Source of the DNA: a virus
IMG/VR virus record: IMGVR_UViG_3300034102_001514
Location: 61,806-125,805 of that record
Reading direction: 5' to 3' (one strand)
Length of the DNA: 64,000 nucleotides
A model generated the notes under the pieces. It saw only the letters and a list, made by a program, of their open reading frames with translations. It ran no database searches and was not told the origin of the DNA. Below, one piece after another: positions 1 through 64,000 of the stretch; position 1 is the first letter of the stretch; each line of letters starts with the position of its first letter. Made by a program: the position numbers and the translations under genes.

Positions 1-633
1 TCGCTCTTCTCTACTCAACTTTCTTGTATAAACTTGAAATCCATAATGACATGGTGGTAAAGTCATTTTATCCAACTCCCCCACATTCCAAGCTGATACC
101 ATTAACCTTCTACTATCAGGATTTGTTTTAAGTTCGTTGATTAGATTTTGGATTTGGTCTGTGTTAGAGTTTAATCCTTCCCAACTTCTCCATTGTGCAC
201 CATAGATTGGACCTAATTCTCCCCACTGTTTAGCAAACTCATCATCGGTTTTGATTCGTTCCGTGAATTCATCCATTGTCAAGTTTGATAACATATGAAG
301 CTGTTCAAGATAATTTTTACCACCACTTTCTCTGCTTTCAATCTCATATGTTTTCATGTAGTGCTTATAAGCGTCACCGGTCCATATATTGCAACCATTC
401 TGAACCAAATACTTGATATTGGTATCACCACGAAGAAACCACAACAATTCGGTTACGATTGTTTTGAATGGCATTTTCTTTGTGGTTAGTAAAGGAAACC
501 CATCCTCCATTCGGTGTTTGATTTGTCTACCAAATACTGATAGAGTTCCGGTGCCGGTTCGGTCCGTTTTTTCTATACCATTATACAAGCAACTACCAAG
601 TAGTCCTTTATAATCTTCATCTAATTGATTCAT
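1..633 (-). CDS. thyA: Thymidylate synthase, partial (3' end outside window)
   Basis: Makes dTMP from dUMP with methylene-tetrahydrofolate. The 211 visible residues run from the start Met into the window edge with no stop. The family's N-terminal pattern [12 protein letters not shown] is present, then FPLLTTKK, then [11 protein letters not shown]. The catalytic cysteine is Cys195 in LPPCHYGFQ, preceded by [11 protein letters not shown]. The start ATG overlaps the stop of the upstream HAD gene by one base (TAATG), which suggests translational coupling. It fits a phage that supplies its own DNA precursors, together with the nrdA/nrdB genes at 59.6-62.3 kb. Family identity is clear; completeness cannot be judged. 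Confidence 0.97.
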
Positions 634-995
634 TATTCAAATGTTTGAATTTTTGCGTCTACTTCTTTTAATTCTGACCAAGTTCCAAGATATGTGATTG
701 CTCTAACCTTACGATTGTCAATCCACACATATTCTTGCCCATCCGTGATTCTGGGTTTATCCATCACCAATCCGTGATATTTAAATCCGTGATTTTTTAA
801 CCACCATTCAGTTACGGTTTTATCTTTGGATTCTCTCGCGGTAAAAAAGGTTATAATGTTTCCTTCATCATACCATTTGTTGATAATCCTCAAAGCGTCT
901 GGATAAACTGCTGTGGTAGCAAACAAATGACTATCCTCGTTTTTGATGTCATCGCAGATGGTTCCATCAATATCAATTAAAAATACTTTACTCAT
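633..995 (-). CDS. HAD-superfamily phosphatase, small
   Basis: About 120 residues. HAD motif I is [12 protein letters not shown] at the N-terminus (nucleophile Asp and acid Asp), motif II is the Thr of FFTARE, and VWIDNRK is the likely late Asp motif. There is almost no cap, as in small phosphatases acting on nucleotides or sugar phosphates. I chose the ATG at 995 because it forms an ATGA overlap with the stop of the upstream gene; an in-frame start five codons earlier is possible. Its place directly before thyA hints at nucleotide metabolism, but substrate is not visible. Confidence 0.8.
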
Positions 996-1666
996 TGTTC
1001 TTCGTTCCAATCTTCATCATTCTCTAAACCATCCATCAAAGTTGTATCCCAATCACGAAGTGCATCAAGTTCATCTTCCGTGTAAATATCGGTTCCTTCA
1101 TTATCAAAGTAGTCAGCTTCGTTGACTATCAATTTACATTGTTCCAATAGTTCATCTTTAATATCACCAATCTCTTCCCACATAGTTTCAAGAGCTTCAA
1201 GATATTCATCCTCGGTTTCAAAATCTTCTTCTTGTGGCCATTTATACGAACTTTCCTCAATATGAGAACCATCCTTTGAAATATACATAGCACCAATTGG
1301 TTCAAGTGATTCATCTTCGTAAGTGATAGAAAAATCACACTCTTCATCCGTTTCACTACAAACTGAATACATTTTTTCAACAAGTGATTCTGGAAATGAC
1401 CATGCTGAAGTCATAGTGATTTGCATTTCAGTATCACTAACCACATCCCATTCGTTGATGTGACACCATTTTGCACCAACATTCTCTATCATCCACTCGT
1501 AAGTGTTTTGATATTGATTTTCATAAAACAAACGTGCGGTTTGTTCAGTATTCATTTCTTCAGATGGATTGTCTTGTAAATCTACCGATGATAGTTTTTT
1601 ATCCAATGAAGTAATTAAGTCAGAATTGCCTGAAATAAAGATAAGTGTAGTAACGTGGTTTGCCAT
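992..1666 (-). CDS. Api92-like (DUF1281-type) acidic protein
   Basis: 224 residues, function unknown. The N-terminal 120 residues resemble the Api92/YubB ferredoxin-like family found in phages and plasmids: a start like MANHVTTLIFISG, a KWCHINEWD segment, then a TSAWSFPESLVEKM segment matching that family's TAWSPP signature. The C-terminal half is very acidic, rich in Glu and Asp, which could mimic DNA or bind a basic partner (inference). It is first in the short operon with the HAD phosphatase and thyA, downstream of the promoter at 1748-1778. The family match is from memory of the motif and is moderate. Confidence 0.7.
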   Translation of the reverse strand: MANHVTTLIFISGNSDLITSLDKKLSSVDLQDNPSEEMNTEQTARLFYENQYQNTYEWMIENVGAKWCHINEWDVVSDTEMQITMTSAWSFPESLVEKMYSVCSETDEECDFSITYEDESLEPIGAMYISKDGSHIEESSYKWPQEEDFETEDEYLEALETMWEEIGDIKDELLEQCKLIVNEADYFDNEGTDIYTEDELDALRDWDTTLMDGLENDEDWNEEQ

Positions 1667-1668
1667 TT

Positions 1669-1743
1669 TTAATCCTTGTTAATTGAACTTGTGGTTTCGG
1701 TGGGATACTCATCCCAATAAATGAAAATTTGGTCGTTAGTCAT
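1669..1743 (-). CDS. Possible 24-residue leader peptide
   Basis: A short frame starting MTNDQIFIYWDEYP and ending 2 nt before the next gene's ATG. Its start codon lies at the predicted transcription start of the 1748-1778 promoter, so it would be translated as a leaderless message. It may be a real micro-gene or simply chance in a 5' leader. I do not recognise it. Confidence 0.25.
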   Translation of the reverse strand: MTNDQIFIYWDEYPTETTSSINKD

Positions 1744-1747
1744 ATTG

Positions 1748-1778
1748 TAAATATACGAAATTAATTTGAATTATCAAA
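1748..1778 (-). promoter_or_regulatory. Class A phage promoter (Api92-like/HAD/thyA operon)
   Basis: Read on the minus strand: -33 box TTTG at 1778-1775, 19-nt spacer beginning ATAATTCAAA, then CG and the -7 box TATATTTA at 1755-1748. It fits the Bacteroidota pattern TTTG-N19/20-TAnnTTTG. It overlaps the last codons of the J-like gene. Confidence 0.75.
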
Positions 1779-2411
1779 GTTTTTTCCGGGCTCGCCTATT
1801 AATTTTATTTCTTTTGGCGTTTCGGGTTTTAAATCATTTGGATAGTCATCAACTTTTACTTTTAAATTTGTTTGTTGTTCTACTATCTTAATAATAGTTT
1901 TTTTTGTATTTAAATCACCAGAACCCCAACCCCAAGCCAAAGTGTTTTTCATTCTTTGTATTTCAGACTCAATATGTTCTATACTCTTGGTTATAAGTTG
2001 TATTTCATCTTCACCCATCTCAAATTCAACATTACACTCTTCTGCAATAGAAATCAAATCAGCAAATTCACCATTTTCAAAGTGAGATTTTACTTTTAAG
2101 AATATTTCATCATCACCCCCATTTACATCGGGATGTGTTATAGATGATAGTTTTTTATACAAAGATTTGAGGCGTTTAGACTTAACCTTTAAGTTTTTAC
2201 GCTTTTGGGCTAAATTTAAACGCTTTTTCTCAAATTCTTTCTCCAATTCTTCAAAATCTGGAGCTTCTTCCGGTTCTTTAGATTTTTTTTGTAAATTTAA
2301 ACGAGCACTTTCATCATAATATTTTTTGAAATGTTTTTCAAAATCTAAAATGTAGTTCGTGAGCTCAATACGAACATCTTCTTCCTCCATTTTGAGGTAT
2401 TCGTATTTCAT
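1761..2411 (-). CDS. J-domain-like, coiled-coil protein
   Basis: 216 residues. A strongly charged N-terminal half (residues 1-80, Lys/Glu heptad-like) is followed by LYKKLSSITHPDVNGG, where HPD at about residues 93-95 is the signature tripeptide by which J-proteins stimulate Hsp70 ATPase; the following KVKSHFENG fits helix IV of J domains. No Gly/Phe or zinc region is present, so this is not a full DnaJ. ATG at 2411 was chosen; a GTG 27 nt upstream would overlap groEL. It is the last gene of the GroES-GroEL operon, which suggests a linked folding role. J-like assignment rests on the HPD region only. Confidence 0.65.
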   Translation of the reverse strand: MKYEYLKMEEEDVRIELTNYILDFEKHFKKYYDESARLNLQKKSKEPEEAPDFEELEKEFEKKRLNLAQKRKNLKVKSKRLKSLYKKLSSITHPDVNGGDDEIFLKVKSHFENGEFADLISIAEECNVEFEMGEDEIQLITKSIEHIESEIQRMKNTLAWGWGSGDLNTKKTIIKIVEQQTNLKVKVDDYPNDLKPETPKEIKLIGEPGKNFDNSN

Positions 2412-2421
2412 TTTTAACTTT

Positions 2422-4020
2422 TTACGATTTCGGGTCACTTTCTTTCTCCGCCGGCTCTTCTACAATCATACATTCAGTAGTAAGTAGTGTTCCAGCGACT
2501 GAAACTGCTTTTTCAATAGCAATACGAGTCACTTTTGTTGGGTCAATGATACCCTTTTCAATCATATTGACAAGGTGTTCACTAACTACATCGTAACCCA
2601 TAGAAGTGTCTGAAGCGTAATTTGCGTCTAACAATCCGAACACTTTGTGGTGGTCAAGCCCTGCGTTCTTTAGAATTGCTTCCATTGGAGATTTACAAGC
2701 CTTCATCACAATTGCGTATCCCAATTGTTCATCACCTTTTGGTTGGTTAATGTTTTTGGAACAATGATACAAAGCAGCACCACCACCCGCGACAATACCC
2801 TCTTCCAAAGCAGCTTTAGTTGCAAGGAGTGCGTCATCAAATAGGTCTTTCTTTTCTTTCATCTCAACCTCTGATTGAGCACCCACTCGGATTACAGCCA
2901 CACCACCACTCAATTTAGATAAACGCTTGTGGAGTTTCTCTTTTTCAAAGTCTGATTTTTGTTCTGAAATTTCATTTTTGATTTGGTCAATGCGAAGTTT
3001 CAAAGCATCCGCGTTTCCGTGACCACCAATCAAAGTAGTTTCTTTTTTGTTAGACACCACTTTATCACAAGAACCCAAATCTTCCAAAGTTGCGTCTTCC
3101 AACTCAGCGTCAATAGTTCCAAACATCTTACCACCCAATAGAGCAGCCATATCACGCAGGATTTCAGTTCGTTCACTACCAAAGCCAGGAGCTTTTACAG
3201 CAAGGGCCCGTAAGGTTCCACGAACGGAGTTTACAACCATTGTTGCCAGAGCTTCACCTTCTACATCGTGAGCTACAACCAAAATTGGTTTACTTTGAGT
3301 TGATACTGCTTCAAGGATGTGAATGATTTGGTCCATTGTAGAAATCTTACCATCATACAACAATACAACTGGCTCATCAATAACACAATTAAGTTTTGTT
3401 TGGTTGTTGATAAAGTAATGAGATAGGTATCCATTATCAAACTGAAGTCCTTCTACGATTTCAAGTTCATCCTCATTTGAGTTTCCCTCTTCAACTGTAA
3501 TTACACCATCACGACCAACTTCTTTAACTGCGTCAGCAATCATACCACCAATCACCGAATCACCATTTGCAGAAATGGTTGCAACTTGTTTTACTTGTTC
3601 GTTATCTTCAACTTTGATTGAGATTTCTTGAGTTAACATTTTGGTAATTTCAGCCACAGCAATTCCCATACCTCTACGAAGTAGAATTGGATTAGCACCC
3701 ATCTCAACCACATCCATACCCTGGTTGAAGATTGATTGAGCCAATACAGTAGATGTAGTGGTTCCATCACCGGCGTGGTCTGCGGTTTGTTGGGCGGTTT
3801 CTTTAATAACCTGCGCCCCCAAGTTTTTAGCTGCATTACTAAACTCAATAGATTTAGCCACCGTAACACCATCTTTTGTGATGTGAGGTGCGCCGTCTTT
3901 TTGAATGATTACATTACGACCACGAGGTCCAAGTGTTACCTTAACCGCATTGGCTAATTCGTTTACACCTTCCAAGAGCTTTTCTCTTGATTGTTTTCCG
4001 TGAAATACTTGCTTTCCCAT
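2422..4020 (-). CDS. groL: Chaperonin GroEL (Hsp60), full length
   Basis: 532 residues, close to bacterial length (about 545). Class I chaperonin motifs are all present: TLGPRGRNV, ITKDGVTVAK (ATP/Mg site), GDGTTT at 84-89 (phosphate loop), a central apical domain with VKAPGFG, the coiled KLHKRLSKLSGGVAVI segment, and EEGIVAGGGAALY. The Gly-Gly-Met tail of bacterial GroEL is absent; the C-terminus is acidic instead. It probably folds phage proteins, such as the capsid protein, inside the infected cell with the phage GroES at 4975-5259. Most T4-like phages carry only a GroES-like cofactor (gp31), so a full GroEL is unusual. The 4-nt gap to the HNH gene implies co-transcription. Confidence 0.97.
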   Translation of the reverse strand: MGKQVFHGKQSREKLLEGVNELANAVKVTLGPRGRNVIIQKDGAPHITKDGVTVAKSIEFSNAAKNLGAQVIKETAQQTADHAGDGTTTSTVLAQSIFNQGMDVVEMGANPILLRRGMGIAVAEITKMLTQEISIKVEDNEQVKQVATISANGDSVIGGMIADAVKEVGRDGVITVEEGNSNEDELEIVEGLQFDNGYLSHYFINNQTKLNCVIDEPVVLLYDGKISTMDQIIHILEAVSTQSKPILVVAHDVEGEALATMVVNSVRGTLRALAVKAPGFGSERTEILRDMAALLGGKMFGTIDAELEDATLEDLGSCDKVVSNKKETTLIGGHGNADALKLRIDQIKNEISEQKSDFEKEKLHKRLSKLSGGVAVIRVGAQSEVEMKEKKDLFDDALLATKAALEEGIVAGGGAALYHCSKNINQPKGDEQLGYAIVMKACKSPMEAILKNAGLDHHKVFGLLDANYASDTSMGYDVVSEHLVNMIEKGIIDPTKVTRIAIEKAVSVAGTLLTTECMIVEEPAEKESDPKS

Positions 4021-4023
4021 AAA

Positions 4024-4614
4024 TTATTCTTGTTCTTTTTGTTGTTGATTATAAAGTTCTTTTGCTTTTTCAATTTGTTCTACTCGCCATTCAGGTTGTC
4101 TACCACGAAGGTTTCCACGAAGATTGTGGAAACAATTATAACATAAAAATCTAATGTTATCCTTTTTGTGATTATGCCAATTGTCATCCATATGGTCAAG
4201 AATCAAAGGGATAGTTCCATCCGATAGTCGTTTTTCATCGTATCCACAATTATGACATTCTGCTGGAAAATCTTTTATTTTACCGGCATTACTAATCAGT
4301 CTTCGTTTAAGTAGGTAAACGGAATAGTCGGGGTATTTTCCTTCCAACACAGCCGTTAATGCGTATTTACCCTTATCTACATTATAAGGTTTAGTTACGC
4401 CAGTTCCTTTTTGGTTTTTATGTAAGTCCCACAAGGATTTGCCTGTGGTCTCATCAATATACATTTTAGAGTATTTTTCAAAGGTGGTCAATGATATATT
4501 TAAAAATCTTGCAGCACCACTATTACTCTTGGAGTTTTTCATCGCATAACGAATCTGAGCCTCCGTGAGGTTTAATGGAGTCCTACCAACTCCTAAAACA
4601 TAACCATTGGGCAT
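4024..4614 (-). CDS. HNH-type endonuclease with HTH-like N-terminus
   Basis: About 196 residues. The C-terminal half carries an HNH fold: CHNCGYD, then LILDHMDDNWHNHKKDNIRFLC, then CYNCFHN. The paired CxxC motifs would hold structural zinc, and the DH plus NHKKDN residues form the catalytic metal site. The N-terminal part (LTEAQIRYAMKNSKSNSGAA) looks like a helix-turn-helix. I prefer the ATG at 4614 because AAAGGGGTG lies at proper distance before it; ATG at 4632 is also possible. It sits between groES and groEL, a typical site for a free-standing homing endonuclease, though a host-takeover nuclease is also possible. Confidence 0.85.
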   Translation of the reverse strand: MPNGYVLGVGRTPLNLTEAQIRYAMKNSKSNSGAARFLNISLTTFEKYSKMYIDETTGKSLWDLHKNQKGTGVTKPYNVDKGKYALTAVLEGKYPDYSVYLLKRRLISNAGKIKDFPAECHNCGYDEKRLSDGTIPLILDHMDDNWHNHKKDNIRFLCYNCFHNLRGNLRGRQPEWRVEQIEKAKELYNQQQKEQE

Positions 4615-4661
4615 TTTGTCACCCCTTTGCATAACACTCCATTTTTATATAAGTAGTTAAC

Positions 4662-4871
4662 TCAATAGTTTTCGTAGATAGTTTCCAAAAATTGAAGGTC
4701 TTCAACTCGTAAAAGTTTACCACTCCCAACTCTATTTTTTAACTTATCTATTGTTTTTTTGTCATTATATGACTCAACGCCCTTTAAATGTTTTGGGTTT
4801 TTGAATATATACTTTTCAACATCCAAAACAAACAAAAGGTGTTTACGAAGTTCACGATTTACTAAATCCAT
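4662..4871 (-). CDS. Small protein of unknown function
   Basis: 69 residues, basic, mostly helical by composition (MDLVNRELRKHLLFVLDVEKY at the start). No recognised motif. It lies in the GroES-GroEL operon, 2 nt after the stop of the 34-residue gene, so it is co-transcribed. Confidence 0.6.
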   Translation of the reverse strand: MDLVNRELRKHLLFVLDVEKYIFKNPKHLKGVESYNDKKTIDKLKNRVGSGKLLRVEDLQFLETIYENY

Positions 4872-4873
4872 AT

Positions 4874-4978
4874 CTAATCTTCAGAATCTTCGTAGTCACT
4901 GTAGATTGGATTGTTTTTTAAATACTCGGTATACTGATAATCATCATCTACCCAATCTTCAAATTCTTCACCGGTCAT
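4874..4978 (-). CDS. 34-residue acidic protein
   Basis: Starts MTGEEFEDWVDDDYQYTEYL and is very rich in Asp, Glu and Tyr. The ATG forms an ATGA overlap with the stop of groES at 4975-4978, and the stop lies 2 nt before the next gene, so spacing on both sides supports a real gene. Such a small acidic protein could be a DNA mimic or a chaperonin partner, but nothing in the sequence shows this. Confidence 0.6.
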   Translation of the reverse strand: MTGEEFEDWVDDDYQYTEYLKNNPIYSDYEDSED

Positions 4979-5259
4979 TGCTCAATACGAATTAAGATTT
5001 CACTTTCACGAACCATTACATATTTCTCCCCATCCAAACGAACCTCGCTGCCAGGAATATCCAAGATTACTTTATCACCCACTTTCAATCTCATCTCAAT
5101 AAGATTTCCGTTTTGGGTAAAAATGCCAGGACCAACAGCCACAACTTCTGCGAATTGAGCTTGTTTAGCACTATCTGGTTTGTAAAGACCACCTTTGGTC
5201 TTTTCTTCTACTTTTGTTTTTTTAAGTAGAACATAATCATTTAGAGGTTGATATTTCAT
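4975..5259 (-). CDS. groES: Co-chaperonin GroES (Cpn10)
   Basis: 94 residues, the normal Cpn10 length. It has the start YQPLNDYVLLKK, a mobile loop with KTKGGLYKPDSAK (the GG-hydrophobic motif that docks on GroEL), VVAVGPG, VGDKVIL and a C-terminal MVRESEILIRIE. It is closer to bacterial GroES than to T4 gp31. It pairs with the phage GroEL 1 kb downstream in the same operon, separated by two small genes and the HNH gene. Confidence 0.96.
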   Translation of the reverse strand: MKYQPLNDYVLLKKTKVEEKTKGGLYKPDSAKQAQFAEVVAVGPGIFTQNGNLIEMRLKVGDKVILDIPGSEVRLDGEKYVMVRESEILIRIEQ

Positions 5260-5262
5260 AAC

Positions 5263-5442
5263 TTATTCTCCTTTAATAGTTTTATATAGTTGATAAGAAA
5301 AAAACCAAATAAAGAAAACATTGATACCAAGATGGACAAAATCCCAATTGGTTACAATTTCTTGTCTGGTTAACAATACGACTTTAGCTCCCGTAAGAAA
5401 CGAGAACATAATAGTCATAAACAATTCAAAGTATTTTTTCAT
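5263..5442 (-). CDS. Small two-TM membrane protein
   Basis: 59 residues with two hydrophobic segments (FELFMTIMFSFLTGAKVVLL and FVHLGINVFFIWFFSYQLY) and a basic C-terminus. Function unknown; a small inner-membrane protein expressed early is likely. The ATG at 5442 is used because the upstream in-frame TTG would be within the promoter region. First gene behind the 5461-5492 promoter, 3 nt before groES. Confidence 0.65.
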   Translation of the reverse strand: MKKYFELFMTIMFSFLTGAKVVLLTRQEIVTNWDFVHLGINVFFIWFFSYQLYKTIKGE

Positions 5443-5460
5443 AGTTAATAATTTATAATA

Positions 5461-5492
5461 CAAATATACAAAAAATATTCCAAACTACCAAA
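5461..5492 (-). promoter_or_regulatory. Class A phage promoter (groES-groEL operon)
   Basis: Minus strand: TTTG at 5492-5489, a 20-nt spacer starting GTAGTTTGG, then TATATTTG at 5468-5461, a perfect Bacteroidota -7 box. The predicted transcript starts near 5457, 15 nt before the first ATG. The -33 box lies within the end of the upstream gene. Confidence 0.75.
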
Positions 5493-5928
5493 AGTTTTCA
5501 TCTAAAAATTCTTTTTGTTTGTTAATTTGGATATCCAATTCAGAACGCTCGTTATTAGATAAGCGCTTGGGTTGTGTTTCTGAAACGACATTAGTCCTTG
5601 TTTTGTAGGATTGGATTCGTTCGGTTGCAAGTGTTTTTTCACCATCGGTTATATTTTCGGTTAAAATTGTTGATACATAGCAATATGGGTCGGTGGGGTC
5701 ATCTACCTCAAGGTCATAATAAATACAGGCCTGTTTTGATACTGAACGAATTGTGTATGATGCGAATCCTTCACGATTCATTTTCAATTCAGAAATAAAT
5801 CCTATTTCTCGTTCACCAATCCATTTTAATACCACGATGTCCCACAATTTGTATTTGTGTTTTTTCAGGCGGTATTTACCTTTATTTACATTCTTTACCT
5901 TTGGTAAAGTATCAGTATTTGTCTTCAC
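5485..5928 (-). CDS. Unknown protein, possible SH3-like fold
   Basis: 147 residues. The segment KYKLWDIVVLKWIGEREIGFISEL resembles the strands of an SH3-like barrel, and the C-terminus is charged. No known family recognised. The start must be GTG at 5928 (no ATG nearby), with AGAGG directly before it and a 17-nt overlap with the upstream glycosyltransferase. It closes the first glycan operon, but nothing links it to sugar chemistry. Confidence 0.6.
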   Translation of the reverse strand: MKTNTDTLPKVKNVNKGKYRLKKHKYKLWDIVVLKWIGEREIGFISELKMNREGFASYTIRSVSKQACIYYDLEVDDPTDPYCYVSTILTENITDGEKTLATERIQSYKTRTNVVSETQPKRLSNNERSELDIQINKQKEFLDENFW

Positions 5929-6652
5929 CCTCTGAATCGTGTCTACAAGTTAATGCGTTGATGTATGTTCCGGTGTATCCGTTTTGTGGAATAAATCTAC
6001 CCAATCTATCCCAAAAGTCAGCGTCAGTTGGAACCAGTTTACCATCTTCATCCCAAACATCTCTATAACGAAATGGGATTCGTTTCATACTCATAGCCAC
6101 AGCAGAATGAATTACATTATAACCCCTTGGTAAATGATATACCACATCCCACCCATTGGTTTCTACAATCGGCATAATATCGTTTGGACCAAAGGTGGCT
6201 TGTGTTGTTATCCAAATACACTGGTGTCCATATTGTTCTATCACATTGTTTATAAATTGGAGATGGGTTGGTTCCCAAAAATCATCGTGGTCTAAATGTG
6301 CTACCCAATCATATCCGTTGTGAAGTGCAAGTTCAATTCCAATATTCATTGGAGTTCTACCACTATTACACCATAATACTCGGTCAGTATCAAAGTCAAG
6401 ATTTTCTGAATCTACTCCTTTGTATTTTAGTCTATCGTAAGACTCGGGAAGATTTACTGCATAGATTTTATCTTGTGGATATTGTGATATAATCTCATTA
6501 AATTCAGTATTGTCTTCGTAATTATCACCAACAATAAAAATTCTAAAATCTTGATGGGTTTGATTAAATACACTATCTAAAGCACGCTTCAATAGTTCTG
6601 GCGTTTTACCATCTTTTCGTTGGTATGTAGCTATGGTTACTGCAAATTTCAT
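5912..6652 (-). CDS. Glycosyltransferase, family 2 type (GT-A)
   Basis: 246 residues. The N-terminus VTIATYQRKDGKTPELLKRA plus SVFNQTHQDFRIFIVGDN is the nucleotide-sugar binding pattern of GT2 enzymes; HLDHDDFWEP carries the DxD-like metal motif at the expected position. It would move a sugar from an NDP-sugar to an unknown acceptor. It follows the N-formyltransferase with a 4-nt overlap, so it may transfer the formamido sugar made by that enzyme (inference). Confidence 0.85.
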   Translation of the reverse strand: MKFAVTIATYQRKDGKTPELLKRALDSVFNQTHQDFRIFIVGDNYEDNTEFNEIISQYPQDKIYAVNLPESYDRLKYKGVDSENLDFDTDRVLWCNSGRTPMNIGIELALHNGYDWVAHLDHDDFWEPTHLQFINNVIEQYGHQCIWITTQATFGPNDIMPIVETNGWDVVYHLPRGYNVIHSAVAMSMKRIPFRYRDVWDEDGKLVPTDADFWDRLGRFIPQNGYTGTYINALTCRHDSEGEDKY

Positions 6653-7314
6653 TTTGATAGTTCTACTTTTATATAAATTTTATTTCCATCCTCATCATAA
6701 AAGTATGCGTTTTTGTAATCACCATAAGTCAGAGCCCTTAACTTATTGATGTGACCCTCAAAGGTATCAACATCCCAAAGATTGATTTCACATAACTCTT
6801 TGAAATCTTTTTTGTAATTTATGTTTCCCTCACTATGTGGTTTAGTTTTCGTGTAAGTTCCGTAAATAATCTCATCAAAGTGGGATTCAAACAATTCCAT
6901 TTCAACTTTCATTATCCGCTCGTGAAGCTCTTTTGAGTCTTCATACATATACATATGAACTTCCCTTTGAACTATAATATCACCATTATCAATTTTTTCA
7001 TCAATTTCGTGGATTGTTGCGCCCGTGGGTAATCCATTTGTGATTGAAAATATATGAGGATACATACCCCTATTGTATGGATTCAGACCAGGATGAATAT
7101 TGACAATTCGTGTTGATTCTACTAACTTTTTATCAAATATCTTTTTACAATGTGCTGATATAATCAAATCATATTGACCAATCAAAGCCCACGAATCTTC
7201 ATACAAATCGGAAGATTCAATTACTATTGGAAAGTTTTTACTATCAAATATTTTTTTGATTTCTACACCAATCCAATCATTATCACATAGAACTAAAACA
7301 TTAGGAATTCTCAT
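6649..7314 (-). CDS. Sugar N-formyltransferase (formyl-THF dependent)
   Basis: 221 residues. The catalytic segment reads NIHPGLNPYNRGMYP, holding the Asn and His of the formyltransferase triad, followed by TGATIHEIDEKIDNGDII with the third residue Asp. The C-terminal FEGHINKLRALTYGDYKNAYF matches dTDP-amino-sugar N-formyltransferases of O-antigen clusters. It would add formyl to a 4-amino sugar, whose amino group can come from the adjacent aminotransferase. Overlap with that gene is 4 nt. Confidence 0.87.
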   Translation of the reverse strand: MRIPNVLVLCDNDWIGVEIKKIFDSKNFPIVIESSDLYEDSWALIGQYDLIISAHCKKIFDKKLVESTRIVNIHPGLNPYNRGMYPHIFSITNGLPTGATIHEIDEKIDNGDIIVQREVHMYMYEDSKELHERIMKVEMELFESHFDEIIYGTYTKTKPHSEGNINYKKDFKELCEINLWDVDTFEGHINKLRALTYGDYKNAYFYDEDGNKIYIKVELSK

Positions 7315-7952
7315 TGGTTATATATCTCAAATTTACTTAAATCAGGATATGGTAATTCCAAATCCTCTTGATGTTTCTTTTCACCGGATGGTGTATAAAA
7401 CTGATTCATTAATAAAATACCACGAGCCGCAAGTTCCGGCATCATATAAAAATTCCAACCCAACATATCAAAGTGGTCATCGTGATAAGAACATTCCCTA
7501 CGACCACTAAATCTGGCTCTTTTAAACCACAAGTATGCGTGTAGGTCATCGGTCAAAATAGCACCACCCTTGGATAGTTTAAAGTGTTTGTAAGGTCCTG
7601 TAAAAGATAGACACATATGTGTATTTGGAATATACATATCTGCTGTAAATCTTAAAGCTGAATCCCAAACATTAGAACCTTCAAGTTGGTATGCTCCTTT
7701 TATTGTTTTACCATCAACGGATTTCCAACCAATCTTTAATCCTGCGTGAATAATCTCACACGGAACGGATGGATATGTTCGTGATGGTATGGTAATAATA
7801 TCAGATGTATTATTTTTTACTATGTGTTCATAGTATAGGGCAAGAAATAATGCGTTTGACTGATTATCCACGCAAACAACATAATTTGCACCGGTATAAT
7901 CAGCCAGCATTTTTTCAAAGTCTTCCGTAATTTTGTGAACTCCGTTAGCCAT
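7311..7952 (-). CDS. DegT/DnrJ-type sugar aminotransferase, short form
   Basis: 213 residues against about 370 in the family. It keeps the large PLP domain: VDNQSNALFLAL (cofactor phosphate region), TIPSRTYPS, VWDSALRF (Asp that contacts the pyridine nitrogen) and HFKLSKGGAI (the lysine that binds PLP). The C-terminal small domain is missing. It could make a 4-amino sugar for the adjacent N-formyltransferase. Whether such a short form is active is open; a second short DegT protein is at 33.5-34.2 kb. Confidence 0.75.
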   Translation of the reverse strand: MANGVHKITEDFEKMLADYTGANYVVCVDNQSNALFLALYYEHIVKNNTSDIITIPSRTYPSVPCEIIHAGLKIGWKSVDGKTIKGAYQLEGSNVWDSALRFTADMYIPNTHMCLSFTGPYKHFKLSKGGAILTDDLHAYLWFKRARFSGRRECSYHDDHFDMLGWNFYMMPELAARGILLMNQFYTPSGEKKHQEDLELPYPDLSKFEIYNQ

Positions 7953-7961
7953 TCATATTCC

Positions 7962-8315
7962 TTAAAAGTATCCGTTAAAACCACCATTTTTTTCAACCTC
8001 AACGGCTGTAGCTCTTTTGTCGGTGCCGTTTTTATTACCACTCTTGTTGTTGATTAGGATTCGTTCTGCACGACCAATACCCATCACCAATTGGTGGAAA
8101 GGGATTCCCAACAAGTCCATCTCTTGGATGGTCAAGTTTCGGAGATATTCTGGTCGTGCGGTAGTCAATACAATGTGGTGACCTTCTTTGAACCATTTAG
8201 TCATTGTTTCTACAACACCGGGCAGAGCACGGCTGGTGAAAGGGTCAATTTCTTCAAATAGAACTTGGTGGACAAGCGTCCCATCAATATCGCTGAAAAT
8301 AGTTTTGTTACTCAT
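7962..8315 (-). CDS. HAD phosphatase of the capsule-cluster type
   Basis: About 117 residues. Motif I is FSDIDGTLV, motif II the Thr of VLTTARPEYLR, then a basic LINNKSGNKNGTDKRATA near the end. Similar small HADs occur in LPS and capsule clusters. The ATG at 8315 was chosen because the earlier in-frame start would lie in the -7 box of the 8334-8365 promoter. It is the first gene of glycan cassette 1, followed by the aminotransferase. Confidence 0.82.
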   Translation of the reverse strand: MSNKTIFSDIDGTLVHQVLFEEIDPFTSRALPGVVETMTKWFKEGHHIVLTTARPEYLRNLTIQEMDLLGIPFHQLVMGIGRAERILINNKSGNKNGTDKRATAVEVEKNGGFNGYF

Positions 8316-8333
8316 ATCTTTATCACTTACATA

Positions 8334-8388
8334 CAAATATACAACATAGTTGGTTATCCGCCAAATTTGTATGTTAAATTTTTGTTAA
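8334..8388 (-). promoter_or_regulatory. Class B promoter with TTAACA repeats (glycan cassette 1)
   Basis: Minus strand: two TTAACA boxes at 8388-8383 and 8377-8372, 11 bp apart, then TTTG at 8365-8362, a 20-nt spacer, and TATATTTG at 8341-8334. The nearest repeat begins 31 nt from the -7 box, as in the other three class B promoters. A predicted start near 8330 gives a 15-nt leader. Confidence 0.75.
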
Positions 8389-8390
8389 TA

Positions 8391-8519
8391 TTATGGAACC
8401 AATCGGTTAAGAGCACGCTCCATAGCGGGCTTGTTAGCGTAATGAACATTTTGGATTTTTAACATCCATTCAATAAAGCCGAGTCGTTCGTTAGATGGTA
8501 AGGTGGGTGAGTTTTTCAT
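8391..8519 (-). CDS. 42-residue protein of unknown function
   Basis: Starts MKNSPTLPSNERLGFIEWML and ends ALNRLVP. It overlaps the end of the SWIM-type gene by 29 nt and stops within the upstream repeats of the next promoter. Codon use resembles neighbours. No recognised motif. Confidence 0.5.
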   Translation of the reverse strand: MKNSPTLPSNERLGFIEWMLKIQNVHYANKPAMERALNRLVP

Positions 8520-8673
8520 TTAATCGTTTCATATGTTTACAAGGAGTGTGTCTGCGGAATTCGCGGGCGGGACATTTACAATCCACAATTTTCCAATCTT
8601 CTACTGTGACTCGGTAATACTTTAAATTACCTTTCTTGTCACGAGAACCCATTTCTTTATACTGCCATTTCAT
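8491..8673 (-). CDS. SWIM-type zinc-finger protein
   Basis: About 60 residues. The core VDCKCPAREFRRHTPCKHM fits the SWIM pattern CxCx(n)CxH, which binds one zinc and contacts DNA or protein; here it stands alone. Residues before it (LKYYRVTVEDWKI) form the usual preceding strands. The ATG at 8673 was picked since it opens the SWIM fold directly; a longer reading runs into the upstream gene. Role unknown; perhaps a small regulator. Confidence 0.65.
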   Translation of the reverse strand: MKWQYKEMGSRDKKGNLKYYRVTVEDWKIVDCKCPAREFRRHTPCKHMKRLNEKLTHLTI

Positions 8674-8971
8674 AGACTTTCGTAATTTCTTGTTCCAAAC
8701 CTTTAACCACAAATGGTTCTGAAAATACCATTTCATGGTCAATATACTCAAAGCGCTCACCAATGGTGTTTTGCTTTTCTACAAGGTTTTTAATCGCTTG
8801 AATCACAACCTCGGTATCAGCGTAGAACATTGTATCCGAATCAATCGGCATTACAAAATCAAAACCACCCTTGGGTTTCCAATGTGGGGTTTCACCAAAC
8901 CCATCGGGCCCAATATTATAGTTTTCAAAATACTGACAGTGAACAATTACTTTAGCTTCGTTATAATTCAT
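8657..8971 (-). CDS. Unknown protein
   Basis: 104 residues from the ATG at 8971 (start MNYNEAKVIVHCQYFENYN). The HCQYFENYN and HWKPKGGFDFVM segments look conserved in character but I cannot name a family. It overlaps the SWIM gene by 17 nt. An earlier ATG at 9001 would overlap the upstream membrane gene by 26 nt. Confidence 0.6.
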   Translation of the reverse strand: MNYNEAKVIVHCQYFENYNIGPDGFGETPHWKPKGGFDFVMPIDSDTMFYADTEVVIQAIKNLVEKQNTIGERFEYIDHEMVFSEPFVVKGLEQEITKVYEMAV

Positions 8972-8975
8972 ATTT

Positions 8976-9188
8976 TTAAAATTTGAGGGGTTTTTTATCA
9001 ATTTTAGAAAGAATGTAACCCAATCCTAAAAGAAAGATGAATACACCTGATGCGTGAATTGGATATTTAAATATTAATAACAATCCAAGGAAAAATCCGT
9101 GAATGATACCAAAAAAAGCGAGAACTAATAATGATATCAGAAGAAGTCCAATTCCTAGCTTGATTAATTTTTTAGAAAACTTATTCAT
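8976..9188 (-). CDS. Small two-TM membrane protein
   Basis: 70 residues. Two long hydrophobic stretches (LGIGLLLISLLVLAFFGIIHG and FIFLLGLGYIL region) with Lys at both ends. No family recognised. First gene behind the class B promoter at 9213-9267, predicted leader about 21 nt. Confidence 0.65.
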   Translation of the reverse strand: MNKFSKKLIKLGIGLLLISLLVLAFFGIIHGFFLGLLLIFKYPIHASGVFIFLLGLGYILSKIDKKPLKF

Positions 9189-9212
9189 GTTGTATTAATT
9201 GTTATTACTATA

Positions 9213-9267
9213 TAAAGATAATCATTTTTTTTGAACTGGCAAACTTTTAATGTTAAGAAATTGTTAA
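9213..9267 (-). promoter_or_regulatory. Class B promoter with TTAACA repeats
   Basis: Minus strand: TTAACA at 9267-9262 and 9256-9251 (11 bp apart), TTTG at 9243-9240, 19-nt spacer starting CCAGTTCAAA, and TATCTTTA at 9220-9213. The distal repeats overlap the stop of the upstream gene. Confidence 0.72.
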
Positions 9268-10029
9268 ACTTTCAAGTTTGGCCTGAAGTTTAACAATCTT
9301 CTTTTGGGAATCCTTAATACGTTGTTTAGGCCATTTAACATCCCAATTCAACATCTCAACCACACCATCTTCAATCAACTTTTGTTGTTCCATTTCCCAC
9401 TCTTCTTTAGTTCCTTTGTAGTAGGTTTTATCAATGTTTTCCCATTTGTAATCATTCTTAACTCGCCACGACAACACTGGGTGGTTACCCAACTCCACAA
9501 TCAACTCCTCTTTATTCATCGGAGCCAAGTGGTCAATTCGGGCTTGGGCGGTATTGATTAGGTTTTGGTGAGTTTCAATCTCTTTTTCCAATCGTTCAAT
9601 CGTATTCAATCGTTTTTGTTTTTCAACATACTCTTTAGCCAAATCACTCATCACACGGGGCATCTTTGTTTTGGTGATGTATCGGTAGTGGAATCGTTGG
9701 ATGTTGTAACCACCAGCGGTGATGGCTTCAGTCATAAAGTTGTGGGTCTCACCACCACGACCAATCAAAGCGGAAATCTCAATTCCCTTAGCACCCTCAT
9801 ACCAATTCATTTGTTCCAACTCATCGGTGGGGAGGATATAGTTCTGAAGGGCTTTCATTAGGTCAATCACAAGACTCAAACGAATCATCTCTTCCATATG
9901 TGGAGTGATAGTCAATTCTTTACCAACTTTTTTAAGGTAATGTGCTTTCTCACTCTCAATGATTTGAGCGGTGAGGTTGTTGATGGGACCTTCAAGGTTT
10001 TTGAGGATTTGTTCTTTGATGTTCTTCAT
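9253..10029 (-). CDS. Unknown protein with coiled-coil middle
   Basis: 258 residues. Residues about 135-170 (KQKRLNTIERLEKEIETHQN) and the last 25 look like coiled coil; ISALIGRGGETHNFMTEA at about 85 is a Gly-rich turn. No family recognised. It has its own class B promoter, which suggests early expression and a host-takeover role (inference). Confidence 0.65.
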   Translation of the reverse strand: MKNIKEQILKNLEGPINNLTAQIIESEKAHYLKKVGKELTITPHMEEMIRLSLVIDLMKALQNYILPTDELEQMNWYEGAKGIEISALIGRGGETHNFMTEAITAGGYNIQRFHYRYITKTKMPRVMSDLAKEYVEKQKRLNTIERLEKEIETHQNLINTAQARIDHLAPMNKEELIVELGNHPVLSWRVKNDYKWENIDKTYYKGTKEEWEMEQQKLIEDGVVEMLNWDVKWPKQRIKDSQKKIVKLQAKLESLTIS

Positions 10030-10048
10030 ATCTCTTTTTATTACATAG

Positions 10049-10103
10049 TAAAGATACGAAATAATTTGGAACTGCCAAATTTGTAATGTTAAGTTTATGT
10101 TAA
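10049..10103 (-). promoter_or_regulatory. Class B promoter with TTAACA repeats
   Basis: Minus strand: TTAACA at 10103-10098 and 10092-10087 (11 bp apart), TTTG at 10079-10076, 19-nt spacer starting GCAGTTCCAAAT, and TATCTTTA at 10056-10049. Nearly the same sequence as the promoter at 57175-57229, 47 kb away. Confidence 0.78.
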
Positions 10104-10774
10104 ATCTTTCTTGGAAATGGTAATCTTTCTGATGTTGTTTGCGTATCTCCGTTTAGTTTTGGTTTACAATCCCAAAGATGGTCGTAGGTATCCCACTTAC
10201 CATATCCCAAATTATCATAGTCTTGTCTAAATCGTTCATATACCAACTCACGAAGTTCATTTTCATCCCAATTAGTATCCCATGTAGTGGAATTTGATGG
10301 AACTGGCCTCCATCTCATTTGTGTTGGTGTAAATGTCCAATTAAAATCATTAGGAATAAATGGTAACTTACGAAGGTCTTCCAATACTGATTCAGCGTGT
10401 ATAATATAATCAATTCTTGGTTCAAATTGAGTTATTACCCTCCATTCAGACCAAGCAGAACATCTTTCATCAGAGGACCATTTTAGAGCATCCAAAGGGT
10501 TTAGTCCATTTGGTAATTCATTTCTATCATAAATTCCATGCTTCCAATATGATACCCACCTATAATATGGATGTCTAACTGAAACTATATGTAAATAATC
10601 TTGCGGGCAATCTTCAGGCCATGCGTTTTCATGGGTAAATATCATCCTTGGATTATCCGGCTGTGGTAAATGCGGATTCAAATCCGATGTTTCTCTAAAT
10701 ACATCGGCTGTGGCTCTGCTTGCAACCTTAAACGGAGCGTGCCAGACAAACTTATGTTTGTATGACCTATTCAT
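10100..10774 (-). CDS. Sulfotransferase-like protein
   Basis: 224 residues. FKVASRATADVFRE fits the 5'-phosphosulfate-binding loop (PAPS donor), and VSVRHPYYRWVSYWKHG fits the 3'-phosphate-binding motif (RxPxxRxxS) of the sulfotransferase family. It would transfer sulfate to a hydroxyl, most likely of a glycan. It overlaps the upstream oxygenase-like gene by one base, so the two are probably used together. Acceptor unknown. Confidence 0.78.
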   Translation of the reverse strand: MNRSYKHKFVWHAPFKVASRATADVFRETSDLNPHLPQPDNPRMIFTHENAWPEDCPQDYLHIVSVRHPYYRWVSYWKHGIYDRNELPNGLNPLDALKWSSDERCSAWSEWRVITQFEPRIDYIIHAESVLEDLRKLPFIPNDFNWTFTPTQMRWRPVPSNSTTWDTNWDENELRELVYERFRQDYDNLGYGKWDTYDHLWDCKPKLNGDTQTTSERLPFPRKI

Positions 10775-11358
10775 TAATATTCAGTAGAAAAGAAAAATGT
10801 TTGAAATAGTCTTCCGTTTTCTTTATTAGTTCCAAAGTAATCTAACGACTGGTGGAATAAATCACCACGATAAAGAACCATTCTATTGTAGACATTTGCA
10901 AGTCGGTCTACTAAATCCCACTTTGTAAGGTCTTGAGAATCTATTCCAATATATCCAAGAAGTTCTCTATCTACCGAACCATCTTCTAATTTTGGAGAAT
11001 ACATAAGTCCGGTTTCTTTGTGTCTAAAAATACCAGTTCCACCACTTAATGGTGCGTTTGGTGTTAAATAAATTACACCAGCCCAAGTGTTATGCATATC
11101 TGCGTGAATCCAAGACCTTTCATATTGAGTTGTGTATTGATATGCACCATTATATTCATCGGTGCTCCATACTGTGATTTCACCAGAATGTGGTCTCAAT
11201 ATACTGCCAATGAATTCTTTTAAAGAATCATTTGCAAATGAAGTGGTTCTTTGACCGGGGTAATTTCCCTTTACTCCAAATTCTTGTGATAATGCAAATT
11301 CTCGTACATCATCAACATTATTGTAAAAATTATCAATAATTAAAGATTGAATTTTCAT
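10774..11358 (-). CDS. DUF6445-like / 2OG-Fe(II) oxygenase-fold protein
   Basis: 194 residues. Features fit the double-stranded beta-helix oxygenases: SWIHADMHNTWAGVIYL has the HxD iron pair, LYRGDLFHQSL the distal His, and GRLFQTFFF the Arg that binds 2-oxoglutarate. The overall pattern matches proteins labelled DUF6445 in marine phages. Substrate unknown. Directly upstream of the sulfotransferase with a one-base overlap. Confidence 0.72.
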   Translation of the reverse strand: MKIQSLIIDNFYNNVDDVREFALSQEFGVKGNYPGQRTTSFANDSLKEFIGSILRPHSGEITVWSTDEYNGAYQYTTQYERSWIHADMHNTWAGVIYLTPNAPLSGGTGIFRHKETGLMYSPKLEDGSVDRELLGYIGIDSQDLTKWDLVDRLANVYNRMVLYRGDLFHQSLDYFGTNKENGRLFQTFFFSTEY

Positions 11359-11374
11359 AACTAATTAATTTAAT

Positions 11375-12301
11375 TTATGCCATATTGGCGGTAATTGATT
11401 TGGGTGCGTTTTCTTTTACCCATTTGAATAAGATTTCTTTCCACAAACTTTCTGGGTAAGTTCCACTACCAGCTTTTTTAAGTGGTAAAGATAAAAAGTC
11501 TGATGGGTATTTTTCACCCTTTGGTCCTGTAATTTCGTTTCCTTCAGCATCTTTCATATACACTGTATTTTCAGGATTGTTTAACACCACATCAACTCTA
11601 CCATTCATTCCCTTTGGTAAAGCACGAGTAACAACCCCCCAAATAGTGTTTCCAGCACCCTCATGGGTTTTTAATAGGATATCTTCTGGAACTTGTCTTT
11701 CTCTTTTTTTGTTGTTCTGCATAGCAATCATATAGTTAGTCAAAACCCAAGTCAAATGAATGTTTTCAGGTTTATAACCAGCCGCTTTTAATTGAGGTAA
11801 AACTTGGGTAATGTCTGAAATGTCTTTTGCTGTGATATCAAACATAATGTTAGGTAAAACCTCGGGATTAGTTTGAGCTGCTAACATATTAGCAAGTGAT
11901 TTATCTTTTATACCCATAGCTTTAACAAGAGTATGTAGAGCCATAACGTGCTTTGGATTTCTTAAATCCATATTTTGAAGTCTATACCCATCCGCTTGGA
12001 TTTGTTTAATATTATCAATATCGGATTGTGAAATAGATTTACCATACTTGTTTAAAATTTGGTCTATGGTGATTTTACCAATACGATTTAAGATTTGAAG
12101 TTGTTTTTTCATCTCATCTACATCACGAAGTTTGTATCCAGCAGAATCCAAAAAGTTTGAAATAGCAAATCCTTTACCTGAACCAGCACCACCGGCAAGA
12201 AATACCACTTGACCATAGGGAGCTCTATTGTTGTAGGTAATAAGTTTTTCAACGAGTAATTCTTCGTTAATAACTTCTATAATCAAATCTTTTACTTTCA
12301 T
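11375..12301 (-). CDS. Zeta-toxin-like P-loop kinase with capsid-targeting-like N-terminus
   Basis: 308 residues. Walker A is VVFLAGGAGSGKGF with Lys43, followed by a DVD segment as in zeta-type kinases (RDVDEMKKQL). Such enzymes phosphorylate small molecules such as UDP-N-acetyl sugars, or nucleotides. The protein opens MKVKDLIIEV, close to T4 capsid-targeting peptides (MKTYQEFIAEA), with a possible prohead-protease site after Ile-Ile-Glu9. It may be packaged and injected (inference). Alternative: an ordinary cytoplasmic kinase. It overlaps the next small gene by 4 nt. Confidence 0.72.
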   Translation of the reverse strand: MKVKDLIIEVINEELLVEKLITYNNRAPYGQVVFLAGGAGSGKGFAISNFLDSAGYKLRDVDEMKKQLQILNRIGKITIDQILNKYGKSISQSDIDNIKQIQADGYRLQNMDLRNPKHVMALHTLVKAMGIKDKSLANMLAAQTNPEVLPNIMFDITAKDISDITQVLPQLKAAGYKPENIHLTWVLTNYMIAMQNNKKRERQVPEDILLKTHEGAGNTIWGVVTRALPKGMNGRVDVVLNNPENTVYMKDAEGNEITGPKGEKYPSDFLSLPLKKAGSGTYPESLWKEILFKWVKENAPKSITANMA

Positions 12302-12516
12302 TTTGACTTCCGTGGAAATGGACTTTTTGAAGTATTGTATGGAAAAATCTGATTGAGTTTTTGTTGTCTTGCTTTACAACCACAATCATCAGCACCAACT
12401 GCTTTAGCAATTTGTTCTGCAACTACATCTAATTTTGTAGCTGATGTGATTTTAGCAATAGTATCTCCCAATCCTTGTGATGCGGGTGATTCTGACTTTT
12501 GTGGTAAATTACTCAT
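12298..12516 (-). CDS. Small Cys-containing phage protein
   Basis: 72 residues. GLGDTIAKITSATKLDVVAEQ is followed by DDCGCKARQQKLNQIFPYN, a CxC motif that could bind a metal. Similar short proteins with the same DCGCK...LNxxFPY ending are common in phages, function unknown. Basic C-terminus. Lies between the ClpS-like gene and the zeta-like kinase. Confidence 0.7.
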   Translation of the reverse strand: MSNLPQKSESPASQGLGDTIAKITSATKLDVVAEQIAKAVGADDCGCKARQQKLNQIFPYNTSKSPFPRKSK

Positions 12517-12749
12517 AATGTTTTTATTTCTATTTTAAAATCTTCATTAAGTAGGACTTCTTGGATTCTTTTTAAATCATCAAAGTCATCACTACTTTTG
12601 ATTACACATCTACCCGTTGTATGAACTATTTCTATAATTGAATCCGAATGTAAACTCGGATACGCAAATGTTCTTTTTAACATAGAATGAACCTCACCAA
12701 ATGTGTGGATGTCATCATTTAATAAATATAGTTTATACATTAAATCCAT
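12513..12749 (-). CDS. clpS: ClpS-like N-degron adaptor
   Basis: 78 residues, like the folded core of bacterial ClpS (about 105 with its N-terminal tail). LYLLNDDIHTFGEVHSML matches the family's LLNDD start (Asn11, Asp12, Asp13), IVHTTGRCVI matches the VHTxGR motif with substrate-binding His43, and the C-terminal helix-strand (LKRIQEVLLNEDFKIEI) completes the fold. ClpS hands proteins with bulky N-terminal residues to ClpAP. The N-terminal extension that drives ClpA delivery is nearly absent, so it might bind N-degrons without delivering them. The start could also be ATG 12740. Confidence 0.78.
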   Translation of the reverse strand: MDLMYKLYLLNDDIHTFGEVHSMLKRTFAYPSLHSDSIIEIVHTTGRCVIKSSDDFDDLKRIQEVLLNEDFKIEIKTL

Positions 12750-12930
12750 CAAAAAAGATAATTTCTTCGGGAGAGTGTTTTTCTTTAAATTTATTTACAA
12801 TATCAATCACAAATTTCCAATCATTGGCAATTTCTGCTTCTATTTTTGTTTTATCGTGATATACATAAATAATATAACCACTTTGTGGGTCTATTACTTC
12901 ATCTAATTTCTTGACTTGAATCGTTACCAT
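12733..12930 (-). CDS. Small protein of unknown function
   Basis: 65 residues, mixed alpha/beta by composition (MVTIQVKKLDEVIDPQSGY at the start, EEIIFFDGFNV at the end). No motif recognised. It overlaps the ClpS-like gene by 17 nt and the gene before it by 32 nt, so it belongs to the same transcript. Confidence 0.6.
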   Translation of the reverse strand: MVTIQVKKLDEVIDPQSGYIIYVYHDKTKIEAEIANDWKFVIDIVNKFKEKHSPEEIIFFDGFNV

Positions 12931-13120
12931 TCATTATCTCCAGCATACTCAAACTTATTTTAAGATTACCACACTTTTCGTATTCTTCTAAAGCATCATA
13001 ATAATCAATTAAAGTTTGGATTATAGTTTTTTTCATTTCCAATGAAACTTCCGAGCCTTCACCTTGTGTAATAATTTCATACACTTGGTTCATAGCTTTT
13101 TGTTCATAGTTTTCTGACAT
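12899..13120 (-). CDS. Small helical protein of unknown function
   Basis: 73 residues from ATG 13120 (MSENYEQKAMNQVYEI). An upstream extension of the frame would run through the membrane-protein gene and is unlikely. Acidic and helical; no recognised family. Confidence 0.6.
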   Translation of the reverse strand: MSENYEQKAMNQVYEIITQGEGSEVSLEMKKTIIQTLIDYYDALEEYEKCGNLKISLSMLEIMNGNDSSQEIR

Positions 13121-13146
13121 AAATAGAGTTTGGAGATTTAATAAAA

Positions 13147-13524
13147 CTACATTACCCCTGAAATAATGTATCCAACAATACCAACTAAAGATGTAAACAC
13201 AATCCAAAGTGCTTTGGTGACTCCATCTTTCCAATCTTTCATCTTTTCAAACTCGGTAACCATTTTATTGTAGTAATCTTCGTTATCTTCTTGGTCCATA
13301 CGATATTCGGTATTTTTGTTTACACGAACAATAATCCCATCCTCTGGATTTAATAGTGTATATTTGATATCAGACACATCATTTTTTAAAGTAGTGTAAT
13401 TGTCACGAAGGCTTCGGATAGATTCTTCCATACGCTTTAACTCCCCATTTGGGAGTTTGGTCTTCATAGAAGCAATTTCTACAAGAATTTTTTCTAAAAC
13501 TTCTTTTTGGGATAGAGCAGCCAT
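13147..13524 (-). CDS. Coiled-coil protein with C-terminal TM (XhlA-like)
   Basis: 125 residues. A long coiled coil (LKRMEESIRSLRDNYTTLKN) is followed near the C-terminus by one membrane span (ALWIVFTSLVGIVGYIISGVM). This order resembles the XhlA holin-associated family, but length and sequence are loose. AGGAATCC before the ATG is a usable ribosome site. It could be part of lysis or a membrane-anchored tether. Confidence 0.62.
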   Translation of the reverse strand: MAALSQKEVLEKILVEIASMKTKLPNGELKRMEESIRSLRDNYTTLKNDVSDIKYTLLNPEDGIIVRVNKNTEYRMDQEDNEDYYNKMVTEFEKMKDWKDGVTKALWIVFTSLVGIVGYIISGVM

Positions 13525-13550
13525 ATGGATTCCTCGTTAAAATAAACTGG

Positions 13551-14120
13551 TTATAAATATGACTTGAATTGGTCTGAAATATAATTTTCTAATAATTCTT
13601 TGGTTTCGGAGTGAGAAAGATGTTCTACTGCAAGAATTGATTTTAACTTTACATTTGGGTATTTGTTTTGTAAAGCACCCACAGCTTTTACATTTTTGAT
13701 TGAATCATCCATAAATGCAATATCGGTGTATCCATTTTTGATATGTTTTTCAATCCAATCAGCTTTAGCTTGTGGGTCAGCATCACCCAATGCGACCACA
13801 TATACATCTAAACCATATTTGTCTTTAAAAAACTTTTTAATAGGAAATCCAATTGCTCTTGCAGTTAAGATGGTTACTTTTTTATGACCACTTGATAACA
13901 TCTTTTGAAGTATAGACAAGTTCTTTTTGATAACTTGTGGTTTATTCAACATTCTATTGAATTCTCTAAAATCAAATGTATCACCTTGTTTTGGTTCGTA
14001 TTTAGCGTATTCCGCCGGGTCCATTTTTGTTTCTGAACCATCCTTATCTTTAACATAGATGTATGATACACTTTTAGCAAGCGTATCATCAAAATCAAAT
14101 ACTCTTAATACTTTTCCCAT
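13551..14120 (-). CDS. HAD hydrolase, phage type
   Basis: 189 residues. Motif I is RVFDFDDTLAKS, motif II KVTILTARAIG, and the late acidic motif IAFMDDSIKN. HADs of this type occur in T4-like phages of marine hosts. Substrate unknown. One-base overlap with the LamG gene. Third HAD protein in the window. Confidence 0.83.
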   Translation of the reverse strand: MGKVLRVFDFDDTLAKSVSYIYVKDKDGSETKMDPAEYAKYEPKQGDTFDFREFNRMLNKPQVIKKNLSILQKMLSSGHKKVTILTARAIGFPIKKFFKDKYGLDVYVVALGDADPQAKADWIEKHIKNGYTDIAFMDDSIKNVKAVGALQNKYPNVKLKSILAVEHLSHSETKELLENYISDQFKSYL

Positions 14121-14980
14121 TATCTATAATAACCAGTGTTTCTTCTATAATTCTGAACTATTTCAGCATCCGTTAAAGCTCTCCCATAAACTCTAGCAAT
14201 ACCAAATCTACCATCAAAGTAAGAACCATCACCTTGGCTTGTTCCATCAAGAGCACCAAATGCAATACGAAATTCTGAAGCTAAATTATCCATAGGTGAA
14301 CTAAAATTTACATTTGCGGTTTGGCCTACTAAAACACCATCAATATAACCCTTTACAGGAGTTCCGTGACCCCCATAAGTTAATACAAGTTGATGCCATT
14401 CATTAAATGATAAAGCACCAGTTCCACCGGTACTTGTAATACCCGCACCGGTCCATAATCCAAATTCAACTTGACCCGATACTAATTCGATAATACTATT
14501 ATGATAGCCATCATCAACAGCACTTTGCCCTAAATGAGAAGCTATAACCCCATTATTAGTTGGATTAATCCAAACTTCAACCGACTGAGCTTCATCTTCA
14601 ATAGTTATCACTTGGTCTAAATCTGGAGTAATAATATGGTCGTTTGAAAATGTAAAATATCCAGCAGAATTCCAAGGTGGAGAACCTACAATTGTTCCGT
14701 TTCTATTGTTTTTTGAAAGGTCGTTGATTGTAGACCCACTTCCACTATATGATGCAAATATACTAGCGTCATAATACAATAGTAAATCATTTTCTACATA
14801 TGAAAGAGAACTATGAGCATATCCAAGACCAAATGTATTTCTCAAATCTTGTTGATACTCTAACCATTTTTTTTTGTTTTGCTCTTCAACAATTCTTTTA
14901 CGGCTAGCTTTTTTAGCAGCCTCTTCTATCTCTTTTTTACGAAGATAATCTTTTAAATGTGGGTTATTACTGAAATCCAT
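14120..14980 (-). CDS. LamG/concanavalin-like domain protein
   Basis: 286 residues. Residues 1-55 are charged helix (EEAAKKASRKRIVEEQNKKK), and the rest is a LamG jelly-roll: LLLYYDASIFASYSGSGSTI, then SVEVWINPTN, WHQLVLTYGG, VKGYIDGVLVGQT, and the ending FGIARVYGRALTDAEIVQNY. This arrangement is common in phage structural or host-binding proteins that recognise glycans. No signal peptide, so it is more likely virion-associated than exported. Confidence 0.8.
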   Translation of the reverse strand: MDFSNNPHLKDYLRKKEIEEAAKKASRKRIVEEQNKKKWLEYQQDLRNTFGLGYAHSSLSYVENDLLLYYDASIFASYSGSGSTINDLSKNNRNGTIVGSPPWNSAGYFTFSNDHIITPDLDQVITIEDEAQSVEVWINPTNNGVIASHLGQSAVDDGYHNSIIELVSGQVEFGLWTGAGITSTGGTGALSFNEWHQLVLTYGGHGTPVKGYIDGVLVGQTANVNFSSPMDNLASEFRIAFGALDGTSQGDGSYFDGRFGIARVYGRALTDAEIVQNYRRNTGYYR

Positions 14981-14984
14981 ATTA

Positions 14985-15743
14985 TTACTTTAAATTAGGG
15001 ATACCGCCAATTTTTTCAATTCTGGCTTTCCAAGTTTTATAAATTAAACCTTTATTGGATATTGTGATAATACCATCATCCACTAATGAATTCAAGTAAT
15101 CGTTCACCACAACTTGATATGGTCTTTTCATTGTCTTTGCTTTTGAATACAATCCGTGAATGTTAGCATCTACTTCTTTTGGTAGTAAAAAGTATTTGTA
15201 ATACAATTCGGGATTTTGGCGAATTCTAACTCTCATTTTTTCATCACCCCTTAAAACCTTTGATGCTTTTGCAAGGGCTGACTTTCTTCCGTGAGTCAAG
15301 TGTTCTACTTCGTGTCTTACCAAATCACGGAGAATCGGTTGAATCTTTGAAAAAATAGTTTCACCATCGGATGGGTGAATACCAATGTGAACTTCAATTG
15401 AAGGATATTCAGAATCAGCTTCAGCAGAACCATCAATGTAAAACTTACCCGGCTTAACACCCTCTTCACTAATAGCGAACTTCAATTCTACTTCAACACC
15501 AACACCACTTGTTGAGTCGTTGAACTCGCCAACATAAATGGTACGAGTTTCGTTTTGGAACAAATCCTGCAATGAGGTGTTTGTTTCTGGATTTTTACGA
15601 ATAGTATATCCTTTGTATTTCTTTGGGGATTCTCCTGAACCACTGCCCTTGATAGCATCTTTTACCTTTGTAAAGATTGCTTTGTTGATTTCACCCGTGA
15701 GTTTATCGTACATTCCTTCTAATATGAGTTCTTTGAGCTTCAT
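14985..15743 (-). CDS. HExxH metalloprotease-like protein with capsid-targeting-like N-terminus
   Basis: 252 residues. Zinc-site pattern HEVEH at 144-148 inside LRDLVRHEVEHLTHG, and a likely third ligand Glu190 in LLPKEVDANIHGLY. The same two-part site occurs in the neighbouring gene at 15848-16384, so they are paralogues. The start MKLKELILEG resembles T4 capsid-targeting peptides with an Ile-Leu-Glu9 cut site. Could be packaged and delivered with DNA, or serve in head maturation. The ATG sits right at the 15745-15776 promoter. Confidence 0.75.
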   Translation of the reverse strand: MKLKELILEGMYDKLTGEINKAIFTKVKDAIKGSGSGESPKKYKGYTIRKNPETNTSLQDLFQNETRTIYVGEFNDSTSGVGVEVELKFAISEEGVKPGKFYIDGSAEADSEYPSIEVHIGIHPSDGETIFSKIQPILRDLVRHEVEHLTHGRKSALAKASKVLRGDEKMRVRIRQNPELYYKYFLLPKEVDANIHGLYSKAKTMKRPYQVVVNDYLNSLVDDGIITISNKGLIYKTWKARIEKIGGIPNLK

Positions 15744-15744
15744 A

Positions 15745-15776
15745 CAAATATACGAATAAAATTTGAATTATCCAAA
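15745..15776 (-). promoter_or_regulatory. Class A phage promoter
   Basis: Minus strand: TTTG at 15776-15773, spacer starting GATAATTCAAA (20 nt), TATATTTG at 15752-15745. It lies immediately before the ATG of the 14985-15743 gene, so either that message is leaderless or the promoter serves genes further down. The 71 nt upstream of it (15777-15847) hold only AT-rich sequence with no convincing gene. Confidence 0.7.
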
Positions 15777-15847
15777 TTATTTAAAATAATTTTATGTTTA
15801 GAGTCGTTCATGTTAAAATGCCGATTGTATTAGGTTGTCTTTATAAA

Positions 15848-16384
15848 TTAAATATTATCAATTACAAAATCCAATGTAGAATCTTTACCTTTTAATTCTT
15901 TCCAATATTTGGAATTAATAAAGGTAGAATATAATCCATTCATATTTGTGTTTGCTTCTACTTCCCACGGTAATTTTACATAGGATGCAATATCAGTTTT
16001 CATTAACCTACCATAATCCTTTGCGGTGATATACTCTTTACCTTTCCATAGGATGGCAGTATAATCTTTATTTGGTAGGAGTTCATTTTTAGAAACTTGT
16101 TTAACATGAGTTAGTTCATGTATCATAGATTGTATAATTCGTTTATACGATTGGTTTGGGTTGAAATGTAGATAAAATTTATTACCATCTACTGAATTGG
16201 AGTTTAGGGATATATCACCAATCATTCCAGCTTTATCTTTTTTCTTTACGATAATCTTTGCTTTAAAGTTAAACTTATCCATCATAAAAGAAACTACCGA
16301 TTTAACCATTAAGGTTTCGTGTGGTTTTAGTTTTAAAGATGTTCCGAAAAGGTCTTCGGATAATATATCTTTTAACTTAATCAT
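15848..16384 (-). CDS. HExxH metalloprotease-like protein, paralogue with capsid-targeting-like N-terminus
   Basis: 178 residues from ATG 16384. HELTH at 89-93 (IIQSMIHELTHVKQ) with third ligand Glu141 in KLPWEVEANTNMNGLY, parallel to the upstream-numbered paralogue. It begins MIKLKDILSED, with Leu-Ser-Glu10 as a possible prohead-protease site. A longer in-frame start would overlap the neighbouring gene by 68 nt and lacks the peptide at its N-terminus. No signal peptide, so action is inside the virion or cell. Confidence 0.72.
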   Translation of the reverse strand: MIKLKDILSEDLFGTSLKLKPHETLMVKSVVSFMMDKFNFKAKIIVKKKDKAGMIGDISLNSNSVDGNKFYLHFNPNQSYKRIIQSMIHELTHVKQVSKNELLPNKDYTAILWKGKEYITAKDYGRLMKTDIASYVKLPWEVEANTNMNGLYSTFINSKYWKELKGKDSTLDFVIDNI

Positions 16385-16385
16385 G

Positions 16386-17624
16386 TTAAGCTCCGGTTTT
16401 TGACAATGTAGGTTTTTGTCCTTTTGATTGCTCTCCACCCTTTTTACTATCACCTGCCTTTTTTTGGTCGGCTCTTTTTCTTCTTACGAATGCAGCTCTA
16501 CCTTCAGGTCCTAATTTTGCAGCTTTTTCTTTTGATAAACACGCTGCATAAGCATCACCCTCATCACCATCACCACACTTACCTAATTTCTGACCATCGG
16601 AACCATATCTATCCCAACCGCCACCGCCAGATGAACCTGTTTTACCCGTACCAAACCACTTACGAAGGTCTTCTTCAAGTTGTTGTAACTCGTTCTTTTT
16701 TCTACCTTGACAATGTGCTTTTTGTGAAAACCCCTTTGGATTATTACAATCTATGGAGCGTTTGTATTTGTCACTCCAATCTTCATTACGGGCTTTACTT
16801 GCTTCAATAGCTTGTAATTGTTTTAATGCGTCTTTGTAAGTGTTGTGGGTTCCTAATCTATCGCCGCCTGATTTTGGATATACAACATACTTGCCATCTA
16901 CTTTTTTAATAGTTTCAAATACCCCTTTGGTTTGGGTTTTAATAAATGGTCCTCTTCTGATAGTTTTAAATGGAACATTCAATTCTTGTCCGAAAAGGTT
17001 TTTTGGTGATAATACTCTTAATTTAACAAGTTCTGATTTATTATCAGTAGACACCACTTCAAATTCAATATCAGAATATTTTTTACCTTTTAGTGTAAGA
17101 TTTTTACCTGTAATGAATTTATGTATCTTACTACCACTAACCGCTTGTGCTTCTTCAATTCCACCGGGTGGAGTTTCTACTGGCGGTTCTGCTGGCGGTT
17201 CTGAATCTGAAGGGGGTGTGGTGGGTTCTTCTTTTGGTTCTTCTGCTTTAGAAGTCATATAAAGTGGAAATGCGTATGTATATCTACCACCACATCTTCT
17301 TTTATATTCCGCGTCAGATTCTCCTTTTATACGAGGACCACACCCCATTTCACAAATACCAATAACATCCTCACCTTCTTGAATCATTCTAAATTTAAGT
17401 AATGGTTTTCCGTTGATAGTAATGTCACCTTTTTCGTTTTTATCTATTGACTTTACAACAATTCTTTTGTTTTTGAATTTACCACCAAGTAAAGTATCAC
17501 CCACATTAATTGGAATGTTAATGTCTTCACTAATTGGAACGCAGTTAGGAACCATGCGGTCACCCTTTTTCTTCAGGCCCGCTTGTCTATACCCTTTCCA
17601 ACACGCTTCTACAATTACGCCCAT
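16386..17624 (-). CDS. Multi-segment Cys-motif protein (DUF5872-like C-terminus)
   Basis: 412 residues. N-terminus: CWKGYRQAGLKKKGDRMVPNC, a segment repeated in many T4-like marine phage proteins, followed by a second Cys stretch around GCGPRIKGESDAEYKRRC. Middle: Pro/Glu-rich linker. Then IDCNNPKGFSQKAHCQGRKK, and a basic C-terminus with WDRYGSDGQKLGKC and YAACLSKEKAA resembling DUF5872. Function unknown; the piecemeal Cys motifs suggest metal or DNA binding. Pattern match is from memory. Confidence 0.65.
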   Translation of the reverse strand: MGVIVEACWKGYRQAGLKKKGDRMVPNCVPISEDINIPINVGDTLLGGKFKNKRIVVKSIDKNEKGDITINGKPLLKFRMIQEGEDVIGICEMGCGPRIKGESDAEYKRRCGGRYTYAFPLYMTSKAEEPKEEPTTPPSDSEPPAEPPVETPPGGIEEAQAVSGSKIHKFITGKNLTLKGKKYSDIEFEVVSTDNKSELVKLRVLSPKNLFGQELNVPFKTIRRGPFIKTQTKGVFETIKKVDGKYVVYPKSGGDRLGTHNTYKDALKQLQAIEASKARNEDWSDKYKRSIDCNNPKGFSQKAHCQGRKKNELQQLEEDLRKWFGTGKTGSSGGGGWDRYGSDGQKLGKCGDGDEGDAYAACLSKEKAAKLGPEGRAAFVRRKRADQKKAGDSKKGGEQSKGQKPTLSKTGA

Positions 17625-18136
17625 GGATGATTATCTTTTACTCTATTAAAGAAATTTACCAACCCAAGAACTTGTGGTTGCATTTTCACATCATCAAAGT
17701 GTAATTCATAAGTATCGGTATCATACTTCCAATGAGCTTCACTTTCACCTCTACGAACTCCCCAAATTGTGTCACTTTTAAATGCATCATCAATTATAAT
17801 ATTTTTTGGATTTAACTTTTTGTAATTGACTCTTAATTTAGTAAATGATGATGGGTCAAGTGGTACTCTGTGCTTGAAGATATTCGCTTCTTTTAGATTT
17901 GCCTTACTAATACCTGAAACTATTTCCATTACAGGATGAGAACTACCTTCTTGAATTTCAGCACCCAAGTATTTTTTATACAACATAGCAAGAAATGGTA
18001 TTAACTCAGCAACCATTTTTCTTTTTTCATCCTGACTATCTTTACTCACTCTAACTTGTTGAGTAGCGCTAGGTGGATTGTGGATGGCTTGAAGAGCTTG
18101 TCTTTGTAATCCGCGTTTTGTTTTTACCAAAGCCAT
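17615..18136 (-). CDS. Unknown protein
   Basis: 173 residues. Basic N-terminus (MALVKTKRGLQRQALQAI), a hydrophobic LIPFLAMLYKKYLGAEIQ helix, and a C-terminal half with alternating strands. No recognised motif. Overlaps the next gene by 10 nt and the PAP2 gene by one base. Confidence 0.6.
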   Translation of the reverse strand: MALVKTKRGLQRQALQAIHNPPSATQQVRVSKDSQDEKRKMVAELIPFLAMLYKKYLGAEIQEGSSHPVMEIVSGISKANLKEANIFKHRVPLDPSSFTKLRVNYKKLNPKNIIIDDAFKSDTIWGVRRGESEAHWKYDTDTYELHFDDVKMQPQVLGLVNFFNRVKDNHPWA

Positions 18137-18780
18137 TATAGTTTTCCCATTTTAATTAAATACAAAAAAAGCTCGTTTCCTAATTCAATACCAAATTTAG
18201 AATCCGATGGGTAATGCATATGTCCCACGTTTCTAGCATAAGATATATCATCGGCCAGAGCCATAAAATTGTATTTATGTTCAGGATATAAATATGAAAA
18301 ATAATTAGCAAGAAGTAGTGATTGAGCAGAATGTCCTGATGGGTATGATGGAGTTGCGGCCGTGTCTGGTTTTTCACTTTTTAATTTTATCATTACTAAT
18401 GGGTGGTTTGCAACTTGGTCGGGTCTTGGTCTATTATAATGATATTTTAATTTCAGAATAATTGAACCACTTTCATCCATAAGTTCTTTTATCAATTCCT
18501 TTGAATATTTTAATTTATTTATTTTCATATAAGAATCAAAATATTTTTCAACATTATCAGTTTCTTCTACAAAAGATTTATCAACTTCTATATTAGATAA
18601 TTGTAATAATTCTTTTTTTGTCTGACTTGAACTTGGTAATGATGGTGGATTTCCCATAAAGTTTTTAATTGGGAAGTTTTCAAAATAATTTAAACGAATA
18701 TCCATACGCTTTTTATGCTTACTCGGAATTTCATCCGTGTAAACCATCGTGTTTAGACTATGGACATCTGATAATTTCAT
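18136..18780 (-). CDS. PAP2-superfamily acid phosphatase-like protein
   Basis: 214 residues. The three phosphatase motifs are in order: KYHYNRPRPDQ, PSYPSGHSAQS, and SYARNVGHMHYPSD. No membrane spans or signal peptide, so it looks like a soluble class A acid phosphatase or haloperoxidase-type fold. Substrate unknown; phosphorylated lipids or nucleotides are possible. Its ATG overlaps the stop of the 38-residue basic gene (ATGA). Confidence 0.83.
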   Translation of the reverse strand: MKLSDVHSLNTMVYTDEIPSKHKKRMDIRLNYFENFPIKNFMGNPPSLPSSSQTKKELLQLSNIEVDKSFVEETDNVEKYFDSYMKINKLKYSKELIKELMDESGSIILKLKYHYNRPRPDQVANHPLVMIKLKSEKPDTAATPSYPSGHSAQSLLLANYFSYLYPEHKYNFMALADDISYARNVGHMHYPSDSKFGIELGNELFLYLIKMGKL

Positions 18781-18893
18781 TTTAATTTATTCAAAACCTT
18801 ATTGTTGTTAAGCATTCTTTTTTCAAACTTTAATCGGGTTTTTTTACTCGTTGGCTTTGATGGTGCCAATCTTTTTTTTGGTGACTTTGCCAT
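18777..18893 (-). CDS. 38-residue highly basic protein
   Basis: Starts MAKSPKKRLAPSKPTSKKTR; about a third of residues are Lys or Arg. ATGA overlap with the PAP2 gene and a 1-nt gap from the gene before support it. Possibly a nucleic-acid-binding or packaged peptide (inference). Confidence 0.6.
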   Translation of the reverse strand: MAKSPKKRLAPSKPTSKKTRLKFEKRMLNNNKVLNKLK

Positions 18894-18894
18894 C

Positions 18895-19038
18895 TTATCT
18901 ACCTTGCCCTCTATATTTTTTCTTGTAATTTTTTGAGGACTTTGAGTGTGATGTTTTTGTCTTTGAGTGAACTCCGGGTCTACTTACTTTTGAGCTACCT
19001 CGGAATGAAATTGTTGTTTGGGCTTTGATTTTAGCCAT
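18895..19038 (-). CDS. 47-residue highly basic protein
   Basis: Starts MAKIKAQTTISFRGSSKVSR, followed by RPGVHSKTKTSHSKSS and an aromatic-basic tail NYKKKYRGQGR. Similar short Lys/Ser/Arg-rich proteins with this RPGVH...YRGQG pattern occur in many uncultured phages. Function unknown; composition suggests DNA binding. A ribosome site AGGAGATATG precedes the ATG. Confidence 0.65.
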   Translation of the reverse strand: MAKIKAQTTISFRGSSKVSRPGVHSKTKTSHSKSSKNYKKKYRGQGR

Positions 19039-19053
19039 TTCATATCTCCTGTT

Positions 19054-19872
19054 TTATAGATTGATTTTTTTCACAACTACTTTTATCCTCGGAGTTCTAC
19101 CCTCTGGAAGTTTATTCACAACTCCGTGAAACTTTTCTACCTTACTTTCAAAGAAATTTAATTCCAATACTAAATCAGTAAGGTTTAACATCAATTGAGA
19201 TGAAGTAAACATTTTTAGGGTGTCTCTTCTCATATTGAGAGGTGAATCTTGTTTATACAATTGTTTTCTTAAACCTTGTAAAATCTCAATAGCGTCTTCA
19301 ACGCCGTCTACCACTTTTTCAGCAGACATCTTTCTGATTTTGGATGATAAATAATCCGGACCTTCGGTGTATCCAGCATCACCATAATGGTATCCGTGGT
19401 TTGTTCTTGCAAAGTTTTCGGAGTCAATATCTCTAACATCAATTTTAGGTGAGTGTTTAGAAGTCATTTCAACTGAAATTACTTTTTGTGGAGTTCCAAT
19501 CAAAGTGTGACCTTTTACACCACTATCACCTTTTACTACTTGAACAAGTGTGTCTTTAAGTGTTTTCTTTGAAAGTGCTTCTCTAATTTTTGCACCATCC
19601 TTTGAAGGTTTACCACCCTTTTTTACAATCTTCTTTTCATTTTCATCATATCCAACCATAAGAGCTGTATTGAGAATACCAATACCATACTCATTCATCC
19701 CTTCGGACCAATCGGTAATGGTATCTCGTAGATATGCTACTTCAACCCCATCAATAATCTCGTGAACCACTTCAAGTTCAGGTTTATAAGCCCTGTCTCG
19801 GTTCTTCGCCATGATAAGAGTATCACCAACCCTCTTGGCTACTATGATACATTCGTTGAGTAGATTTTTCAT
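19054..19872 (-). CDS. Ntn-hydrolase (acyltransferase/choloylglycine-hydrolase fold)
   Basis: 272 residues. N-terminal MKNLLNECIIVAKRVGDTLIMAKNRD fits the Ntn family, where a Cys exposed by cleavage is nucleophile (Cys8) and the NRD segment contacts substrate. The following MNEYGIGILNTALMVG and ARTNHGYHYGDAGYTEG segments match C45/AAT-like enzymes (NxGxxH-type pattern). Likely hydrolyses an amide bond. The seven residues before Cys8 end in Leu-Asn-Glu, a T4 prohead-protease type site. Substrate unknown. Confidence 0.75.
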   Translation of the reverse strand: MKNLLNECIIVAKRVGDTLIMAKNRDRAYKPELEVVHEIIDGVEVAYLRDTITDWSEGMNEYGIGILNTALMVGYDENEKKIVKKGGKPSKDGAKIREALSKKTLKDTLVQVVKGDSGVKGHTLIGTPQKVISVEMTSKHSPKIDVRDIDSENFARTNHGYHYGDAGYTEGPDYLSSKIRKMSAEKVVDGVEDAIEILQGLRKQLYKQDSPLNMRRDTLKMFTSSQLMLNLTDLVLELNFFESKVEKFHGVVNKLPEGRTPRIKVVVKKINL

Positions 19873-19883
19873 ACCTATAAATA

Positions 19884-20282
19884 TCAGTTAAGAGCGTCTT
19901 CCAATGATTTTTTTAGGGCTACTGAAAACTCGGTTCTTTCAAATGGTAATTCTTCATCTTGTAATTGCATTAAGGTAGCAGCCACATTTGTTTTTGCCTT
20001 ACCAATACCATAATACTCTTTACCATTCATTACCACTTTGGTTTTTACAACAGTCTTTTTTGACTTAAATTCAAATGGTCCAATCTGAATACCTGTGGTT
20101 GGAGCATCTACTGAAATGATAGTCACTTCTACGGGCTTACCACCATCACAAAGTGAGTATTTCTGACCAACCAACTCGGTTGTAATTTGTCTTGCACCAA
20201 AGGTTAGTTTTTCAGCCGGAACTCCTGGTAAACTTGCTAATGAAATTACCGATGAAATAAAATAACATACCACTGCGTTCAT
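19884..20282 (-). CDS. Exported protein of unknown function
   Basis: 132 residues. N-terminal hydrophobic segment (VVCYFISSVISLASLPGVPA) fits a signal peptide. The mature part is beta-rich with VTIISVDAPTTGIQIGPFEF and KSKKTVVKTKVVMNG, ending in a helix. It heads the low-coordinate end of the exported-protein block and overlaps the gene before it by 4 nt. No family recognised. Confidence 0.62.
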   Translation of the reverse strand: MNAVVCYFISSVISLASLPGVPAEKLTFGARQITTELVGQKYSLCDGGKPVEVTIISVDAPTTGIQIGPFEFKSKKTVVKTKVVMNGKEYYGIGKAKTNVAATLMQLQDEELPFERTEFSVALKKSLEDALN

Positions 20283-21445
20283 TGTATTCTCCTTGCGTTT
20301 GGACTTGTTTGATTTCTATGCTTGCCAGTTCCCATAATATAAAATTGATTTTGATTTTGAATTGTTCTATTTTGGGATGGAAAGTATGTGTTATAATAAT
20401 TAGTTGTTGGATTAGCTTCTATGGTAGTTTTTTCTGATTGAGTGAAAATATATTTGTTATGTAATGAATTTGATTTCAACAATGTATAACAAAAGTTTAT
20501 ATCATCCCAACTAAAAGTTGATGAGTTATTACAATCACAAGTATAGAAATCCCAACTTTGTAAATCATTTGGAAATGCTTTCATATACATCATATAAATC
20601 ATATCATTATCAGTAATAGTATGAAACTTTTGAGATACATCAATACTGACTCTATATTGTTTGTTAGATGGGTTGGATACTACAACTTGCCCATTTACAT
20701 TTGTGTTTTGAGTTGATACCACAGCCCAATTCCCTTGGGTTTGTGAGGTTGTAAATTTAAAAGAAGTTCCAGCCACATAACTTGTAGTTGTAATATAATT
20801 AACACCTAACCAAGCAGTTCCGCTTGAAATACCCATCTGCTCTTGGTTTGAACCATCAGCAGTGAATGCTCTCATAACCACATAAAATTCAGTTGGTTGA
20901 TTTTTTAAAAAATACAAATCCCATATTACATTAACACCGCTCTGATTGTACCTACAATTACCTTCGTACCTAACTCTAAACACATCACCCCAAGTCACAT
21001 CGGTATAGGTTTCAGTTGAAACTTTAGACATATTATTATCAGTAGCTCCATTATCAACTGAAGTAATGTGAATTGTAGGAACGGTTGGATTGGTTGCGTT
21101 TCCTTGATAACCTGAGCTACTTGTTGTTCCAAAACCAAACCACGAATTTGAATTAACGTGACCTTGGGTGTAAATAGTTGAACCTATTGTTGGAGTAAAT
21201 CCGCTTGGAAATGTTACTGCGGCTGACGCCTCATCGGAGTTTGCGGTACTGAACAACGTAGTTCCCCCAGCCCCTCTATCCGCTGGAATATATAGTGTTT
21301 GTGATTGAACTGTTCCTGTTAATCCACCTGCGGTAAAATGTTCTACTGTAATTGGAATACCACTAACATCCTGTGTTCCGATTGGAGTCAGAGTTATAGT
21401 TTGTGCTGCTACATTTAGGGGTAATATGATGAACCACCATTTCAT
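20279..21445 (-). CDS. Secreted beta-rich surface protein
   Basis: 388 residues. Signal peptide MKWWFIILPLNVAAQ. Mature region rich in Thr, Ser, Asn and Tyr as in adhesins, with a short Asp/Asn-rich helical turn (DCNNSSTFSWDDINFCYTLL) that resembles half of a dockerin repeat. No T9SS tail. Co-transcribed with the lectin gene. Confidence 0.65.
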   Translation of the reverse strand: MKWWFIILPLNVAAQTITLTPIGTQDVSGIPITVEHFTAGGLTGTVQSQTLYIPADRGAGGTTLFSTANSDEASAAVTFPSGFTPTIGSTIYTQGHVNSNSWFGFGTTSSSGYQGNATNPTVPTIHITSVDNGATDNNMSKVSTETYTDVTWGDVFRVRYEGNCRYNQSGVNVIWDLYFLKNQPTEFYVVMRAFTADGSNQEQMGISSGTAWLGVNYITTTSYVAGTSFKFTTSQTQGNWAVVSTQNTNVNGQVVVSNPSNKQYRVSIDVSQKFHTITDNDMIYMMYMKAFPNDLQSWDFYTCDCNNSSTFSWDDINFCYTLLKSNSLHNKYIFTQSEKTTIEANPTTNYYNTYFPSQNRTIQNQNQFYIMGTGKHRNQTSPNARRIQ

Positions 21446-21446
21446 T

Positions 21447-22436
21447 TCAATAACTTAAAGTAGATTGATTATTATATCCTGGTGATAATAAATAGAAATT
21501 AGAAGTTCCTCCCGATGTTGGAGTAAATGTATAGTTTGTTGTTAGTCCGGGTATGGTGTTTCTTAAATCTGATGTACCCGTATTTAGGGAAGTCCATTGT
21601 GAGTTTGTGAATAATAATGTTGACTTTGTGAATGGTGTTCCATTTATTCTATCAGCAACTATACACACATCCCCAACCGTAAGTTTACCATCATTATTCA
21701 AATCGTACTTATGGTAATGAAAAGGCTTTAATGCTGTCTTTCCTAATACCACATCACCCGGTCCATCAAAGTCTGAAATAGATGGGTTTGTAGATACTGT
21801 TGGAACTACTACCTCAATATACCACTCCACCGAAGGATTCGTTGGTCTACTAAAAGAATACTGACCACTAGCATTTGTAACCGAAGTAGCATCTAAAGTC
21901 CAAGCCGTTGTTGTAACAATGTATTCAAATTCTAATACATAAGGTAGTGAAAAATTGTTTGGTAAATCATTCCATCTACCCCCACCAACAAATTGTACAT
22001 AGTCTTCATTACCCACGTTGTTGGGCTCTCCAGGATTCCAAGAAGAATATGAATAAGTCTCTCCGGTTACCCATCTCCAAACACCTTCAGTAACTTCATC
22101 AGTTAAACCTATCCACCCAGAAGGCCATAAATTAAATATAAAATTATTTTCAGCAGCTGAAGTTACCGTTACAAGGTGGCCACCCATTGCTTCACAGTTT
22201 GCTTTCGCCGTAGACCAGAACGCATTACCGGTTGAGCGGTAGTAGGAGTGTCCGTTGTAGTTCTGCTGATTTGTAAATCCGGTTATCACCGGAGTAACTC
22301 TTTTGTATAGGTTTACTGTTACGCCTGGTATTCCGGTTCCCACATCAGTTCTAATAGTGCCAGAATGAGTAAAATTTTGCCCTAAAAGAGATAAGGGTAG
22401 AATTAGTAGGATTAGTATTTTTGATTTAAAAATCAT
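21447..22436 (-). CDS. Secreted C-type lectin with dockerin-like repeat
   Basis: 329 residues. Signal peptide (KILILLILPLSLLGQ). Residues about 58-172 form a C-type lectin domain: YYRSTGNAFWSTAKANCE, WIGL at 108-111, EPN at 137-139 (mannose-type Ca site) and WND at 155-157. The Cys pairs of animal lectins are missing. Then a beta domain, followed by KYDLNNDGKLTVGDVCIVA, an EF-hand of the dockerin type. It probably binds glycans outside the cell. Phage C-type lectins are usually tail or diversity-generating-retroelement proteins; here the signal peptide points to export instead. Confidence 0.85.
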   Translation of the reverse strand: MIFKSKILILLILPLSLLGQNFTHSGTIRTDVGTGIPGVTVNLYKRVTPVITGFTNQQNYNGHSYYRSTGNAFWSTAKANCEAMGGHLVTVTSAAENNFIFNLWPSGWIGLTDEVTEGVWRWVTGETYSYSSWNPGEPNNVGNEDYVQFVGGGRWNDLPNNFSLPYVLEFEYIVTTTAWTLDATSVTNASGQYSFSRPTNPSVEWYIEVVVPTVSTNPSISDFDGPGDVVLGKTALKPFHYHKYDLNNDGKLTVGDVCIVADRINGTPFTKSTLLFTNSQWTSLNTGTSDLRNTIPGLTTNYTFTPTSGGTSNFYLLSPGYNNQSTLSY

Positions 22437-23250
22437 AATTACACCCTATTGAAAATATATACGGAGTTGCTTTACGGAACCCAAGATTTTTATCTGAAAT
22501 AGAGTATGTATAACAACTTCTAATTTTAGTACCAAGTATAAATTTTTCAGTCAGTTTATATTTTAATGAAGCTCCATAGTAGGCATTAAGATTGAAGTCA
22601 TCCCAATACCAGATGTCTAACGCACCTTCAAATCCATCTAAATTAAAGTAGTGAGTTCTTATAGAAGACAGTAAAAATACTTCAGGTCCTACTACAAATC
22701 TACCATATTCAAAGTCTTTCATTCCAATCAACATAATACTATACTTTGTGTATGATGCTGCCGGATAAAATTCATCAAACAAATAAAAATCATCGTGCGT
22801 ATTATCTCTGATGAAGAAAGTGTATCCAAGTTTGGTATTATCTTTAAACTTGTAAATTTGATTAAAGTATGGACTTATTGCTACAGCAGAATGGTCAGCA
22901 AATGCCGATATTGTAATTCCGTATGATGTGGTTCTATCTACATTTTTAACAGTTTTAACTCTACTATGACTATATCCAACTTTGGTGTATTTAAAGAAGG
23001 GAGTATTGGATACAAACACTCCGTTTGTTATATTATGCTTACCCCATTCATAGGTTAAGTTATAACTCAATATACTCATATCACCTAATAAACCAACTGA
23101 TATATTAGAGCTACTCATAATATCAGTATCAAAATCAATATATTGTATTGAAGTTATATCTGATATTGTTTGTGTATTCTCCGAAGTTTGAGAATAAGTC
23201 TGAATTGATACTAATAGTATAAAAATCGGAGTTAAAACAAACTTTTTCAT
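22426..23250 (-). CDS. Putative outer-membrane beta-barrel protein
   Basis: 274 residues. Signal peptide MKKFVLTPIFILLVSIQTYS, then alternating hydrophobic strands rich in Tyr and Phe, ending in ISFIGCNYDF-like strand with a terminal Phe (IFSIGCNYDF), the usual outer-membrane insertion mark. Could be a pore or anchor for its neighbours. Overlaps the lectin gene by 11 nt. Confidence 0.7.
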   Translation of the reverse strand: MKKFVLTPIFILLVSIQTYSQTSENTQTISDITSIQYIDFDTDIMSSSNISVGLLGDMSILSYNLTYEWGKHNITNGVFVSNTPFFKYTKVGYSHSRVKTVKNVDRTTSYGITISAFADHSAVAISPYFNQIYKFKDNTKLGYTFFIRDNTHDDFYLFDEFYPAASYTKYSIMLIGMKDFEYGRFVVGPEVFLLSSIRTHYFNLDGFEGALDIWYWDDFNLNAYYGASLKYKLTEKFILGTKIRSCYTYSISDKNLGFRKATPYIFSIGCNYDF

Positions 23251-24704
23251 AACATCATCTTCGTACCGGTCATTACTTGATAATTTAAAATTTCAGCACC
23301 CAACTGATAAGCACCACTAAAAGATACACTCCATTTGAATTTATCAGTTAGTTTAAAATCCATATTTGTTAGAGGAACTAATATGAATCCGGACTTATAC
23401 CATTGGCCCTCATAATAAAAGACATACGGACTATAAATACCTAATAACATTATATTAGAACTAAATGACTTACCACCTTTGAAATTTGTAAATGTCCCAC
23501 CTACCAAAGATAGGTTTTGGAAATCACTTTTACCCAATGAACCAAATGTATAGTTTAAACCCAACAACCAAGTCATAGGACCCGTCTTTTGGGCGTTTAA
23601 GAATGAGCCGGTATTAAACCAATCAGTTTGAAAGTTAGTCATAATAGAGTTGGAAAACACTCCCATATAACCTTTTGCTTTAAAACTACCATACAAGGTT
23701 AGGTTAGCCACATTCTCTCCGGTCTGATAGTTGAATGCAGCGCCCTTGATAAAGTTTTGTTTTGTGTTAACGTGAGTTAGTGATAGGTTTACTTTTAAAT
23801 TGTCTTTGCCCGTATCTTGGATATTTGCTGAGTTTCTAATCACAACAATATCACCCGCACCAATTAAAGCACCTCTTGCAATACGTTCTTGTTTGGATTT
23901 GGATTTACCACCACCTCCACCACCACCTTCGGATGATGATGACTCCGACTCACCACCACTTGCGGTTGTTGTAGAACTTTCACCCACAGCACCTTGTTCG
24001 GCTCCACCACCTTCGGTTGAACCACCACCGCCGGAAGATGGTAATGAACCACCACCACCTTCGCCTTGTCCCGATGCGGGTTGTCCACCGCCGGAGCCAC
24101 CACCACCAGATGGAGTTCCACCGCCCGAACCGCTACCGCCGGTTGAACCGCCACCAGAACCACCACCACTTGATGAACTACCGCCGCCGGTTGGTGGTTT
24201 TGTTCCGCCACCGGAACCAGTACCACCTGATGTAGATGAATTACCACCGGCTCCGTTTTCACCGGGGTCTCCACCGCCGGAACCACCACCCATATCACCA
24301 CCCATACCACCACCGATATTTCCAGCAGCACCTGAAGCGGAACCGCTTACTGAAGTGGCTATACCAACAATGTTTGTGATGTTTATTGCGGAGTTTGTTC
24401 CAATCGCAGCATTTGAATTGTTTGCGTTTTGCCCACCATTACCCGAACAAGGGTTTGAACCCGGTGGAAATTGAGCGTTAATAGCAGCAACCCACGTTTC
24501 ATACGCTCCGGCTTGTAATTGAGCTGCTGTAAAAGTTTGATATTGACCAGCGTAGAAAAGCGTGACTGAACCGCTGGGTTGTGAGATTGTAACTGTGTTT
24601 AATATCCCTGTACAGGGGTCGGTGTAACTATACTGATATGTTTGTGCAGTTACACCAAAACCCAATACAAGAAATAGAAAAATTATCCAATGTTTACCAT
24701 CCAT
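23247..24704 (-). CDS. Glycine-rich exported protein with barrel-like C-terminus
   Basis: 485 residues. Signal peptide (IIFLFLVLGFGVTAQ), an N-terminal region with two Cys (TDPCTG, NPCSG), a Gly/Ser-rich stretch from about 125 to 270 interrupted by Pro/Gln, and a C-terminal 215 residues of aromatic beta strands like an outer-membrane barrel. The long low-complexity linker suggests an extended surface link. Opposite strand carries a Pro-rich frame that is only a shadow of this region. 4-nt overlap with the next gene. Confidence 0.7.
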   Translation of the reverse strand: MDGKHWIIFLFLVLGFGVTAQTYQYSYTDPCTGILNTVTISQPSGSVTLFYAGQYQTFTAAQLQAGAYETWVAAINAQFPPGSNPCSGNGGQNANNSNAAIGTNSAINITNIVGIATSVSGSASGAAGNIGGGMGGDMGGGSGGGDPGENGAGGNSSTSGGTGSGGGTKPPTGGGSSSSGGGSGGGSTGGSGSGGGTPSGGGGSGGGQPASGQGEGGGGSLPSSGGGGSTEGGGAEQGAVGESSTTTASGGESESSSSEGGGGGGGKSKSKQERIARGALIGAGDIVVIRNSANIQDTGKDNLKVNLSLTHVNTKQNFIKGAAFNYQTGENVANLTLYGSFKAKGYMGVFSNSIMTNFQTDWFNTGSFLNAQKTGPMTWLLGLNYTFGSLGKSDFQNLSLVGGTFTNFKGGKSFSSNIMLLGIYSPYVFYYEGQWYKSGFILVPLTNMDFKLTDKFKWSVSFSGAYQLGAEILNYQVMTGTKMML

Positions 24705-25434
24705 TTTGTTCCATACGCTTGATGAGGTTCATTGTAGCAACCTCCAAAGCGCGTTGTGTAGAGATACCTACGGTAGAGTTATCAAATCCCATAGTTGGAT
24801 TTTTAAAATAACCCTCACCAACTTGAGTAGATGTTCCTTGACCCGATGCTACAATATATTGTGAATTATCCACATTTACCATGCGGATTTGAATACCAAT
24901 AATTGTAGTGTTGGTCTTACTCAATTTACCCTTGTCGTAAGTTTCAGCGTAAGATACTGAAAAGTCATAGATTTCAGCATACACAATATACTTTGGCAAT
25001 ACCACAGAACCAACATTTAATTTTGTTTTACCATCACCAAGACCTTGTAAGTCTTTTTCCCAAGTATCCAACATTTGGTTTACAATGGCTTCTTTTTCTT
25101 CAGCATAAGTAAACCTGTTAGTTACCTCAAGGTTCTCTACAATACGATTAGAAACACCCATACCAACTCGTTTATCACGCAGTTCAGGAAACATATCCCA
25201 AAGTTCTTTATTTACATTAAGATTAGCAAGTTGAACTACTTGTTTTTCACCAGTATAAGCTGATAATGTATTTAATGGTTGCGATTGTTCAAACTCGGCT
25301 TTGTATGCTTCCGTAGAAATAGATGACTTACAAGAAGTAGCCATCGTTCCTACAAGTACCATACCGCCTATTACTACTAATATTCCTAGAGGTGCGAAGA
25401 TAAGTTCTAAAATTTCATCTTTACGAGTTCTCAT
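24694..25434 (-). CDS. csgG: CsgG-like curli secretion protein
   Basis: 246 residues. After a hydrophobic segment it has a lipobox-like MATSCKSS, so it is probably a lipoprotein. The fold pattern of CsgG follows: VQLANLNVNKELWDMFPELRD, VSNRIVENLEVTNRFTYAEE, then YAEIYDFSVSYAETYDKG and GIQIRMVNVDNSQYIVASGQG, with a final helix ALEVATMNLIKRME. CsgG forms an outer-membrane pore for curli subunits. Homologues are known from some phages, so identity is plausible but remote. It may help export neighbours. Confidence 0.72.
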   Translation of the reverse strand: MRTRKDEILELIFAPLGILVVIGGMVLVGTMATSCKSSISTEAYKAEFEQSQPLNTLSAYTGEKQVVQLANLNVNKELWDMFPELRDKRVGMGVSNRIVENLEVTNRFTYAEEKEAIVNQMLDTWEKDLQGLGDGKTKLNVGSVVLPKYIVYAEIYDFSVSYAETYDKGKLSKTNTTIIGIQIRMVNVDNSQYIVASGQGTSTQVGEGYFKNPTMGFDNSTVGISTQRALEVATMNLIKRMEQNGW

Positions 25435-25826
25435 TACTTACCAGCTTCCTTGGCTTCTTTTTCAGCTTTTAGTCTTGCAACTCTTTCAGCAATTGTTTCC
25501 TTTTTTTCAACCACAGGAGCAGCAGCTGCCGCAGGTTGTTGAGCAGGAACTTCTCTGATGATTTCTCTTGTATGAGTACCACCGCCTGAATTACTTTGCT
25601 GTTGAGTGTTATTATTTTCAAGGTTAATAACCACAGGAGCTGCAGCAGGTTGTTGTTGAAACTGTTGAACTTGTTCAGTTTTTACATCGGACTCTTCTTC
25701 TACACCAAAAATTTTATTGATGTTTGTACTTGCCCAGATTCCAAAACCTGTAACAGCGGTTCCAGCTATGCCGAGGATGGTCTTTTTAAGACCTGATAAT
25801 CCACCTTCTTGTTGTTCTTCTGACAT
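25434..25826 (-). CDS. Single-TM protein with Gln/Pro/Ala-rich linker
   Basis: 130 residues. One membrane span near the N-terminus (ILGIAGTAVTGFGIWAS), then a low-complexity Gln, Asn, Ala and Pro region, and a basic helical tail (AERVARLKAEKEAKEAG). TonB-like in layout only. ATG 25826 has AGGAAG before it. It lies between the CsgG-like and two-TM genes. Confidence 0.6.
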   Translation of the reverse strand: MSEEQQEGGLSGLKKTILGIAGTAVTGFGIWASTNINKIFGVEEESDVKTEQVQQFQQQPAAAPVVINLENNNTQQQSNSGGGTHTREIIREVPAQQPAAAAAPVVEKKETIAERVARLKAEKEAKEAGK

Positions 25827-25846
25827 CACTTCTTCCTTATTTTAAA

Positions 25847-26095
25847 TTAACCTAATTCTTCTTCATCTTTTTTCTTGCCACCGAAAATCTTTCCAGCTTC
25901 AGCAATACCAAAAGCGCCTAAAGTAATCATTACGAATGAATTGAAAATAGTGTCAGAGATGATTAGCTGTTGACCCATAATACCTGTTACTACATCAGCG
26001 CCGGCGAAGATAGCCATAACTGAAAATGACAAAAATCCCACGATTGTTTTTTCATTAAAATCGTTTTTGTCTTTAAAAATGTCACTAAATGCCAT
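25847..26095 (-). CDS. Small two-TM protein, holin candidate
   Basis: 82 residues. Two membrane spans (KTIVGFLSFSVMAIFAGADVV and IFNSFVMITLGAFGIAEAG) with a Lys/Glu tail KIFGGKKKDEEELG. Size, spans and charged tail fit a holin; location among exported proteins and near the cell-wall enzyme at 28.1-28.9 kb fits as well. No sequence motif proves it. Confidence 0.6.
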   Translation of the reverse strand: MAFSDIFKDKNDFNEKTIVGFLSFSVMAIFAGADVVTGIMGQQLIISDTIFNSFVMITLGAFGIAEAGKIFGGKKKDEEELG

Positions 26096-26109
26096 ATTTT
26101 TCCTTTTTA

Positions 26110-28029
26110 TTAATATTTAACAATTTTCACAACTTTTTCTCTATCCGCCGCAACTAACTTAACAAAGTATACTCCATTTGGTAGGTCTTTAACATTTATT
26201 CCGTGTAGTTGGAAACCAATGTCCGTAATCTTTGTTTGGTAAACTTGTGATACTTGACCGTTGATGTTGTAAATTACACCAGTAAAGTCAGAATTTCTAT
26301 ACTCGTTAAAGTGTTCAATCACTAACCAACCATCAGTAAGGTCAGTAACGGGATTTGGATACACTTTAAATCCGGTCATCAATTCAGCAAGGTCAGGATT
26401 CATTGAGTTTCTATTCACTACCGAACCATCGTTTGGTGATGGTTTAACTGATAGGTCTTCTGCTTTTTCATTACCAGCAGATTTGTCAAAGATTCTCAAA
26501 GGCGAGGTCTGCCATCCAAGTGGATTAATAACATTAAATACAAATGTGAATTGATTAGTCATTGTTTCAACTAACGATGGGTTCATCTTATCCTCGTGTC
26601 CTGCGAAAAATACTCTACCTTTTTCTACTGAAATTAATGATGTCCATTTTGATACATCATCACCAACTTTGATAGAACTAAATTCAAAGATTGTAGTATC
26701 AAACTCAATACCCATTTGAGCAGCACCAATCTTATTACCAAATGTAAACATAGTCACGGGTACTTCCATCTGGTTGTTTGCAATCACCAATTTAGGAATA
26801 CGGAATTGAACCGTGTCATCTCTATTAACCATATAAACCGCTGGGTCAAGGATGTATTCAGTTCCATTGCCTGGGTTTGCAATTCTTGCCATAATAACAG
26901 CAGGGTTGTTATAACCCGTGGTAGTTGCGTCACCTACTACATAAATGTATGGATTAATTGAGTCAAGTGAGTTTACAATAGTATCAATTTGGTATCTTCT
27001 TGGTGAAGTTGTCCAGTTTGGAGCAGCCGTTGCTGATGTAGCGGTGATATACTCACTTGGCCATAATACTGATACGTTGTTTACGCCTGTAAATAAACCA
27101 TCCCAATCCGTAGATTGAAGAGCCAATCTATTAAACACAGCAAATGCGTCAGAAATCGTTACTGTTTGTGATTGGTTTACATCACCTTCATACCACTCAA
27201 TACCACTCAAAGTATCTTGCATTGAAGTGTGGTTTGCTAATTTGTATGCGTCCGTAATTGAAATAGCACCACCATCGGACATAGTGTCAGTTTGAGCGGT
27301 AATTTTTAAGTTCCAAAATGCGGTATCAAGTGGATGTGTAAATGATACTAAACCCAATGCGTTTGTTGAGTCGGATGTAATTGGCTGCCAAGTTGATTGT
27401 GGAGTTGACTTTAATCTCTTTGATGCTGAGAACCATACTCCTTGTGCTGGAGTTCCATCTGCGTTTTTAACTCTGATTGGGAATGTAATTGGTTGCATTT
27501 GGAATGCTCCACCATAATTGAATAGACCCAAGGTCACATCCGTTCCGTTTCCGGTAGTAGCGAGGTTTGAATACGAGGTAGTTCCCGTAGTAGCCATTGA
27601 GTTTACCACACCTTGGTATGTAGAACCATGTGTTAATCTTACCTTAAACATAGCACCATCAGACCAATCAAAGTTTTGATTGTTTCCGGTGTAAGTTCCG
27701 ATGATATTTACATAATCACCGCTTTTAAAGAACGAACCATACTTGTCTGGTATAGAAAGAGCAGTTGGTCCCCAAAAAACTTGAATATTTGAAAACTTTG
27801 TGTTATCGTAGAACAATCTGAACTGAACGGCTTTTACAGCACTTGCAGTTGGGTTTGCAAAGTGAATATAAATATCCGTGGTTATAGATGTATCCTCAAG
27901 GGTAAACAAAGTATCAACCAAGATATATGGGCTATTTGAGTTTGGAGCCAGTAATATCTCGGTCTTACCATTTTGTGCTACAGCACCAATTGATAAAATT
28001 CCCAATAAAAGGAATAATAATTTTTTCAT
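26110..28029 (-). CDS. Secreted cohesin/dockerin protein with T9SS C-terminal sorting domain
   Basis: 639 residues. Signal peptide MKKLLFLLLGILSIGAVAQ. A cohesin-like beta domain at about 30-150 (VQFRLFYDNTKFSNIQVF), a dockerin-type stretch YEGDVNQSQTVTISDAFAVF near 280, a second cohesin-like domain at about 410-520 (AAQMGIEFDTTIFEFSSI), and from 553 the T9SS type A sorting domain: YPNPVTD at 557, then YNINGQ, then LPNGVYFVKL and a basic end KVVKIVKY. T9SS occurs only in Bacteroidota, so the phage protein should be exported through host T9SS to the cell surface. All of this is plain in the sequence. Confidence 0.9.
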   Translation of the reverse strand: MKKLLFLLLGILSIGAVAQNGKTEILLAPNSNSPYILVDTLFTLEDTSITTDIYIHFANPTASAVKAVQFRLFYDNTKFSNIQVFWGPTALSIPDKYGSFFKSGDYVNIIGTYTGNNQNFDWSDGAMFKVRLTHGSTYQGVVNSMATTGTTSYSNLATTGNGTDVTLGLFNYGGAFQMQPITFPIRVKNADGTPAQGVWFSASKRLKSTPQSTWQPITSDSTNALGLVSFTHPLDTAFWNLKITAQTDTMSDGGAISITDAYKLANHTSMQDTLSGIEWYEGDVNQSQTVTISDAFAVFNRLALQSTDWDGLFTGVNNVSVLWPSEYITATSATAAPNWTTSPRRYQIDTIVNSLDSINPYIYVVGDATTTGYNNPAVIMARIANPGNGTEYILDPAVYMVNRDDTVQFRIPKLVIANNQMEVPVTMFTFGNKIGAAQMGIEFDTTIFEFSSIKVGDDVSKWTSLISVEKGRVFFAGHEDKMNPSLVETMTNQFTFVFNVINPLGWQTSPLRIFDKSAGNEKAEDLSVKPSPNDGSVVNRNSMNPDLAELMTGFKVYPNPVTDLTDGWLVIEHFNEYRNSDFTGVIYNINGQVSQVYQTKITDIGFQLHGINVKDLPNGVYFVKLVAADREKVVKIVKY

Positions 28030-28092
28030 AATTTCAAGTCCTATTAGTTGTTGACCCGAAACTTCTTAAAAAAACTCTTTTAAATAACTATC

Positions 28093-28938
28093 TTAAACGA
28101 TATCTTTTGATTCAATTAAAGTATAAGTAAACTTTTTATTTCCAGCAGCTGCTGCTTTTCTTGCAATTGTCATAAATTGTTCAAAGTCAGCCGCTCTTTT
28201 AAATACTTGACATCCTTCAGACCAGTTTTCTACAAATGTAGAATCAGCACCTGCTTTGTGGATGTTAATACCAAATACACCTTCTTGGATTTTGGTTTCA
28301 TCGTAGTTCATATCACGATTTGCATCACGATAAACTTTTACTTTACCAAATTGTTTTAGCGCCTCATACTTACCTTGGTGTAGACCCAAAGCGTGTGAAT
28401 CAGCATACTGACCAGGAACCAATCTTGCAACACCTGCTGCGTTATGGTATTCTTTAACACCTTTAGTACCAGGGTCGGTAGTATTCATCCACTCGTTGTA
28501 AACCCAAACACCATTTTCTTTGTATGATACAGTAATTCTATCATCAAAAGCGTTGGTTACTTTTTTACCCGTATCTGAATTACGAACACCTACGATATTA
28601 AGTTCAAGGTCTTTACTTTCAAACCACTTGTATCCTTTTGCTTTTACTGCTTTTTCAATAGATTCTTTATTGTATTTTGCAGCAGCACTTGGTTTCGCAG
28701 GAGCAGCTGCTGCAGGTTTAGCAGCGGGCTTAGCAGCAGGAGCTGCTGGGGCTTTGAGACCTAATTTAACTAATGTGGATTCACCGACAATACCATCAGC
28801 GGTAAGTCCGTGTTTCTTTTGAAATGCTTTTACAGCATCTTCGGTTTTTGGTCCGAAATTACCAATTGGGTCAACACCCAATACTTTTTGGATTTCTTTG
28901 ATGAATTCGTTATTATCACCTTTTTTGTAAACAGCCAT
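28093..28938 (-). CDS. Peptidoglycan-binding, L,D-transpeptidase-like cell-wall enzyme
   Basis: 281 residues. Residues 1-62 are a PG_binding_1 domain (LGVDPIGNFGPKTEDAVKAF, GLTADGIVGESTL). An Ala/Pro/Lys linker follows (63-88). The C-terminal domain has GINIHKAG with His227 and NWSEGCQVFK with Cys243, like the Hx(n)SxGC motif of YkuD-type L,D-transpeptidases; the usual SHGC is SEGC. Probably an endolysin or cell-wall remodeller. No signal peptide, so it would need a holin such as the 25847-26095 candidate. AGGAG precedes the ATG. Confidence 0.75.
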   Translation of the reverse strand: MAVYKKGDNNEFIKEIQKVLGVDPIGNFGPKTEDAVKAFQKKHGLTADGIVGESTLVKLGLKAPAAPAAKPAAKPAAAAPAKPSAAAKYNKESIEKAVKAKGYKWFESKDLELNIVGVRNSDTGKKVTNAFDDRITVSYKENGVWVYNEWMNTTDPGTKGVKEYHNAAGVARLVPGQYADSHALGLHQGKYEALKQFGKVKVYRDANRDMNYDETKIQEGVFGINIHKAGADSTFVENWSEGCQVFKRAADFEQFMTIARKAAAAGNKKFTYTLIESKDIV

Positions 28939-28965
28939 TTTAAACTCCTATTTTAAAAACCAAAA

Positions 28966-28979
28966 GGATAAATTTATCC
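28966..28979. terminator. Perfect 14-bp palindrome, weak terminator candidate
   Basis: GGATAAATTTATCC is a perfect inverted repeat. On the minus strand it is followed by TTTTGGTTTTT, so it might act as a weak terminator or as an operator before the cell-wall enzyme gene. The stem is short and AT-rich. Confidence 0.35.
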
Positions 28980-28984
28980 CTACC

Positions 28985-29131
28985 TTAATAAGTATGGATA
29001 AATTCAAGAGGAACCACCCATTCTATACCAAATGGGTCTAAAATATTACAATGAGTGTTGGTTGATTTAATAATCGTTATCCGTTCGCCCTCTATCAAGC
29101 TTCCCCGATGATTGGAAAATGTTTTCGCCAT
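28985..29131 (-). CDS. 48-residue protein, possible SH3-like fold
   Basis: Starts MAKTFSNHRGSLIEGERITI, then NILDPFGIEWVVPLEFIHTY; the second half looks like strands of a small barrel. It overlaps the preceding gene by 65 nt in another frame, which is long for this genome, so one of the two may be a misreading or a frameshift product. Confidence 0.45.
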   Translation of the reverse strand: MAKTFSNHRGSLIEGERITIIKSTNTHCNILDPFGIEWVVPLEFIHTY

Positions 29132-29228
29132 CTTGGATTTTATTTTTTCCATTTTTTCTATTAATTTTTTCGTATGATTTATATTCCGTTTCGTAACGGT
29201 CCAATTGTTGAATGTTAATTTTTGCCAT
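29067..29228 (-). CDS. 53-residue charged protein
   Basis: Starts MAKINIQQLDRYETEYKSYE and is rich in Lys, Asn and Glu. ATG 29228 was chosen close to the stop of the upstream gene (1-nt gap). Its last 65 nt overlap the 28985-29131 gene. Unknown function. Confidence 0.5.
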   Translation of the reverse strand: MAKINIQQLDRYETEYKSYEKINRKNGKNKIQDGENIFQSSGKLDRGRTDNDY

Positions 29229-29229
29229 T

Positions 29230-29469
29230 TTACTGAATAATTCGTAAACCATTAAGTTTATCCAAGAATTGTTCTATGGAATAAGATTTATTGTTTTGGT
29301 CTTTGATAACCACTTCATCAAGGTTATCAGGATACTTTTGTATCATTTGTTGAAGGGCTTGGAAACCATCCTCTGCCCAAAAGTTTTTGAACAAAACCTC
29401 ACCCAAAACATTCGGAGAAAAGTTTGGATTTTTAACATCATCATCCTTTAACAATATGTAATACATCAT
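29230..29469 (-). CDS. Small protein of unknown function
   Basis: 79 residues with a hydrophobic start (MMYYILLKDDD) and a helical core (EDGFQALQQMIQKYPDNLDE). No family recognised. Overlaps the glycosyltransferase gene by 4 nt, at the end of the large glycan cassette. Confidence 0.6.
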   Translation of the reverse strand: MMYYILLKDDDVKNPNFSPNVLGEVLFKNFWAEDGFQALQQMIQKYPDNLDEVVIKDQNNKSYSIEQFLDKLNGLRIIQ

Positions 29470-30635
29470 AAATTTATAAGATTCATTTCATAGTGCTTTA
29501 CTTGGCTGACCTTTACTTTAAATATGTCGAATTCATACTCACCACTATCAAAGTTGTTAAAATCAAAAATTTGAGATAGATTTTGGATAAATTGAAATGA
29601 ATTATTATTCAGCCGTAATGCGTCAAATTCCACAATAATGTCTGATTTCTCATTCATATTGAACTTTTTACTTAAATCAAATTTGGTATTAGGTTGTTCT
29701 GATTCAATGTATTGATTGATTAAATCTTGGGAACAATCAACGCTCATTCTATCACACCAAGGTTCTAATAATTCAAGGTGTTGAGCTTGACAATTTGTGA
29801 CTACAAATTCCACATTGTATTTGTGTGGAACTATCGGCTTCATTAAAGGGTCGTGTTTAACAAAGTGACCCCACTTACGAATAAAATTTCTACCATTTTT
29901 AGTTGTAGTGTGAATCCATTCTTGTGAATTTACACCAGCAGCTCCGCCTGAATGTTTATTAAATCTACTACCGCGAGATGTAAAGTGATAAACCAAAGCA
30001 TCCCAACTTTGAATAATTTTATATCCGTTCAAAACAAATCTATTGAACAAATCGGAGTCTTCTTTTGATTGCGGAGCAAACAACTCATCGTGACCACCAA
30101 TTGATAGAAAATCTTCACGATACATACACCAAGGAGCAAATATACCTTCGGTAGTTTTATTTGTATATTCAACTTCCAATTGAGATAGTTTTACGCGATT
30201 TAAATCATAATCATACTCATCAACTTCATTACCCCAATCCATAGTTAGTTTTTCAGGACCAGATGGGTGTAGTGGTGGTTCTACTCGTGTAGCACACACA
30301 ACCGAAAGAGGTGTCAGATGTTTAAGAATGTTTTTATCCATATTTGGAGAAGCAACCATATCAGCGTGAAACGCCATAATGATTGGAGTCCTTGCCATTT
30401 GGATACCTTTATCAAACATACCCACTATACCAATACGCTCAGGTCCTTCATTTCTATATGTGATTAGTTTTTTATCATTTAGTGATTTAATCCATTCGGA
30501 TGTACCATCGGTTGAAGCATCATCTAAAACTAATATCTCATGCTCACCATTTAAATCCTTAATGGATTTATATGCAAGTTGTAAAAACTCAAGGTTGTTT
30601 CTTGATGGTATTACAAATGTTATTCTTTGGTCCAT
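29466..30635 (-). CDS. Glycosyltransferase family 2 (GT-A)
   Basis: 389 residues. GT2 core: ITFVIPSRNNLEFLQLAYKS, ILVLDDASTDGT (first Asp motif), AFHADMVASP as DxD-like, and GGHDELFAPQSKEDSDLFNR with the ED catalytic base pair. About 120 extra C-terminal residues of unknown role. Last glycosyltransferase of the large cassette; overlaps the epimerase gene by 16 nt. Confidence 0.85.
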   Translation of the reverse strand: MDQRITFVIPSRNNLEFLQLAYKSIKDLNGEHEILVLDDASTDGTSEWIKSLNDKKLITYRNEGPERIGIVGMFDKGIQMARTPIIMAFHADMVASPNMDKNILKHLTPLSVVCATRVEPPLHPSGPEKLTMDWGNEVDEYDYDLNRVKLSQLEVEYTNKTTEGIFAPWCMYREDFLSIGGHDELFAPQSKEDSDLFNRFVLNGYKIIQSWDALVYHFTSRGSRFNKHSGGAAGVNSQEWIHTTTKNGRNFIRKWGHFVKHDPLMKPIVPHKYNVEFVVTNCQAQHLELLEPWCDRMSVDCSQDLINQYIESEQPNTKFDLSKKFNMNEKSDIIVEFDALRLNNNSFQFIQNLSQIFDFNNFDSGEYEFDIFKVKVSQVKHYEMNLINL

Positions 30636-31462
30636 AGTTCCTTAATATAATTTTTTAATTCACGAGTTGGATACCAATCCAAAACTTTGTTAGCTGTAGA
30701 ATCGGTATTCAATGTATCTCTTGCTTCACCCAATTTACCATCTTTGTAGATTGGTTCCACTCCAAACATTTTTGCAACTTCGTTTACTGAATGGTTTTTA
30801 CCCCTACCCAATTCAAACTCATAACCATATGCTTGTTTTTCCATGATAAGAATTAAAGCATCTACAATGTCATCAATATGCGTAAAATCTCTACGTTGTT
30901 CACCATCACCATAGATTTCACATTGAATCCCATTTTGGATATTGTTAATCCACCTTCCAATCAAAGTGGTGTATCCACCCTCAAGGAGTTGGTGTGGTCC
31001 ATAAACATTGTAGAACCTTGCTATGGATGATAATAATCCAAAATGAGTTTGGTATAGGGTAATAATATCTTCACCCAAATCCTTTGAAAATGTGTAAGGG
31101 TTTTTAAACCTACCACTATGTTTAGATGAAGAACCGGCGTAGATTAGGGGTATATTATACCTAATACAAAATTTAACCATTTCATATGTTCCATTGAAGT
31201 TTGTATCAATATACTCTTCAGGTCGTTCAAATGATGGTCCAATTCTTGCAATAGCAGCCAAGTGAAATATAATATTAAAATCTTTATCCATTGTGGATAT
31301 ATTTTGAATATCACCGGCCCAATAACGACAACCATCTACTTCATTGGATTTTAAACCAGTTGAGTAATTGTCCAATGATTGGACTTCGTGTCCTTCTTTT
31401 AATAATCGTTTGATGAGGTTTGTTCCCACAAAACCAGCACCACCCGTAACTAATATTTTCAT
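30620..31462 (-). CDS. NAD-dependent sugar epimerase/dehydratase (SDR)
   Basis: 280 residues. MKILVTGGAGFVGTNLIKRL is the NAD-binding glycine motif, AGSSSKHSG the Ser site, NPYTFSKDLGE the YxxxK catalytic pair, and RFYNVYGPHQ the NDP-sugar region, as in UDP-glucose 4-epimerase relatives. Makes a modified nucleotide sugar for the glycosyltransferases. Short relative to about 310-340 in most members. 4-nt overlap with the next gene. Confidence 0.87.
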   Translation of the reverse strand: MKILVTGGAGFVGTNLIKRLLKEGHEVQSLDNYSTGLKSNEVDGCRYWAGDIQNISTMDKDFNIIFHLAAIARIGPSFERPEEYIDTNFNGTYEMVKFCIRYNIPLIYAGSSSKHSGRFKNPYTFSKDLGEDIITLYQTHFGLLSSIARFYNVYGPHQLLEGGYTTLIGRWINNIQNGIQCEIYGDGEQRRDFTHIDDIVDALILIMEKQAYGYEFELGRGKNHSVNEVAKMFGVEPIYKDGKLGEARDTLNTDSTANKVLDWYPTRELKNYIKELWTKE

Positions 31463-32391
31463 AATATAGATTTTATCTTTTCTATAAATACCGATTCCAA
31501 ATACAATTCGTTGTATAGTTGCTTTGTGGATTCGCTACACTCTTTGTAAAAATCCGTATCAGATTTTAATTTGTTTGCTAATTCTTTTGCTGTGACTATA
31601 TCACCACGTTCTACACTTAAATTTGGGTGTAGATGTTTTTGCGTATTTACATCATTGTATCCAATACAAGGAATACCCAAATAAGAACAATTTAAAGGGA
31701 ATTGGCCGGCTGACGCAGGATAGCATTGTACCGCATATTTATATTTTGATAATTCAAACATAAAATCAGACCATACCATCCACGGTAAATACTCAACTCC
31801 GTTTTGTTCCTCACCATTTTTAAACTTACCAGTTTTATAACCAACCATTGGCAAGTCAAACTCACAAGCTATGGACCAAGCATCAAAACCACGATATGCA
31901 CTTGTCCAATTTCCAGCAACAAATACTTTTTCTTCTTTTGTTTTAGATTGGGTTATTCCGTTATCAATCATTAAAGTTGGTAAAACAAATGCGGGTTTAT
32001 TCGTTACTCCTCCAAAAAAAGGAACATCAATATCGTTATGACACAAAACACCATCGCTATGTATTAGTTGCTTATAAAACCAAGCCATAGATATAAATGG
32101 TTCGTCTTGCCAATCCCATTGAATACTTTCTTGCATCACATAAACTTTTTTACATAGAGACTTTATGTTTTGAATTAAATCAACTTGATTTACAGCAAGA
32201 TATTCTCTATTTTTTTCTTTGGGAATAATCACAATTCCAACATCAAAGTTCTCATTTGGAAATGACTCTGAAAATATTGGAATGTGAACTGCATCTAAAG
32301 CACATATCCAAGCTTGGTCAGTTCTCATATTTGGGTTGTTTCTTGGAACTTTTCCAAAATAACCACCTTCAGTAAAAAATGCTATTTTCAT
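31459..32391 (-). CDS. Glycosyltransferase-like protein (GT-B-like)
   Basis: 310 residues. Rossmann-like halves with KVFVAGNWTSAYRGFDAW and KYAVQCYPASAGQFPLNCSY followed by LGIPCIGYND, similar to the donor-binding half of GT-B enzymes. Family number not assigned. Overlaps the WbqC gene by 4 nt in the cassette. Confidence 0.65.
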   Translation of the reverse strand: MKIAFFTEGGYFGKVPRNNPNMRTDQAWICALDAVHIPIFSESFPNENFDVGIVIIPKEKNREYLAVNQVDLIQNIKSLCKKVYVMQESIQWDWQDEPFISMAWFYKQLIHSDGVLCHNDIDVPFFGGVTNKPAFVLPTLMIDNGITQSKTKEEKVFVAGNWTSAYRGFDAWSIACEFDLPMVGYKTGKFKNGEEQNGVEYLPWMVWSDFMFELSKYKYAVQCYPASAGQFPLNCSYLGIPCIGYNDVNTQKHLHPNLSVERGDIVTAKELANKLKSDTDFYKECSESTKQLYNELYLESVFIEKIKSIL

Positions 32392-32957
32392 ATGTTTTGT
32401 AATGCTGTATAATAGTTGGTAACATTTGGGTGAAAGTAGCTAACTTTACAATCAAAAACCGACTCATCAAGATAAGCTCTACCTCCACCACCACTTATGT
32501 ATTCAGTTGCATTGAAATGTTTACATATATCTGCAAGTCGCTGGGAACTTAATGATACGATTCCTAACTCGGATGACCTAACCATTGGCGTTGTTATACC
32601 CAATTTGGTTCTACAATATTCAATACTAGCAATGTTAATATCTACAAGATAGTTTGATAAATATATTTCAGAAAAATCTACACCAAAATTAGTTTGTAAT
32701 TTATTTAAAATTACGCGTTTCCATTTTGCATTTTTACTAACTATAATATCTTTAATCAACTTTAAGTTTGCGTGTTGTTCCAACTCCACACTAAACCATT
32801 CATCTACTCCATTTTTATTTTGGAATTTGTTTCGGTTCTGAAAGTTGTTTTTTGTATATTGAACATCATCTAAAATTACAAATAGGTCAGCCGCTTCCAT
32901 TTTTTGAAAGAATCCCATGTAAGGGAAATGCTCGGGTTGGTGTATTGTTATTTTCAT
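32388..32957 (-). CDS. WbqC-like protein
   Basis: 189 residues. IHQPEHFPYMGFFQKMEAAD and LDDVQYTKNNFQNRN are the signature start of the WbqC family found in O-antigen and capsule clusters. Its reaction is not settled; it is often found with amino-sugar or N-acyl genes. Overlaps neighbours by 4 nt on both sides. Confidence 0.88.
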   Translation of the reverse strand: MKITIHQPEHFPYMGFFQKMEAADLFVILDDVQYTKNNFQNRNKFQNKNGVDEWFSVELEQHANLKLIKDIIVSKNAKWKRVILNKLQTNFGVDFSEIYLSNYLVDINIASIEYCRTKLGITTPMVRSSELGIVSLSSQRLADICKHFNATEYISGGGGRAYLDESVFDCKVSYFHPNVTNYYTALQNI

Positions 32958-33547
32958 CGAAATAATACCATTAAAAAATCAAATTTTGATTTGTGTATTA
33001 AGGTTACGTTTTCCGTTACTGATAATGCAATCTCTAATGTAGATGCTGGTGAGAAATACTCAATGTTAGTGCTTCTTATAGAAGCCCATGTACTTGGAAA
33101 ATTTACCAAAACAACATTAGAACAATCATACATACATTGTAGGTATTGTTTTAATTTAGTTGGATGGTCAGCCGGCCCTCCTTGATTTCCAGCAACTCCG
33201 GATGAAATTGCTAAATCATACTTTTTGTTAATTTTTGATTCTAAAATATCTAATACCTCAAACGAATGTTCTTTGTAATTTTCAGATGCAATTTTAACAA
33301 ACTCATCATTTATATCAATACCATGATATGACTTACAAGTATAACCAAAATCAAAGAAAGACCCCCAACCACACCCAAATTCAATAACGGACTTATCCGA
33401 AAACGGAATAATTGAATTCATAGCATCATATCTAAACTTAGCAGAACTACCATCAGCAGACCCCCATGTCAGAGACCTATAATCTCCAACCCCATATGTT
33501 TTTAAAGACTCAGCGTACCAAGTCATCATTCTTTCACGTTGATTCAT
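32954..33547 (-). CDS. SAM-dependent methyltransferase
   Basis: 197 residues from ATG 33547. Motif I SVIEFGCGWGSFFDFG (SAM-binding glycine loop) and acidic YHGIDINDEFV. The start 24 nt upstream would be TTG and is less likely. Probably methylates a sugar or nucleotide sugar in the cassette. Confidence 0.8.
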   Translation of the reverse strand: MNQRERMMTWYAESLKTYGVGDYRSLTWGSADGSSAKFRYDAMNSIIPFSDKSVIEFGCGWGSFFDFGYTCKSYHGIDINDEFVKIASENYKEHSFEVLDILESKINKKYDLAISSGVAGNQGGPADHPTKLKQYLQCMYDCSNVVLVNFPSTWASIRSTNIEYFSPASTLEIALSVTENVTLIHKSKFDFLMVLFR

Positions 33548-33549
33548 AT

Positions 33550-34236
33550 TTAAACAATTATAGAAACCCAATCTACCTTACCAATATACGAATTAATTTT
33601 ATAACATCCAAGTCCACCAACAATTTTATGTAAGGGAATGTATGGTTCTCGTTTAGAGTGGTCGGTGAAATACATACCACGAAGCCAAGAACTTTCATTG
33701 CCAATCAAATTAACTCCTGCATTTTTAATTTCGGTAGATAGTTCAGTTCGTTTAATAAGATTACTTTGAATTGTAGTTTTTAGTTCATCAAAATTGTATA
33801 GAGGTAATTGCATTATTTTATCTGAAAATACGAACCCACCTCTTTTAAAGTCAATCCATTTAGATTTATTTGTAGATGATATAACAATATCAGCGTATTT
33901 ACCCAATCCAACAAGTCCGTGACATTGACTTAAATCTTCTATGATTTTTAGATTTGTTTTTTCTTTAATTGTTTTTACATCAGCACGAATTCCAAACATA
34001 TGTGGTATAATAATAGTATCATAATCATCTGCTACACGAAATACGTCATCTACATCAATTTGTAAATCTAAACCACAATCTGAAAGATGATACTCACATC
34101 CTACTTCATTTACAGCATTTAAAATATCCAAACAAGTGTAAGATGGAATTATGACTTTTTTAGCACTCAACTCGTGTAATGCTATAATTAGAGCTTCAGT
34201 ACCCGACTTAACTTGGTATGTATATTTTTTATACAT
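33550..34236 (-). CDS. DegT/DnrJ-type aminotransferase, short form
   Basis: 228 residues instead of about 370. VKSGTEALIIALHEL (PLP phosphate site), IIPSYTCLDILNAV, IIEDLSQCHG (Asp contact) and SSTNKSKWIDFKRGGFVFSD, where a Lys binds PLP. The C-terminal domain is reduced. Like the 7.3-8.0 kb protein but not closely similar. Likely makes an amino sugar. One-base overlap with the deacetylase gene. Confidence 0.75.
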   Translation of the reverse strand: MYKKYTYQVKSGTEALIIALHELSAKKVIIPSYTCLDILNAVNEVGCEYHLSDCGLDLQIDVDDVFRVADDYDTIIIPHMFGIRADVKTIKEKTNLKIIEDLSQCHGLVGLGKYADIVISSTNKSKWIDFKRGGFVFSDKIMQLPLYNFDELKTTIQSNLIKRTELSTEIKNAGVNLIGNESSWLRGMYFTDHSKREPYIPLHKIVGGLGCYKINSYIGKVDWVSIIV

Positions 34237-34886
34237 TAACGAACAATCTTTAACACATTAAATGCTTCTGCATAACTGACTCCAGATTGGCTACCTCTAA
34301 ACTTTGCTAATGTTTCAAGATTTGATATCATATCAAACCCATGAGATTTAAATTTTTCTATTTGACTTTTATGTTTTAAACATCCTTTAAGCTTGTAGTC
34401 AAACGTATTGGTAATATCAACGTAGTAATTAGCAACTGGATATGTTGTAGTGATTCGTGGAAGAGGTACTTGTTCATAACAAAATACATTTTTAACCAAA
34501 CGAGCGGCTGCCATTGTAGCTGAAAGAGTATTAATATGGTCTTGGTGAGTATCACCACCCCAATGAGTGTAAACAATATCTATCTTACGCTCTTTGATAA
34601 TCTTTTCAAGGAATGCTACCGATTCACTATTAAAAGGAACTTTGGTATCTTGAAATGGTCCAAGAATTAATTCTGCTCCAATTATATCGGCTGCTGATTT
34701 TGCTTCAATGATACTTTGAGAACTATCTCGTGTTATTTCTTGTGTATGAGCATCTTTAACATCACTTTGAGTCATCACAACCATAGTTACATTATCACCA
34801 TCGTTGATGTGTTTTTTTAGTGTTCCAAAACACCCAAATTCAATATCATCAGGATGAGCCCCAATAGCTAAAACATTATAAGACAT
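34236..34886 (-). CDS. PIG-L/LmbE-family deacetylase
   Basis: 216 residues from ATG 34886. Zinc motif AIGAHPDDIEFGCFG near the N-terminus, and THWGGDTHQDHINT later, both standard for GlcNAc-type N-deacetylases. It would remove an acetyl group from an amino sugar, opening it to N-formylation or other acylation. Overlaps the upstream gene by 11 nt. Confidence 0.9.
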   Translation of the reverse strand: MSYNVLAIGAHPDDIEFGCFGTLKKHINDGDNVTMVVMTQSDVKDAHTQEITRDSSQSIIEAKSAADIIGAELILGPFQDTKVPFNSESVAFLEKIIKERKIDIVYTHWGGDTHQDHINTLSATMAAARLVKNVFCYEQVPLPRITTTYPVANYYVDITNTFDYKLKGCLKHKSQIEKFKSHGFDMISNLETLAKFRGSQSGVSYAEAFNVLKIVR

Positions 34887-35844
34887 CGTTCCAACCTTTA
34901 AATTTATAATTAGGATTAAACAAATTTGCAAGATTTTGACTACTTGCTTCATAAGCTTTTTTATACCAAGAATGTTGCTCTCTTAACAGCCCTGTATTTG
35001 TGGGGTCAATACCACTCTCACCTAAAACACTTCTACGCTTTGAATGATGTTTTCTATTATGAACTAATAGAATGTTTCTAATAACATATTGTGGGATGTT
35101 ACCTAATAATCTTTGAGTCATCATCATAAATGCAGTATCCTCGTGAACAAAAAACATCCCCTTTGGAATGTTTGCGCCAGACTTAATTACCTCGGAAGAA
35201 ATTACCAACCCGCACCCATTAAATTTATGTTGTGGTAAAACAATAACTTCAGCAGATTCAGTTTCTTGGTTTATAGAATCCATTTCAGATTCAGACATTG
35301 TATATCGTAACGACCACCAATTTTCAGTATCACCTTCTATGAATGGTTTGTCGGTAAACTTTGGGTGTTCTAATAATTTCCAAGAATTATCCCACATTTT
35401 ACATCCTCCAAAAAATGAAAGGTATTTTGGAGTTTGGTCTTTAACTTGTTGATGTAATTGGTCAAGTATAACAAACATTTGCTTTGGTGCCAACATATCA
35501 GATTCACCCCAAATCAGAACATCAGCTTCTTCACAATATTTTTCATTAAAATCTCTACGATAATCTGCGATGCTGTAAATGTATTGGTTGATATGTTTTA
35601 TATTAACATTAAAACCGTCGTTATTAAGATAATTAATTTTTTTAATTATATCGTTATAAACTAATAAAAAATCATTTTTATCACCATCAAATTGTTCTAA
35701 TTGTTGACCGGTTATGATAGTAAAATCTATCACAACATTTTGTTTAGAATAATTGTTTATAGCCGCTCTGATAGATGAAACATATTCAAATATCATTTCA
35801 TACTCATACCATTGTACCAAACACCCTATTGCAAATTTTGTCAT
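34876..35844 (-). CDS. Glycosyltransferase-like protein (GT-A-like)
   Basis: 322 residues. Starts IGCLVQWYEYEMIFEYVSSI. VLIWGESDMLAPKQMF resembles a DxD-type metal site, and FFVHEDTAFMMMTQRL a catalytic acidic motif. No confident family. 4-nt overlap with the methyltransferase gene. Confidence 0.6.
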   Translation of the reverse strand: MTKFAIGCLVQWYEYEMIFEYVSSIRAAINNYSKQNVVIDFTIITGQQLEQFDGDKNDFLLVYNDIIKKINYLNNDGFNVNIKHINQYIYSIADYRRDFNEKYCEEADVLIWGESDMLAPKQMFVILDQLHQQVKDQTPKYLSFFGGCKMWDNSWKLLEHPKFTDKPFIEGDTENWWSLRYTMSESEMDSINQETESAEVIVLPQHKFNGCGLVISSEVIKSGANIPKGMFFVHEDTAFMMMTQRLLGNIPQYVIRNILLVHNRKHHSKRRSVLGESGIDPTNTGLLREQHSWYKKAYEASSQNLANLFNPNYKFKGWNDVL

Positions 35845-36353
35845 AGTATGTATCCTGTGTTTTCATCAAGAGCAATCCATGGCCTACCAATGTGTTCTGA
35901 AACTTTAATCATCAAAGCACGTTCTGTGTGTCTATTTATATCATCAAAAATCATTGGTACTGATGTATTAAACATATCAATGTGTTTTAAAAAACCACCA
36001 CGACCAAACATACCATTTGGACCATCAATAAGAATCAAATCATAGTGTTCTGGTAAATTATCCTCTAAAAACATAGGATTATACCAGCCAATTTGTTTTG
36101 GTCCATTTTCACTTGGTAAATCTGGCGATGTCCAAGTATCATCGTAATTTTTAATTGGTGCAAAAATATACTCTGAATCATATTTGTTTACCCATTCAAG
36201 GTAATTTTCAATTGAATACATTTTATAGTGTTTACTTAAATAGTCAGTGCCTATACCACTTCCTAATTCTAAAATAGTTTTACCTTCCGGTAAAATTTCT
36301 TTGATAAAATTGTAACAGGACTCTTGAATAGCCCATCCTCCTAATTTACTCAT
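35841..36353 (-). CDS. Class I methyltransferase-like protein
   Basis: 170 residues. ILELGSGIGTDYLSKHY is the SAM-binding loop; YDLILIDGPNGMFGRGGFL is the later acidic motif. Short, without a visible substrate domain. Could methylate a sugar or an unrelated acceptor. 8-nt overlap with the next methyltransferase. Confidence 0.72.
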   Translation of the reverse strand: MSKLGGWAIQESCYNFIKEILPEGKTILELGSGIGTDYLSKHYKMYSIENYLEWVNKYDSEYIFAPIKNYDDTWTSPDLPSENGPKQIGWYNPMFLEDNLPEHYDLILIDGPNGMFGRGGFLKHIDMFNTSVPMIFDDINRHTERALMIKVSEHIGRPWIALDENTGYIL

Positions 36354-36954
36354 GCCAAATAACTTTTGTAATTACACCTTCAAAATCCTCTAATATTCTA
36401 AATTGCTCATTATTAGCTTTTCGCCCAAAATTGTGACCAGCACTATGACCAATTCCTTTAACAAGTTCTATGTGGTTTTTGCTTAATGCCAAATCAACAG
36501 CACGTTTTACGGTTTCACTATGAACATTACAACCATAATCATCAAACACAATATAACATTCTGAAGAACAATTCATACTAACGGCACGATTAAGGTCTGA
36601 TATTACTTGGTCGTATTGATGACCAGCATCTATTAAGAAAACCGAAATTTCTTCCTGTATGTCTAACACTTGATTTGAATATAAATCAAAATTATGATAA
36701 ACTATATTAGTTCGGTCATTATTTAGTTCTTTGGCTGATTCATTTTCGTTATTATTTATAGTATGAACTCTATCAAATAAAAATGATAATATGCGGGTAG
36801 TTTGCCCTTTATGAGTTCCAAACTCAACACATACTTTATCTTCAAATCCTTTAAAAAAGTCCCATAAATCAGTTTTGAATTTGAATGATGTAGTTGAGAG
36901 GTTTTGATGTTTATCTTCACCAACCTCTATTAATAGTTCTTCAATTGTTTTCAT
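36346..36954 (-). CDS. Class I methyltransferase (Methyltransf_24-like)
   Basis: 202 residues from ATG 36954. KVCVEFGTHKGQTTRILSF gives the SAM motif and VFLIDAGHQYDQVISDL the family's Asp/His site; VFDDYGCNVH is a third motif. Similar O-methyltransferases act on sugars (TylF/CalO-type). A longer in-frame start would read through the GT8-like gene. Confidence 0.78.
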   Translation of the reverse strand: MKTIEELLIEVGEDKHQNLSTTSFKFKTDLWDFFKGFEDKVCVEFGTHKGQTTRILSFLFDRVHTINNNENESAKELNNDRTNIVYHNFDLYSNQVLDIQEEISVFLIDAGHQYDQVISDLNRAVSMNCSSECYIVFDDYGCNVHSETVKRAVDLALSKNHIELVKGIGHSAGHNFGRKANNEQFRILEDFEGVITKVIWHE

Positions 36955-37705
36955 ATAAATGTTTATAAGTTTTTTCCATCCAATGTTGAGATGATGGTGG
37001 AGTTCCAGCATTGTAATGACTAACATACCCATAACGAGTATGTAACATATCATCACCCAAAACTTCAAACCTCATCATATCTTGCATATTCCACTCATAA
37101 TCCAATACTTTGTAGTCGTGTGGAATGTCACGATTTACAAAAAAGTTAAACACCGGTTGGTCATTACCAACACAATATGTGTTTTGCATCCAAATTAATT
37201 TATCACGATTTGTCTTATAAAATTCTTGGAGTGTTTTAAAGAACTCTTTGTGTTTTTTGTTGAATACCATAACGCCTGAATTGAAATAGTTGTAGTATGG
37301 AAATGTGAATCCATCAAACACAAATTTTGAGTAGTTTTCAATACTCCTACACACCCAATCCATATCACCAAAGTTACGAACTGCCGTAAATTTGTGGTCG
37401 GTCAACTCAAAAATGTTTGGAGCATCAGGAGTAACTATCGTATCATAATCTACATAAAGAACTTGGTCATAATCAATCTCATTTGCTTCAAGAATATCAA
37501 GAATATACATCTTAAACCAATTCGGTTTCATCCACTCAATATCCATGAGGGGTTGGTCCAACACGAAGATTTCACAATCCCAACGAGCTGCATAATCTTT
37601 CCAAGATTTAACCGACCATTCAAAAGCACCGGTGAGTGTATTTCCACCACCTTGGAACTTTTTGTTGTGTTCTATGTTTATAAGAAAAATTACATTCTTA
37701 CTCAT
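36941..37705 (-). CDS. GT8-like glycosyltransferase (GT-A)
   Basis: 254 residues. LYVDYDTIVTPDAP has the DxD metal motif, NSGVMVFNKKHKEF the GT8 NSG motif, and VGNDQPVFNFF a catalytic Asp-Gln. Retaining nucleotide-sugar transferase by pattern. Paralogue of the next gene at 37.7-38.5 kb. Confidence 0.82.
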   Translation of the reverse strand: MSKNVIFLINIEHNKKFQGGGNTLTGAFEWSVKSWKDYAARWDCEIFVLDQPLMDIEWMKPNWFKMYILDILEANEIDYDQVLYVDYDTIVTPDAPNIFELTDHKFTAVRNFGDMDWVCRSIENYSKFVFDGFTFPYYNYFNSGVMVFNKKHKEFFKTLQEFYKTNRDKLIWMQNTYCVGNDQPVFNFFVNRDIPHDYKVLDYEWNMQDMMRFEVLGDDMLHTRYGYVSHYNAGTPPSSQHWMEKTYKHLYENN

Positions 37706-38480
37706 TGTACATTCCCTTTACGATATCCCAAGTTTGTTTCATCAAGGGACTTCGTTGTTTTCTATCAAAGCCGGAAAACTTCCATAAATTACCATACTTG
37801 ATAAAATACGGAGTTTGGTCTTCTTTTAATTGCCAGTTATGTGATAACCAATTAAATCGGTTCATGTGATTTATATTAAAAGAATTGGGTAATTCAAATC
37901 TAAAATCAATATCTAATTTTTGTAACATATAATTGTAAACAGGTTGGTCAGTCCCACGACTAACACTTGACTCTAATATACAAATTTTTTCGTAATTGGC
38001 CAAATAAAAATCTTTAAGTTTGTTTAAAAAATTAATATGTGATTTTGTGAAAATTTGAAATCCACAATCAATGTATCTTTTCAAATCAAACTCTACATTT
38101 GGAAACAATTCTTTATATCCATCAATTCCACCAGCGACCCATCTAACATTTTCAAGTGATTTGAATACACTCAAACCATCAAATGTCATATCAAAAAAGT
38201 TTGGGGAATCCCATCTAATCATATAAGAAGCATCAACAACAGCTACCTTATCCCAATCCAAGTGTGAAAGTTTTGATTCTAAATCAAACCACCGTGTCCA
38301 AGTTACTTTGTGTTTAGTAGTGTCCCAATCAGTAGAATCATATTCATAAAACTCTACATTATTTTTCTTACACCAATACTTCCAAGTTCTTTTAGAATAT
38401 TCAAAGTAATCAAACCCATTATGTTTTTCATTTGTTAGCTCATTTGAACTCTTAACGCCAACCCAATATACTATATTCAT
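37698..38480 (-). CDS. GT8-like glycosyltransferase paralogue lacking DxD
   Basis: 260 residues, same layout as the 36941-37705 protein (CGFQIFTKSHINFL for NSG and SRGTDQPVYNYML for GNDQPV), but the metal site reads AVVDASYMIRWDSP, without a clear DxD. It may be metal-independent or inactive. 8-nt overlap with its paralogue, so probably a tandem duplication that diverged. Confidence 0.75.
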   Translation of the reverse strand: MNIVYWVGVKSSNELTNEKHNGFDYFEYSKRTWKYWCKKNNVEFYEYDSTDWDTTKHKVTWTRWFDLESKLSHLDWDKVAVVDASYMIRWDSPNFFDMTFDGLSVFKSLENVRWVAGGIDGYKELFPNVEFDLKRYIDCGFQIFTKSHINFLNKLKDFYLANYEKICILESSVSRGTDQPVYNYMLQKLDIDFRFELPNSFNINHMNRFNWLSHNWQLKEDQTPYFIKYGNLWKFSGFDRKQRSPLMKQTWDIVKGMYNE

Positions 38481-38543
38481 AAATCGCTAATAGATAAATT
38501 GAAAATTTTCTTTATGACACACGATTCGTTTCCAAAACACCCA

Positions 38544-39161
38544 TCACGATAGGGTTTCGTAATAATCGTTTTGTCGTTCTTGTCTTTGTATTCCCTTTGG
38601 ATGATAGAATGAAAATTCTTCCACCCAAGGTAGATTTGAAATCGTGTTGTATCCAACGAGTTTCTCGTGAACCTTGTTTTCCCAACGAATGACTCCATTG
38701 TTTTTATAGATTCTCCATTGTGGGTCTGGAAAGTTTACCCAACCCATTTCATTTACATTCCATCCCCACTTTTGAATGTGTTCTTGGGTCAAACCTTCAA
38801 CCGTGTTTACTCGTGGTACAAGAATCACATCCACATCGTTCTCTTCCAAGATTTGGTGGATATTGTCCATAAGAACTTCGTTAGGGATTTCATCTGCATC
38901 AATCTGAAAGATATAATCACCCAAACAAGCTTCGGTCAAAGCGTTTTTCATATGTCCAAAGTGACCATCAAAGTGATAACCAATTCTTCGGATACCATTA
39001 CCCAATATAGTTAGGTATCGCTCTACCTCGGATGTTCCGTTATTTGTATCGTAGAACACCACAATTTCATCTTGTGGTTTTTTTCGGTCAATAAGGAATG
39101 TGAGTAATCGTTGTATTTCAACAAACTCATTACAAACCGTCACTGCGTAACTAATTTTCAT
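38544..39161 (-). CDS. Glycosyltransferase family 2
   Basis: 205 residues from ATG 39161. YAVTVCNEFVEIQRLLTFL, DEIVVFYDTNNGT, and YIFQIDADEIP (DxD). Typical of the small GT2 enzymes in T4-like phages. The 63 nt downstream to the next gene hold nothing I can name. Confidence 0.83.
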   Translation of the reverse strand: MKISYAVTVCNEFVEIQRLLTFLIDRKKPQDEIVVFYDTNNGTSEVERYLTILGNGIRRIGYHFDGHFGHMKNALTEACLGDYIFQIDADEIPNEVLMDNIHQILEENDVDVILVPRVNTVEGLTQEHIQKWGWNVNEMGWVNFPDPQWRIYKNNGVIRWENKVHEKLVGYNTISNLPWVEEFSFYHPKGIQRQERQNDYYETLS

Positions 39162-39163
39162 AA

Positions 39164-39604
39164 TCAATCATCTTTTTCAACTTGTTCTTCTTGTCTTCTT
39201 TTATTTGCCGCAGCAACTTTATCGTTTACACCATAGTTGTAATTGAATACCATTATTTGACCCACATTTTTATAAATCAAAGTTCGGTATCCTTCTTGTA
39301 GTTTTTTCTTTTTGATTTCACCCATATAAAATACTTTGGATGCCTCATCAATTCGTAATTTAGTTAAATCTAATTTACGAACACGAGTAGATTCCGCCAT
39401 AATCTCTGGATAATCTGCTGCTAATTTTGAAAATATAATTGGACTAACCTTATCAAGGTCTATACAATGAAGATACTCTTTAAACCTTGGTTGTAAAACA
39501 AATACCAAATAATCACCCTGTTCACCATTAGTTTTGGTGTAATCAATTTTTGCAACCATACCCCTTTCTAAATTTGACTTTTGAAGTCGTGTGGGGTCGG
39601 TCAT
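39164..39604 (-). CDS. Conserved phage-type protein of unknown function
   Basis: 146 residues from ATG 39604, chosen because GGAGTAAA precedes it; an ATG 33 nt upstream would overlap the glycosyltransferase gene. Contains LQPRFKEYLHCIDLDKV and YRTLIYKNVGQIMVFNYNY. Basic C-terminal tail. It sits inside the glycan cassette but shows no sugar motif. Confidence 0.62.
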   Translation of the reverse strand: MTDPTRLQKSNLERGMVAKIDYTKTNGEQGDYLVFVLQPRFKEYLHCIDLDKVSPIIFSKLAADYPEIMAESTRVRKLDLTKLRIDEASKVFYMGEIKKKKLQEGYRTLIYKNVGQIMVFNYNYGVNDKVAAANKRRQEEQVEKDD

Positions 39605-39629
39605 TTTACTCCGATGTTGGTTTTTAAAA

Positions 39630-40904
39630 TCAGGCATCTAATTTCTTCAATTTAGGTAGTTGAAGTGTAACTTGTTGAGGTCCTTTTCCCGCGTCATGCT
39701 TTTGTAGAATATCACCAAGCAATTGAGTCATTTTCTCAATAGTGAAATTGTCCTTTACATACTTGCGGTTCTTACGAGACCTTTCTTCTGCTTTCTTATA
39801 ATTATCGTAAATCCATTTTAAATGGCCACCTGCGTCTGAATAATCTATATTAAACCAACTGGCTTCTTTCATAATCCAATCATTAGCTGATGATGGATGG
39901 ACTTGTTTAATATCGCCACCTACCAAGAAATTATAATCTTTGTGTAAAAAGTCCAAGTGACCGCTCCAATTTGATGCAAGGATTGGTTTACCACTTATAC
40001 AAGCTTCTAATAGTGGTCTACCAAAACCCTCACCTTTTGTAAAAGATACATGCGCTTTTACTTTTGGGTGATTATATAATGAGTTCATTTCTTCATCTGA
40101 AAGGTCACCATCAAGAATGTAGATATTGGGTAGATTTTTTGAATCAACTTGGTTTTTAATCATCTCAATTCTTTTTCTCAACTCGTGGACATTTGTAATG
40201 CCGGGGGCTACAATAGATGTTTTAAGGATAAGTGCTGGTTTCTTTACTTTGTTTTTAAAAGCTTCAAGAAATGTATAAATTAATCCACTAACATTTTTTC
40301 GGTCTTCGCCCGAGTTTCCTTGTAGCCAATGACCTACAAATAGAAATGTAAAATCTTCTTTGATGTCAGACATCACTTCATTTACTGAATTGTGAACTGG
40401 CTTTTTATTATCATAGATATTTTCGTGGAATCCCTCAAACAAAACCTCAACAGGTTTAGTAAGTTTCAACTCACCTACTTTTTGTTTAGTTTTATCATCC
40501 ATTTTATCATACACAACATTTAATGTAGTGGCAGAGTGTTTTGATGATACAAGATTTAAATCCATACGATTACACCCTTCAATAAAGGCTGGGCTGGCTT
40601 GGTTGGTTTCAATCACTGCGGATACACCAATGTTGTAGTGACCAACGGCTTGAAACTCATTTGGAATAGTAATCTGAATCCATACATCTGGTTTGATTTC
40701 CAACTTGGTTACAAACCGTGAGGTCAAATCAGAATCAACTTCGGTAAGAGCCGTTTGAGGTGTATTACCCCATCGTTGTGGTAGGATACGAATATCCCAC
40801 TCCTCACCCTTTACTTGAATTAGAGAACGAACAAAGTCTCTTGAACGAGAACCATACCCACTTCGTGTTGCGATAGGGCAACTAACTACACATAACTTTT
40901 TCAT
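39630..40904 (-). CDS. Glycosyltransferase family 4 (GT-B)
   Basis: 424 residues. CVVSCPIATRSGYGSRSRDF at the start, and the GT4 donor motif KGEGFGRPLLEACISGKPIL with the Glu-x7-Glu pair near 290. Ends KLPKLKKLDA, similar to the start of the next protein (LPKLRKVDPNKP), which hints at an old fusion or fission. 4-nt overlap with the next gene. Confidence 0.87.
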   Translation of the reverse strand: MKKLCVVSCPIATRSGYGSRSRDFVRSLIQVKGEEWDIRILPQRWGNTPQTALTEVDSDLTSRFVTKLEIKPDVWIQITIPNEFQAVGHYNIGVSAVIETNQASPAFIEGCNRMDLNLVSSKHSATTLNVVYDKMDDKTKQKVGELKLTKPVEVLFEGFHENIYDNKKPVHNSVNEVMSDIKEDFTFLFVGHWLQGNSGEDRKNVSGLIYTFLEAFKNKVKKPALILKTSIVAPGITNVHELRKRIEMIKNQVDSKNLPNIYILDGDLSDEEMNSLYNHPKVKAHVSFTKGEGFGRPLLEACISGKPILASNWSGHLDFLHKDYNFLVGGDIKQVHPSSANDWIMKEASWFNIDYSDAGGHLKWIYDNYKKAEERSRKNRKYVKDNFTIEKMTQLLGDILQKHDAGKGPQQVTLQLPKLKKLDA

Positions 40905-42316
40905 GCTTTATAAATATCAAATCGTTTACGAGGACTCCAATTTTGGAAACATCCCTCAATAGCTTCAACAAATCTACCACCCATAGATTCCATAGACATA
41001 CCTGCCTCTGACTGAATCCATTGACTACCAATCTCACCATATTCAACAAGAGCTTCTCTACCTTCTTTAAAGGACCACTCAATTTGATTTGCTACTTCGT
41101 AGTAATCAACTCGGTCATCAAAAATGTATGGAGTTGCAGGTGAACCTTGAAGTGATAGGTTAGATGGCCATACAGGAAAAGCCCACTCACCCCAAGATAG
41201 TGATTCTTTGTTTTTCCAATCTCTATGGTTGTGAATAGAACCAATTTTAATATAATCCTCTTCAGTTAGTTGTTTACCATCCAACTCAAATCCACATTGG
41301 TCTTGAAGACCGCCGGTGACATTCACAATAATTGGTGTTCCGGCTCGTAGAGCTTCACAAGACGCAAGACCGAATCCCTCATTTGATGCAATGTTTAGAA
41401 TCACATCGCCTGAATTGTAGAATAGGTTAAGTTCTTCGGTTGAAAATCTTGCATCAGTAAACTTGTATTCACCAAACTTACCATTGTATTTGATTACCTC
41501 TGGAATGTCCGTTCCATTATCATCAATTGGTTGGGTGTGCATGAACAATAGAACCTTTTTGTCTTGGTGTCGTTCTGCAAACTCGTTAAATGCAAGAATC
41601 ATATCACCTGGCACTTTTCTACGAATGTTTCTATTGTTCCAAAGAACCACAAAGTCATACTTATCAAGACCATACTTTTCTCTGAACTTTACCAAGTTTG
41701 AATCATCACTTGGTAGTGGTTTAAACAATTGTGATACTCCGTGTGGAATATATTTGTAAGCCCAATCTTCTTTTTCCATTCCATACTTTTCCAACACTCG
41801 TTTGTTGATACCATAGGTTTGTTTTGAAATAGACAATAACAAATCACACGATGCATAAAATGGAGCATTCCACATTGGGTCTGGCAATGAATCCCAAATG
41901 TTGTAATACATAATAGGAACAAACTGGCGAACTTCGTGTTCCATACCATATAACCATCCCCAAAAACGAGGGTCGGTAAAGTGTAGGATTGCATCCGGCT
42001 TTTCCATATTGATTAGGTTTCTCAATACATCCGGACTTCCGTAACCCGTGGATGCGTAAATCTTTAAGTATGCGTCTTCAATGCCAGTTTCTTTAGCAGC
42101 GTCAGATGATACATCAAACACCTTACCTTCATCAGGGTGTTTTAAAGCAGCACCTAACTGAACCCAATCGTATTTGTGTAGGGTTGATAGGACTATTTCT
42201 TTGCTTTGGGTTGCGATTCCACTATGTAATCGGAGGTCATCCGATAGAAGTAAAATCTTCTTTTTCTTTGGTTTATTAGGGTCTACTTTTCGTAGCTTCG
42301 GTAGTTGTAATTCCAT
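40901..42316 (-). CDS. Glycosyltransferase family 4 (GT-B)
   Basis: 471 residues. ILLLSDDLRLHSGIATQSKE, FVVLWNNRNIRRKVPGDMIL, and the donor motif NEGFGLASCEALRAGTPIIV. Longer than its neighbour; works on an NDP-sugar. The sequence just before the start contains TATTTATA (42339-42332). Confidence 0.88.
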   Translation of the reverse strand: MELQLPKLRKVDPNKPKKKKILLLSDDLRLHSGIATQSKEIVLSTLHKYDWVQLGAALKHPDEGKVFDVSSDAAKETGIEDAYLKIYASTGYGSPDVLRNLINMEKPDAILHFTDPRFWGWLYGMEHEVRQFVPIMYYNIWDSLPDPMWNAPFYASCDLLLSISKQTYGINKRVLEKYGMEKEDWAYKYIPHGVSQLFKPLPSDDSNLVKFREKYGLDKYDFVVLWNNRNIRRKVPGDMILAFNEFAERHQDKKVLLFMHTQPIDDNGTDIPEVIKYNGKFGEYKFTDARFSTEELNLFYNSGDVILNIASNEGFGLASCEALRAGTPIIVNVTGGLQDQCGFELDGKQLTEEDYIKIGSIHNHRDWKNKESLSWGEWAFPVWPSNLSLQGSPATPYIFDDRVDYYEVANQIEWSFKEGREALVEYGEIGSQWIQSEAGMSMESMGGRFVEAIEGCFQNWSPRKRFDIYKA

Positions 42317-42349
42317 ATCGTAACTCTTTGGTATAAATATTAAAGTTAA

Positions 42350-44170
42350 TTATTTAAAATACATTTTATTGTTAATTACTAACACATCAACATCAGATTC
42401 TTCAAACAATTTCATAGCGTCTTCGGGCGTTTCAACAATAGGTTCACCCTTGATATTTAATGAGGTATTCATCACAATAGGAACGCCTGTGATTTGTCTA
42501 AATTTATCTATCAAATCATAAAATTTTTCATTGTCTTCTCTACGAAGAGTTTGAACACGACCTGTGTTATCAATGTGAACTGCGGATGGAATTTCTTGTG
42601 GTTTTTTACAAGGAACCGTGAATAACATAAATGGTGATTCAAAATCCATTTGGAACCATTCTTCTTTGTATTCATTCAAAACAACAGGTGCGAATGGTCT
42701 ATACCACTCACGAAACTTAACCCTTGAATTTAGAATGTCTTTCATTTCTTTTCTCCGTGGGTCGGTAATGAATGAACGATTACCTAATGCTCGTGGTCCA
42801 AATTCAGAACGACCTTGAAACCAACAAATAATTTTACCATCTGCAACTGAATTAGCAATAACATCTAAATCCAAGTCAACTGCGGTGTATTTACTTGGTG
42901 GTTGATAATCATAATCAAATCCAAGATACATAATTTCTGAATTTTTATAATCTATTTTATCATTCAACAAAATGTGGTGATATACATACAAAGATGAACC
43001 AACCGATGTACCATCATCACCACAAGCGGGCGCTAAAAAGAAGTTTTCAAATCCACTTTCGGTAATAATTTTATAGTTTGCATTACAATTTAAAAATATA
43101 CCACCAGCCGCACATAAGTTTTTATTGAACTCTTTACTTTCTTGGTAAAGGTCTTGTGAATATTTTACCAATGAACGCTCAGCCATATATTGAATATCAG
43201 CTGCAACATTCATCACCTCTTTTGATTCAGATTCTTCTTTGGTGTAAACATACTGATGTGGTCTTGTGTAAAACTGGTCTTCATCTTTTTTAATTTCTCT
43301 TGGATACCAAATTTTTGGAAATTTACCACTAATTTGAGACCATAACCAATCAATGTAAAGATTATCAAACTCTTCAGTTCGTTTTCTCATAGGTTTGGTC
43401 CATTTTTTCCAATTCTTTTTGGTTTTCGGACTAACTTGACCATATGCTGCCAGCCCCATCAAAACTCCAGCTTTTAATACACCAGGCCCAATACCACACC
43501 ATTCCGTAGCAACATCGTAAAAGTTTCCATACATATATTGTGGATTCTTAAACCGATTTATTTGATTACCCCATCCAAACTGCATAGAACTACAAGCCAT
43601 ATGGTCACTTATACTAGCATCAGCTGTAAAAATCATAGATTCTTTAAATGGTGATAGGTAAAAAGCGTATGAAGAATGTGCGGTATGGTGGTCTACAAAA
43701 TAACCTTGGAATACTTTATCAACACCATCAATCAAAACCCACAATCTAGCACACCCAATGTGGGGTGTTGTTCCACTTCCATATGGTGGGGTTATTCTAT
43801 CCATGTACCTTGGTAAAGTCCAACCTAAATTCTCTATAAGTTGTGGTGTATGATTTGGGTCAACTCCACTTAATATTCTACTTTCAAGTTCGTATGTGCC
43901 ATAGGTGCTTAATGGGTATTTTGTGTCAAGTGGTGAATAAATATTCATAAATGGAATAGACCATTGATTCCAATATCCCATTGTAATAACATCAACATCT
44001 TCAATTGATACACCATTTTTTTCTAAAAAAGTATCAAATACTTCACGACTAATAAAATCATCTTTTTTTCTACGAGATAATCTTTCTACCGCAATAGCAG
44101 ATACAATTTTACCATCACGCATTAGTGATAGAGACGCATCATGGCCTGTGTGAATTCCTAATATAATCAT
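42350..44170 (-). CDS. NodU/CmcH-family carbamoyltransferase
   Basis: 606 residues, the full family length. N-terminal ASKHA domain: ILGIHTGHDASLSLMRDG, VDHHTAHSSYAFY (His-rich site), AAGGIFLNCNANYK; C-terminal YrdC-like domain has WFQGRSEFGPRALGNRSFI and VVMNTSLNIKGEPIV. Transfers carbamoyl from carbamoyl phosphate to a hydroxyl, here probably of a sugar. Same family as the enzymes that decorate Nod factors. 4-nt overlap with the next gene. Confidence 0.95.
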   Translation of the reverse strand: MIILGIHTGHDASLSLMRDGKIVSAIAVERLSRRKKDDFISREVFDTFLEKNGVSIEDVDVITMGYWNQWSIPFMNIYSPLDTKYPLSTYGTYELESRILSGVDPNHTPQLIENLGWTLPRYMDRITPPYGSGTTPHIGCARLWVLIDGVDKVFQGYFVDHHTAHSSYAFYLSPFKESMIFTADASISDHMACSSMQFGWGNQINRFKNPQYMYGNFYDVATEWCGIGPGVLKAGVLMGLAAYGQVSPKTKKNWKKWTKPMRKRTEEFDNLYIDWLWSQISGKFPKIWYPREIKKDEDQFYTRPHQYVYTKEESESKEVMNVAADIQYMAERSLVKYSQDLYQESKEFNKNLCAAGGIFLNCNANYKIITESGFENFFLAPACGDDGTSVGSSLYVYHHILLNDKIDYKNSEIMYLGFDYDYQPPSKYTAVDLDLDVIANSVADGKIICWFQGRSEFGPRALGNRSFITDPRRKEMKDILNSRVKFREWYRPFAPVVLNEYKEEWFQMDFESPFMLFTVPCKKPQEIPSAVHIDNTGRVQTLRREDNEKFYDLIDKFRQITGVPIVMNTSLNIKGEPIVETPEDAMKLFEESDVDVLVINNKMYFK

Positions 44171-44631
44171 TGTATGAATGTAACTTTTTTATCGTTCCAA
44201 TACACTCTTTTTTCAAAGTGTTTCCACTCTTTAATATCAATTTGACCAAAATACATAATCTTGTCTGCGTTCTGAGCAATCAAGTCGTATTGGTGTAGTT
44301 TCTGCGTTGGGTGATGTGGTTTGTCGTAGTATTCTTCGGACATTCCACTGTATAGGTTCATAGGTGTAGATGCAAGATTATACTCAATATAGTTTACATC
44401 CAATTCTATGCAAAATTTCCGAACCCATTTTTCAATACCATCTTTATTACCACGACTGATAATTGATAGTTGGTCTCCAAATTTTTGTTTTAGTTTAAAT
44501 ATAAGGTCTTTGATTTCACCGCGATTTTCATATCTAACATCACCTATCAATGCGACCTTCATACCTTCTTTTCTATTATATAAGCTTTTTACACGCAATC
44601 TATTCGGGGAATGATTTTGATATTTTCTCAT
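44167..44631 (-). CDS. SLOG/YspA-like Rossmann protein
   Basis: 154 residues. MKVALIGDVRYENRGEIKDL, then LSIISRGNKDGIEKWVRKF and ADKIMYFGQIDIKEW, a Rossmann pattern of the SLOG superfamily (DUF2493-like), which binds nucleotides or nucleotide derivatives. The ATG at 44631 overlaps the previous stop by one base; a start at 44562 would begin right at the Rossmann strand. Role unknown; could be a nucleotide-sugar or base-modification helper. Confidence 0.62.
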   Translation of the reverse strand: MRKYQNHSPNRLRVKSLYNRKEGMKVALIGDVRYENRGEIKDLIFKLKQKFGDQLSIISRGNKDGIEKWVRKFCIELDVNYIEYNLASTPMNLYSGMSEEYYDKPHHPTQKLHQYDLIAQNADKIMYFGQIDIKEWKHFEKRVYWNDKKVTFIQ

Positions 44632-45194
44632 TAAAATAACTCTCGTAACTTTTGTTTTTCAATAACCGATTTTACTTTACTTACATAATTAGGGTCTTCA
44701 GCATAAGAAGCGTTCAAATATCTAAAATATTCTTCTTCAGTATGAATACCACCCAAATATCTACATTGGTAAAATGCGTAATCGTATACTGACTCTTCCC
44801 AACTATCGTAATATGCGTGATTGTTTTGTGTTCCTTTTGCGGTATTAACCCTTTGACGGGCTTGCTTCATACCAAATAGGTTGTTGTTTTCTCGGAAGAT
44901 TTTAGATTTGAACTGACCTGTTTCTACATAAGATTGAGCCAATACAATATGTGGAAATTTCATATTGAGCTCTTTCATCAACTTAACTAAATCAGCCTCA
45001 TTAAATGGAGTTTCTTTGATATTCAACAATAGTATGTTTTTTTCATAGATACTCAAATCGCCAAAGGCAGCGTATCTACCAACGCCATAAAATACACTAC
45101 CAATTACAAATGTGAATCCACTCAAAATAAGAATTAACTTTCGTAATCCAATTCTTTTGAATTCTAACAGGGTTTTATTGTAGCTATACAACAT
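44631..45194 (-). CDS. Membrane-anchored glucosaminidase-type lysis enzyme
   Basis: 187 residues. One N-terminal membrane span (LILILSGFTFVIGSVFYGV) and a C-terminal Glucosaminidase (GH73-like) domain: VLAQSYVETGQFKSKIF with the catalytic Glu, NNNLFGMKQARQR, and YDSWEESVYDYAFYQC. It would cut the peptidoglycan glycan chain. The N-terminal span fits a signal-anchor-type endolysin or a virion lysin. Second wall enzyme of the window after 28093-28938. Confidence 0.82.
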   Translation of the reverse strand: MLYSYNKTLLEFKRIGLRKLILILSGFTFVIGSVFYGVGRYAAFGDLSIYEKNILLLNIKETPFNEADLVKLMKELNMKFPHIVLAQSYVETGQFKSKIFRENNNLFGMKQARQRVNTAKGTQNNHAYYDSWEESVYDYAFYQCRYLGGIHTEEEYFRYLNASYAEDPNYVSKVKSVIEKQKLRELF

Positions 45195-45209
45195 AATTAA
45201 GGATTTTGA

Positions 45210-46145
45210 TTAAACTGCGTGTCGTTCTGATTTAGGACACAAATCGTATCGGTCTTTGAAAGGACAAAATCTACAATTCTTATTCTTATCACCGGCTTTT
45301 GCAGGAAATGGTCCATCTTGTCGGTAGACCCCATCAGTATTAAAAGCGGCTGATACAAAGGTATCAAAGTTTGTGGTAATTTCTTTTAGAGTCCGACTAC
45401 CGGCGGCTGGCTTGAATACTTGAACTCGTCTGTCGTAAGCATTCTCACTCAACTTTCGTTTTAATATAAGATACTGAACATCAATTCTATCAATGTCGTA
45501 TCCGTATTGTTCGGAGAAAAACTTCTTATATAAAATCAACTGAGCGGTTTTGGTTTTGTCGGCCTTAGCCCACTTGTTCCAACCACTTGTGGATGTTTTA
45601 ATATCATCAATAATGATACGACCATTTTCAGTATCCTCAAACACAAGGTCAAGGAAACCTTTCATCATCACATTTTCATTATTTGTTGGATAGTAAATTG
45701 GCAACTCAATACCCACCAACTTGATTTTCTTGGTAGAGAAATACACCGAGCGTTTCTTCTTCAAGTAGTCAATAATCTCAACACCATCTTGGTAGAACTC
45801 GTTCATTTGTTCTTTGGTGGTAAACTTTTGACCATAGATAGCCATTGTCTTTTTGTATTCTTTAGCCATCACATCCCTCAACATCGTATGTAGGTCAAGC
45901 TCATTGGCTTTCTTTACGGTTGAAGAATACATCGTATCCAACCAAGTTTGGATGGTTTCGTGCATTGCAGTTCCGAAGATGAGGTGAATGGATGGGTCAT
46001 CAATCTTGTGACCATCCATATAGGTCAACTTCCATTGTTTTGGGCAATTAGCCCACATCGTATATTGTGAATAGGAAACCTTCACATCTCCCTGCTTTTC
46101 TAAATAAACAGGAATTTGAAGTAGTGTTGTCTTTGACTTTTTCAT
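45210..46145 (-). CDS. PD-(D/E)XK nuclease (Cas4/RecB-like, Fe-S type)
   Basis: 311 residues. VSYSQYTMWANCPKQWKLTY is the usual start of this family; FGTAMHETIQ has the His, GFLDLVFED the Asp and IIDDIKTSTSGW the DxK catalytic part. CxxC and a final Cys (NCRFCPFKDRYDLC) with the first Cys suggest a 4Fe-4S cluster. Likely acts on DNA ends in recombination or replication. The predicted transcript start of the 46151-46182 promoter is 2 nt before the ATG. Confidence 0.87.
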   Translation of the reverse strand: MKKSKTTLLQIPVYLEKQGDVKVSYSQYTMWANCPKQWKLTYMDGHKIDDPSIHLIFGTAMHETIQTWLDTMYSSTVKKANELDLHTMLRDVMAKEYKKTMAIYGQKFTTKEQMNEFYQDGVEIIDYLKKKRSVYFSTKKIKLVGIELPIYYPTNNENVMMKGFLDLVFEDTENGRIIIDDIKTSTSGWNKWAKADKTKTAQLILYKKFFSEQYGYDIDRIDVQYLILKRKLSENAYDRRVQVFKPAAGSRTLKEITTNFDTFVSAAFNTDGVYRQDGPFPAKAGDKNKNCRFCPFKDRYDLCPKSERHAV

Positions 46146-46150
46146 CTATA

Positions 46151-46182
46151 CAAATATACGAAAAAGTTTTTAATTATCCAAA
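46151..46182 (-). promoter_or_regulatory. Class A phage promoter (nuclease gene)
   Basis: Minus strand: TTTG at 46182-46179, spacer starting GATAATTAAAAA (20 nt), TATATTTG at 46158-46151. It overlaps the stop of the lipoprotein gene. Confidence 0.78.
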
Positions 46183-46481
46183 CTTTTTATAACTTTTTTT
46201 AGCTCAACTTCAACTTCCCAACTTGGTCTGCGTTCACGAACATACTTTAAAATACCCATAGCTACATCATTGAACTTTTCATCAGTTACGATGTAAGTCA
46301 TTTCACGAACAATTTTACCACCATCGTATGCAATTTCCAAAGCACCCATTTGAGCGCAGAGTTCACCTTTGTAGTAAATATCAGTTCCTTGATAAGTAAA
46401 GTCTTTCGTAGAAACATTAACAAGTGAAAGTGTAGAGCAAGAACTTAAAAACAAAATACTTGCAAGAAAAACATTTTTCAT
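46170..46481 (-). CDS. Small lipoprotein
   Basis: 103 residues. Signal peptide MKNVFLASILFLSSCSTLS with lipobox LSSC, then a beta-rich body with two Cys-free halves and KYVRERRPSWEVEVEL at the end. ATG 46481 was chosen because it overlaps the upstream stop (TAATG) and starts at the signal. Could be a superinfection-exclusion lipoprotein; not proven. Confidence 0.72.
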   Translation of the reverse strand: MKNVFLASILFLSSCSTLSLVNVSTKDFTYQGTDIYYKGELCAQMGALEIAYDGGKIVREMTYIVTDEKFNDVAMGILKYVRERRPSWEVEVELKKVIKSLDN

Positions 46482-46900
46482 TATTTTCCCCACTTGCCGC
46501 GTTGAACAATCTGAGCGATAATTCCGTAGACCGAAAGGTCTTCGTATGTATCTTGGATTGACTCACCAACCTCATCTGGCTGACCCAATACAACCATCTG
46601 CTTCAAACGATTAACTTTATCGTTAATACGGAACCACAGCCCGGTCAAAGACAATCTAACCTCATCTTGGGTTTGAAGTGATGTTCCTACGGAGATATTA
46701 CCTGGTCCGTAGTTTCTCTGCTTTTTACAAAAAGTAAGATACATCTCATCCAAAATGTTTTTGAACTCTTCGGTGGTTTGCGGGTAGTTTTCTTCACAAT
46801 ATGTAACCGCAGATTGTTCTTTGGACCCACCATAGGTAGGGCGTTCTTCTTCACCAACCCACTCTATTTTGGTTTTTGCTTCTTTAATCATTTTAGCCAT
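46481..46900 (-). CDS. DUF1599 (nucleotide modification associated domain 1) protein
   Basis: 139 residues. FKNILDEMYLTFCKKQRNYG, then SLTGLWFRINDKVNRLKQM and ESIQDTYEDLSVYGIIAQIV match the DUF1599 family, which is often found with DNA-base modification genes in phages. Helical, no catalytic motif is obvious to me. Its neighbours here are clamp-loader and nuclease genes, and Mom-like genes occur 4-12 kb away. Confidence 0.8.
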   Translation of the reverse strand: MAKMIKEAKTKIEWVGEEERPTYGGSKEQSAVTYCEENYPQTTEEFKNILDEMYLTFCKKQRNYGPGNISVGTSLQTQDEVRLSLTGLWFRINDKVNRLKQMVVLGQPDEVGESIQDTYEDLSVYGIIAQIVQRGKWGK

Positions 46901-47340
46901 TTATCTATTTCTTTTGGGTCAACCCCATATTTAACAATTATTGATTTGATTTCATCCTTGGTAAGAATATCAAGGTAATCCAAAACTTCACGAGATGATA
47001 CTTCATAGTATTTACAAAAATACTGAATTACATTTTCATGCCACTTATCTTCGGACTTACCTTTGATATACTTGTTGAATGATTTTTTCTTTGGTAGAAT
47101 ATCCAAGTAAAACTTGTAAACCTCTCGTGGGGTTAGCTGTCCGTTGGTGTATTGATTTACAATGTTTACAATTTCAACATTATCAGCACCCATAGACAAA
47201 AATCTATTAACCATATAGGTTTCAAAAGATTTCTTATCCATCGCAGACAAGCTCTCCCACGGAGTTTTAAGGTGAGTAATACCACTCAAGTGGTCAAATA
47301 ACCCCTTGGCTTTTACTACACCTTCATCACTTTTCTTCAC
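46888..47340 (-). CDS. 62: Clamp-loader small subunit (T4 gp62-like)
   Basis: 150 residues (T4 gp62: 187). GLFDHLSGITHLKTPWESLSAMDKK, then MVNRFLSMGADNVEIVN and EVYKFYLDILPKKKSFNKYI match gp62. Start is GTG at 47340 (preceded by GAAGG); the frame is open further up but would run deep into the zinc-ribbon gene. Position after gp44 supports the call. It forms the loader with gp44, opening the clamp for the polymerase. Confidence 0.8.
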   Translation of the reverse strand: MKKSDEGVVKAKGLFDHLSGITHLKTPWESLSAMDKKSFETYMVNRFLSMGADNVEIVNIVNQYTNGQLTPREVYKFYLDILPKKKSFNKYIKGKSEDKWHENVIQYFCKYYEVSSREVLDYLDILTKDEIKSIIVKYGVDPKEIDKWLK

Positions 47341-47608
47341 CACCTTCAAAAAACTCTTTTGGAGTAAACTTTGGGTGAACAGTTCCACATTCATTACACA
47401 CAACCACAGGGATTGGTAACATTGATTGTTGACCATTGGGAGACATTACCGCTGGGATTTCTTTAAACATAGTCACTTCCGTGAAGAAAATACCTTCACA
47501 ATTCGGACAAGTTACTGTTTTGAGTTTAAAGGGGTCAACATTTAATTTTGGTGCTTGTTGAGTTGGTTGTTGTTTACCACCCATTGGAATTACTTTACCT
47601 TTTGCCAT
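47327..47608 (-). CDS. Zinc-ribbon protein between gp44 and gp62
   Basis: 93 residues. One zinc ribbon, CPNCEGIFFTEV and later CNECGTVHPKF, with an unstructured Gln/Pro-rich N-terminus. T4 has no gene here. It might be a transcription or clamp-loader accessory factor, inferred from position only. Confidence 0.7.
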   Translation of the reverse strand: MAKGKVIPMGGKQQPTQQAPKLNVDPFKLKTVTCPNCEGIFFTEVTMFKEIPAVMSPNGQQSMLPIPVVVCNECGTVHPKFTPKEFFEGGEEK

Positions 47609-47609
47609 T

Positions 47610-48524
47610 TTAGATACTTGTTATAATATTTAACATCATCGCCATTACATTGATTTCTTTATCAACGACCATTGCGTCTTTATACTGACCATCCGCGATG
47701 TTTAAGATGGTTTGTCCTACTTTACCTTTCCCATAGTCATCTACTCTATCGTAAAGGGTTCTATACAAAGGTTCAAAGCTTTTAACACCTGAATCAGCAA
47801 TAATTTGTCTGACATTAGTGAACTTTGTTTTTGCGTCATTATTAGACATCAATTCTTGCACTACTTTTTCGGTGTAATTTGCTTCAAGAGTTGATTGTTT
47901 ATCAATCACCAATTTTCCGTTGATGACTTGTCGTTGAGCTGCGTTTAAAACTCTACGAATGTCCGGATATCCACTATTAACAGTAAAAGCAAGGTCTGAC
48001 ATTTCAAACTCAATACCTTCGGCTGTTAGAATATCATTCAATCGTTTTGCAACATCCTTTTTAGATGGTGGGGTAATTGCAAATGTTTGGCAACGAGATT
48101 GGATGGGGTCAATTACTTTTTCAACAAAATTACAAGTTAAGATAAAACGAGTAGATGCTGAAAATGTTTCCATCAAATTACGCAGAGCTGCTTGAGCATT
48201 AGGAGTCAAATAATCAGCCTCATCCAAGATAATAACCTTCCACTTTCTAAAACCCATAGATGATGCAAATCCACGAATTTTATCACGAACTGCGTCTACG
48301 GAGTTTTCATCGGAAGCGTTAATATACATCAAATCACAATCAATCTGATTTGTAATAATTTTAGCCAATGTAGTTTTACCCGTACCGGCTTGACCATACA
48401 ATAAGAGGTGAGGGACATCTTCGTTTTGAATATAAATCTTTACCTTTTCAAGGATGTGTTCGTTTCCTACATATCCTTCTAATGTATCTGGTCGGTATTT
48501 TTCAACCCATAGTGAATTACTCAT
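47610..48524 (-). CDS. 44: Clamp-loader large subunit (T4 gp44-like, AAA+)
   Basis: 304 residues. Walker A GQAGTGKTTLAK, Walker B IILDEADYLT, sensor 1 FILTCNF and arginine finger IQSRC, with DIRRVLNAAQ as sensor 2. AAA+ ATPase that loads the sliding clamp. T4 gp44 is 319 residues. One-base gap from the zinc-ribbon gene. Confidence 0.95.
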   Translation of the reverse strand: MSNSLWVEKYRPDTLEGYVGNEHILEKVKIYIQNEDVPHLLLYGQAGTGKTTLAKIITNQIDCDLMYINASDENSVDAVRDKIRGFASSMGFRKWKVIILDEADYLTPNAQAALRNLMETFSASTRFILTCNFVEKVIDPIQSRCQTFAITPPSKKDVAKRLNDILTAEGIEFEMSDLAFTVNSGYPDIRRVLNAAQRQVINGKLVIDKQSTLEANYTEKVVQELMSNNDAKTKFTNVRQIIADSGVKSFEPLYRTLYDRVDDYGKGKVGQTILNIADGQYKDAMVVDKEINVMAMMLNIITSI

Positions 48525-49708
48525 CTTCCTACTTCTTTTAAATATTTTTCTTTACAATCTTCCCACGACATACCAATGATATCAAGATAAAACAATGACT
48601 CTGGCTTGATACGACCCTCTTCGTGGAGTTTTTCGTATCGTTTGATTGCCTTTGGCTTCCACCACTTCATTGTGTATTCATCACTATCAACAAACTTATC
48701 CTTCATTATCAGTTGGTCTTCAGCAATCTCATTACGGAGAAACTCATTACCATTCTCATACATTTGGGCGAAATACACACCTCGTTTGAATCCGTGTTGG
48801 TAGTGAGAACCTTTTAACCCAAGTTCTTTGAAAATCATATTGATGACTTTCTGCTTTACTCCGGTTGCGGGTCCATCTACACCTTCTTTTTCAGCAGTTT
48901 GAATAGCGTACTGTTCGGATTTGTTTTCTTTAATCCAATGGTGCCAAGGTTCATAAACTGAATCATCTGGCTTTGTAGCTACCTTACCTGCGGATTCTCC
49001 CAAAGTTTTGAAGTGGGGGATACCATTATATTGAGAGTGAATACCATACAAAGAAGTGGTTCCAACTGCAATCAAAGTTTGTCCGTATTTTTCTTTCCAA
49101 TGTTTACGAACTACCTCTGATGTAGCCATACAAGCAATCAACTTACCACCCAAAAAATTGTATCCCAAAGGTTGGGTGCAGACAATTGTGGATGCGATAG
49201 TAGTATGATTCAACTTACCATCTTTGTATTTGTTGTCTTGGGTCCACCCAATGTATTTATCACGAACTCCCAATGATGTGACATCTGAAGCCAAGGAAAT
49301 CATTCCAAGTATTTTACCACTAACCCTATCTTTAATGTAAATCTTTACATTCCGACCAGGATTAGCATCAAAGGACATCGTATGAATTAGTTTTCGGATT
49401 TCAGTCCAGCGAGTAGATTCTTTTGCATCATCAACAATTTCTACATAAGGTTCAAGCGCTTCAATTTCTTTGATTGTTTGTTCCTTATTTTGAATGTCTT
49501 TCGGCATCCAAAGAGCATCGTAGTGAAGCGCCAGACCTGCTTTTCTCTTCATAGAGGTAGCCAAGTCATAGTTCCACTCCTGCCACTTTTTGTAAAGTGT
49601 TTGTTCTTCTACGGACATAGAAGAAAGGTAGTCCATATTTTCAATGAACTTACCCTTTTCTACATCATAGTCAAACGCAGGTTTCGCTGGTTCAGTATCC
49701 CAAAACAT
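48521..49708 (-). CDS. DUF4338 / DruA-like protein
   Basis: 395 residues. The middle (residues about 130-245) resembles DUF4338: KILGMISLASDVTSLGVRDK, YIGWTQDNKYKDGKLN, TIVCTQPLGYNFLGGKL and AVGTTSLYGIHSQYNG. DUF4338 is the core domain of DruA in the Druantia defence system, and is related in fold to acetyltransferases such as Mom. It lies between clamp and clamp-loader genes with 4- and 1-nt overlaps. May modify DNA. Remote match. Confidence 0.65.
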   Translation of the reverse strand: MFWDTEPAKPAFDYDVEKGKFIENMDYLSSMSVEEQTLYKKWQEWNYDLATSMKRKAGLALHYDALWMPKDIQNKEQTIKEIEALEPYVEIVDDAKESTRWTEIRKLIHTMSFDANPGRNVKIYIKDRVSGKILGMISLASDVTSLGVRDKYIGWTQDNKYKDGKLNHTTIASTIVCTQPLGYNFLGGKLIACMATSEVVRKHWKEKYGQTLIAVGTTSLYGIHSQYNGIPHFKTLGESAGKVATKPDDSVYEPWHHWIKENKSEQYAIQTAEKEGVDGPATGVKQKVINMIFKELGLKGSHYQHGFKRGVYFAQMYENGNEFLRNEIAEDQLIMKDKFVDSDEYTMKWWKPKAIKRYEKLHEEGRIKPESLFYLDIIGMSWEDCKEKYLKEVGR

Positions 49709-50409
49709 TACTTTACTTCTACGAGGTAGTAAGATGATTTGTATCCTTCGTGTTCAAAAGAAACCGAAGCAAGACCTTGTGATGATACCTTCATAGAAGA
49801 TGCTTTAGCACCACGATTTGCGTTCAAGATTTCTTTCAAGTATTTAGCAGAGAATGAAATAGGTTGAACATCACTTTCACAAACACAATCTACATTGATA
49901 GAGATTCGGTTAGAGTTGATTTTAGAATAACCCAATACAATCTTACCTGCGTTTGATTCACCACTACAAGTAAATGTAAAGGTATCCGAATCACTCAAAG
50001 CACCCTTTGATTTAATAAAGGTTCCAATGAATGCTTCATCCAAAGTGATGGTAGCATTAAAGTTGGGGAGTTGCTTGAGTTCTGGAACTGCTGGGATTAC
50101 TGACAATTCAGCCAACACATAGTTTACCGAAGTTTTAGTGTCTGAAAATACCAATGAACTTTCATTAGATTTTACATCAACACTTGCGTCAAGAACCCCC
50201 AACAAACCTTTTAGTTGTGAAGTAGTGTAGATACCAAATTCTCCGTTAGGGAATGTTTTATCTTCACTTTCTACAACACCCAAAAGGGTTTTGTCATCGG
50301 AGATGAATCGGACTGATAGTCCTTCATCAGTTGAGACCACTTTAACGGATTCAACTTCACCGCCAAGATTATAACGAGAGACAAATCCCTCAAATGAACT
50401 TTTTTTCAT
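49708..50409 (-). CDS. 45: Sliding clamp (T4 gp45-like)
   Basis: 233 residues, close to T4 gp45 (228). Starts MKKSSFEGFVSRYNLGG; pattern of two PCNA-like halves, for example LSVIPAVPELKQLPNFNATI and ISFSAKYLKEILNANRG, with C-terminal YYLVEVK. Trimeric processivity ring of the polymerase, and in T4 an activator of late transcription. Promoter at 50432-50463. Confidence 0.93.
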   Translation of the reverse strand: MKKSSFEGFVSRYNLGGEVESVKVVSTDEGLSVRFISDDKTLLGVVESEDKTFPNGEFGIYTTSQLKGLLGVLDASVDVKSNESSLVFSDTKTSVNYVLAELSVIPAVPELKQLPNFNATITLDEAFIGTFIKSKGALSDSDTFTFTCSGESNAGKIVLGYSKINSNRISINVDCVCESDVQPISFSAKYLKEILNANRGAKASSMKVSSQGLASVSFEHEGYKSSYYLVEVK

Positions 50410-50431
50410 GTTTTTTTATTTTTTATTTATA

Positions 50432-50463
50432 CTAATATACGAAATAATTTTGAATTATCCAAA
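50432..50463 (-). promoter_or_regulatory. Class A phage promoter (clamp operon)
   Basis: Minus strand: TTTG at 50463-50460, spacer starting GATAATTCAAAA (20 nt), TATATTAG at 50439-50432. A TATAAATA, the T4 late promoter word, sits just after it at 50431-50424. Predicted 19-nt leader to the gp45 ATG. Confidence 0.8.
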
Positions 50464-51069
50464 CCATTGGTTAATTTTTTGTTTTCTTTTTTTAAATCGG
50501 TAAATGTAAATGTTCTTTGTAAGGGTTTCCACATACTGAGCACTTCCATCATCCAATGCATTTTTCAATTCAATAGCAACGGGTTTTAATTTCCCATTGT
50601 GTTTGTTTCTTAAAGTTTTGCCGTGATACCTACGACCATTCCACATAATAACTCTTCCCGTTGATGTTTCACCCATACACTCAAAATTTGTAGCTTTATA
50701 AACCACCCCCTCGTGTCCAAATGTTTTATCAGCGTATGAGATTATCATTTCTAAATCAGTATTTCGTTGTAACCACCGAAGTGTCCAACCTATAAAATAC
50801 GATTCGGTATTTTTTGGAGTATCATCAATACACACCAATCTTTTTAGTTCTAAAATCTTGGATGGATTTTTGGGGTTATATTTTTCAGCAACCCCAAGCA
50901 TACCCAACGACCCATACACCATAGCACCAATCATAGTATCACCATCCATCAACTTAAAACAATATGAAATGTGTAATCCATTCATATTTTTTGAATAGTG
51001 ATGGGTTTCCACGAAATCTACAATTTCACTCCGTGGGCAAGGTTCTACTATGTAGTTGGTTACGCTCAT
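50455..51069 (-). CDS. Mom-like DNA-modification acetyltransferase fold protein
   Basis: 204 residues. Core: ETHHYSKNMNGLHISYCF, GDTMIGAMVYGSLGM, LELKRLVCIDDT, and MIISYADKTFGHEGVVYKAT, matching phage Mu Mom, which makes N6-carbamoylmethyl-adenine and belongs to the GNAT superfamily. The C-terminus is strongly basic (RFKKRKQK). More distant than the pair at 57-59 kb. Lies between the sliding clamp and the polymerase; probably modifies phage DNA. Confidence 0.78.
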   Translation of the reverse strand: MSVTNYIVEPCPRSEIVDFVETHHYSKNMNGLHISYCFKLMDGDTMIGAMVYGSLGMLGVAEKYNPKNPSKILELKRLVCIDDTPKNTESYFIGWTLRWLQRNTDLEMIISYADKTFGHEGVVYKATNFECMGETSTGRVIMWNGRRYHGKTLRNKHNGKLKPVAIELKNALDDGSAQYVETLTKNIYIYRFKKRKQKINQWFG

Positions 51070-51272
51070 TAATTTCTTCGCTCGTGGAATTCATCATGCA
51101 GCATTTCATTGATTTTTTCAATGGTATATGCATTTTGTAAAACTGAATCTAACACATCATATGCCTCATCCTCTGAAATATCACCAAGGTGGTGAACATC
51201 ATCGGTGTGCCAGAGATTATCTACATAATAGCCATTCTCCTTCAATACTTGTTTTGCTTGTTCAATAGTCAT
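51069..51272 (-). CDS. Small protein of unknown function
   Basis: 67 residues from ATG 51272. Contains AKQVLKENGYYVDNLWHTDD and EDEAYDVLDSVLQNAYTIEK, a pattern common in small Bacteroidota phage and plasmid proteins. Predicted transcript start of the 51277-51308 promoter coincides with the ATG. One-base overlap with the Mom-like gene. Confidence 0.65.
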   Translation of the reverse strand: MTIEQAKQVLKENGYYVDNLWHTDDVHHLGDISEDEAYDVLDSVLQNAYTIEKINEMLHDEFHERRN

Positions 51273-51276
51273 AATA

Positions 51277-51308
51277 CAAATATACAAAAAATAAAATTAA
51301 AATCCAAA
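51277..51308 (-). promoter_or_regulatory. Class A phage promoter (Mom-like gene operon)
   Basis: Minus strand: TTTG at 51308-51305, spacer beginning GATTTTAATTTT (20 nt), TATATTTG at 51284-51277. Lies just after the polymerase stop, in part within it. Confidence 0.72.
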
Positions 51309-53816
51309 AAATTGTGATGCTTTTAAAAGATTAGGATTTGGTTTATCCCAATTCATTGCATCGTAAAAATCATCAAGTTTGTTTTCCAAATCTTGTTTCC
51401 ATATTTTATTATAGTCAATGTATTGTTGAACAAACTGATTGATTTGGGGTGGGTCATTATGACCTGTAAATGCGGTGGTTTCTAAACCAAGTGGATTCTT
51501 TTTCAAGTAAACCCACTTAATCTTATCACCATCCTTCATAGGTTCATACTTGTAAGGAGCGTTATAGTGTTTCAATAATCTATTATAAGTTATAGCAGCT
51601 TTAACATGCGCTGGGGTTCCTTTTTCAAATTCACCCAATGCGTATTCCTTACGAGATTTTACATACTTGGACATATCCTTCACAGCAGAGTTCTTTGCAA
51701 TATCCGTAAAGTTTTGGTCCGACATTTTTTCTTTGAATTTGATGAGTTTATCATCAATTATAGATTTATCAACACCTTTTAGAATATCCAACAAAACAGT
51801 CTCCATCACCTTCTTAAAGTAAGTTGGGAATGATGACCTACGAACATCCAATCCCTTTACATCCATTTTATCACAAGGAACTGTATTGTCGTTGATAATC
51901 CATTGTGCGTATCTTTTCTTTGATACCCAAAACCCACCCTTTGCGATGGTTTCTTGTTTGATATCAAATCGGTGAGAGTCCACATTGAATAACTTTTTAG
52001 ACATTGTGTCGTAGACCTTGTTGATGTGGGCTTGAACCTCTTGAGCAACTGATAAAATCGCAGGAACCATTTGTTCATCAGACTCCACATCAATTTGTGG
52101 GTTTCTTGCTTTTACAAGCGGAGCTGCCTGATAGAATACGGAATCAGTATCGGTATACACATTGTAGTCATCCTCTTTACCAATGATACTTTTGTAGTAT
52201 TGGTTAGCAATCATCTCCGTGGTCTTGATTACCGTCTGACCTGTAATTGTGGTGGCTTCCGCATTATCCACATCATAAAATCTGAATGATGGTAGACCTA
52301 ATACTCCATAAAGGGAGTTCAACATAATCTTTTGAACCAACTGGCGTTGAGAATAAAACTTGTAAAGTTCATCATTACCCGCATTACCATGCTTTTTCAT
52401 CAAGTCTTTATACTCAACTCGTTTGTCAAACCAAACATTTAAGATTTCAGGTATTACACCAACTCTATCTTGGGTATACAATACACCATTTGATGATAGT
52501 GAATAGTTTGATTCCGTAATAAGTTTTTGGAATTCATCACGGGTCATTGGTGGAAACTCTACGCCAGAATCATCTACAATTGAATATGTATCAATTTTGT
52601 TTTTCATATAATCCTCCGAAGAGAAAGATTTGAGTTTACCAATCTTGGTTTCTGGCGACACATTCAAGGTCATAATAATGGATGGATACAGCGATGTTAA
52701 GTCCAAGTCATATACCCATTTGTAAAGACCAGGTTTGGGTTCTTTCACATATGCGCCGGTGAACTTACCTTCACCATCCGACCCATCTTCGTTTTTGTCT
52801 GCTCTTCGTGGTTTGTCTGGCGCGACACGATTACTTCTACGCAAGAAAGTTAAGATAGCACCTTCCAACCACTTTGATGAGAATAGGAAATCTTCATAAA
52901 ATACGTGCCCTGCGTGACAAATCGCCTGAGCCAATTCAATGAATTGAAGTTTTCTATCCATTTCAACAACCAACTCCACATCCACCAAGTTATACTCAAT
53001 GAACTTTTCCAAGTCATCTCGGAACAATTGGTCAAGATTACCTTTGTATTCAATCTTACCCCTACCCAATACAATATTAGCAATGGTATCCAATCGGTAG
53101 TTTGGGAATTCTTGGTAGGTAAAGTTTTTGTAAAGAGCAAGGTAGTCTAAACAACTTACTCCCGCGATAATATAACGATTACGATATTTGTTGTATCCAA
53201 TCTTACCAATGGGAGAAAGTTTACTAGCCATTCTCTCACCCAACACATTCTTTAAACGATTATATAAGTAGGTGACATCAAAGTAATCAATGTTCCAACC
53301 CGTAACGATTGTTGGGTTGATTTCTTGCCATTTGTTTAGGAATGCTTCAAGTAGGTCAGCTTCAGTTTTAAACGAACGAACCTCTGCTCCTTTGATGGTT
53401 TTATCAACATAATTGTCTGATACAACATATACGAAATAGTCGTTGGTTACCGAATCGTGACCTGCAATTGAAGTGATTGCATTACCTGCTTTATCAATGT
53501 CCGGCAGACCCGTATTCATCTCAACCTCAATGTCAAAGGTTAGAGTGGTATGACCGGTTGATACCTCATCTGAATCACCATATTGGTCAATCAGAAAACG
53601 AGTCATTTCGTTTACATCACTTTCGTAAAGTTTAAGATTATCCTCTTGTTTCCAAAAGTTTATCTTTTTAAGACGCTCTCCGTGAATAGAAGTAAAAGAA
53701 CCATTCCCATCTCTAACATAAGCATATCTACGGTACTTACTTGTAAAATAACCTTTTTGGTCATCCCAACAATGGATGATACCATTTTCTTTTTCATAGT
53801 ATACATTTTGATACAT
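51297..53816 (-). CDS. 43: DNA polymerase, family B (T4 gp43-like)
   Basis: 839 residues (T4: 898). Proofreading exonuclease: FDIEVE at 94-99 (Exo I), WNIDYFD near 175 (Exo II), YNLVDVEL near 276 (Exo III). Polymerase: DLTSLYPSI at 372 (motif A), KIMLNSLYGVLG at 496 (motif B), YTDTDSV at 554 (motif C). Ends in a basic/aromatic tail with SQFFGF, a likely clamp-binding peptide. Start overlaps the next gene's stop by one base. Confidence 0.98.
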   Translation of the reverse strand: MYQNVYYEKENGIIHCWDDQKGYFTSKYRRYAYVRDGNGSFTSIHGERLKKINFWKQEDNLKLYESDVNEMTRFLIDQYGDSDEVSTGHTTLTFDIEVEMNTGLPDIDKAGNAITSIAGHDSVTNDYFVYVVSDNYVDKTIKGAEVRSFKTEADLLEAFLNKWQEINPTIVTGWNIDYFDVTYLYNRLKNVLGERMASKLSPIGKIGYNKYRNRYIIAGVSCLDYLALYKNFTYQEFPNYRLDTIANIVLGRGKIEYKGNLDQLFRDDLEKFIEYNLVDVELVVEMDRKLQFIELAQAICHAGHVFYEDFLFSSKWLEGAILTFLRRSNRVAPDKPRRADKNEDGSDGEGKFTGAYVKEPKPGLYKWVYDLDLTSLYPSIIMTLNVSPETKIGKLKSFSSEDYMKNKIDTYSIVDDSGVEFPPMTRDEFQKLITESNYSLSSNGVLYTQDRVGVIPEILNVWFDKRVEYKDLMKKHGNAGNDELYKFYSQRQLVQKIMLNSLYGVLGLPSFRFYDVDNAEATTITGQTVIKTTEMIANQYYKSIIGKEDDYNVYTDTDSVFYQAAPLVKARNPQIDVESDEQMVPAILSVAQEVQAHINKVYDTMSKKLFNVDSHRFDIKQETIAKGGFWVSKKRYAQWIINDNTVPCDKMDVKGLDVRRSSFPTYFKKVMETVLLDILKGVDKSIIDDKLIKFKEKMSDQNFTDIAKNSAVKDMSKYVKSRKEYALGEFEKGTPAHVKAAITYNRLLKHYNAPYKYEPMKDGDKIKWVYLKKNPLGLETTAFTGHNDPPQINQFVQQYIDYNKIWKQDLENKLDDFYDAMNWDKPNPNLLKASQFFGF

Positions 53817-54934
53817 TAATTAAAATTTTTTCGTGCGGTATTAACAAAGTTTTCTTCTACATTCCAACTTTTTAATTGGTGTTCCCAAAGTAAGGATTCT
53901 GCAATATGTGTTACATCAGGACGTTCAATATCACCATCCAATAATTTTATTACCATTTCTTTAAATTCATTTTTACCATTGTAAAGTAGTGGATAATCAG
54001 TACCTACCATTTCAGGATAACAAAAGTCATTTGGTAGTAAATATGGAACACCTCTACTTAACCCATCAGTTGCTGACATAGACCACGCAGAATATCCTTG
54101 GAATGTACCTACACCAAAATGTGCTTTTGACATTTGGTTCATATACACATCTCTATCGGCGTGTCCAATGTATTTTGTATATGGTTTACCCATTTCTTTT
54201 AATGTGGTCCATACTTGGAAATCTTTACGAGTTTCCCATAACTCATCCATTACCTCAAAGAAGAATTCCGAACCTGTATACACACCCCATCTATGATTAT
54301 ACAAAATAGTTTTGGGTTCGTATGTAGATGTTGGAGTTGCTGAATCACAACCCAAATACCAAGGTTGAATGATTTGTTCTAATTGTTCAATGATATGTGG
54401 TTGAAATGATTCCGATGCACGTTTAATTACTAAATCTTTTACCCATTGTGAGTTTACACCACAAACTTTCATTTCCAACATACCTTTGATATTTCTCCAA
54501 AAAGAATTATCATCTCTAGCACCATTATCTTTAATTTCCCACCAATGGCAATATCCAATAATAGGTTGAGTTTTATTGTAGATACGAGTAATCTTATATT
54601 CGTTAGTCCATTCGGGTAGGTGTGACCATATTAGGTTAAATTCACCCTTATATTTGTCAATAATCCTCTCAAAAAACTTATGTGGGTAATCTACCCTCAT
54701 CTTTGGTGGAAAGCAATCCAATCCATCCATTTTAAGCAATTGAACATTTGGATATTCAAATTGATTGATTATACCAGGGTGGTTATTCAAATCAGGATAT
54801 GGTAGAATCCACTCCCAATCTTTTCCGATTTGTGTATTATCTAAAAAGGACTTGAACACCAATAGGAACGAATCCCTATTGATGTCTTTAACAGCCCCAA
54901 AGTTTGTATAATTTGGTATTACTAAAACTCTCAT
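53816..54934 (-). CDS. GT-B glycosyltransferase-like protein next to the polymerase
   Basis: 372 residues. Rossmann strand MRVLVIPNYTNFGAV, then ILYNHRWGVYTGSEFFFEVM (like DUF3524-type tRNA-queuosine transferases) and a donor motif SATDGLSRGVPYLLP. T4 places DNA glucosyltransferases near the replication genes, so this could glycosylate DNA, but no direct evidence exists. One-nt gap from the next gene. Confidence 0.62.
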   Translation of the reverse strand: MRVLVIPNYTNFGAVKDINRDSFLLVFKSFLDNTQIGKDWEWILPYPDLNNHPGIINQFEYPNVQLLKMDGLDCFPPKMRVDYPHKFFERIIDKYKGEFNLIWSHLPEWTNEYKITRIYNKTQPIIGYCHWWEIKDNGARDDNSFWRNIKGMLEMKVCGVNSQWVKDLVIKRASESFQPHIIEQLEQIIQPWYLGCDSATPTSTYEPKTILYNHRWGVYTGSEFFFEVMDELWETRKDFQVWTTLKEMGKPYTKYIGHADRDVYMNQMSKAHFGVGTFQGYSAWSMSATDGLSRGVPYLLPNDFCYPEMVGTDYPLLYNGKNEFKEMVIKLLDGDIERPDVTHIAESLLWEHQLKSWNVEENFVNTARKNFN

Positions 54935-54935
54935 A

Positions 54936-56723
54936 TTATGCTCCGAAGTTTAAACCCGTTTCAAGGATTTGATAAATTGTATTAATTGATGAAGTGACAA
55001 TCCGTTTTTCAATTAGACTCAAATTGTCAGACATCTTCTCGTTATGGTCGGCAAGCATCTCCCAATACTCATTTGGTGTACAATTCCAATTCTTATATTT
55101 CTGATTACCAGTTAGGTTATCATCGGTCATACCCAAAAATCCATCTTTAGCATCACCTCCGGTTGAGTTGGGTGATTTATGTAACCATTGGAAACCCTCT
55201 CCGGTCTTGAAGTTTACAAAACTCAACACATCAGTAGATAGTGGATATAGTTTCAATCGTTGGGGGATACCCTCTGACTCAAGGAAGGATGACATTCGTG
55301 TCAACGATTGGTCACGATATTCAGCTTGAAGGTCACGGTCTTTAGAACCAGCTTTCAAGCTAGCATCAACATTCTGAAAAACATACTTGAACAATTTGTC
55401 AAATCGTTGACCGGCACTTGTTGAAGAGTAAACGGAAGATTGTGTTCCAAAATACTCCCATACCAAGATTTGACTACCTTCGTGGTTAACACTACCATTT
55501 AGTAGTTTAGAATACTCATTGACTACTTTAGATGTTAACTTTGATAGTCCAACCGATTTATTGGTTCGTTTGAAGTATAAAACAAAGGTGAATAACAAAA
55601 TTCCGGTGTGGTATTTCTTAATGTGAAGGTCATCCATTGCTGTGATTTTTTTCCCACTTAAATTATGATTTACAATTTTGTTAATCGTATTTGTGATTGT
55701 CTTCCAATCATCCGATTCAAATACCTTTACATATGTGTTCTCATACCATTTAATTAACTCACCATAACTCACTTCCGAAACTACACGCCAGAACATTTTT
55801 TGCCAGTATTCGGTTTCGTTACCATCATCCTTACCATTCTCAAACCCAACAACCATATCGTTGAATTTCTTAAAGTCATCAATCGTTTCACAATAGTGAG
55901 AACCAATGTAGGCTTGGAGGATAGGAATAATCTTAGCTACTTTGTGTTTATCAGCGTAACCCTGATGCCCATACATTAACTTACCTTTACCAAAGATATC
56001 AGTTCCAGCTTTATTAGTGAAGTATTGTAAAACTGTGTCGCCACAATAGTAAGTTTTGTACTCATCTGTTCGTTTCAAAGGAGTCATATAGAAGTTGTAA
56101 GCCAACCAAGCATTTGGTTGTCGGTTACAATTAATCATATCCTTTTCAAATTGTTTTACAGTGTGTAGATTAACGACAAATGCCATTTGACTATTATTAT
56201 AGAATTGACGAAACTCGTCAGAACCATCCACTACATTTTTCAGAGAATACTGAATATCAAGTTCTTGGGGCGTCTTGGTATTAAAATAGGCAGTAATCAT
56301 GTTGATTATACACTTATCATCTTCATTTGTGATGTCGTAATGTTCAATGATGTCTTCACACATCATCAACCACTCATTACCCGTAATGACTTTACTATCA
56401 AAATACTTACCAAACGCCAAAGAAAACATTGTTCCGTTATCACGAATGTAACCAACTTTTGATGGTTTGTCTTTTAGGACAGATACCAATAATTGACCCT
56501 TTTCGGAGATACCACTTATGAAACGAATCAAGTGGTGAAGTTTACCCCAATACTTTTTATGAGTATCCAAATCTTCATCTCGGTTACCCTCATTATCAAG
56601 AGCACCATTTTCAATCAATTCACCACACATTTGGAATGTCACAGTACCCATTGTCCTAACAAAAATAGCGGGCTTTGCTTTGTTCTTACCAACAAACTCA
56701 AGTGCTTTTTTTAAATTTTTCAT
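54936..56723 (-). CDS. Large protein of unknown function
   Basis: 595 residues from ATG 56723 (a TTG 9 nt upstream is in frame). Contains an N-terminal MGTVTFQMCGELIENGALDN segment, long helical middle, and a C-terminal FLGMTDDNLTGNQKYKNWN. It has a weak promoter of its own and lies between polymerase and Mom-like genes. I cannot assign a fold; in layout it resembles a DNA-binding or nuclease-type protein with no clear catalytic motif. Confidence 0.65.
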   Translation of the reverse strand: MKNLKKALEFVGKNKAKPAIFVRTMGTVTFQMCGELIENGALDNEGNRDEDLDTHKKYWGKLHHLIRFISGISEKGQLLVSVLKDKPSKVGYIRDNGTMFSLAFGKYFDSKVITGNEWLMMCEDIIEHYDITNEDDKCIINMITAYFNTKTPQELDIQYSLKNVVDGSDEFRQFYNNSQMAFVVNLHTVKQFEKDMINCNRQPNAWLAYNFYMTPLKRTDEYKTYYCGDTVLQYFTNKAGTDIFGKGKLMYGHQGYADKHKVAKIIPILQAYIGSHYCETIDDFKKFNDMVVGFENGKDDGNETEYWQKMFWRVVSEVSYGELIKWYENTYVKVFESDDWKTITNTINKIVNHNLSGKKITAMDDLHIKKYHTGILLFTFVLYFKRTNKSVGLSKLTSKVVNEYSKLLNGSVNHEGSQILVWEYFGTQSSVYSSTSAGQRFDKLFKYVFQNVDASLKAGSKDRDLQAEYRDQSLTRMSSFLESEGIPQRLKLYPLSTDVLSFVNFKTGEGFQWLHKSPNSTGGDAKDGFLGMTDDNLTGNQKYKNWNCTPNEYWEMLADHNEKMSDNLSLIEKRIVTSSINTIYQILETGLNFGA

Positions 56724-56747
56724 ATCTTTCAATTTTTATTTATATTA

Positions 56748-56779
56748 CAAATATACGACATTTTTTTTAAATTACCAAC
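56748..56779 (-). promoter_or_regulatory. Class A phage promoter, GTTG variant
   Basis: Minus strand: GTTG at 56779-56776 instead of TTTG, 20-nt spacer, TATATTTG at 56755-56748. Followed by TATAAATA at 56745-56738, as for the clamp promoter. The next gene starts about 20 nt downstream. Confidence 0.62.
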
Positions 56780-57149
56780 CACCGGCAAAAATAATTTTCT
56801 TCAAATCACTTTTAGCAGTTTCAAGTACCTTGGTTAAAGAAACACTTGAAATTGGTTCAGTTGAATAAGATAGGTTTCCGTGGGCAGTTTCTTTCAACTT
56901 ACAAACACTTTGTGCCATATTCAACATAGGTTTTGGCCAGTTCTTGATGGTATCAACTTCACGCTTCATACCACCATCACCCATATGTCCATTGTATTGG
57001 AACTCCAAAATGTAGTGATTGGTGATTGTTGAGTGAGGGTAAACTGAAAACTGAACCTTACTCATTTGTTTACCATTGTTTTTTAATTTGAAGATTCGTT
57101 TCTCACGACCTTCAGCTAACATAGGGGAAACTTTTTCTACTATTTTCAT
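56772..57149 (-). CDS. Unknown protein
   Basis: 125 residues, basic N-terminus (KRIFKLKNNGKQMSKVQF), then IKNWPKPMLNMAQSVCKL. No family recognised. Has its own class B promoter at 57175-57229, so it is likely an early gene. Confidence 0.6.
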   Translation of the reverse strand: MKIVEKVSPMLAEGREKRIFKLKNNGKQMSKVQFSVYPHSTITNHYILEFQYNGHMGDGGMKREVDTIKNWPKPMLNMAQSVCKLKETAHGNLSYSTEPISSVSLTKVLETAKSDLKKIIFAGGW

Positions 57150-57174
57150 TTGTTATTTCTTATTGATTACATAG

Positions 57175-57229
57175 TAAAGATACGAAAAATATTGGAACTG
57201 CCAAATTGCTAATGTTAAGAAATTGTTAA
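57175..57229 (-). promoter_or_regulatory. Class B promoter with TTAACA repeats
   Basis: Minus strand: TTAACA at 57229-57224 and 57218-57213 (11 bp apart), TTTG at 57205-57202, 19-nt spacer starting GCAGTTCCAAT, TATCTTTA at 57182-57175. Nearly the same as the promoter at 10049-10103. Confidence 0.78.
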
Positions 57230-57231
57230 AT

Positions 57232-58026
57232 TTACCAAAAGTTTACCATATTTTCTGGCTCGTAAGTTTCGTATCGTTCACTCTTTGGTAGAATGTCGCT
57301 GATATCCTTGGGTGGGGTTTCACACGGATGTTTGAGTGAGTTCATCAGTTTCTTCTTCTCGCCTTTATTCGTTGGTAGAATTTGAATGTATCTTAATTTA
57401 GACATTTCCTTTCTACGCCAGAACTCTTTATATCCATCCTTACCAATTTCGGTTTTGAGATGTTCTAAATTGTGAGAACCCCACTTTGAAAATACAGTTC
57501 GTGAGTGAATATAAGTTCCATCTTCACCTTCTAATGAAATACCATAGTTCGGCATCAATTGGATTTTATTGGTGTCTTGGAATAACCAATTCGTAGCACG
57601 ATAAATACCACCTAAATGACCTTGGAATGGGTCTGAATAAGATAATAACATTTTGATGTTAGGAGCGTGTTCCCTCATCCACCTAAATGTTTGTCCCAAT
57701 GCGTATGACTCAATGTTTGACCCATACCCATCGTGAATAAACAATCGTGTTAACTCCAAACATTGGTCGTTACCCAATCCATCAATGATTGAGGTTACAG
57801 CCGACCTACCAACGGGAAACCCATATACAGCGACACCAATCAGTTGTTCATCATTACCAAGAATGTCCAATTCATCAGTTTTGTAAAATATCCCCAAGGC
57901 GTACCTACACATAGTCCACGCATGGGAATAATGATAGGTCACAATCATATCCTTCGCAATGGCTTTGTTGATTTCACGAATGGATACTTTTGAGGTATCT
58001 ACATATGTCTTATTGTCCTCTTTCAA
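57232..58026 (-). CDS. Mom-like protein, tandem copy 1
   Basis: 264 residues. VTYHYSHAWTMCRYALGIFY, EQLIGVAVYGFPVG, LELTRLFIHDGYGSN, and LLSYSDPFQGHLGGIYRAT follow Mom. The start is a TTG at 58026, supported because the N-terminus aligns residue for residue with the neighbouring paralogue (MKxxxKxYxDxSKxSIR). A class A promoter lies 80 nt upstream inside that paralogue. Overlap with it is 17 nt. Likely DNA adenine modification. Confidence 0.82.
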   Translation of the reverse strand: MKEDNKTYVDTSKVSIREINKAIAKDMIVTYHYSHAWTMCRYALGIFYKTDELDILGNDEQLIGVAVYGFPVGRSAVTSIIDGLGNDQCLELTRLFIHDGYGSNIESYALGQTFRWMREHAPNIKMLLSYSDPFQGHLGGIYRATNWLFQDTNKIQLMPNYGISLEGEDGTYIHSRTVFSKWGSHNLEHLKTEIGKDGYKEFWRRKEMSKLRYIQILPTNKGEKKKLMNSLKHPCETPPKDISDILPKSERYETYEPENMVNFW

Positions 58027-58771
58027 TTGGGTCTAATTTGTAGATTTCTTCTATAAATTCTTCATTTTCCGTTGGATAGGGTAATGATGGGTATTTTAAT
58101 GACTTCAATATACGACTTTTTTTTGAATTATCCAAAATATAAACATACCGATGTTTTCTTAATTCTTTTTTTATCCAAAAAGTAGCTGATGTCATCTCTT
58201 GGATTTTCTTTGGATTGTTGGTTCCAAACTTTACAAATGATGTGCGTGAGTGAGTCCAATCACCACCTTCTTCCCACTTAAATAACCACGAGTCGTTTGG
58301 TCTGATACGATTACCTTGATAAATCCAATTGGTAGACATATAAACAGTCCCCTTATGACCAACTTTTGGGTCAGAGTATGAAATGAGTCCTCGGATGTGG
58401 GGTGCGTTTTCCCTTAACCACTTAAAGGTCTGACCCACAAACCAACTTTCTACATTACACCCATATCCATCAAATACAAATAATCTTGTGAGTTCCAACA
58501 CTTCGGTTCGGGCAAGTAGGGGTGAAATAGATTGGCCGGAATGTCTACCTATGGGGTCTCCATAAGTAGCAACTCCAACTAACTCTTCGTTGACTCCACT
58601 AAAAAATTGGTGTTCCGTTTCTGACTTGTAAAAAAGCCCTAACGCATAAGATACTTTTGTCCAAATACCACTATAATGGTTATTTACAATAATGTCCTTT
58701 GCAACTGATTTTGCAATAGGTCTTATTGAAAATTTGGATGGGTCAAAATATACCTTACCTTCTACTTTCAT
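58010..58771 (-). CDS. Mom-like protein, tandem copy 2
   Basis: 253 residues. VNNHYSGIWTKVSYALGLFY, EELVGVATYGDPIG, LELTRLFVFDGYGCN and LISYSDPKVGHKGTVYMST. Clear tandem duplicate of the 57232 protein. Its C-terminal part (ILDNSKKSRILKSL) is encoded by DNA that also contains the 58105-58136 promoter. In phage Mu, Mom needs the host Dam for its own expression; no such control is visible here. Confidence 0.82.
   Translation of the reverse strand: MKVEGKVYFDPSKFSIRPIAKSVAKDIIVNNHYSGIWTKVSYALGLFYKSETEHQFFSGVNEELVGVATYGDPIGRHSGQSISPLLARTEVLELTRLFVFDGYGCNVESWFVGQTFKWLRENAPHIRGLISYSDPKVGHKGTVYMSTNWIYQGNRIRPNDSWLFKWEEGGDWTHSRTSFVKFGTNNPKKIQEMTSATFWIKKELRKHRYVYILDNSKKSRILKSLKYPSLPYPTENEEFIEEIYKLDPIERGQ
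58105..58136 (-). promoter_or_regulatory. Class A promoter inside a coding sequence
   Basis: Minus strand: TTTG at 58136-58133, spacer starting GATAATTCAAAA (20 nt) ending GTCG, TATATTGA at 58112-58105. Sits inside the 58010-58771 gene, and would drive the 57232 gene. Confidence 0.68.
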
Positions 58772-58986
58772 TGGTAGTCATTGAATTCACCAAAAAGAAT
58801 ATGAGTCCAAGTTTCACCTTTTACAATCTTACGAATGTTAGCGGATGATACGCCATTGTTTCGTGCAAGAACACGAATGTTTCTATGCCCAATAGCCCAC
58901 AATTTACGAATAGATTTTACCTGTATTTCCGTTAATTTATGTTGTGGGTGTGATTCTCCTCGTAACGACATTCTAAATGTTATCAT
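58768..58986 (-). CDS. Small HTH-type DNA-binding protein (homing-nuclease-tail type)
   Basis: 72 residues. HPQHKLTEIQVKSIRKLWAI and RVLARNNGVSSANIRKIVKG form a helix-turn-helix like the tail of HNH homing enzymes; no nuclease domain is seen. ATGA overlap with the upstream gene. May be a remnant or a free regulator. Confidence 0.7.
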   Translation of the reverse strand: MITFRMSLRGESHPQHKLTEIQVKSIRKLWAIGHRNIRVLARNNGVSSANIRKIVKGETWTHILFGEFNDYQ

Positions 58987-59549
58987 TCATACATCATTTG
59001 TCCGTTGGAAACTCCTGATGGTTCAACATCCCACAAATTAATTGCAATTGCGTATCTTGTTCCACGAGTCACTTGAGTAACTTTATGTGGATATTTTCCA
59101 GCAGGAAAAATAATCAATCTATTTGGAACTGCAGCAATTCGTTCTGGCTCTTCACCTTCTTTTGAAAATACTTCAAGGTATCCACCATCAATATCGTGTT
59201 CCCACGGATAAAAAACCGTACCCATAATAGGAACCCTTAATTCGCCGGTTTCTTTGAACCAAAACTCATCTTTGTCAAAGTGCATATTTAGATTATCAGT
59301 ATTACCATCACCAACTTCGGATGCTGAATAAGTTCCAATCCAATACTCAAATCCATATAATTCATAGATGTGGTCAGGCGGACAATTGTCTCTCCAAATA
59401 TACTCAATCAATCTTTTTTTGATAGTATCTGCTGGAGAATTCCACCAACCATCCCACCAATGATATCCTTTTGTATCAAAAAGGGTTTTGTCGTTTCTAA
59501 TCTCGTTTAGAAACTCTTTGTCTTTAATAAAATTATCAATAATAATCAT
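58983..59549 (-). CDS. 2-oxoglutarate/Fe(II)-dependent dioxygenase
   Basis: 188 residues. LNMHFDKDEFWF carries the HxD metal pair, KYPHKVTQVTRGTRYAIAI the distal His and the Arg for 2-oxoglutarate, IMGTVFYPWEHD and FPAGK the other family motifs. Prolyl-hydroxylase-like. Substrate unknown; location between nrdA and HTH genes suggests nucleotide or protein hydroxylation. Could also modify a base. Confidence 0.85.
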   Translation of the reverse strand: MIIIDNFIKDKEFLNEIRNDKTLFDTKGYHWWDGWWNSPADTIKKRLIEYIWRDNCPPDHIYELYGFEYWIGTYSASEVGDGNTDNLNMHFDKDEFWFKETGELRVPIMGTVFYPWEHDIDGGYLEVFSKEGEEPERIAAVPNRLIIFPAGKYPHKVTQVTRGTRYAIAINLWDVEPSGVSNGQMMYE

Positions 59550-59554
59550 AACAT

Positions 59555-61342
59555 CTATCCATCACAACTTAAACAATCCGGGTCAGTAGCTTTCGTAGCA
59601 ATGTCACCACGAAGAACCGATTCCGTTCTCATATAATAAAGGGTTTTAATACCCGACTTCCAAGCTTCCATATGGACTTGATTAATCCACTTTGGAGTTG
59701 CTTGAGATGGAAACGCCAAATTTAGAGAAACCGATTGGTCCACATATTGTTGGCGAATTCCAGCTTGTTTTACCAAATCTAATTGGTTAATTTCTTTGAA
59801 TGTTTTAAATACATCCTTTACCCAATCAATTTCTTTGTTTTCAAAGTTAGATTCGGTCATATCTGAACGATTGGTTAGTTTACTATTGAGGTATCCCCAA
59901 TTGTCTAATTCAGCAATGTCTTGAACTGAACCACCATCTTGTAAGATTTTATCCCAAGTATCTTTATTATTAATACCAATTTTACGGAGAACCTTTTCCA
60001 ATTCAGGATTTCTACGAATAAAGGTTCCTTTAGCAGTTTGTTCCGTAAATACATTTGCTGCCCAAGGTTCAATTCCAGCAGATACATTACCACTCAATTT
60101 TGAGTTTGATACAGTCGGAGCAATTGCCATCAAGTGAGTATTTCTCATACCTGTACCAACACACCATAGGGGTTCGCCCAATTCTTCAGCCATAGCACGA
60201 GATGCTCTTTCAGCTTCAATCTTCATTTGAGAGAAGATTTTACGAGTTTCAAACTGACCTTGTAAACCTTCAAATGGTAGACCTCTTTGTTGTAAGTAAG
60301 TATGCCATCCAAGAACTCCAAGTCCTAAAGCACGACCTTTTTCAGCAGAGCGAACCGAATTTTCAAATCCTCTCATATTCTTGGCTCTCTGAATAAACTC
60401 TTCTAATACACCATCCAAAAACCAAATTGCGGTGTAGATAAGGTCGGTGTCTTTCCACTCATCATATTTAGCCAAATTGACTGATGATAAACAACATACA
60501 AAAGAGTGTGATTCATCCGTGTGAAGTGTAATCTCCGAACAAATATTAGTCATAAAGACCTTTAATCCGTTTTGTTTGTATGCTTCCGGATTGGTTTTAT
60601 TTACATTACCTTTAAACATAATATAGGGTTCGCCGGTAGCTTTTCTTTTCTGAAGAACCTTACCCCATTTGCGTCTTGCTTCAGCGTCACCTTCTTCAAG
60701 TTTTCTCATAAACTTATCACCGATGATTACTGCTTGGTGTAGGTTTAGAGATTGTCGGTTTACATCGCCCTTTGGTTCACGGATTTCAATCCATTGGTCA
60801 AAATCACCGTGTTCAATGTTTAAGTTAATTGAAGCAGCGCCTCTACGAACTGACCCTTGGTTTGTAGCAAGGATTGTTGAGTCGTAGATTTTACAAAATG
60901 GGACCACACCATCAGATGTACCATTGCCGGTAATTTTACTACCTGCCGCTCTAATCATATTAACACCAATACCAACACCACCTCCGTGTTTGGCAAGTAA
61001 CATCATTTCAAGGTTTTTTGCCCCAATTTCTTGGATTGAGTCACCAACATCAATACCAAAACAAGATATCGGAAGTCCCCTATCAGTACCTGTGTTTGAA
61101 AGAACCGGAGTAGCAAGATTAAGCCACCCACGCCAGATGTAATCAAAAAACTTACTAGCAAGTTGGGGTTTACCCAACCTACGAGCCACTGCGGCTGATA
61201 CACGCCAGTAAGCATCCTTTGGGGTTTCTCCTACAAGTAGGTATCCCTTTGAGATTGTTTTTACATAAATTTCAGTATTGCCCCAAACCGGGAAATCTAT
61301 ACCAAGTTCCCATCCGAACTCTTCGCCATAATTTTTTGCCAT
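59555..61342 (-). CDS. nrdA: Ribonucleotide reductase alpha subunit (class I), short form
   Basis: 595 residues against about 760 in E. coli NrdA. Catalytic Cys94 (PISCFG), NICSE at 266-270 (Asn, Cys and Glu of the radical site), Cys283/284 (CCLSSVNLA), and the paired Tyr near the end (TLYYMRT). The C-terminal relay is CLSC at 590-593. The N-terminal ATP cone that senses ATP/dATP is absent, so feedback inhibition is probably lost. Downstream of nrdB by 14 nt. Confidence 0.95.
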   Translation of the reverse strand: MAKNYGEEFGWELGIDFPVWGNTEIYVKTISKGYLLVGETPKDAYWRVSAAVARRLGKPQLASKFFDYIWRGWLNLATPVLSNTGTDRGLPISCFGIDVGDSIQEIGAKNLEMMLLAKHGGGVGIGVNMIRAAGSKITGNGTSDGVVPFCKIYDSTILATNQGSVRRGAASINLNIEHGDFDQWIEIREPKGDVNRQSLNLHQAVIIGDKFMRKLEEGDAEARRKWGKVLQKRKATGEPYIMFKGNVNKTNPEAYKQNGLKVFMTNICSEITLHTDESHSFVCCLSSVNLAKYDEWKDTDLIYTAIWFLDGVLEEFIQRAKNMRGFENSVRSAEKGRALGLGVLGWHTYLQQRGLPFEGLQGQFETRKIFSQMKIEAERASRAMAEELGEPLWCVGTGMRNTHLMAIAPTVSNSKLSGNVSAGIEPWAANVFTEQTAKGTFIRRNPELEKVLRKIGINNKDTWDKILQDGGSVQDIAELDNWGYLNSKLTNRSDMTESNFENKEIDWVKDVFKTFKEINQLDLVKQAGIRQQYVDQSVSLNLAFPSQATPKWINQVHMEAWKSGIKTLYYMRTESVLRGDIATKATDPDCLSCDG

Positions 61343-61355
61343 AATTTATCTTTTA

Positions 61356-62348
61356 TTAAAAAATATCTTCCCAATTTTCACCTTCACCCGCTTTGGAATA
61401 ATCCGTTGGTCGGAGTGCAAAGAAATCGGTGTGAGTCAAACCACCTGTTAAGTGATAGAACCATTCCAACTGGTCGGCTGATTCTTTATCGTAATTAAAG
61501 TGTGGGTCATATCCCAACTCTACTAATTTTTCATTAGCTCTTTTACGAATAAAGTTTTTCAAATCTTTTGAGTTAAGATTTTCAAGGTCACCCATTTCAA
61601 ACATTTTATCAATAAAGTTTTCTTCTAACTTTACAATCAATTCAGCCGCTTCAATAACTGAATCTCTAACATCCGTTTTTAGACCAGGAAACTCATCACA
61701 CATATGTCTGAAAAGTTGACATCCCATCTTTGAGTGTAGTGATTCATCACGAACTGACCATTTCATTTGTTGACCAATACCCTTTAGAAGGTTTCTCATT
61801 TGGAATGAGTAAAGAACCGCAAATGATGAGTAAAGTGACACACCTTCTGCAAATGCGGAAAAGATTGCGAGTGAACGAGCAACATCTTCCCTTGCTTCTT
61901 TACTCCACTTCAAATCTTCGTGGTTATATTCTGCTTTAGTTTGAATTAGTAAGTCAAACTTTTCAGCAGTAGCGGGCTCGTGTAAAAACGCTTCAAAATC
62001 TTCAAGACCAAGAGTTTCGTTCAAATACGAATATGCTGTAGCGTGAATGGTTTCTTGTGAACCAAACATTATAGCCATTTGTTTAATTTCGTGTTTTGGA
62101 AACCAATGGGTTACCATTGTAGTCCAATAATCAGAAACAGCACATTCGGTTTGAGCAAATCCTAAAAGAATGTTTCCCACCAAGTTTTTTTCCGAAACTG
62201 ACAAATTTTCATTCCAGTCTTTTACATCCCCTTGCATTGGGATTTCGGTATGTAGCCAGAATGCTTGAGCTTGTAATAACCAACCATCGGTATAATAAAC
62301 AGGATACTCAAAGGGTTTGTATGGGATTCGTTCATCAAATAGTGACAT
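61356..62348 (-). CDS. nrdB: Ribonucleotide reductase beta subunit (class I)
   Basis: 330 residues. Metal ligands: Glu68 (FAQTECA), ETIH at 99-102, Glu168 (FAEGV), DESLH at 201-205. Tyr106 (IHATAYSYL) is at the tyrosyl-radical position of E. coli Tyr122. The C-terminus ENWEDIF resembles the peptide that binds NrdA. Directly upstream of nrdA, so they are co-transcribed. Confidence 0.96.
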   Translation of the reverse strand: MSLFDERIPYKPFEYPVYYTDGWLLQAQAFWLHTEIPMQGDVKDWNENLSVSEKNLVGNILLGFAQTECAVSDYWTTMVTHWFPKHEIKQMAIMFGSQETIHATAYSYLNETLGLEDFEAFLHEPATAEKFDLLIQTKAEYNHEDLKWSKEAREDVARSLAIFSAFAEGVSLYSSFAVLYSFQMRNLLKGIGQQMKWSVRDESLHSKMGCQLFRHMCDEFPGLKTDVRDSVIEAAELIVKLEENFIDKMFEMGDLENLNSKDLKNFIRKRANEKLVELGYDPHFNYDKESADQLEWFYHLTGGLTHTDFFALRPTDYSKAGEGENWEDIF

Positions 62349-62405
62349 GCGATTTCTCCGTTAAATTGTTAGACATATTTTTGTGTGGGTGAATATACAT
62401 AGTAG

Positions 62406-63764
62406 TTAAAAATCTATTTCACCCTTCATTTCTTTATATTTTTGAGCAAGTTCTTTTCTTACTAAACTCTCCCCACCTTTCATCTCTTTTTTGGTTTGTT
62501 GACCAGAAATGGAATCCTCATTATAGATGGAAATTTCACCCGTAGAGAAGTTCGCTTTTGATGGAAAAGTCATACCATCAGGACCAAAACGATTCTTAAT
62601 GACATGCCATCTTCCTGTTCCAGCAAGTTTATCTTCAATCTTACGAGAAAGAGATACCACAAAGTCAGCGGTCATCATTTTGGAAAATGAACCTGCAATT
62701 TTGGTGCCTGTAATAATGTCATCATCTGCACCACTGCGATTGATTTGAGATGCGGTATAAACAGGTATTTCATACTCCCCAGCCATACCCCTCAAGTCCT
62801 CAAAAATGGTTTCTAATTCTTCGTGTCGTTCTTTGTTTGATGGTCCACGCAGTAGGTCAGCATAGTCTACTATCACAACATCCGGCTTTTTACCTCGTAA
62901 AATCATCTTATCCATATGGGCTTTTAATGAAGTCACGCTGGCGGTTTTGGTTGGGTAATGTTTTACAATCAAGTCTCCCTTAACATTCATAACTGATTTC
63001 TTAACATCTTCCATATTGTATTTCAGATTTGCAACTGCAATCTTACTCAAAACAGCATCGTATCTTTGTCCTACATACCCTTCATTTAACTCAAGGGTGT
63101 AATGAGCCACAGTCTTACCTAATTTCATAGCCGCCACGCCGATGTTAACTAAAGACCACGACTTACCGATGCCGGGAGGGGCGGCAAATAAAACTAATTC
63201 ACCTTTTCCAAAACCACCCTGCGTAATTTCATCAATGCACTGCCATCCGGTTGATACTACATTTCTGATAGAATCTTCGTATCGTTCCACAATCATAGTT
63301 TTGTATTCGTGACCCAAATTAGAATCTTGACCTGCTTTCATAGCATCATCAACCTTCTTTTTAATCACATCATACTTACCTTGTTCTAATAACTCTACGG
63401 AATCAAGAATGGCGTTCTTTATACATTGATTTTTACAAAAGTCAAGGGTTTGTTCTTTAACATAGTCTAAATCATCACTTTCAAGGTGATTCCACGCAAA
63501 TTTAAGTGTATCTACAATACTTGTTTTTAGAACATCCCTATCTACGGTATTAATTCGGACTTTTAAGACATCCAGCGTTGGTAGTTTTTCGTATTCTTCA
63601 AGATGAGACATAATTTCACGAACCAGCCACTCTGATGCTTCTGAATCAAAGTATTCTGATTTTATAATGTCAAATACTTGGCGAGAAAAACTCCTATCAC
63701 TCAACAACGCTGATATGATTTTGTTTTGGAACGATGTTCCGTATTTACTTCCGAATTTTTCCAT
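62406..63764 (-). CDS. 41: Replicative DNA helicase (T4 gp41/DnaB-like)
   Basis: 452 residues from ATG 63764. N-terminal helical domain, then the RecA fold: Walker A FAAPPGIGKSWSLVNIG, Walker B VVIVDYADLL, and the arginine finger region EIPVYTASQINRSG. T4 gp41 is 475 residues. ATG lies about 2 nt after the predicted transcript start of the 63770-63801 promoter, so the message may be leaderless. 57-nt gap downstream to nrdB with no visible gene. Confidence 0.93.
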   Translation of the reverse strand: MEKFGSKYGTSFQNKIISALLSDRSFSRQVFDIIKSEYFDSEASEWLVREIMSHLEEYEKLPTLDVLKVRINTVDRDVLKTSIVDTLKFAWNHLESDDLDYVKEQTLDFCKNQCIKNAILDSVELLEQGKYDVIKKKVDDAMKAGQDSNLGHEYKTMIVERYEDSIRNVVSTGWQCIDEITQGGFGKGELVLFAAPPGIGKSWSLVNIGVAAMKLGKTVAHYTLELNEGYVGQRYDAVLSKIAVANLKYNMEDVKKSVMNVKGDLIVKHYPTKTASVTSLKAHMDKMILRGKKPDVVIVDYADLLRGPSNKERHEELETIFEDLRGMAGEYEIPVYTASQINRSGADDDIITGTKIAGSFSKMMTADFVVSLSRKIEDKLAGTGRWHVIKNRFGPDGMTFPSKANFSTGEISIYNEDSISGQQTKKEMKGGESLVRKELAQKYKEMKGEIDF

Positions 63765-63769
63765 AGACA

Positions 63770-63801
63770 CTAATATACGACTTTATTTTGAATTATCCAA
63801 A
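63770..63801 (-). promoter_or_regulatory. Class A phage promoter (helicase/nrd operon)
   Basis: Minus strand: TTTG at 63801-63798, spacer starting GATAATTCAAAA (20 nt) ending GTCG, TATATTAG at 63777-63770. The best match with the 50432 promoter. Confidence 0.8.
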
Positions 63802-63803
63802 TC

Positions 63804-64000
63804 TTAAACCAAACAAAGTGGTGATTTATAAACATAACCTTCTGCATATTTTTCAATGTGTTTTGGAAATGGGTATATTACATTACGCTTATAGATTCCA
63901 TCAATTAATTGATAATGGCTGAGGTCTTCAATCTGACCATCTCTTACAAAATAGTTTGATAATTCGTAATTTTCGTGTATTTCGTTTAATTGACCTGTTT
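63804..64000 (-). CDS. Unknown protein, partial (5' end outside window)
   Basis: Last 64 residues of a gene that begins beyond the right edge, ending YKSPLCLV. Contains NYFVRDGQIEDLSHYQLIDG and RNVIYPFPKHIEKYAEG. No family recognised. Confidence 0.7.
   Translation of the reverse strand, partial: TGQLNEIHENYELSNYFVRDGQIEDLSHYQLIDGIYKRNVIYPFPKHIEKYAEGYVYKSPLCLV

What the first reader, a model, noticed from the sequence alone, without database searches (positions are those of the whole stretch)
26110..28029. Phage protein carrying a T9SS C-terminal sorting domain and cohesin/dockerin modules
Type IX secretion is limited to Bacteroidota, and its sorting domains are normally on host surface enzymes. 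This phage protein has a signal peptide, two cohesin-like domains, a dockerin-like stretch, and a complete type A sorting tail. The phage appears to place its own protein on the host surface through the host's export machine, perhaps to block superinfection or aid aggregation.
Basis: partly seen in the sequence, partly recalled or inferred. Interest (0 to 1): 0.85.

Follow-up and report, generated by a model that had tools for sequence, protein, structure and literature searches.

The report
Phage cassette building host surface scaffold
Large viruses that infect Flavobacterium-like bacteria carry a conserved gene set that appears to make an infected cell export and display a virus-encoded protein scaffold with swappable sugar-binding heads, partly by using the bacterium's own type IX secretion machine.

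Summary
Window 26110-28029 (-) encodes a 639-aa protein with a Sec signal peptide, one significant cohesin domain, a dockerin-like stretch and a complete T9SS type A tail (PF18962 3.6e-10; TIGR04183 1.6e-9). The "first cohesin" could not be confirmed. The record is a phage (PolB, RNR, SbcC, baseplate wedge), not host DNA. The tail is not a one-off. All 112 related loci (82 distinct proteins) carry it, 107 in the same protein and 5 in the adjacent gene. One of the 5 is the isolated Flavobacterium phage immuto. No relative was found in 84,980 bacterial and archaeal genomes.

The protein belongs to a larger phage cassette: T9SS-tagged scaffold, inner-membrane protein, CsgG-like pore (fold match to CsgG, E 5e-9), glycine-rich presumed beta-barrel protein, and secreted effectors sharing a dockerin-like C-terminus under variable heads (C-type lectin, GEVED, unknown). 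Holin and endolysin genes often lie nearby.

Best reading: a phage-encoded surface-display system. The host T9SS exports the scaffold; effectors dock onto it, perhaps leaving through the CsgG-like pore. Superinfection exclusion is unproven; receptor masking, cell capture and outer-membrane lysis remain open. Phage T9SS cargo was reported before (Cryophage, crAss-BACON); I found no report of the conserved cassette.

The parts
26110..28029 (-). Scaffold, 639 aa: signal peptide (1-19), beta-rich N-terminal domain (22-180), Ig/transthyretin-like domain (180-250), dockerin-like module (254-378), cohesin (396-540), T9SS type A sorting domain (556-639)
26113..26364 (-). T9SS type A C-terminal sorting domain (residues 556-639)
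   Evidence: PF18962 3.6e-10; TIGR04183 1.6e-9; profile matches solved T9SS CTDs 8glj/8glk, E 2e-4 and 3e-4
26410..26844 (-). Cohesin domain (residues 396-540)
   Evidence: PF00963 6.4e-6; profile matches solved cohesins 6kg8 and 3ul4, E 7e-5 and 1e-4; Foldseek cohesin hits with target TM about 0.6-0.76
25847..26095 (-). Holin-like protein, 82 aa, two hydrophobic stretches
   Evidence: homologs in 84 of the cassette loci, all on the same strand as the CsgG-like gene; the holin assignment is inferred from topology only
25434..25829 (-). 131-aa protein with N-terminal TM segment and P/Q-rich tail
   Evidence: homologs in 121 loci, median distance 16 bp from the CsgG-like gene
24694..25434 (-). 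CsgG-like protein, presumed outer-membrane pore; lipobox-type signal in many relatives
   Evidence: Foldseek: the top 25 PDB hits are all CsgG, best E 5.4e-9, prob 1.00; homologs in at least 580 viral contigs; no sequence-level hit to Pfam or PDB
23247..24704 (-). Signal peptide, conserved N-terminal domain, Gly/Ser-rich linker and C-terminal region that looks like an outer-membrane beta barrel
   Evidence: conserved directly after the CsgG-like gene; barrel inferred from sequence, not modelled
22426..23250 (-). Second beta-rich secreted protein, possible outer-membrane protein; optional in the cassette
   Evidence: homologs in 15 loci
21447..22436 (-). Effector 1: signal peptide, C-type lectin head inside an Ig-like domain, dockerin-like C-terminal module
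   Evidence: Lectin_C 9e-15; module conserved in 58 distinct effectors; homologous to the scaffold's own module, hhalign 99.6%, E 1.4e-23
20279..21445 (-). Effector 2: signal peptide, variable head and a divergent version of the same C-terminal module
   Evidence: alignment A4; 7e-5 match to the immuto lectin protein; module assignment is weak
19884..20282 (-). 132-aa secreted protein, distant paralog of the CsgG-like family
   Evidence: iterative profile search joins it with the CsgG-like proteins in 125 loci
28093..28938 (-). Endolysin-like protein: peptidoglycan-binding domain plus phrog_3000 region; lysis neighbour of the cassette
   Evidence: PF01471 1.7e-13; phrog_3000 3e-35; homologs in 82 loci

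Best explanation
This is a phage-encoded surface-display cassette. SHOWN by sequence and fold: the 639-aa scaffold carries a Sec signal, a cohesin, a dockerin-like module and a T9SS type A tail. It lies in a compact gene run with a CsgG-like protein, a presumed barrel protein and secreted effectors that share the scaffold's dockerin-like module but have variable heads, C-type lectin among them. The layout is conserved across many phages. INFERRED: during infection Sec exports the scaffold to the periplasm. The host T9SS reads the tail, carries the scaffold across the outer membrane and fixes it to the surface. The effectors lack a T9SS tail; they leave through the CsgG-like pore, or ride with the scaffold, and are held on the surface by cohesin-dockerin contacts. 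In immuto-type phages the scaffold is two genes (dockerin-bearing adaptor; cohesin plus tail) and in most others one fused gene, which suggests the two halves act together. The cell is thus coated with a phage-chosen lectin, probably late in infection. The most likely benefit is control of the surface glycans: hiding receptors from incoming phages or from the phage's own progeny on cell debris, or binding neighbouring cells for the progeny.
For: Tail over curated cut-offs and matched to solved T9SS CTDs. All 112 scaffold loci keep the tail, 107 in the protein and 5 in the next gene; purifying selection. Isolate phage immuto, host Flavobacterium sp. LMO8, keeps the tail on a separate cohesin gene (TIGR04183 5.9e-12). 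Cohesin confirmed by Pfam (24/27), PDB profile and fold. Scaffold module and effector module are homologous (99.6%, E 1.4e-23). The effector module is detectable in 1652 of 1653 pairs while 735 of these pairs have no detectable head similarity, and heads fall into different families. CsgG-like fold and conserved neighbourhood. Host genus has T9SS (40/41). No cellular relative of the scaffold found, and the CsgG-like gene in only 1 of 200 Flavobacterium genomes, so these are phage genes rather than recent host captures.
Against: No experiment shows export, docking or display. The dockerin is sub-threshold in this protein and the effector module shows one clear F-hand loop rather than two; dockerin matches to PDB are weak (best E 0.015). 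The N-terminal domain is not a demonstrable cohesin, so how many docking sites exist is unclear. The scaffold model has moderate confidence (pLDDT 63) and so does the CsgG-like model (pLDDT 64, TM about 0.5). A few divergent cassettes (L058, L101, L102, L119) have scaffolds without a tail (these fell below the E 1e-20 threshold used for the count of 112). No expression timing is known.
Confidence: 0.55

Rival explanations
1. Outer-membrane lysis cassette. The CsgG-like lipoprotein, the inner-membrane 131-aa protein and the scaffold disrupt or perforate the outer membrane at the end of infection, next to the holin and endolysin; surface display of lectin is secondary.
For: Holin-like gene in 84 and endolysin homologs in 82 loci near the cassette, all holins on the same strand; in L101 and L119 both lie inside it. 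The IM-anchored protein plus OM lipoprotein pair recalls spanins. Lysis control was proposed for CsgG in phage Melnitz (PMC9004378).
Against: Does not need a T9SS tail, a cohesin or variable lectin heads. In immuto the module lies by ribonucleotide reductase genes with no endolysin homolog found in the 26.7-kb locus.
Confidence: 0.2
2. Adhesive or fibre system for cell capture: the exported proteins glue infected cells to siblings or to particles, so progeny find hosts nearby ('sibling capture', as proposed for pelagimyophage curli genes).
For: CsgG-like pore, Gly/Ser-rich secreted protein, lectin heads; same idea published for pelagimyophages (PMC7029224).
Against: No curli subunit repeats were identified; late, lysis-linked placement leaves little time to form aggregates.
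Confidence: 0.2
3. The tail is a passive relic of host surface proteins captured by the phage; the scaffold works in the periplasm or not at all.
For: T9SS tails are common on Bacteroidota secreted proteins and are easily captured (general knowledge).
Against: Kept in all 112 loci and moved to its own gene with the cohesin in split versions; dN/dS 0.088 over the tail; no cellular relative of the scaffold found.
Confidence: 0.05

Closest known systems
Phage-encoded T9SS cargo of Cryophage (Nat Commun 2020, PMC7468147) and crAss-BACON cluster 2 (Viruses 2019, PMC6949934)
   Same: Phage genes with T9SS sorting domains, presumed to use the host secretion system; variable cargo
   Different: There the cargo are enzymes, PA14 or BACON proteins in other phage groups. 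Here the tail is on a cohesin/dockerin scaffold inside a conserved multi-gene cassette with a CsgG-like pore, in phages related to a Flavobacterium isolate
Curli CsgG/CsgF genes of pelagimyophages and phage Melnitz (PMC7029224, PMC9004378)
   Same: Phage-encoded CsgG-fold protein in a small conserved gene cluster; unknown role
   Different: No sequence-level match to CsgG families; no CsgF recognised; Bacteroidota phages; coupled to a T9SS-tagged scaffold and dockerin-bearing lectins
Cellulosome scaffoldins (CipA, OlpA, ScaB)
   Same: Cohesin domain, dockerin-like module beside an Ig-like domain, separate anchoring and adaptor proteins in the split form
   Different: One demonstrable cohesin, no cellulases, T9SS anchoring instead of S-layer or sortase, encoded by phages; binding not shown
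Phage surface masking proteins such as the T5 lipoprotein Llp (from memory)
   Same: Phage protein placed at the host outer membrane that could hide receptors
   Different: Multi-gene lectin scaffold rather than a single receptor-blocking lipoprotein; masking untested here

Membership tests
T9SS type A cargo | C-terminal sorting domain matching PF18962/TIGR04183 above the curated cut-off | tested here: met
   40.4 vs 27 bits and 37.6 vs 23 bits; family 27/27 and 26/27
T9SS type A cargo | N-terminal Sec signal peptide | tested here: met
   Visible in the sequence (K-rich start, hydrophobic core, A-V-A|Q); no SignalP available
T9SS type A cargo | Host has a T9SS | tested here: met
   gldM in 40 of 41 Flavobacterium genomes; host of the window phage itself is inferred, not known
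T9SS type A cargo | T9SS-dependent export and surface attachment | not testable with these tools
   Needs expression in wild-type and T9SS mutant cells
Cellulosome-type scaffoldin | Cohesin domain | tested here: met
   PF00963 6e-6; PDB cohesin profile hits 7e-5 to 1e-4; fold hits
Cellulosome-type scaffoldin | Two or more cohesins | tested here: not met
   First domain has no significant cohesin similarity
Cellulosome-type scaffoldin | Dockerin with two F-hand repeats, in scaffold or partner | tested here: inconclusive
   Scaffolds up to 2.5e-6 for PF00404 in 8/27; window 0.02; effector module best 0.0035
Cellulosome-type scaffoldin | Cohesin-dockerin binding | not testable with these tools
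   Needs purified domains
CsgG / curli secretion (T8SS) | CsgG fold | tested here: met
   Top 25 PDB hits all CsgG, best E 5.4e-9; model confidence moderate
CsgG / curli secretion (T8SS) | Sequence match to CsgG models (Pfam PF03783) | tested here: not met
   No Pfam hit at E 0.1; no PDB sequence hit
CsgG / curli secretion (T8SS) | Curlin subunits CsgA/CsgB and chaperones CsgE/CsgF alongside | tested here: not met
   None recognised by Pfam or NCBIfam in the neighbouring genes

The most novel reading that the evidence does not exclude
A lineage of Bacteroidota phages encodes a self-assembling, cellulosome-like surface complex: a T9SS-anchored cohesin scaffold plus exchangeable dockerin-tagged lectin heads exported through a phage-encoded CsgG-like pore. 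Phages would then carry their own outer-membrane secretion device and combine it with the host T9SS to redecorate the infected cell.
Probability: 0.35. Interest if true: 0.9.

Novelty: new variant of a known kind. Interest (0 to 1): 0.75.

Why it matters
If true, phages of a major group of environmental bacteria use the host's type IX system to put a modular, virus-designed coat on the infected cell, with a head that can be swapped between phages. It would give a function to a cassette whose CsgG-like gene is in at least 580 viral contigs, link phage biology to T9SS and to cohesin-dockerin assembly, and offer an isolate (immuto on Flavobacterium sp. LMO8) in which it can be tested directly. 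It may also bear on the unexplained CsgG genes of marine phages.

Tried and rejected
Host contamination: rejected; phage replication and baseplate genes on the same record, and cassette conserved across many phages. First cohesin: looked for by PDB profile and profile-profile comparison, not found. Tail as chance or relic: rejected by conservation and dN/dS. Bacterial homologs of the scaffold: none among 84,980 genomes, though that scan relies on short peptide patterns. Effector module in Flavobacterium genomes: none of 101, but without a positive control that shows little. Lectin head shared with a virion protein of the same phage, which would have supported receptor masking: no similarity found. 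Separate small lipoprotein as a stand-alone T9SS tail in L101-type cassettes: suggestive only (hhalign 62%, E 8e-5). Promoter/terminator scan: promoters 46 vs shuffle mean 38 (sd 5.6), terminators 10 vs 6.5 (sd 2.9); not informative.

Full report
What is there. Window 26110-28029 on the minus strand is an open frame of 639 codons. It starts with a Sec signal peptide and ends with a T9SS type A sorting domain that passes both curated cut-offs (PF18962 3.6e-10; TIGR04183 1.6e-9). A cohesin domain is significant (PF00963 6.4e-6). A dockerin-like stretch is below threshold here (E 0.02) but reaches 2.5e-6 in relatives. The profile of the family also finds solved cohesins and solved T9SS sorting domains in the PDB, and the predicted structure matches cohesins (target TM about 0.6-0.76), although model confidence is moderate (pLDDT 63).

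It is a phage. The window is the last 64 kb of a 125.8-kb IMG/VR virus record. The record carries DNA polymerase B, ribonucleotide reductase, SbcC and a baseplate wedge protein.

It is conserved. In the loci fetched, 112 hold a scaffold at E below 1e-20 (82 distinct proteins, 54 clusters at 90% identity; some loci from the two scans are the same contig). All 112 carry the sorting domain: 107 in the same protein and 5 in the next gene. That count used a profile built from this family, but Pfam alone finds it in 27 of 27 aligned members. Between the window protein and its 95% relative, dN/dS is 0.067 overall and 0.088 over the tail. More divergent cassettes (L058, L101, L102, L119) have scaffolds without the tail.

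An isolate has it. Flavobacterium phage immuto, grown on Flavobacterium sp. LMO8, has the scaffold as two adjacent genes: one like residues 28-374, and one with signal peptide, cohesin and T9SS tail. The tail gene is annotated only as 'cohesin domain-containing protein'. The same split occurs in L116, L123, L127 and L133. One fused protein in most phages and two in others suggests that the two halves work together.

The cassette. Downstream, with gaps of at most 17 bp or overlaps, lie a two-helix holin-like protein, a protein with one N-terminal TM segment, a CsgG-like protein, a Gly/Ser-rich protein with a barrel-like C-terminus, an optional second one, effectors, and a 132-aa CsgG paralog. 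The CsgG-like protein has no sequence match to known families, but its model matches CsgG in the top 25 PDB hits (best E 5.4e-9, probability 1.00, TM about 0.5); in the viral library the best match is a phage CsgG. CsgG-like, TM and barrel-like genes accompany the scaffold in nearly all loci.

The effectors. The lectin protein (21447-22436) and its counterparts end in a shared module of about 105 residues that contains a dockerin-type calcium loop. The same module sits inside the scaffold (hhalign 99.6%, E 1.4e-23). Among 58 distinct effectors the module is detectable in 1652 of 1653 pairs, while in 735 of these pairs the heads show no similarity. Heads include C-type lectin, GEVED, Ig_7 with lectin, and unknown domains. 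None of the effectors scanned has a T9SS tail by Pfam.

Not host genes. The scaffold has no relative in 84,980 bacterial and archaeal genomes by pattern scan. The CsgG-like gene appears in three contigs of metagenome bins, probably phage, and in 1 of 200 Flavobacterium genomes, the same bin. T9SS itself is in 40 of 41 Flavobacterium genomes by gldM.

How it probably works. Shown: domains, conservation, gene order. Inferred: T9SS-dependent export and surface anchoring of the scaffold; docking of effectors by cohesin-dockerin contact; exit of effectors through the CsgG-like pore. The role is open. Holin and endolysin homologs lie near the cassette in 84 and 82 loci and inside it in some, which suggests late expression and keeps outer-membrane lysis as a rival. 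Lectin heads favour binding of surface glycans, for masking receptors or capturing cells. No virion protein of the same record resembles the lectin head.

What is known. Phage-encoded T9SS cargo was described in Cryophage (PMC7468147) and crAss-BACON phages (PMC6949934). CsgG genes in phages were described in pelagimyophages (PMC7029224) and Melnitz (PMC9004378), with unknown function. I found no paper that describes the combined cassette, within an open-access library only. Hence: new variant of a known kind, with a more novel reading still open.

Noticed in passing
L101:7900-8268, L058:6198-6569, L119:8410-8781: In divergent cassettes the scaffold lacks the tail, and the next gene is a ~122-aa lipoprotein whose C-terminus weakly resembles the T9SS sorting domain; possibly a stand-alone lipidated anchor.
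   Followed up: partly
window 29466-42316: Large cluster of glycosyltransferases, a sugar epimerase and other surface-sugar genes next to the cassette, with a carbamoyltransferase just beyond (42350-44170); fits wholesale remodelling of the host surface.
   Followed up: no
window 2422-4020; L016:13947-15803: The phage encodes its own GroEL-like and DnaK-like chaperones.
   Followed up: no
window 19884-20282: The 132-aa secreted protein is a distant paralog of the CsgG-like family, too short for the full pore protein; role unknown.
   Followed up: partly
window 19054-19872 and 18136-18780: By eye, an Ntn-hydrolase-like protein and a PAP2-type phosphatase follow the cassette.
   Followed up: no
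L133:9015-9998: A 327-aa Ala/Val-rich repetitive protein lies between the scaffold and the CsgG-like gene in an immuto-type phage.
   Followed up: no
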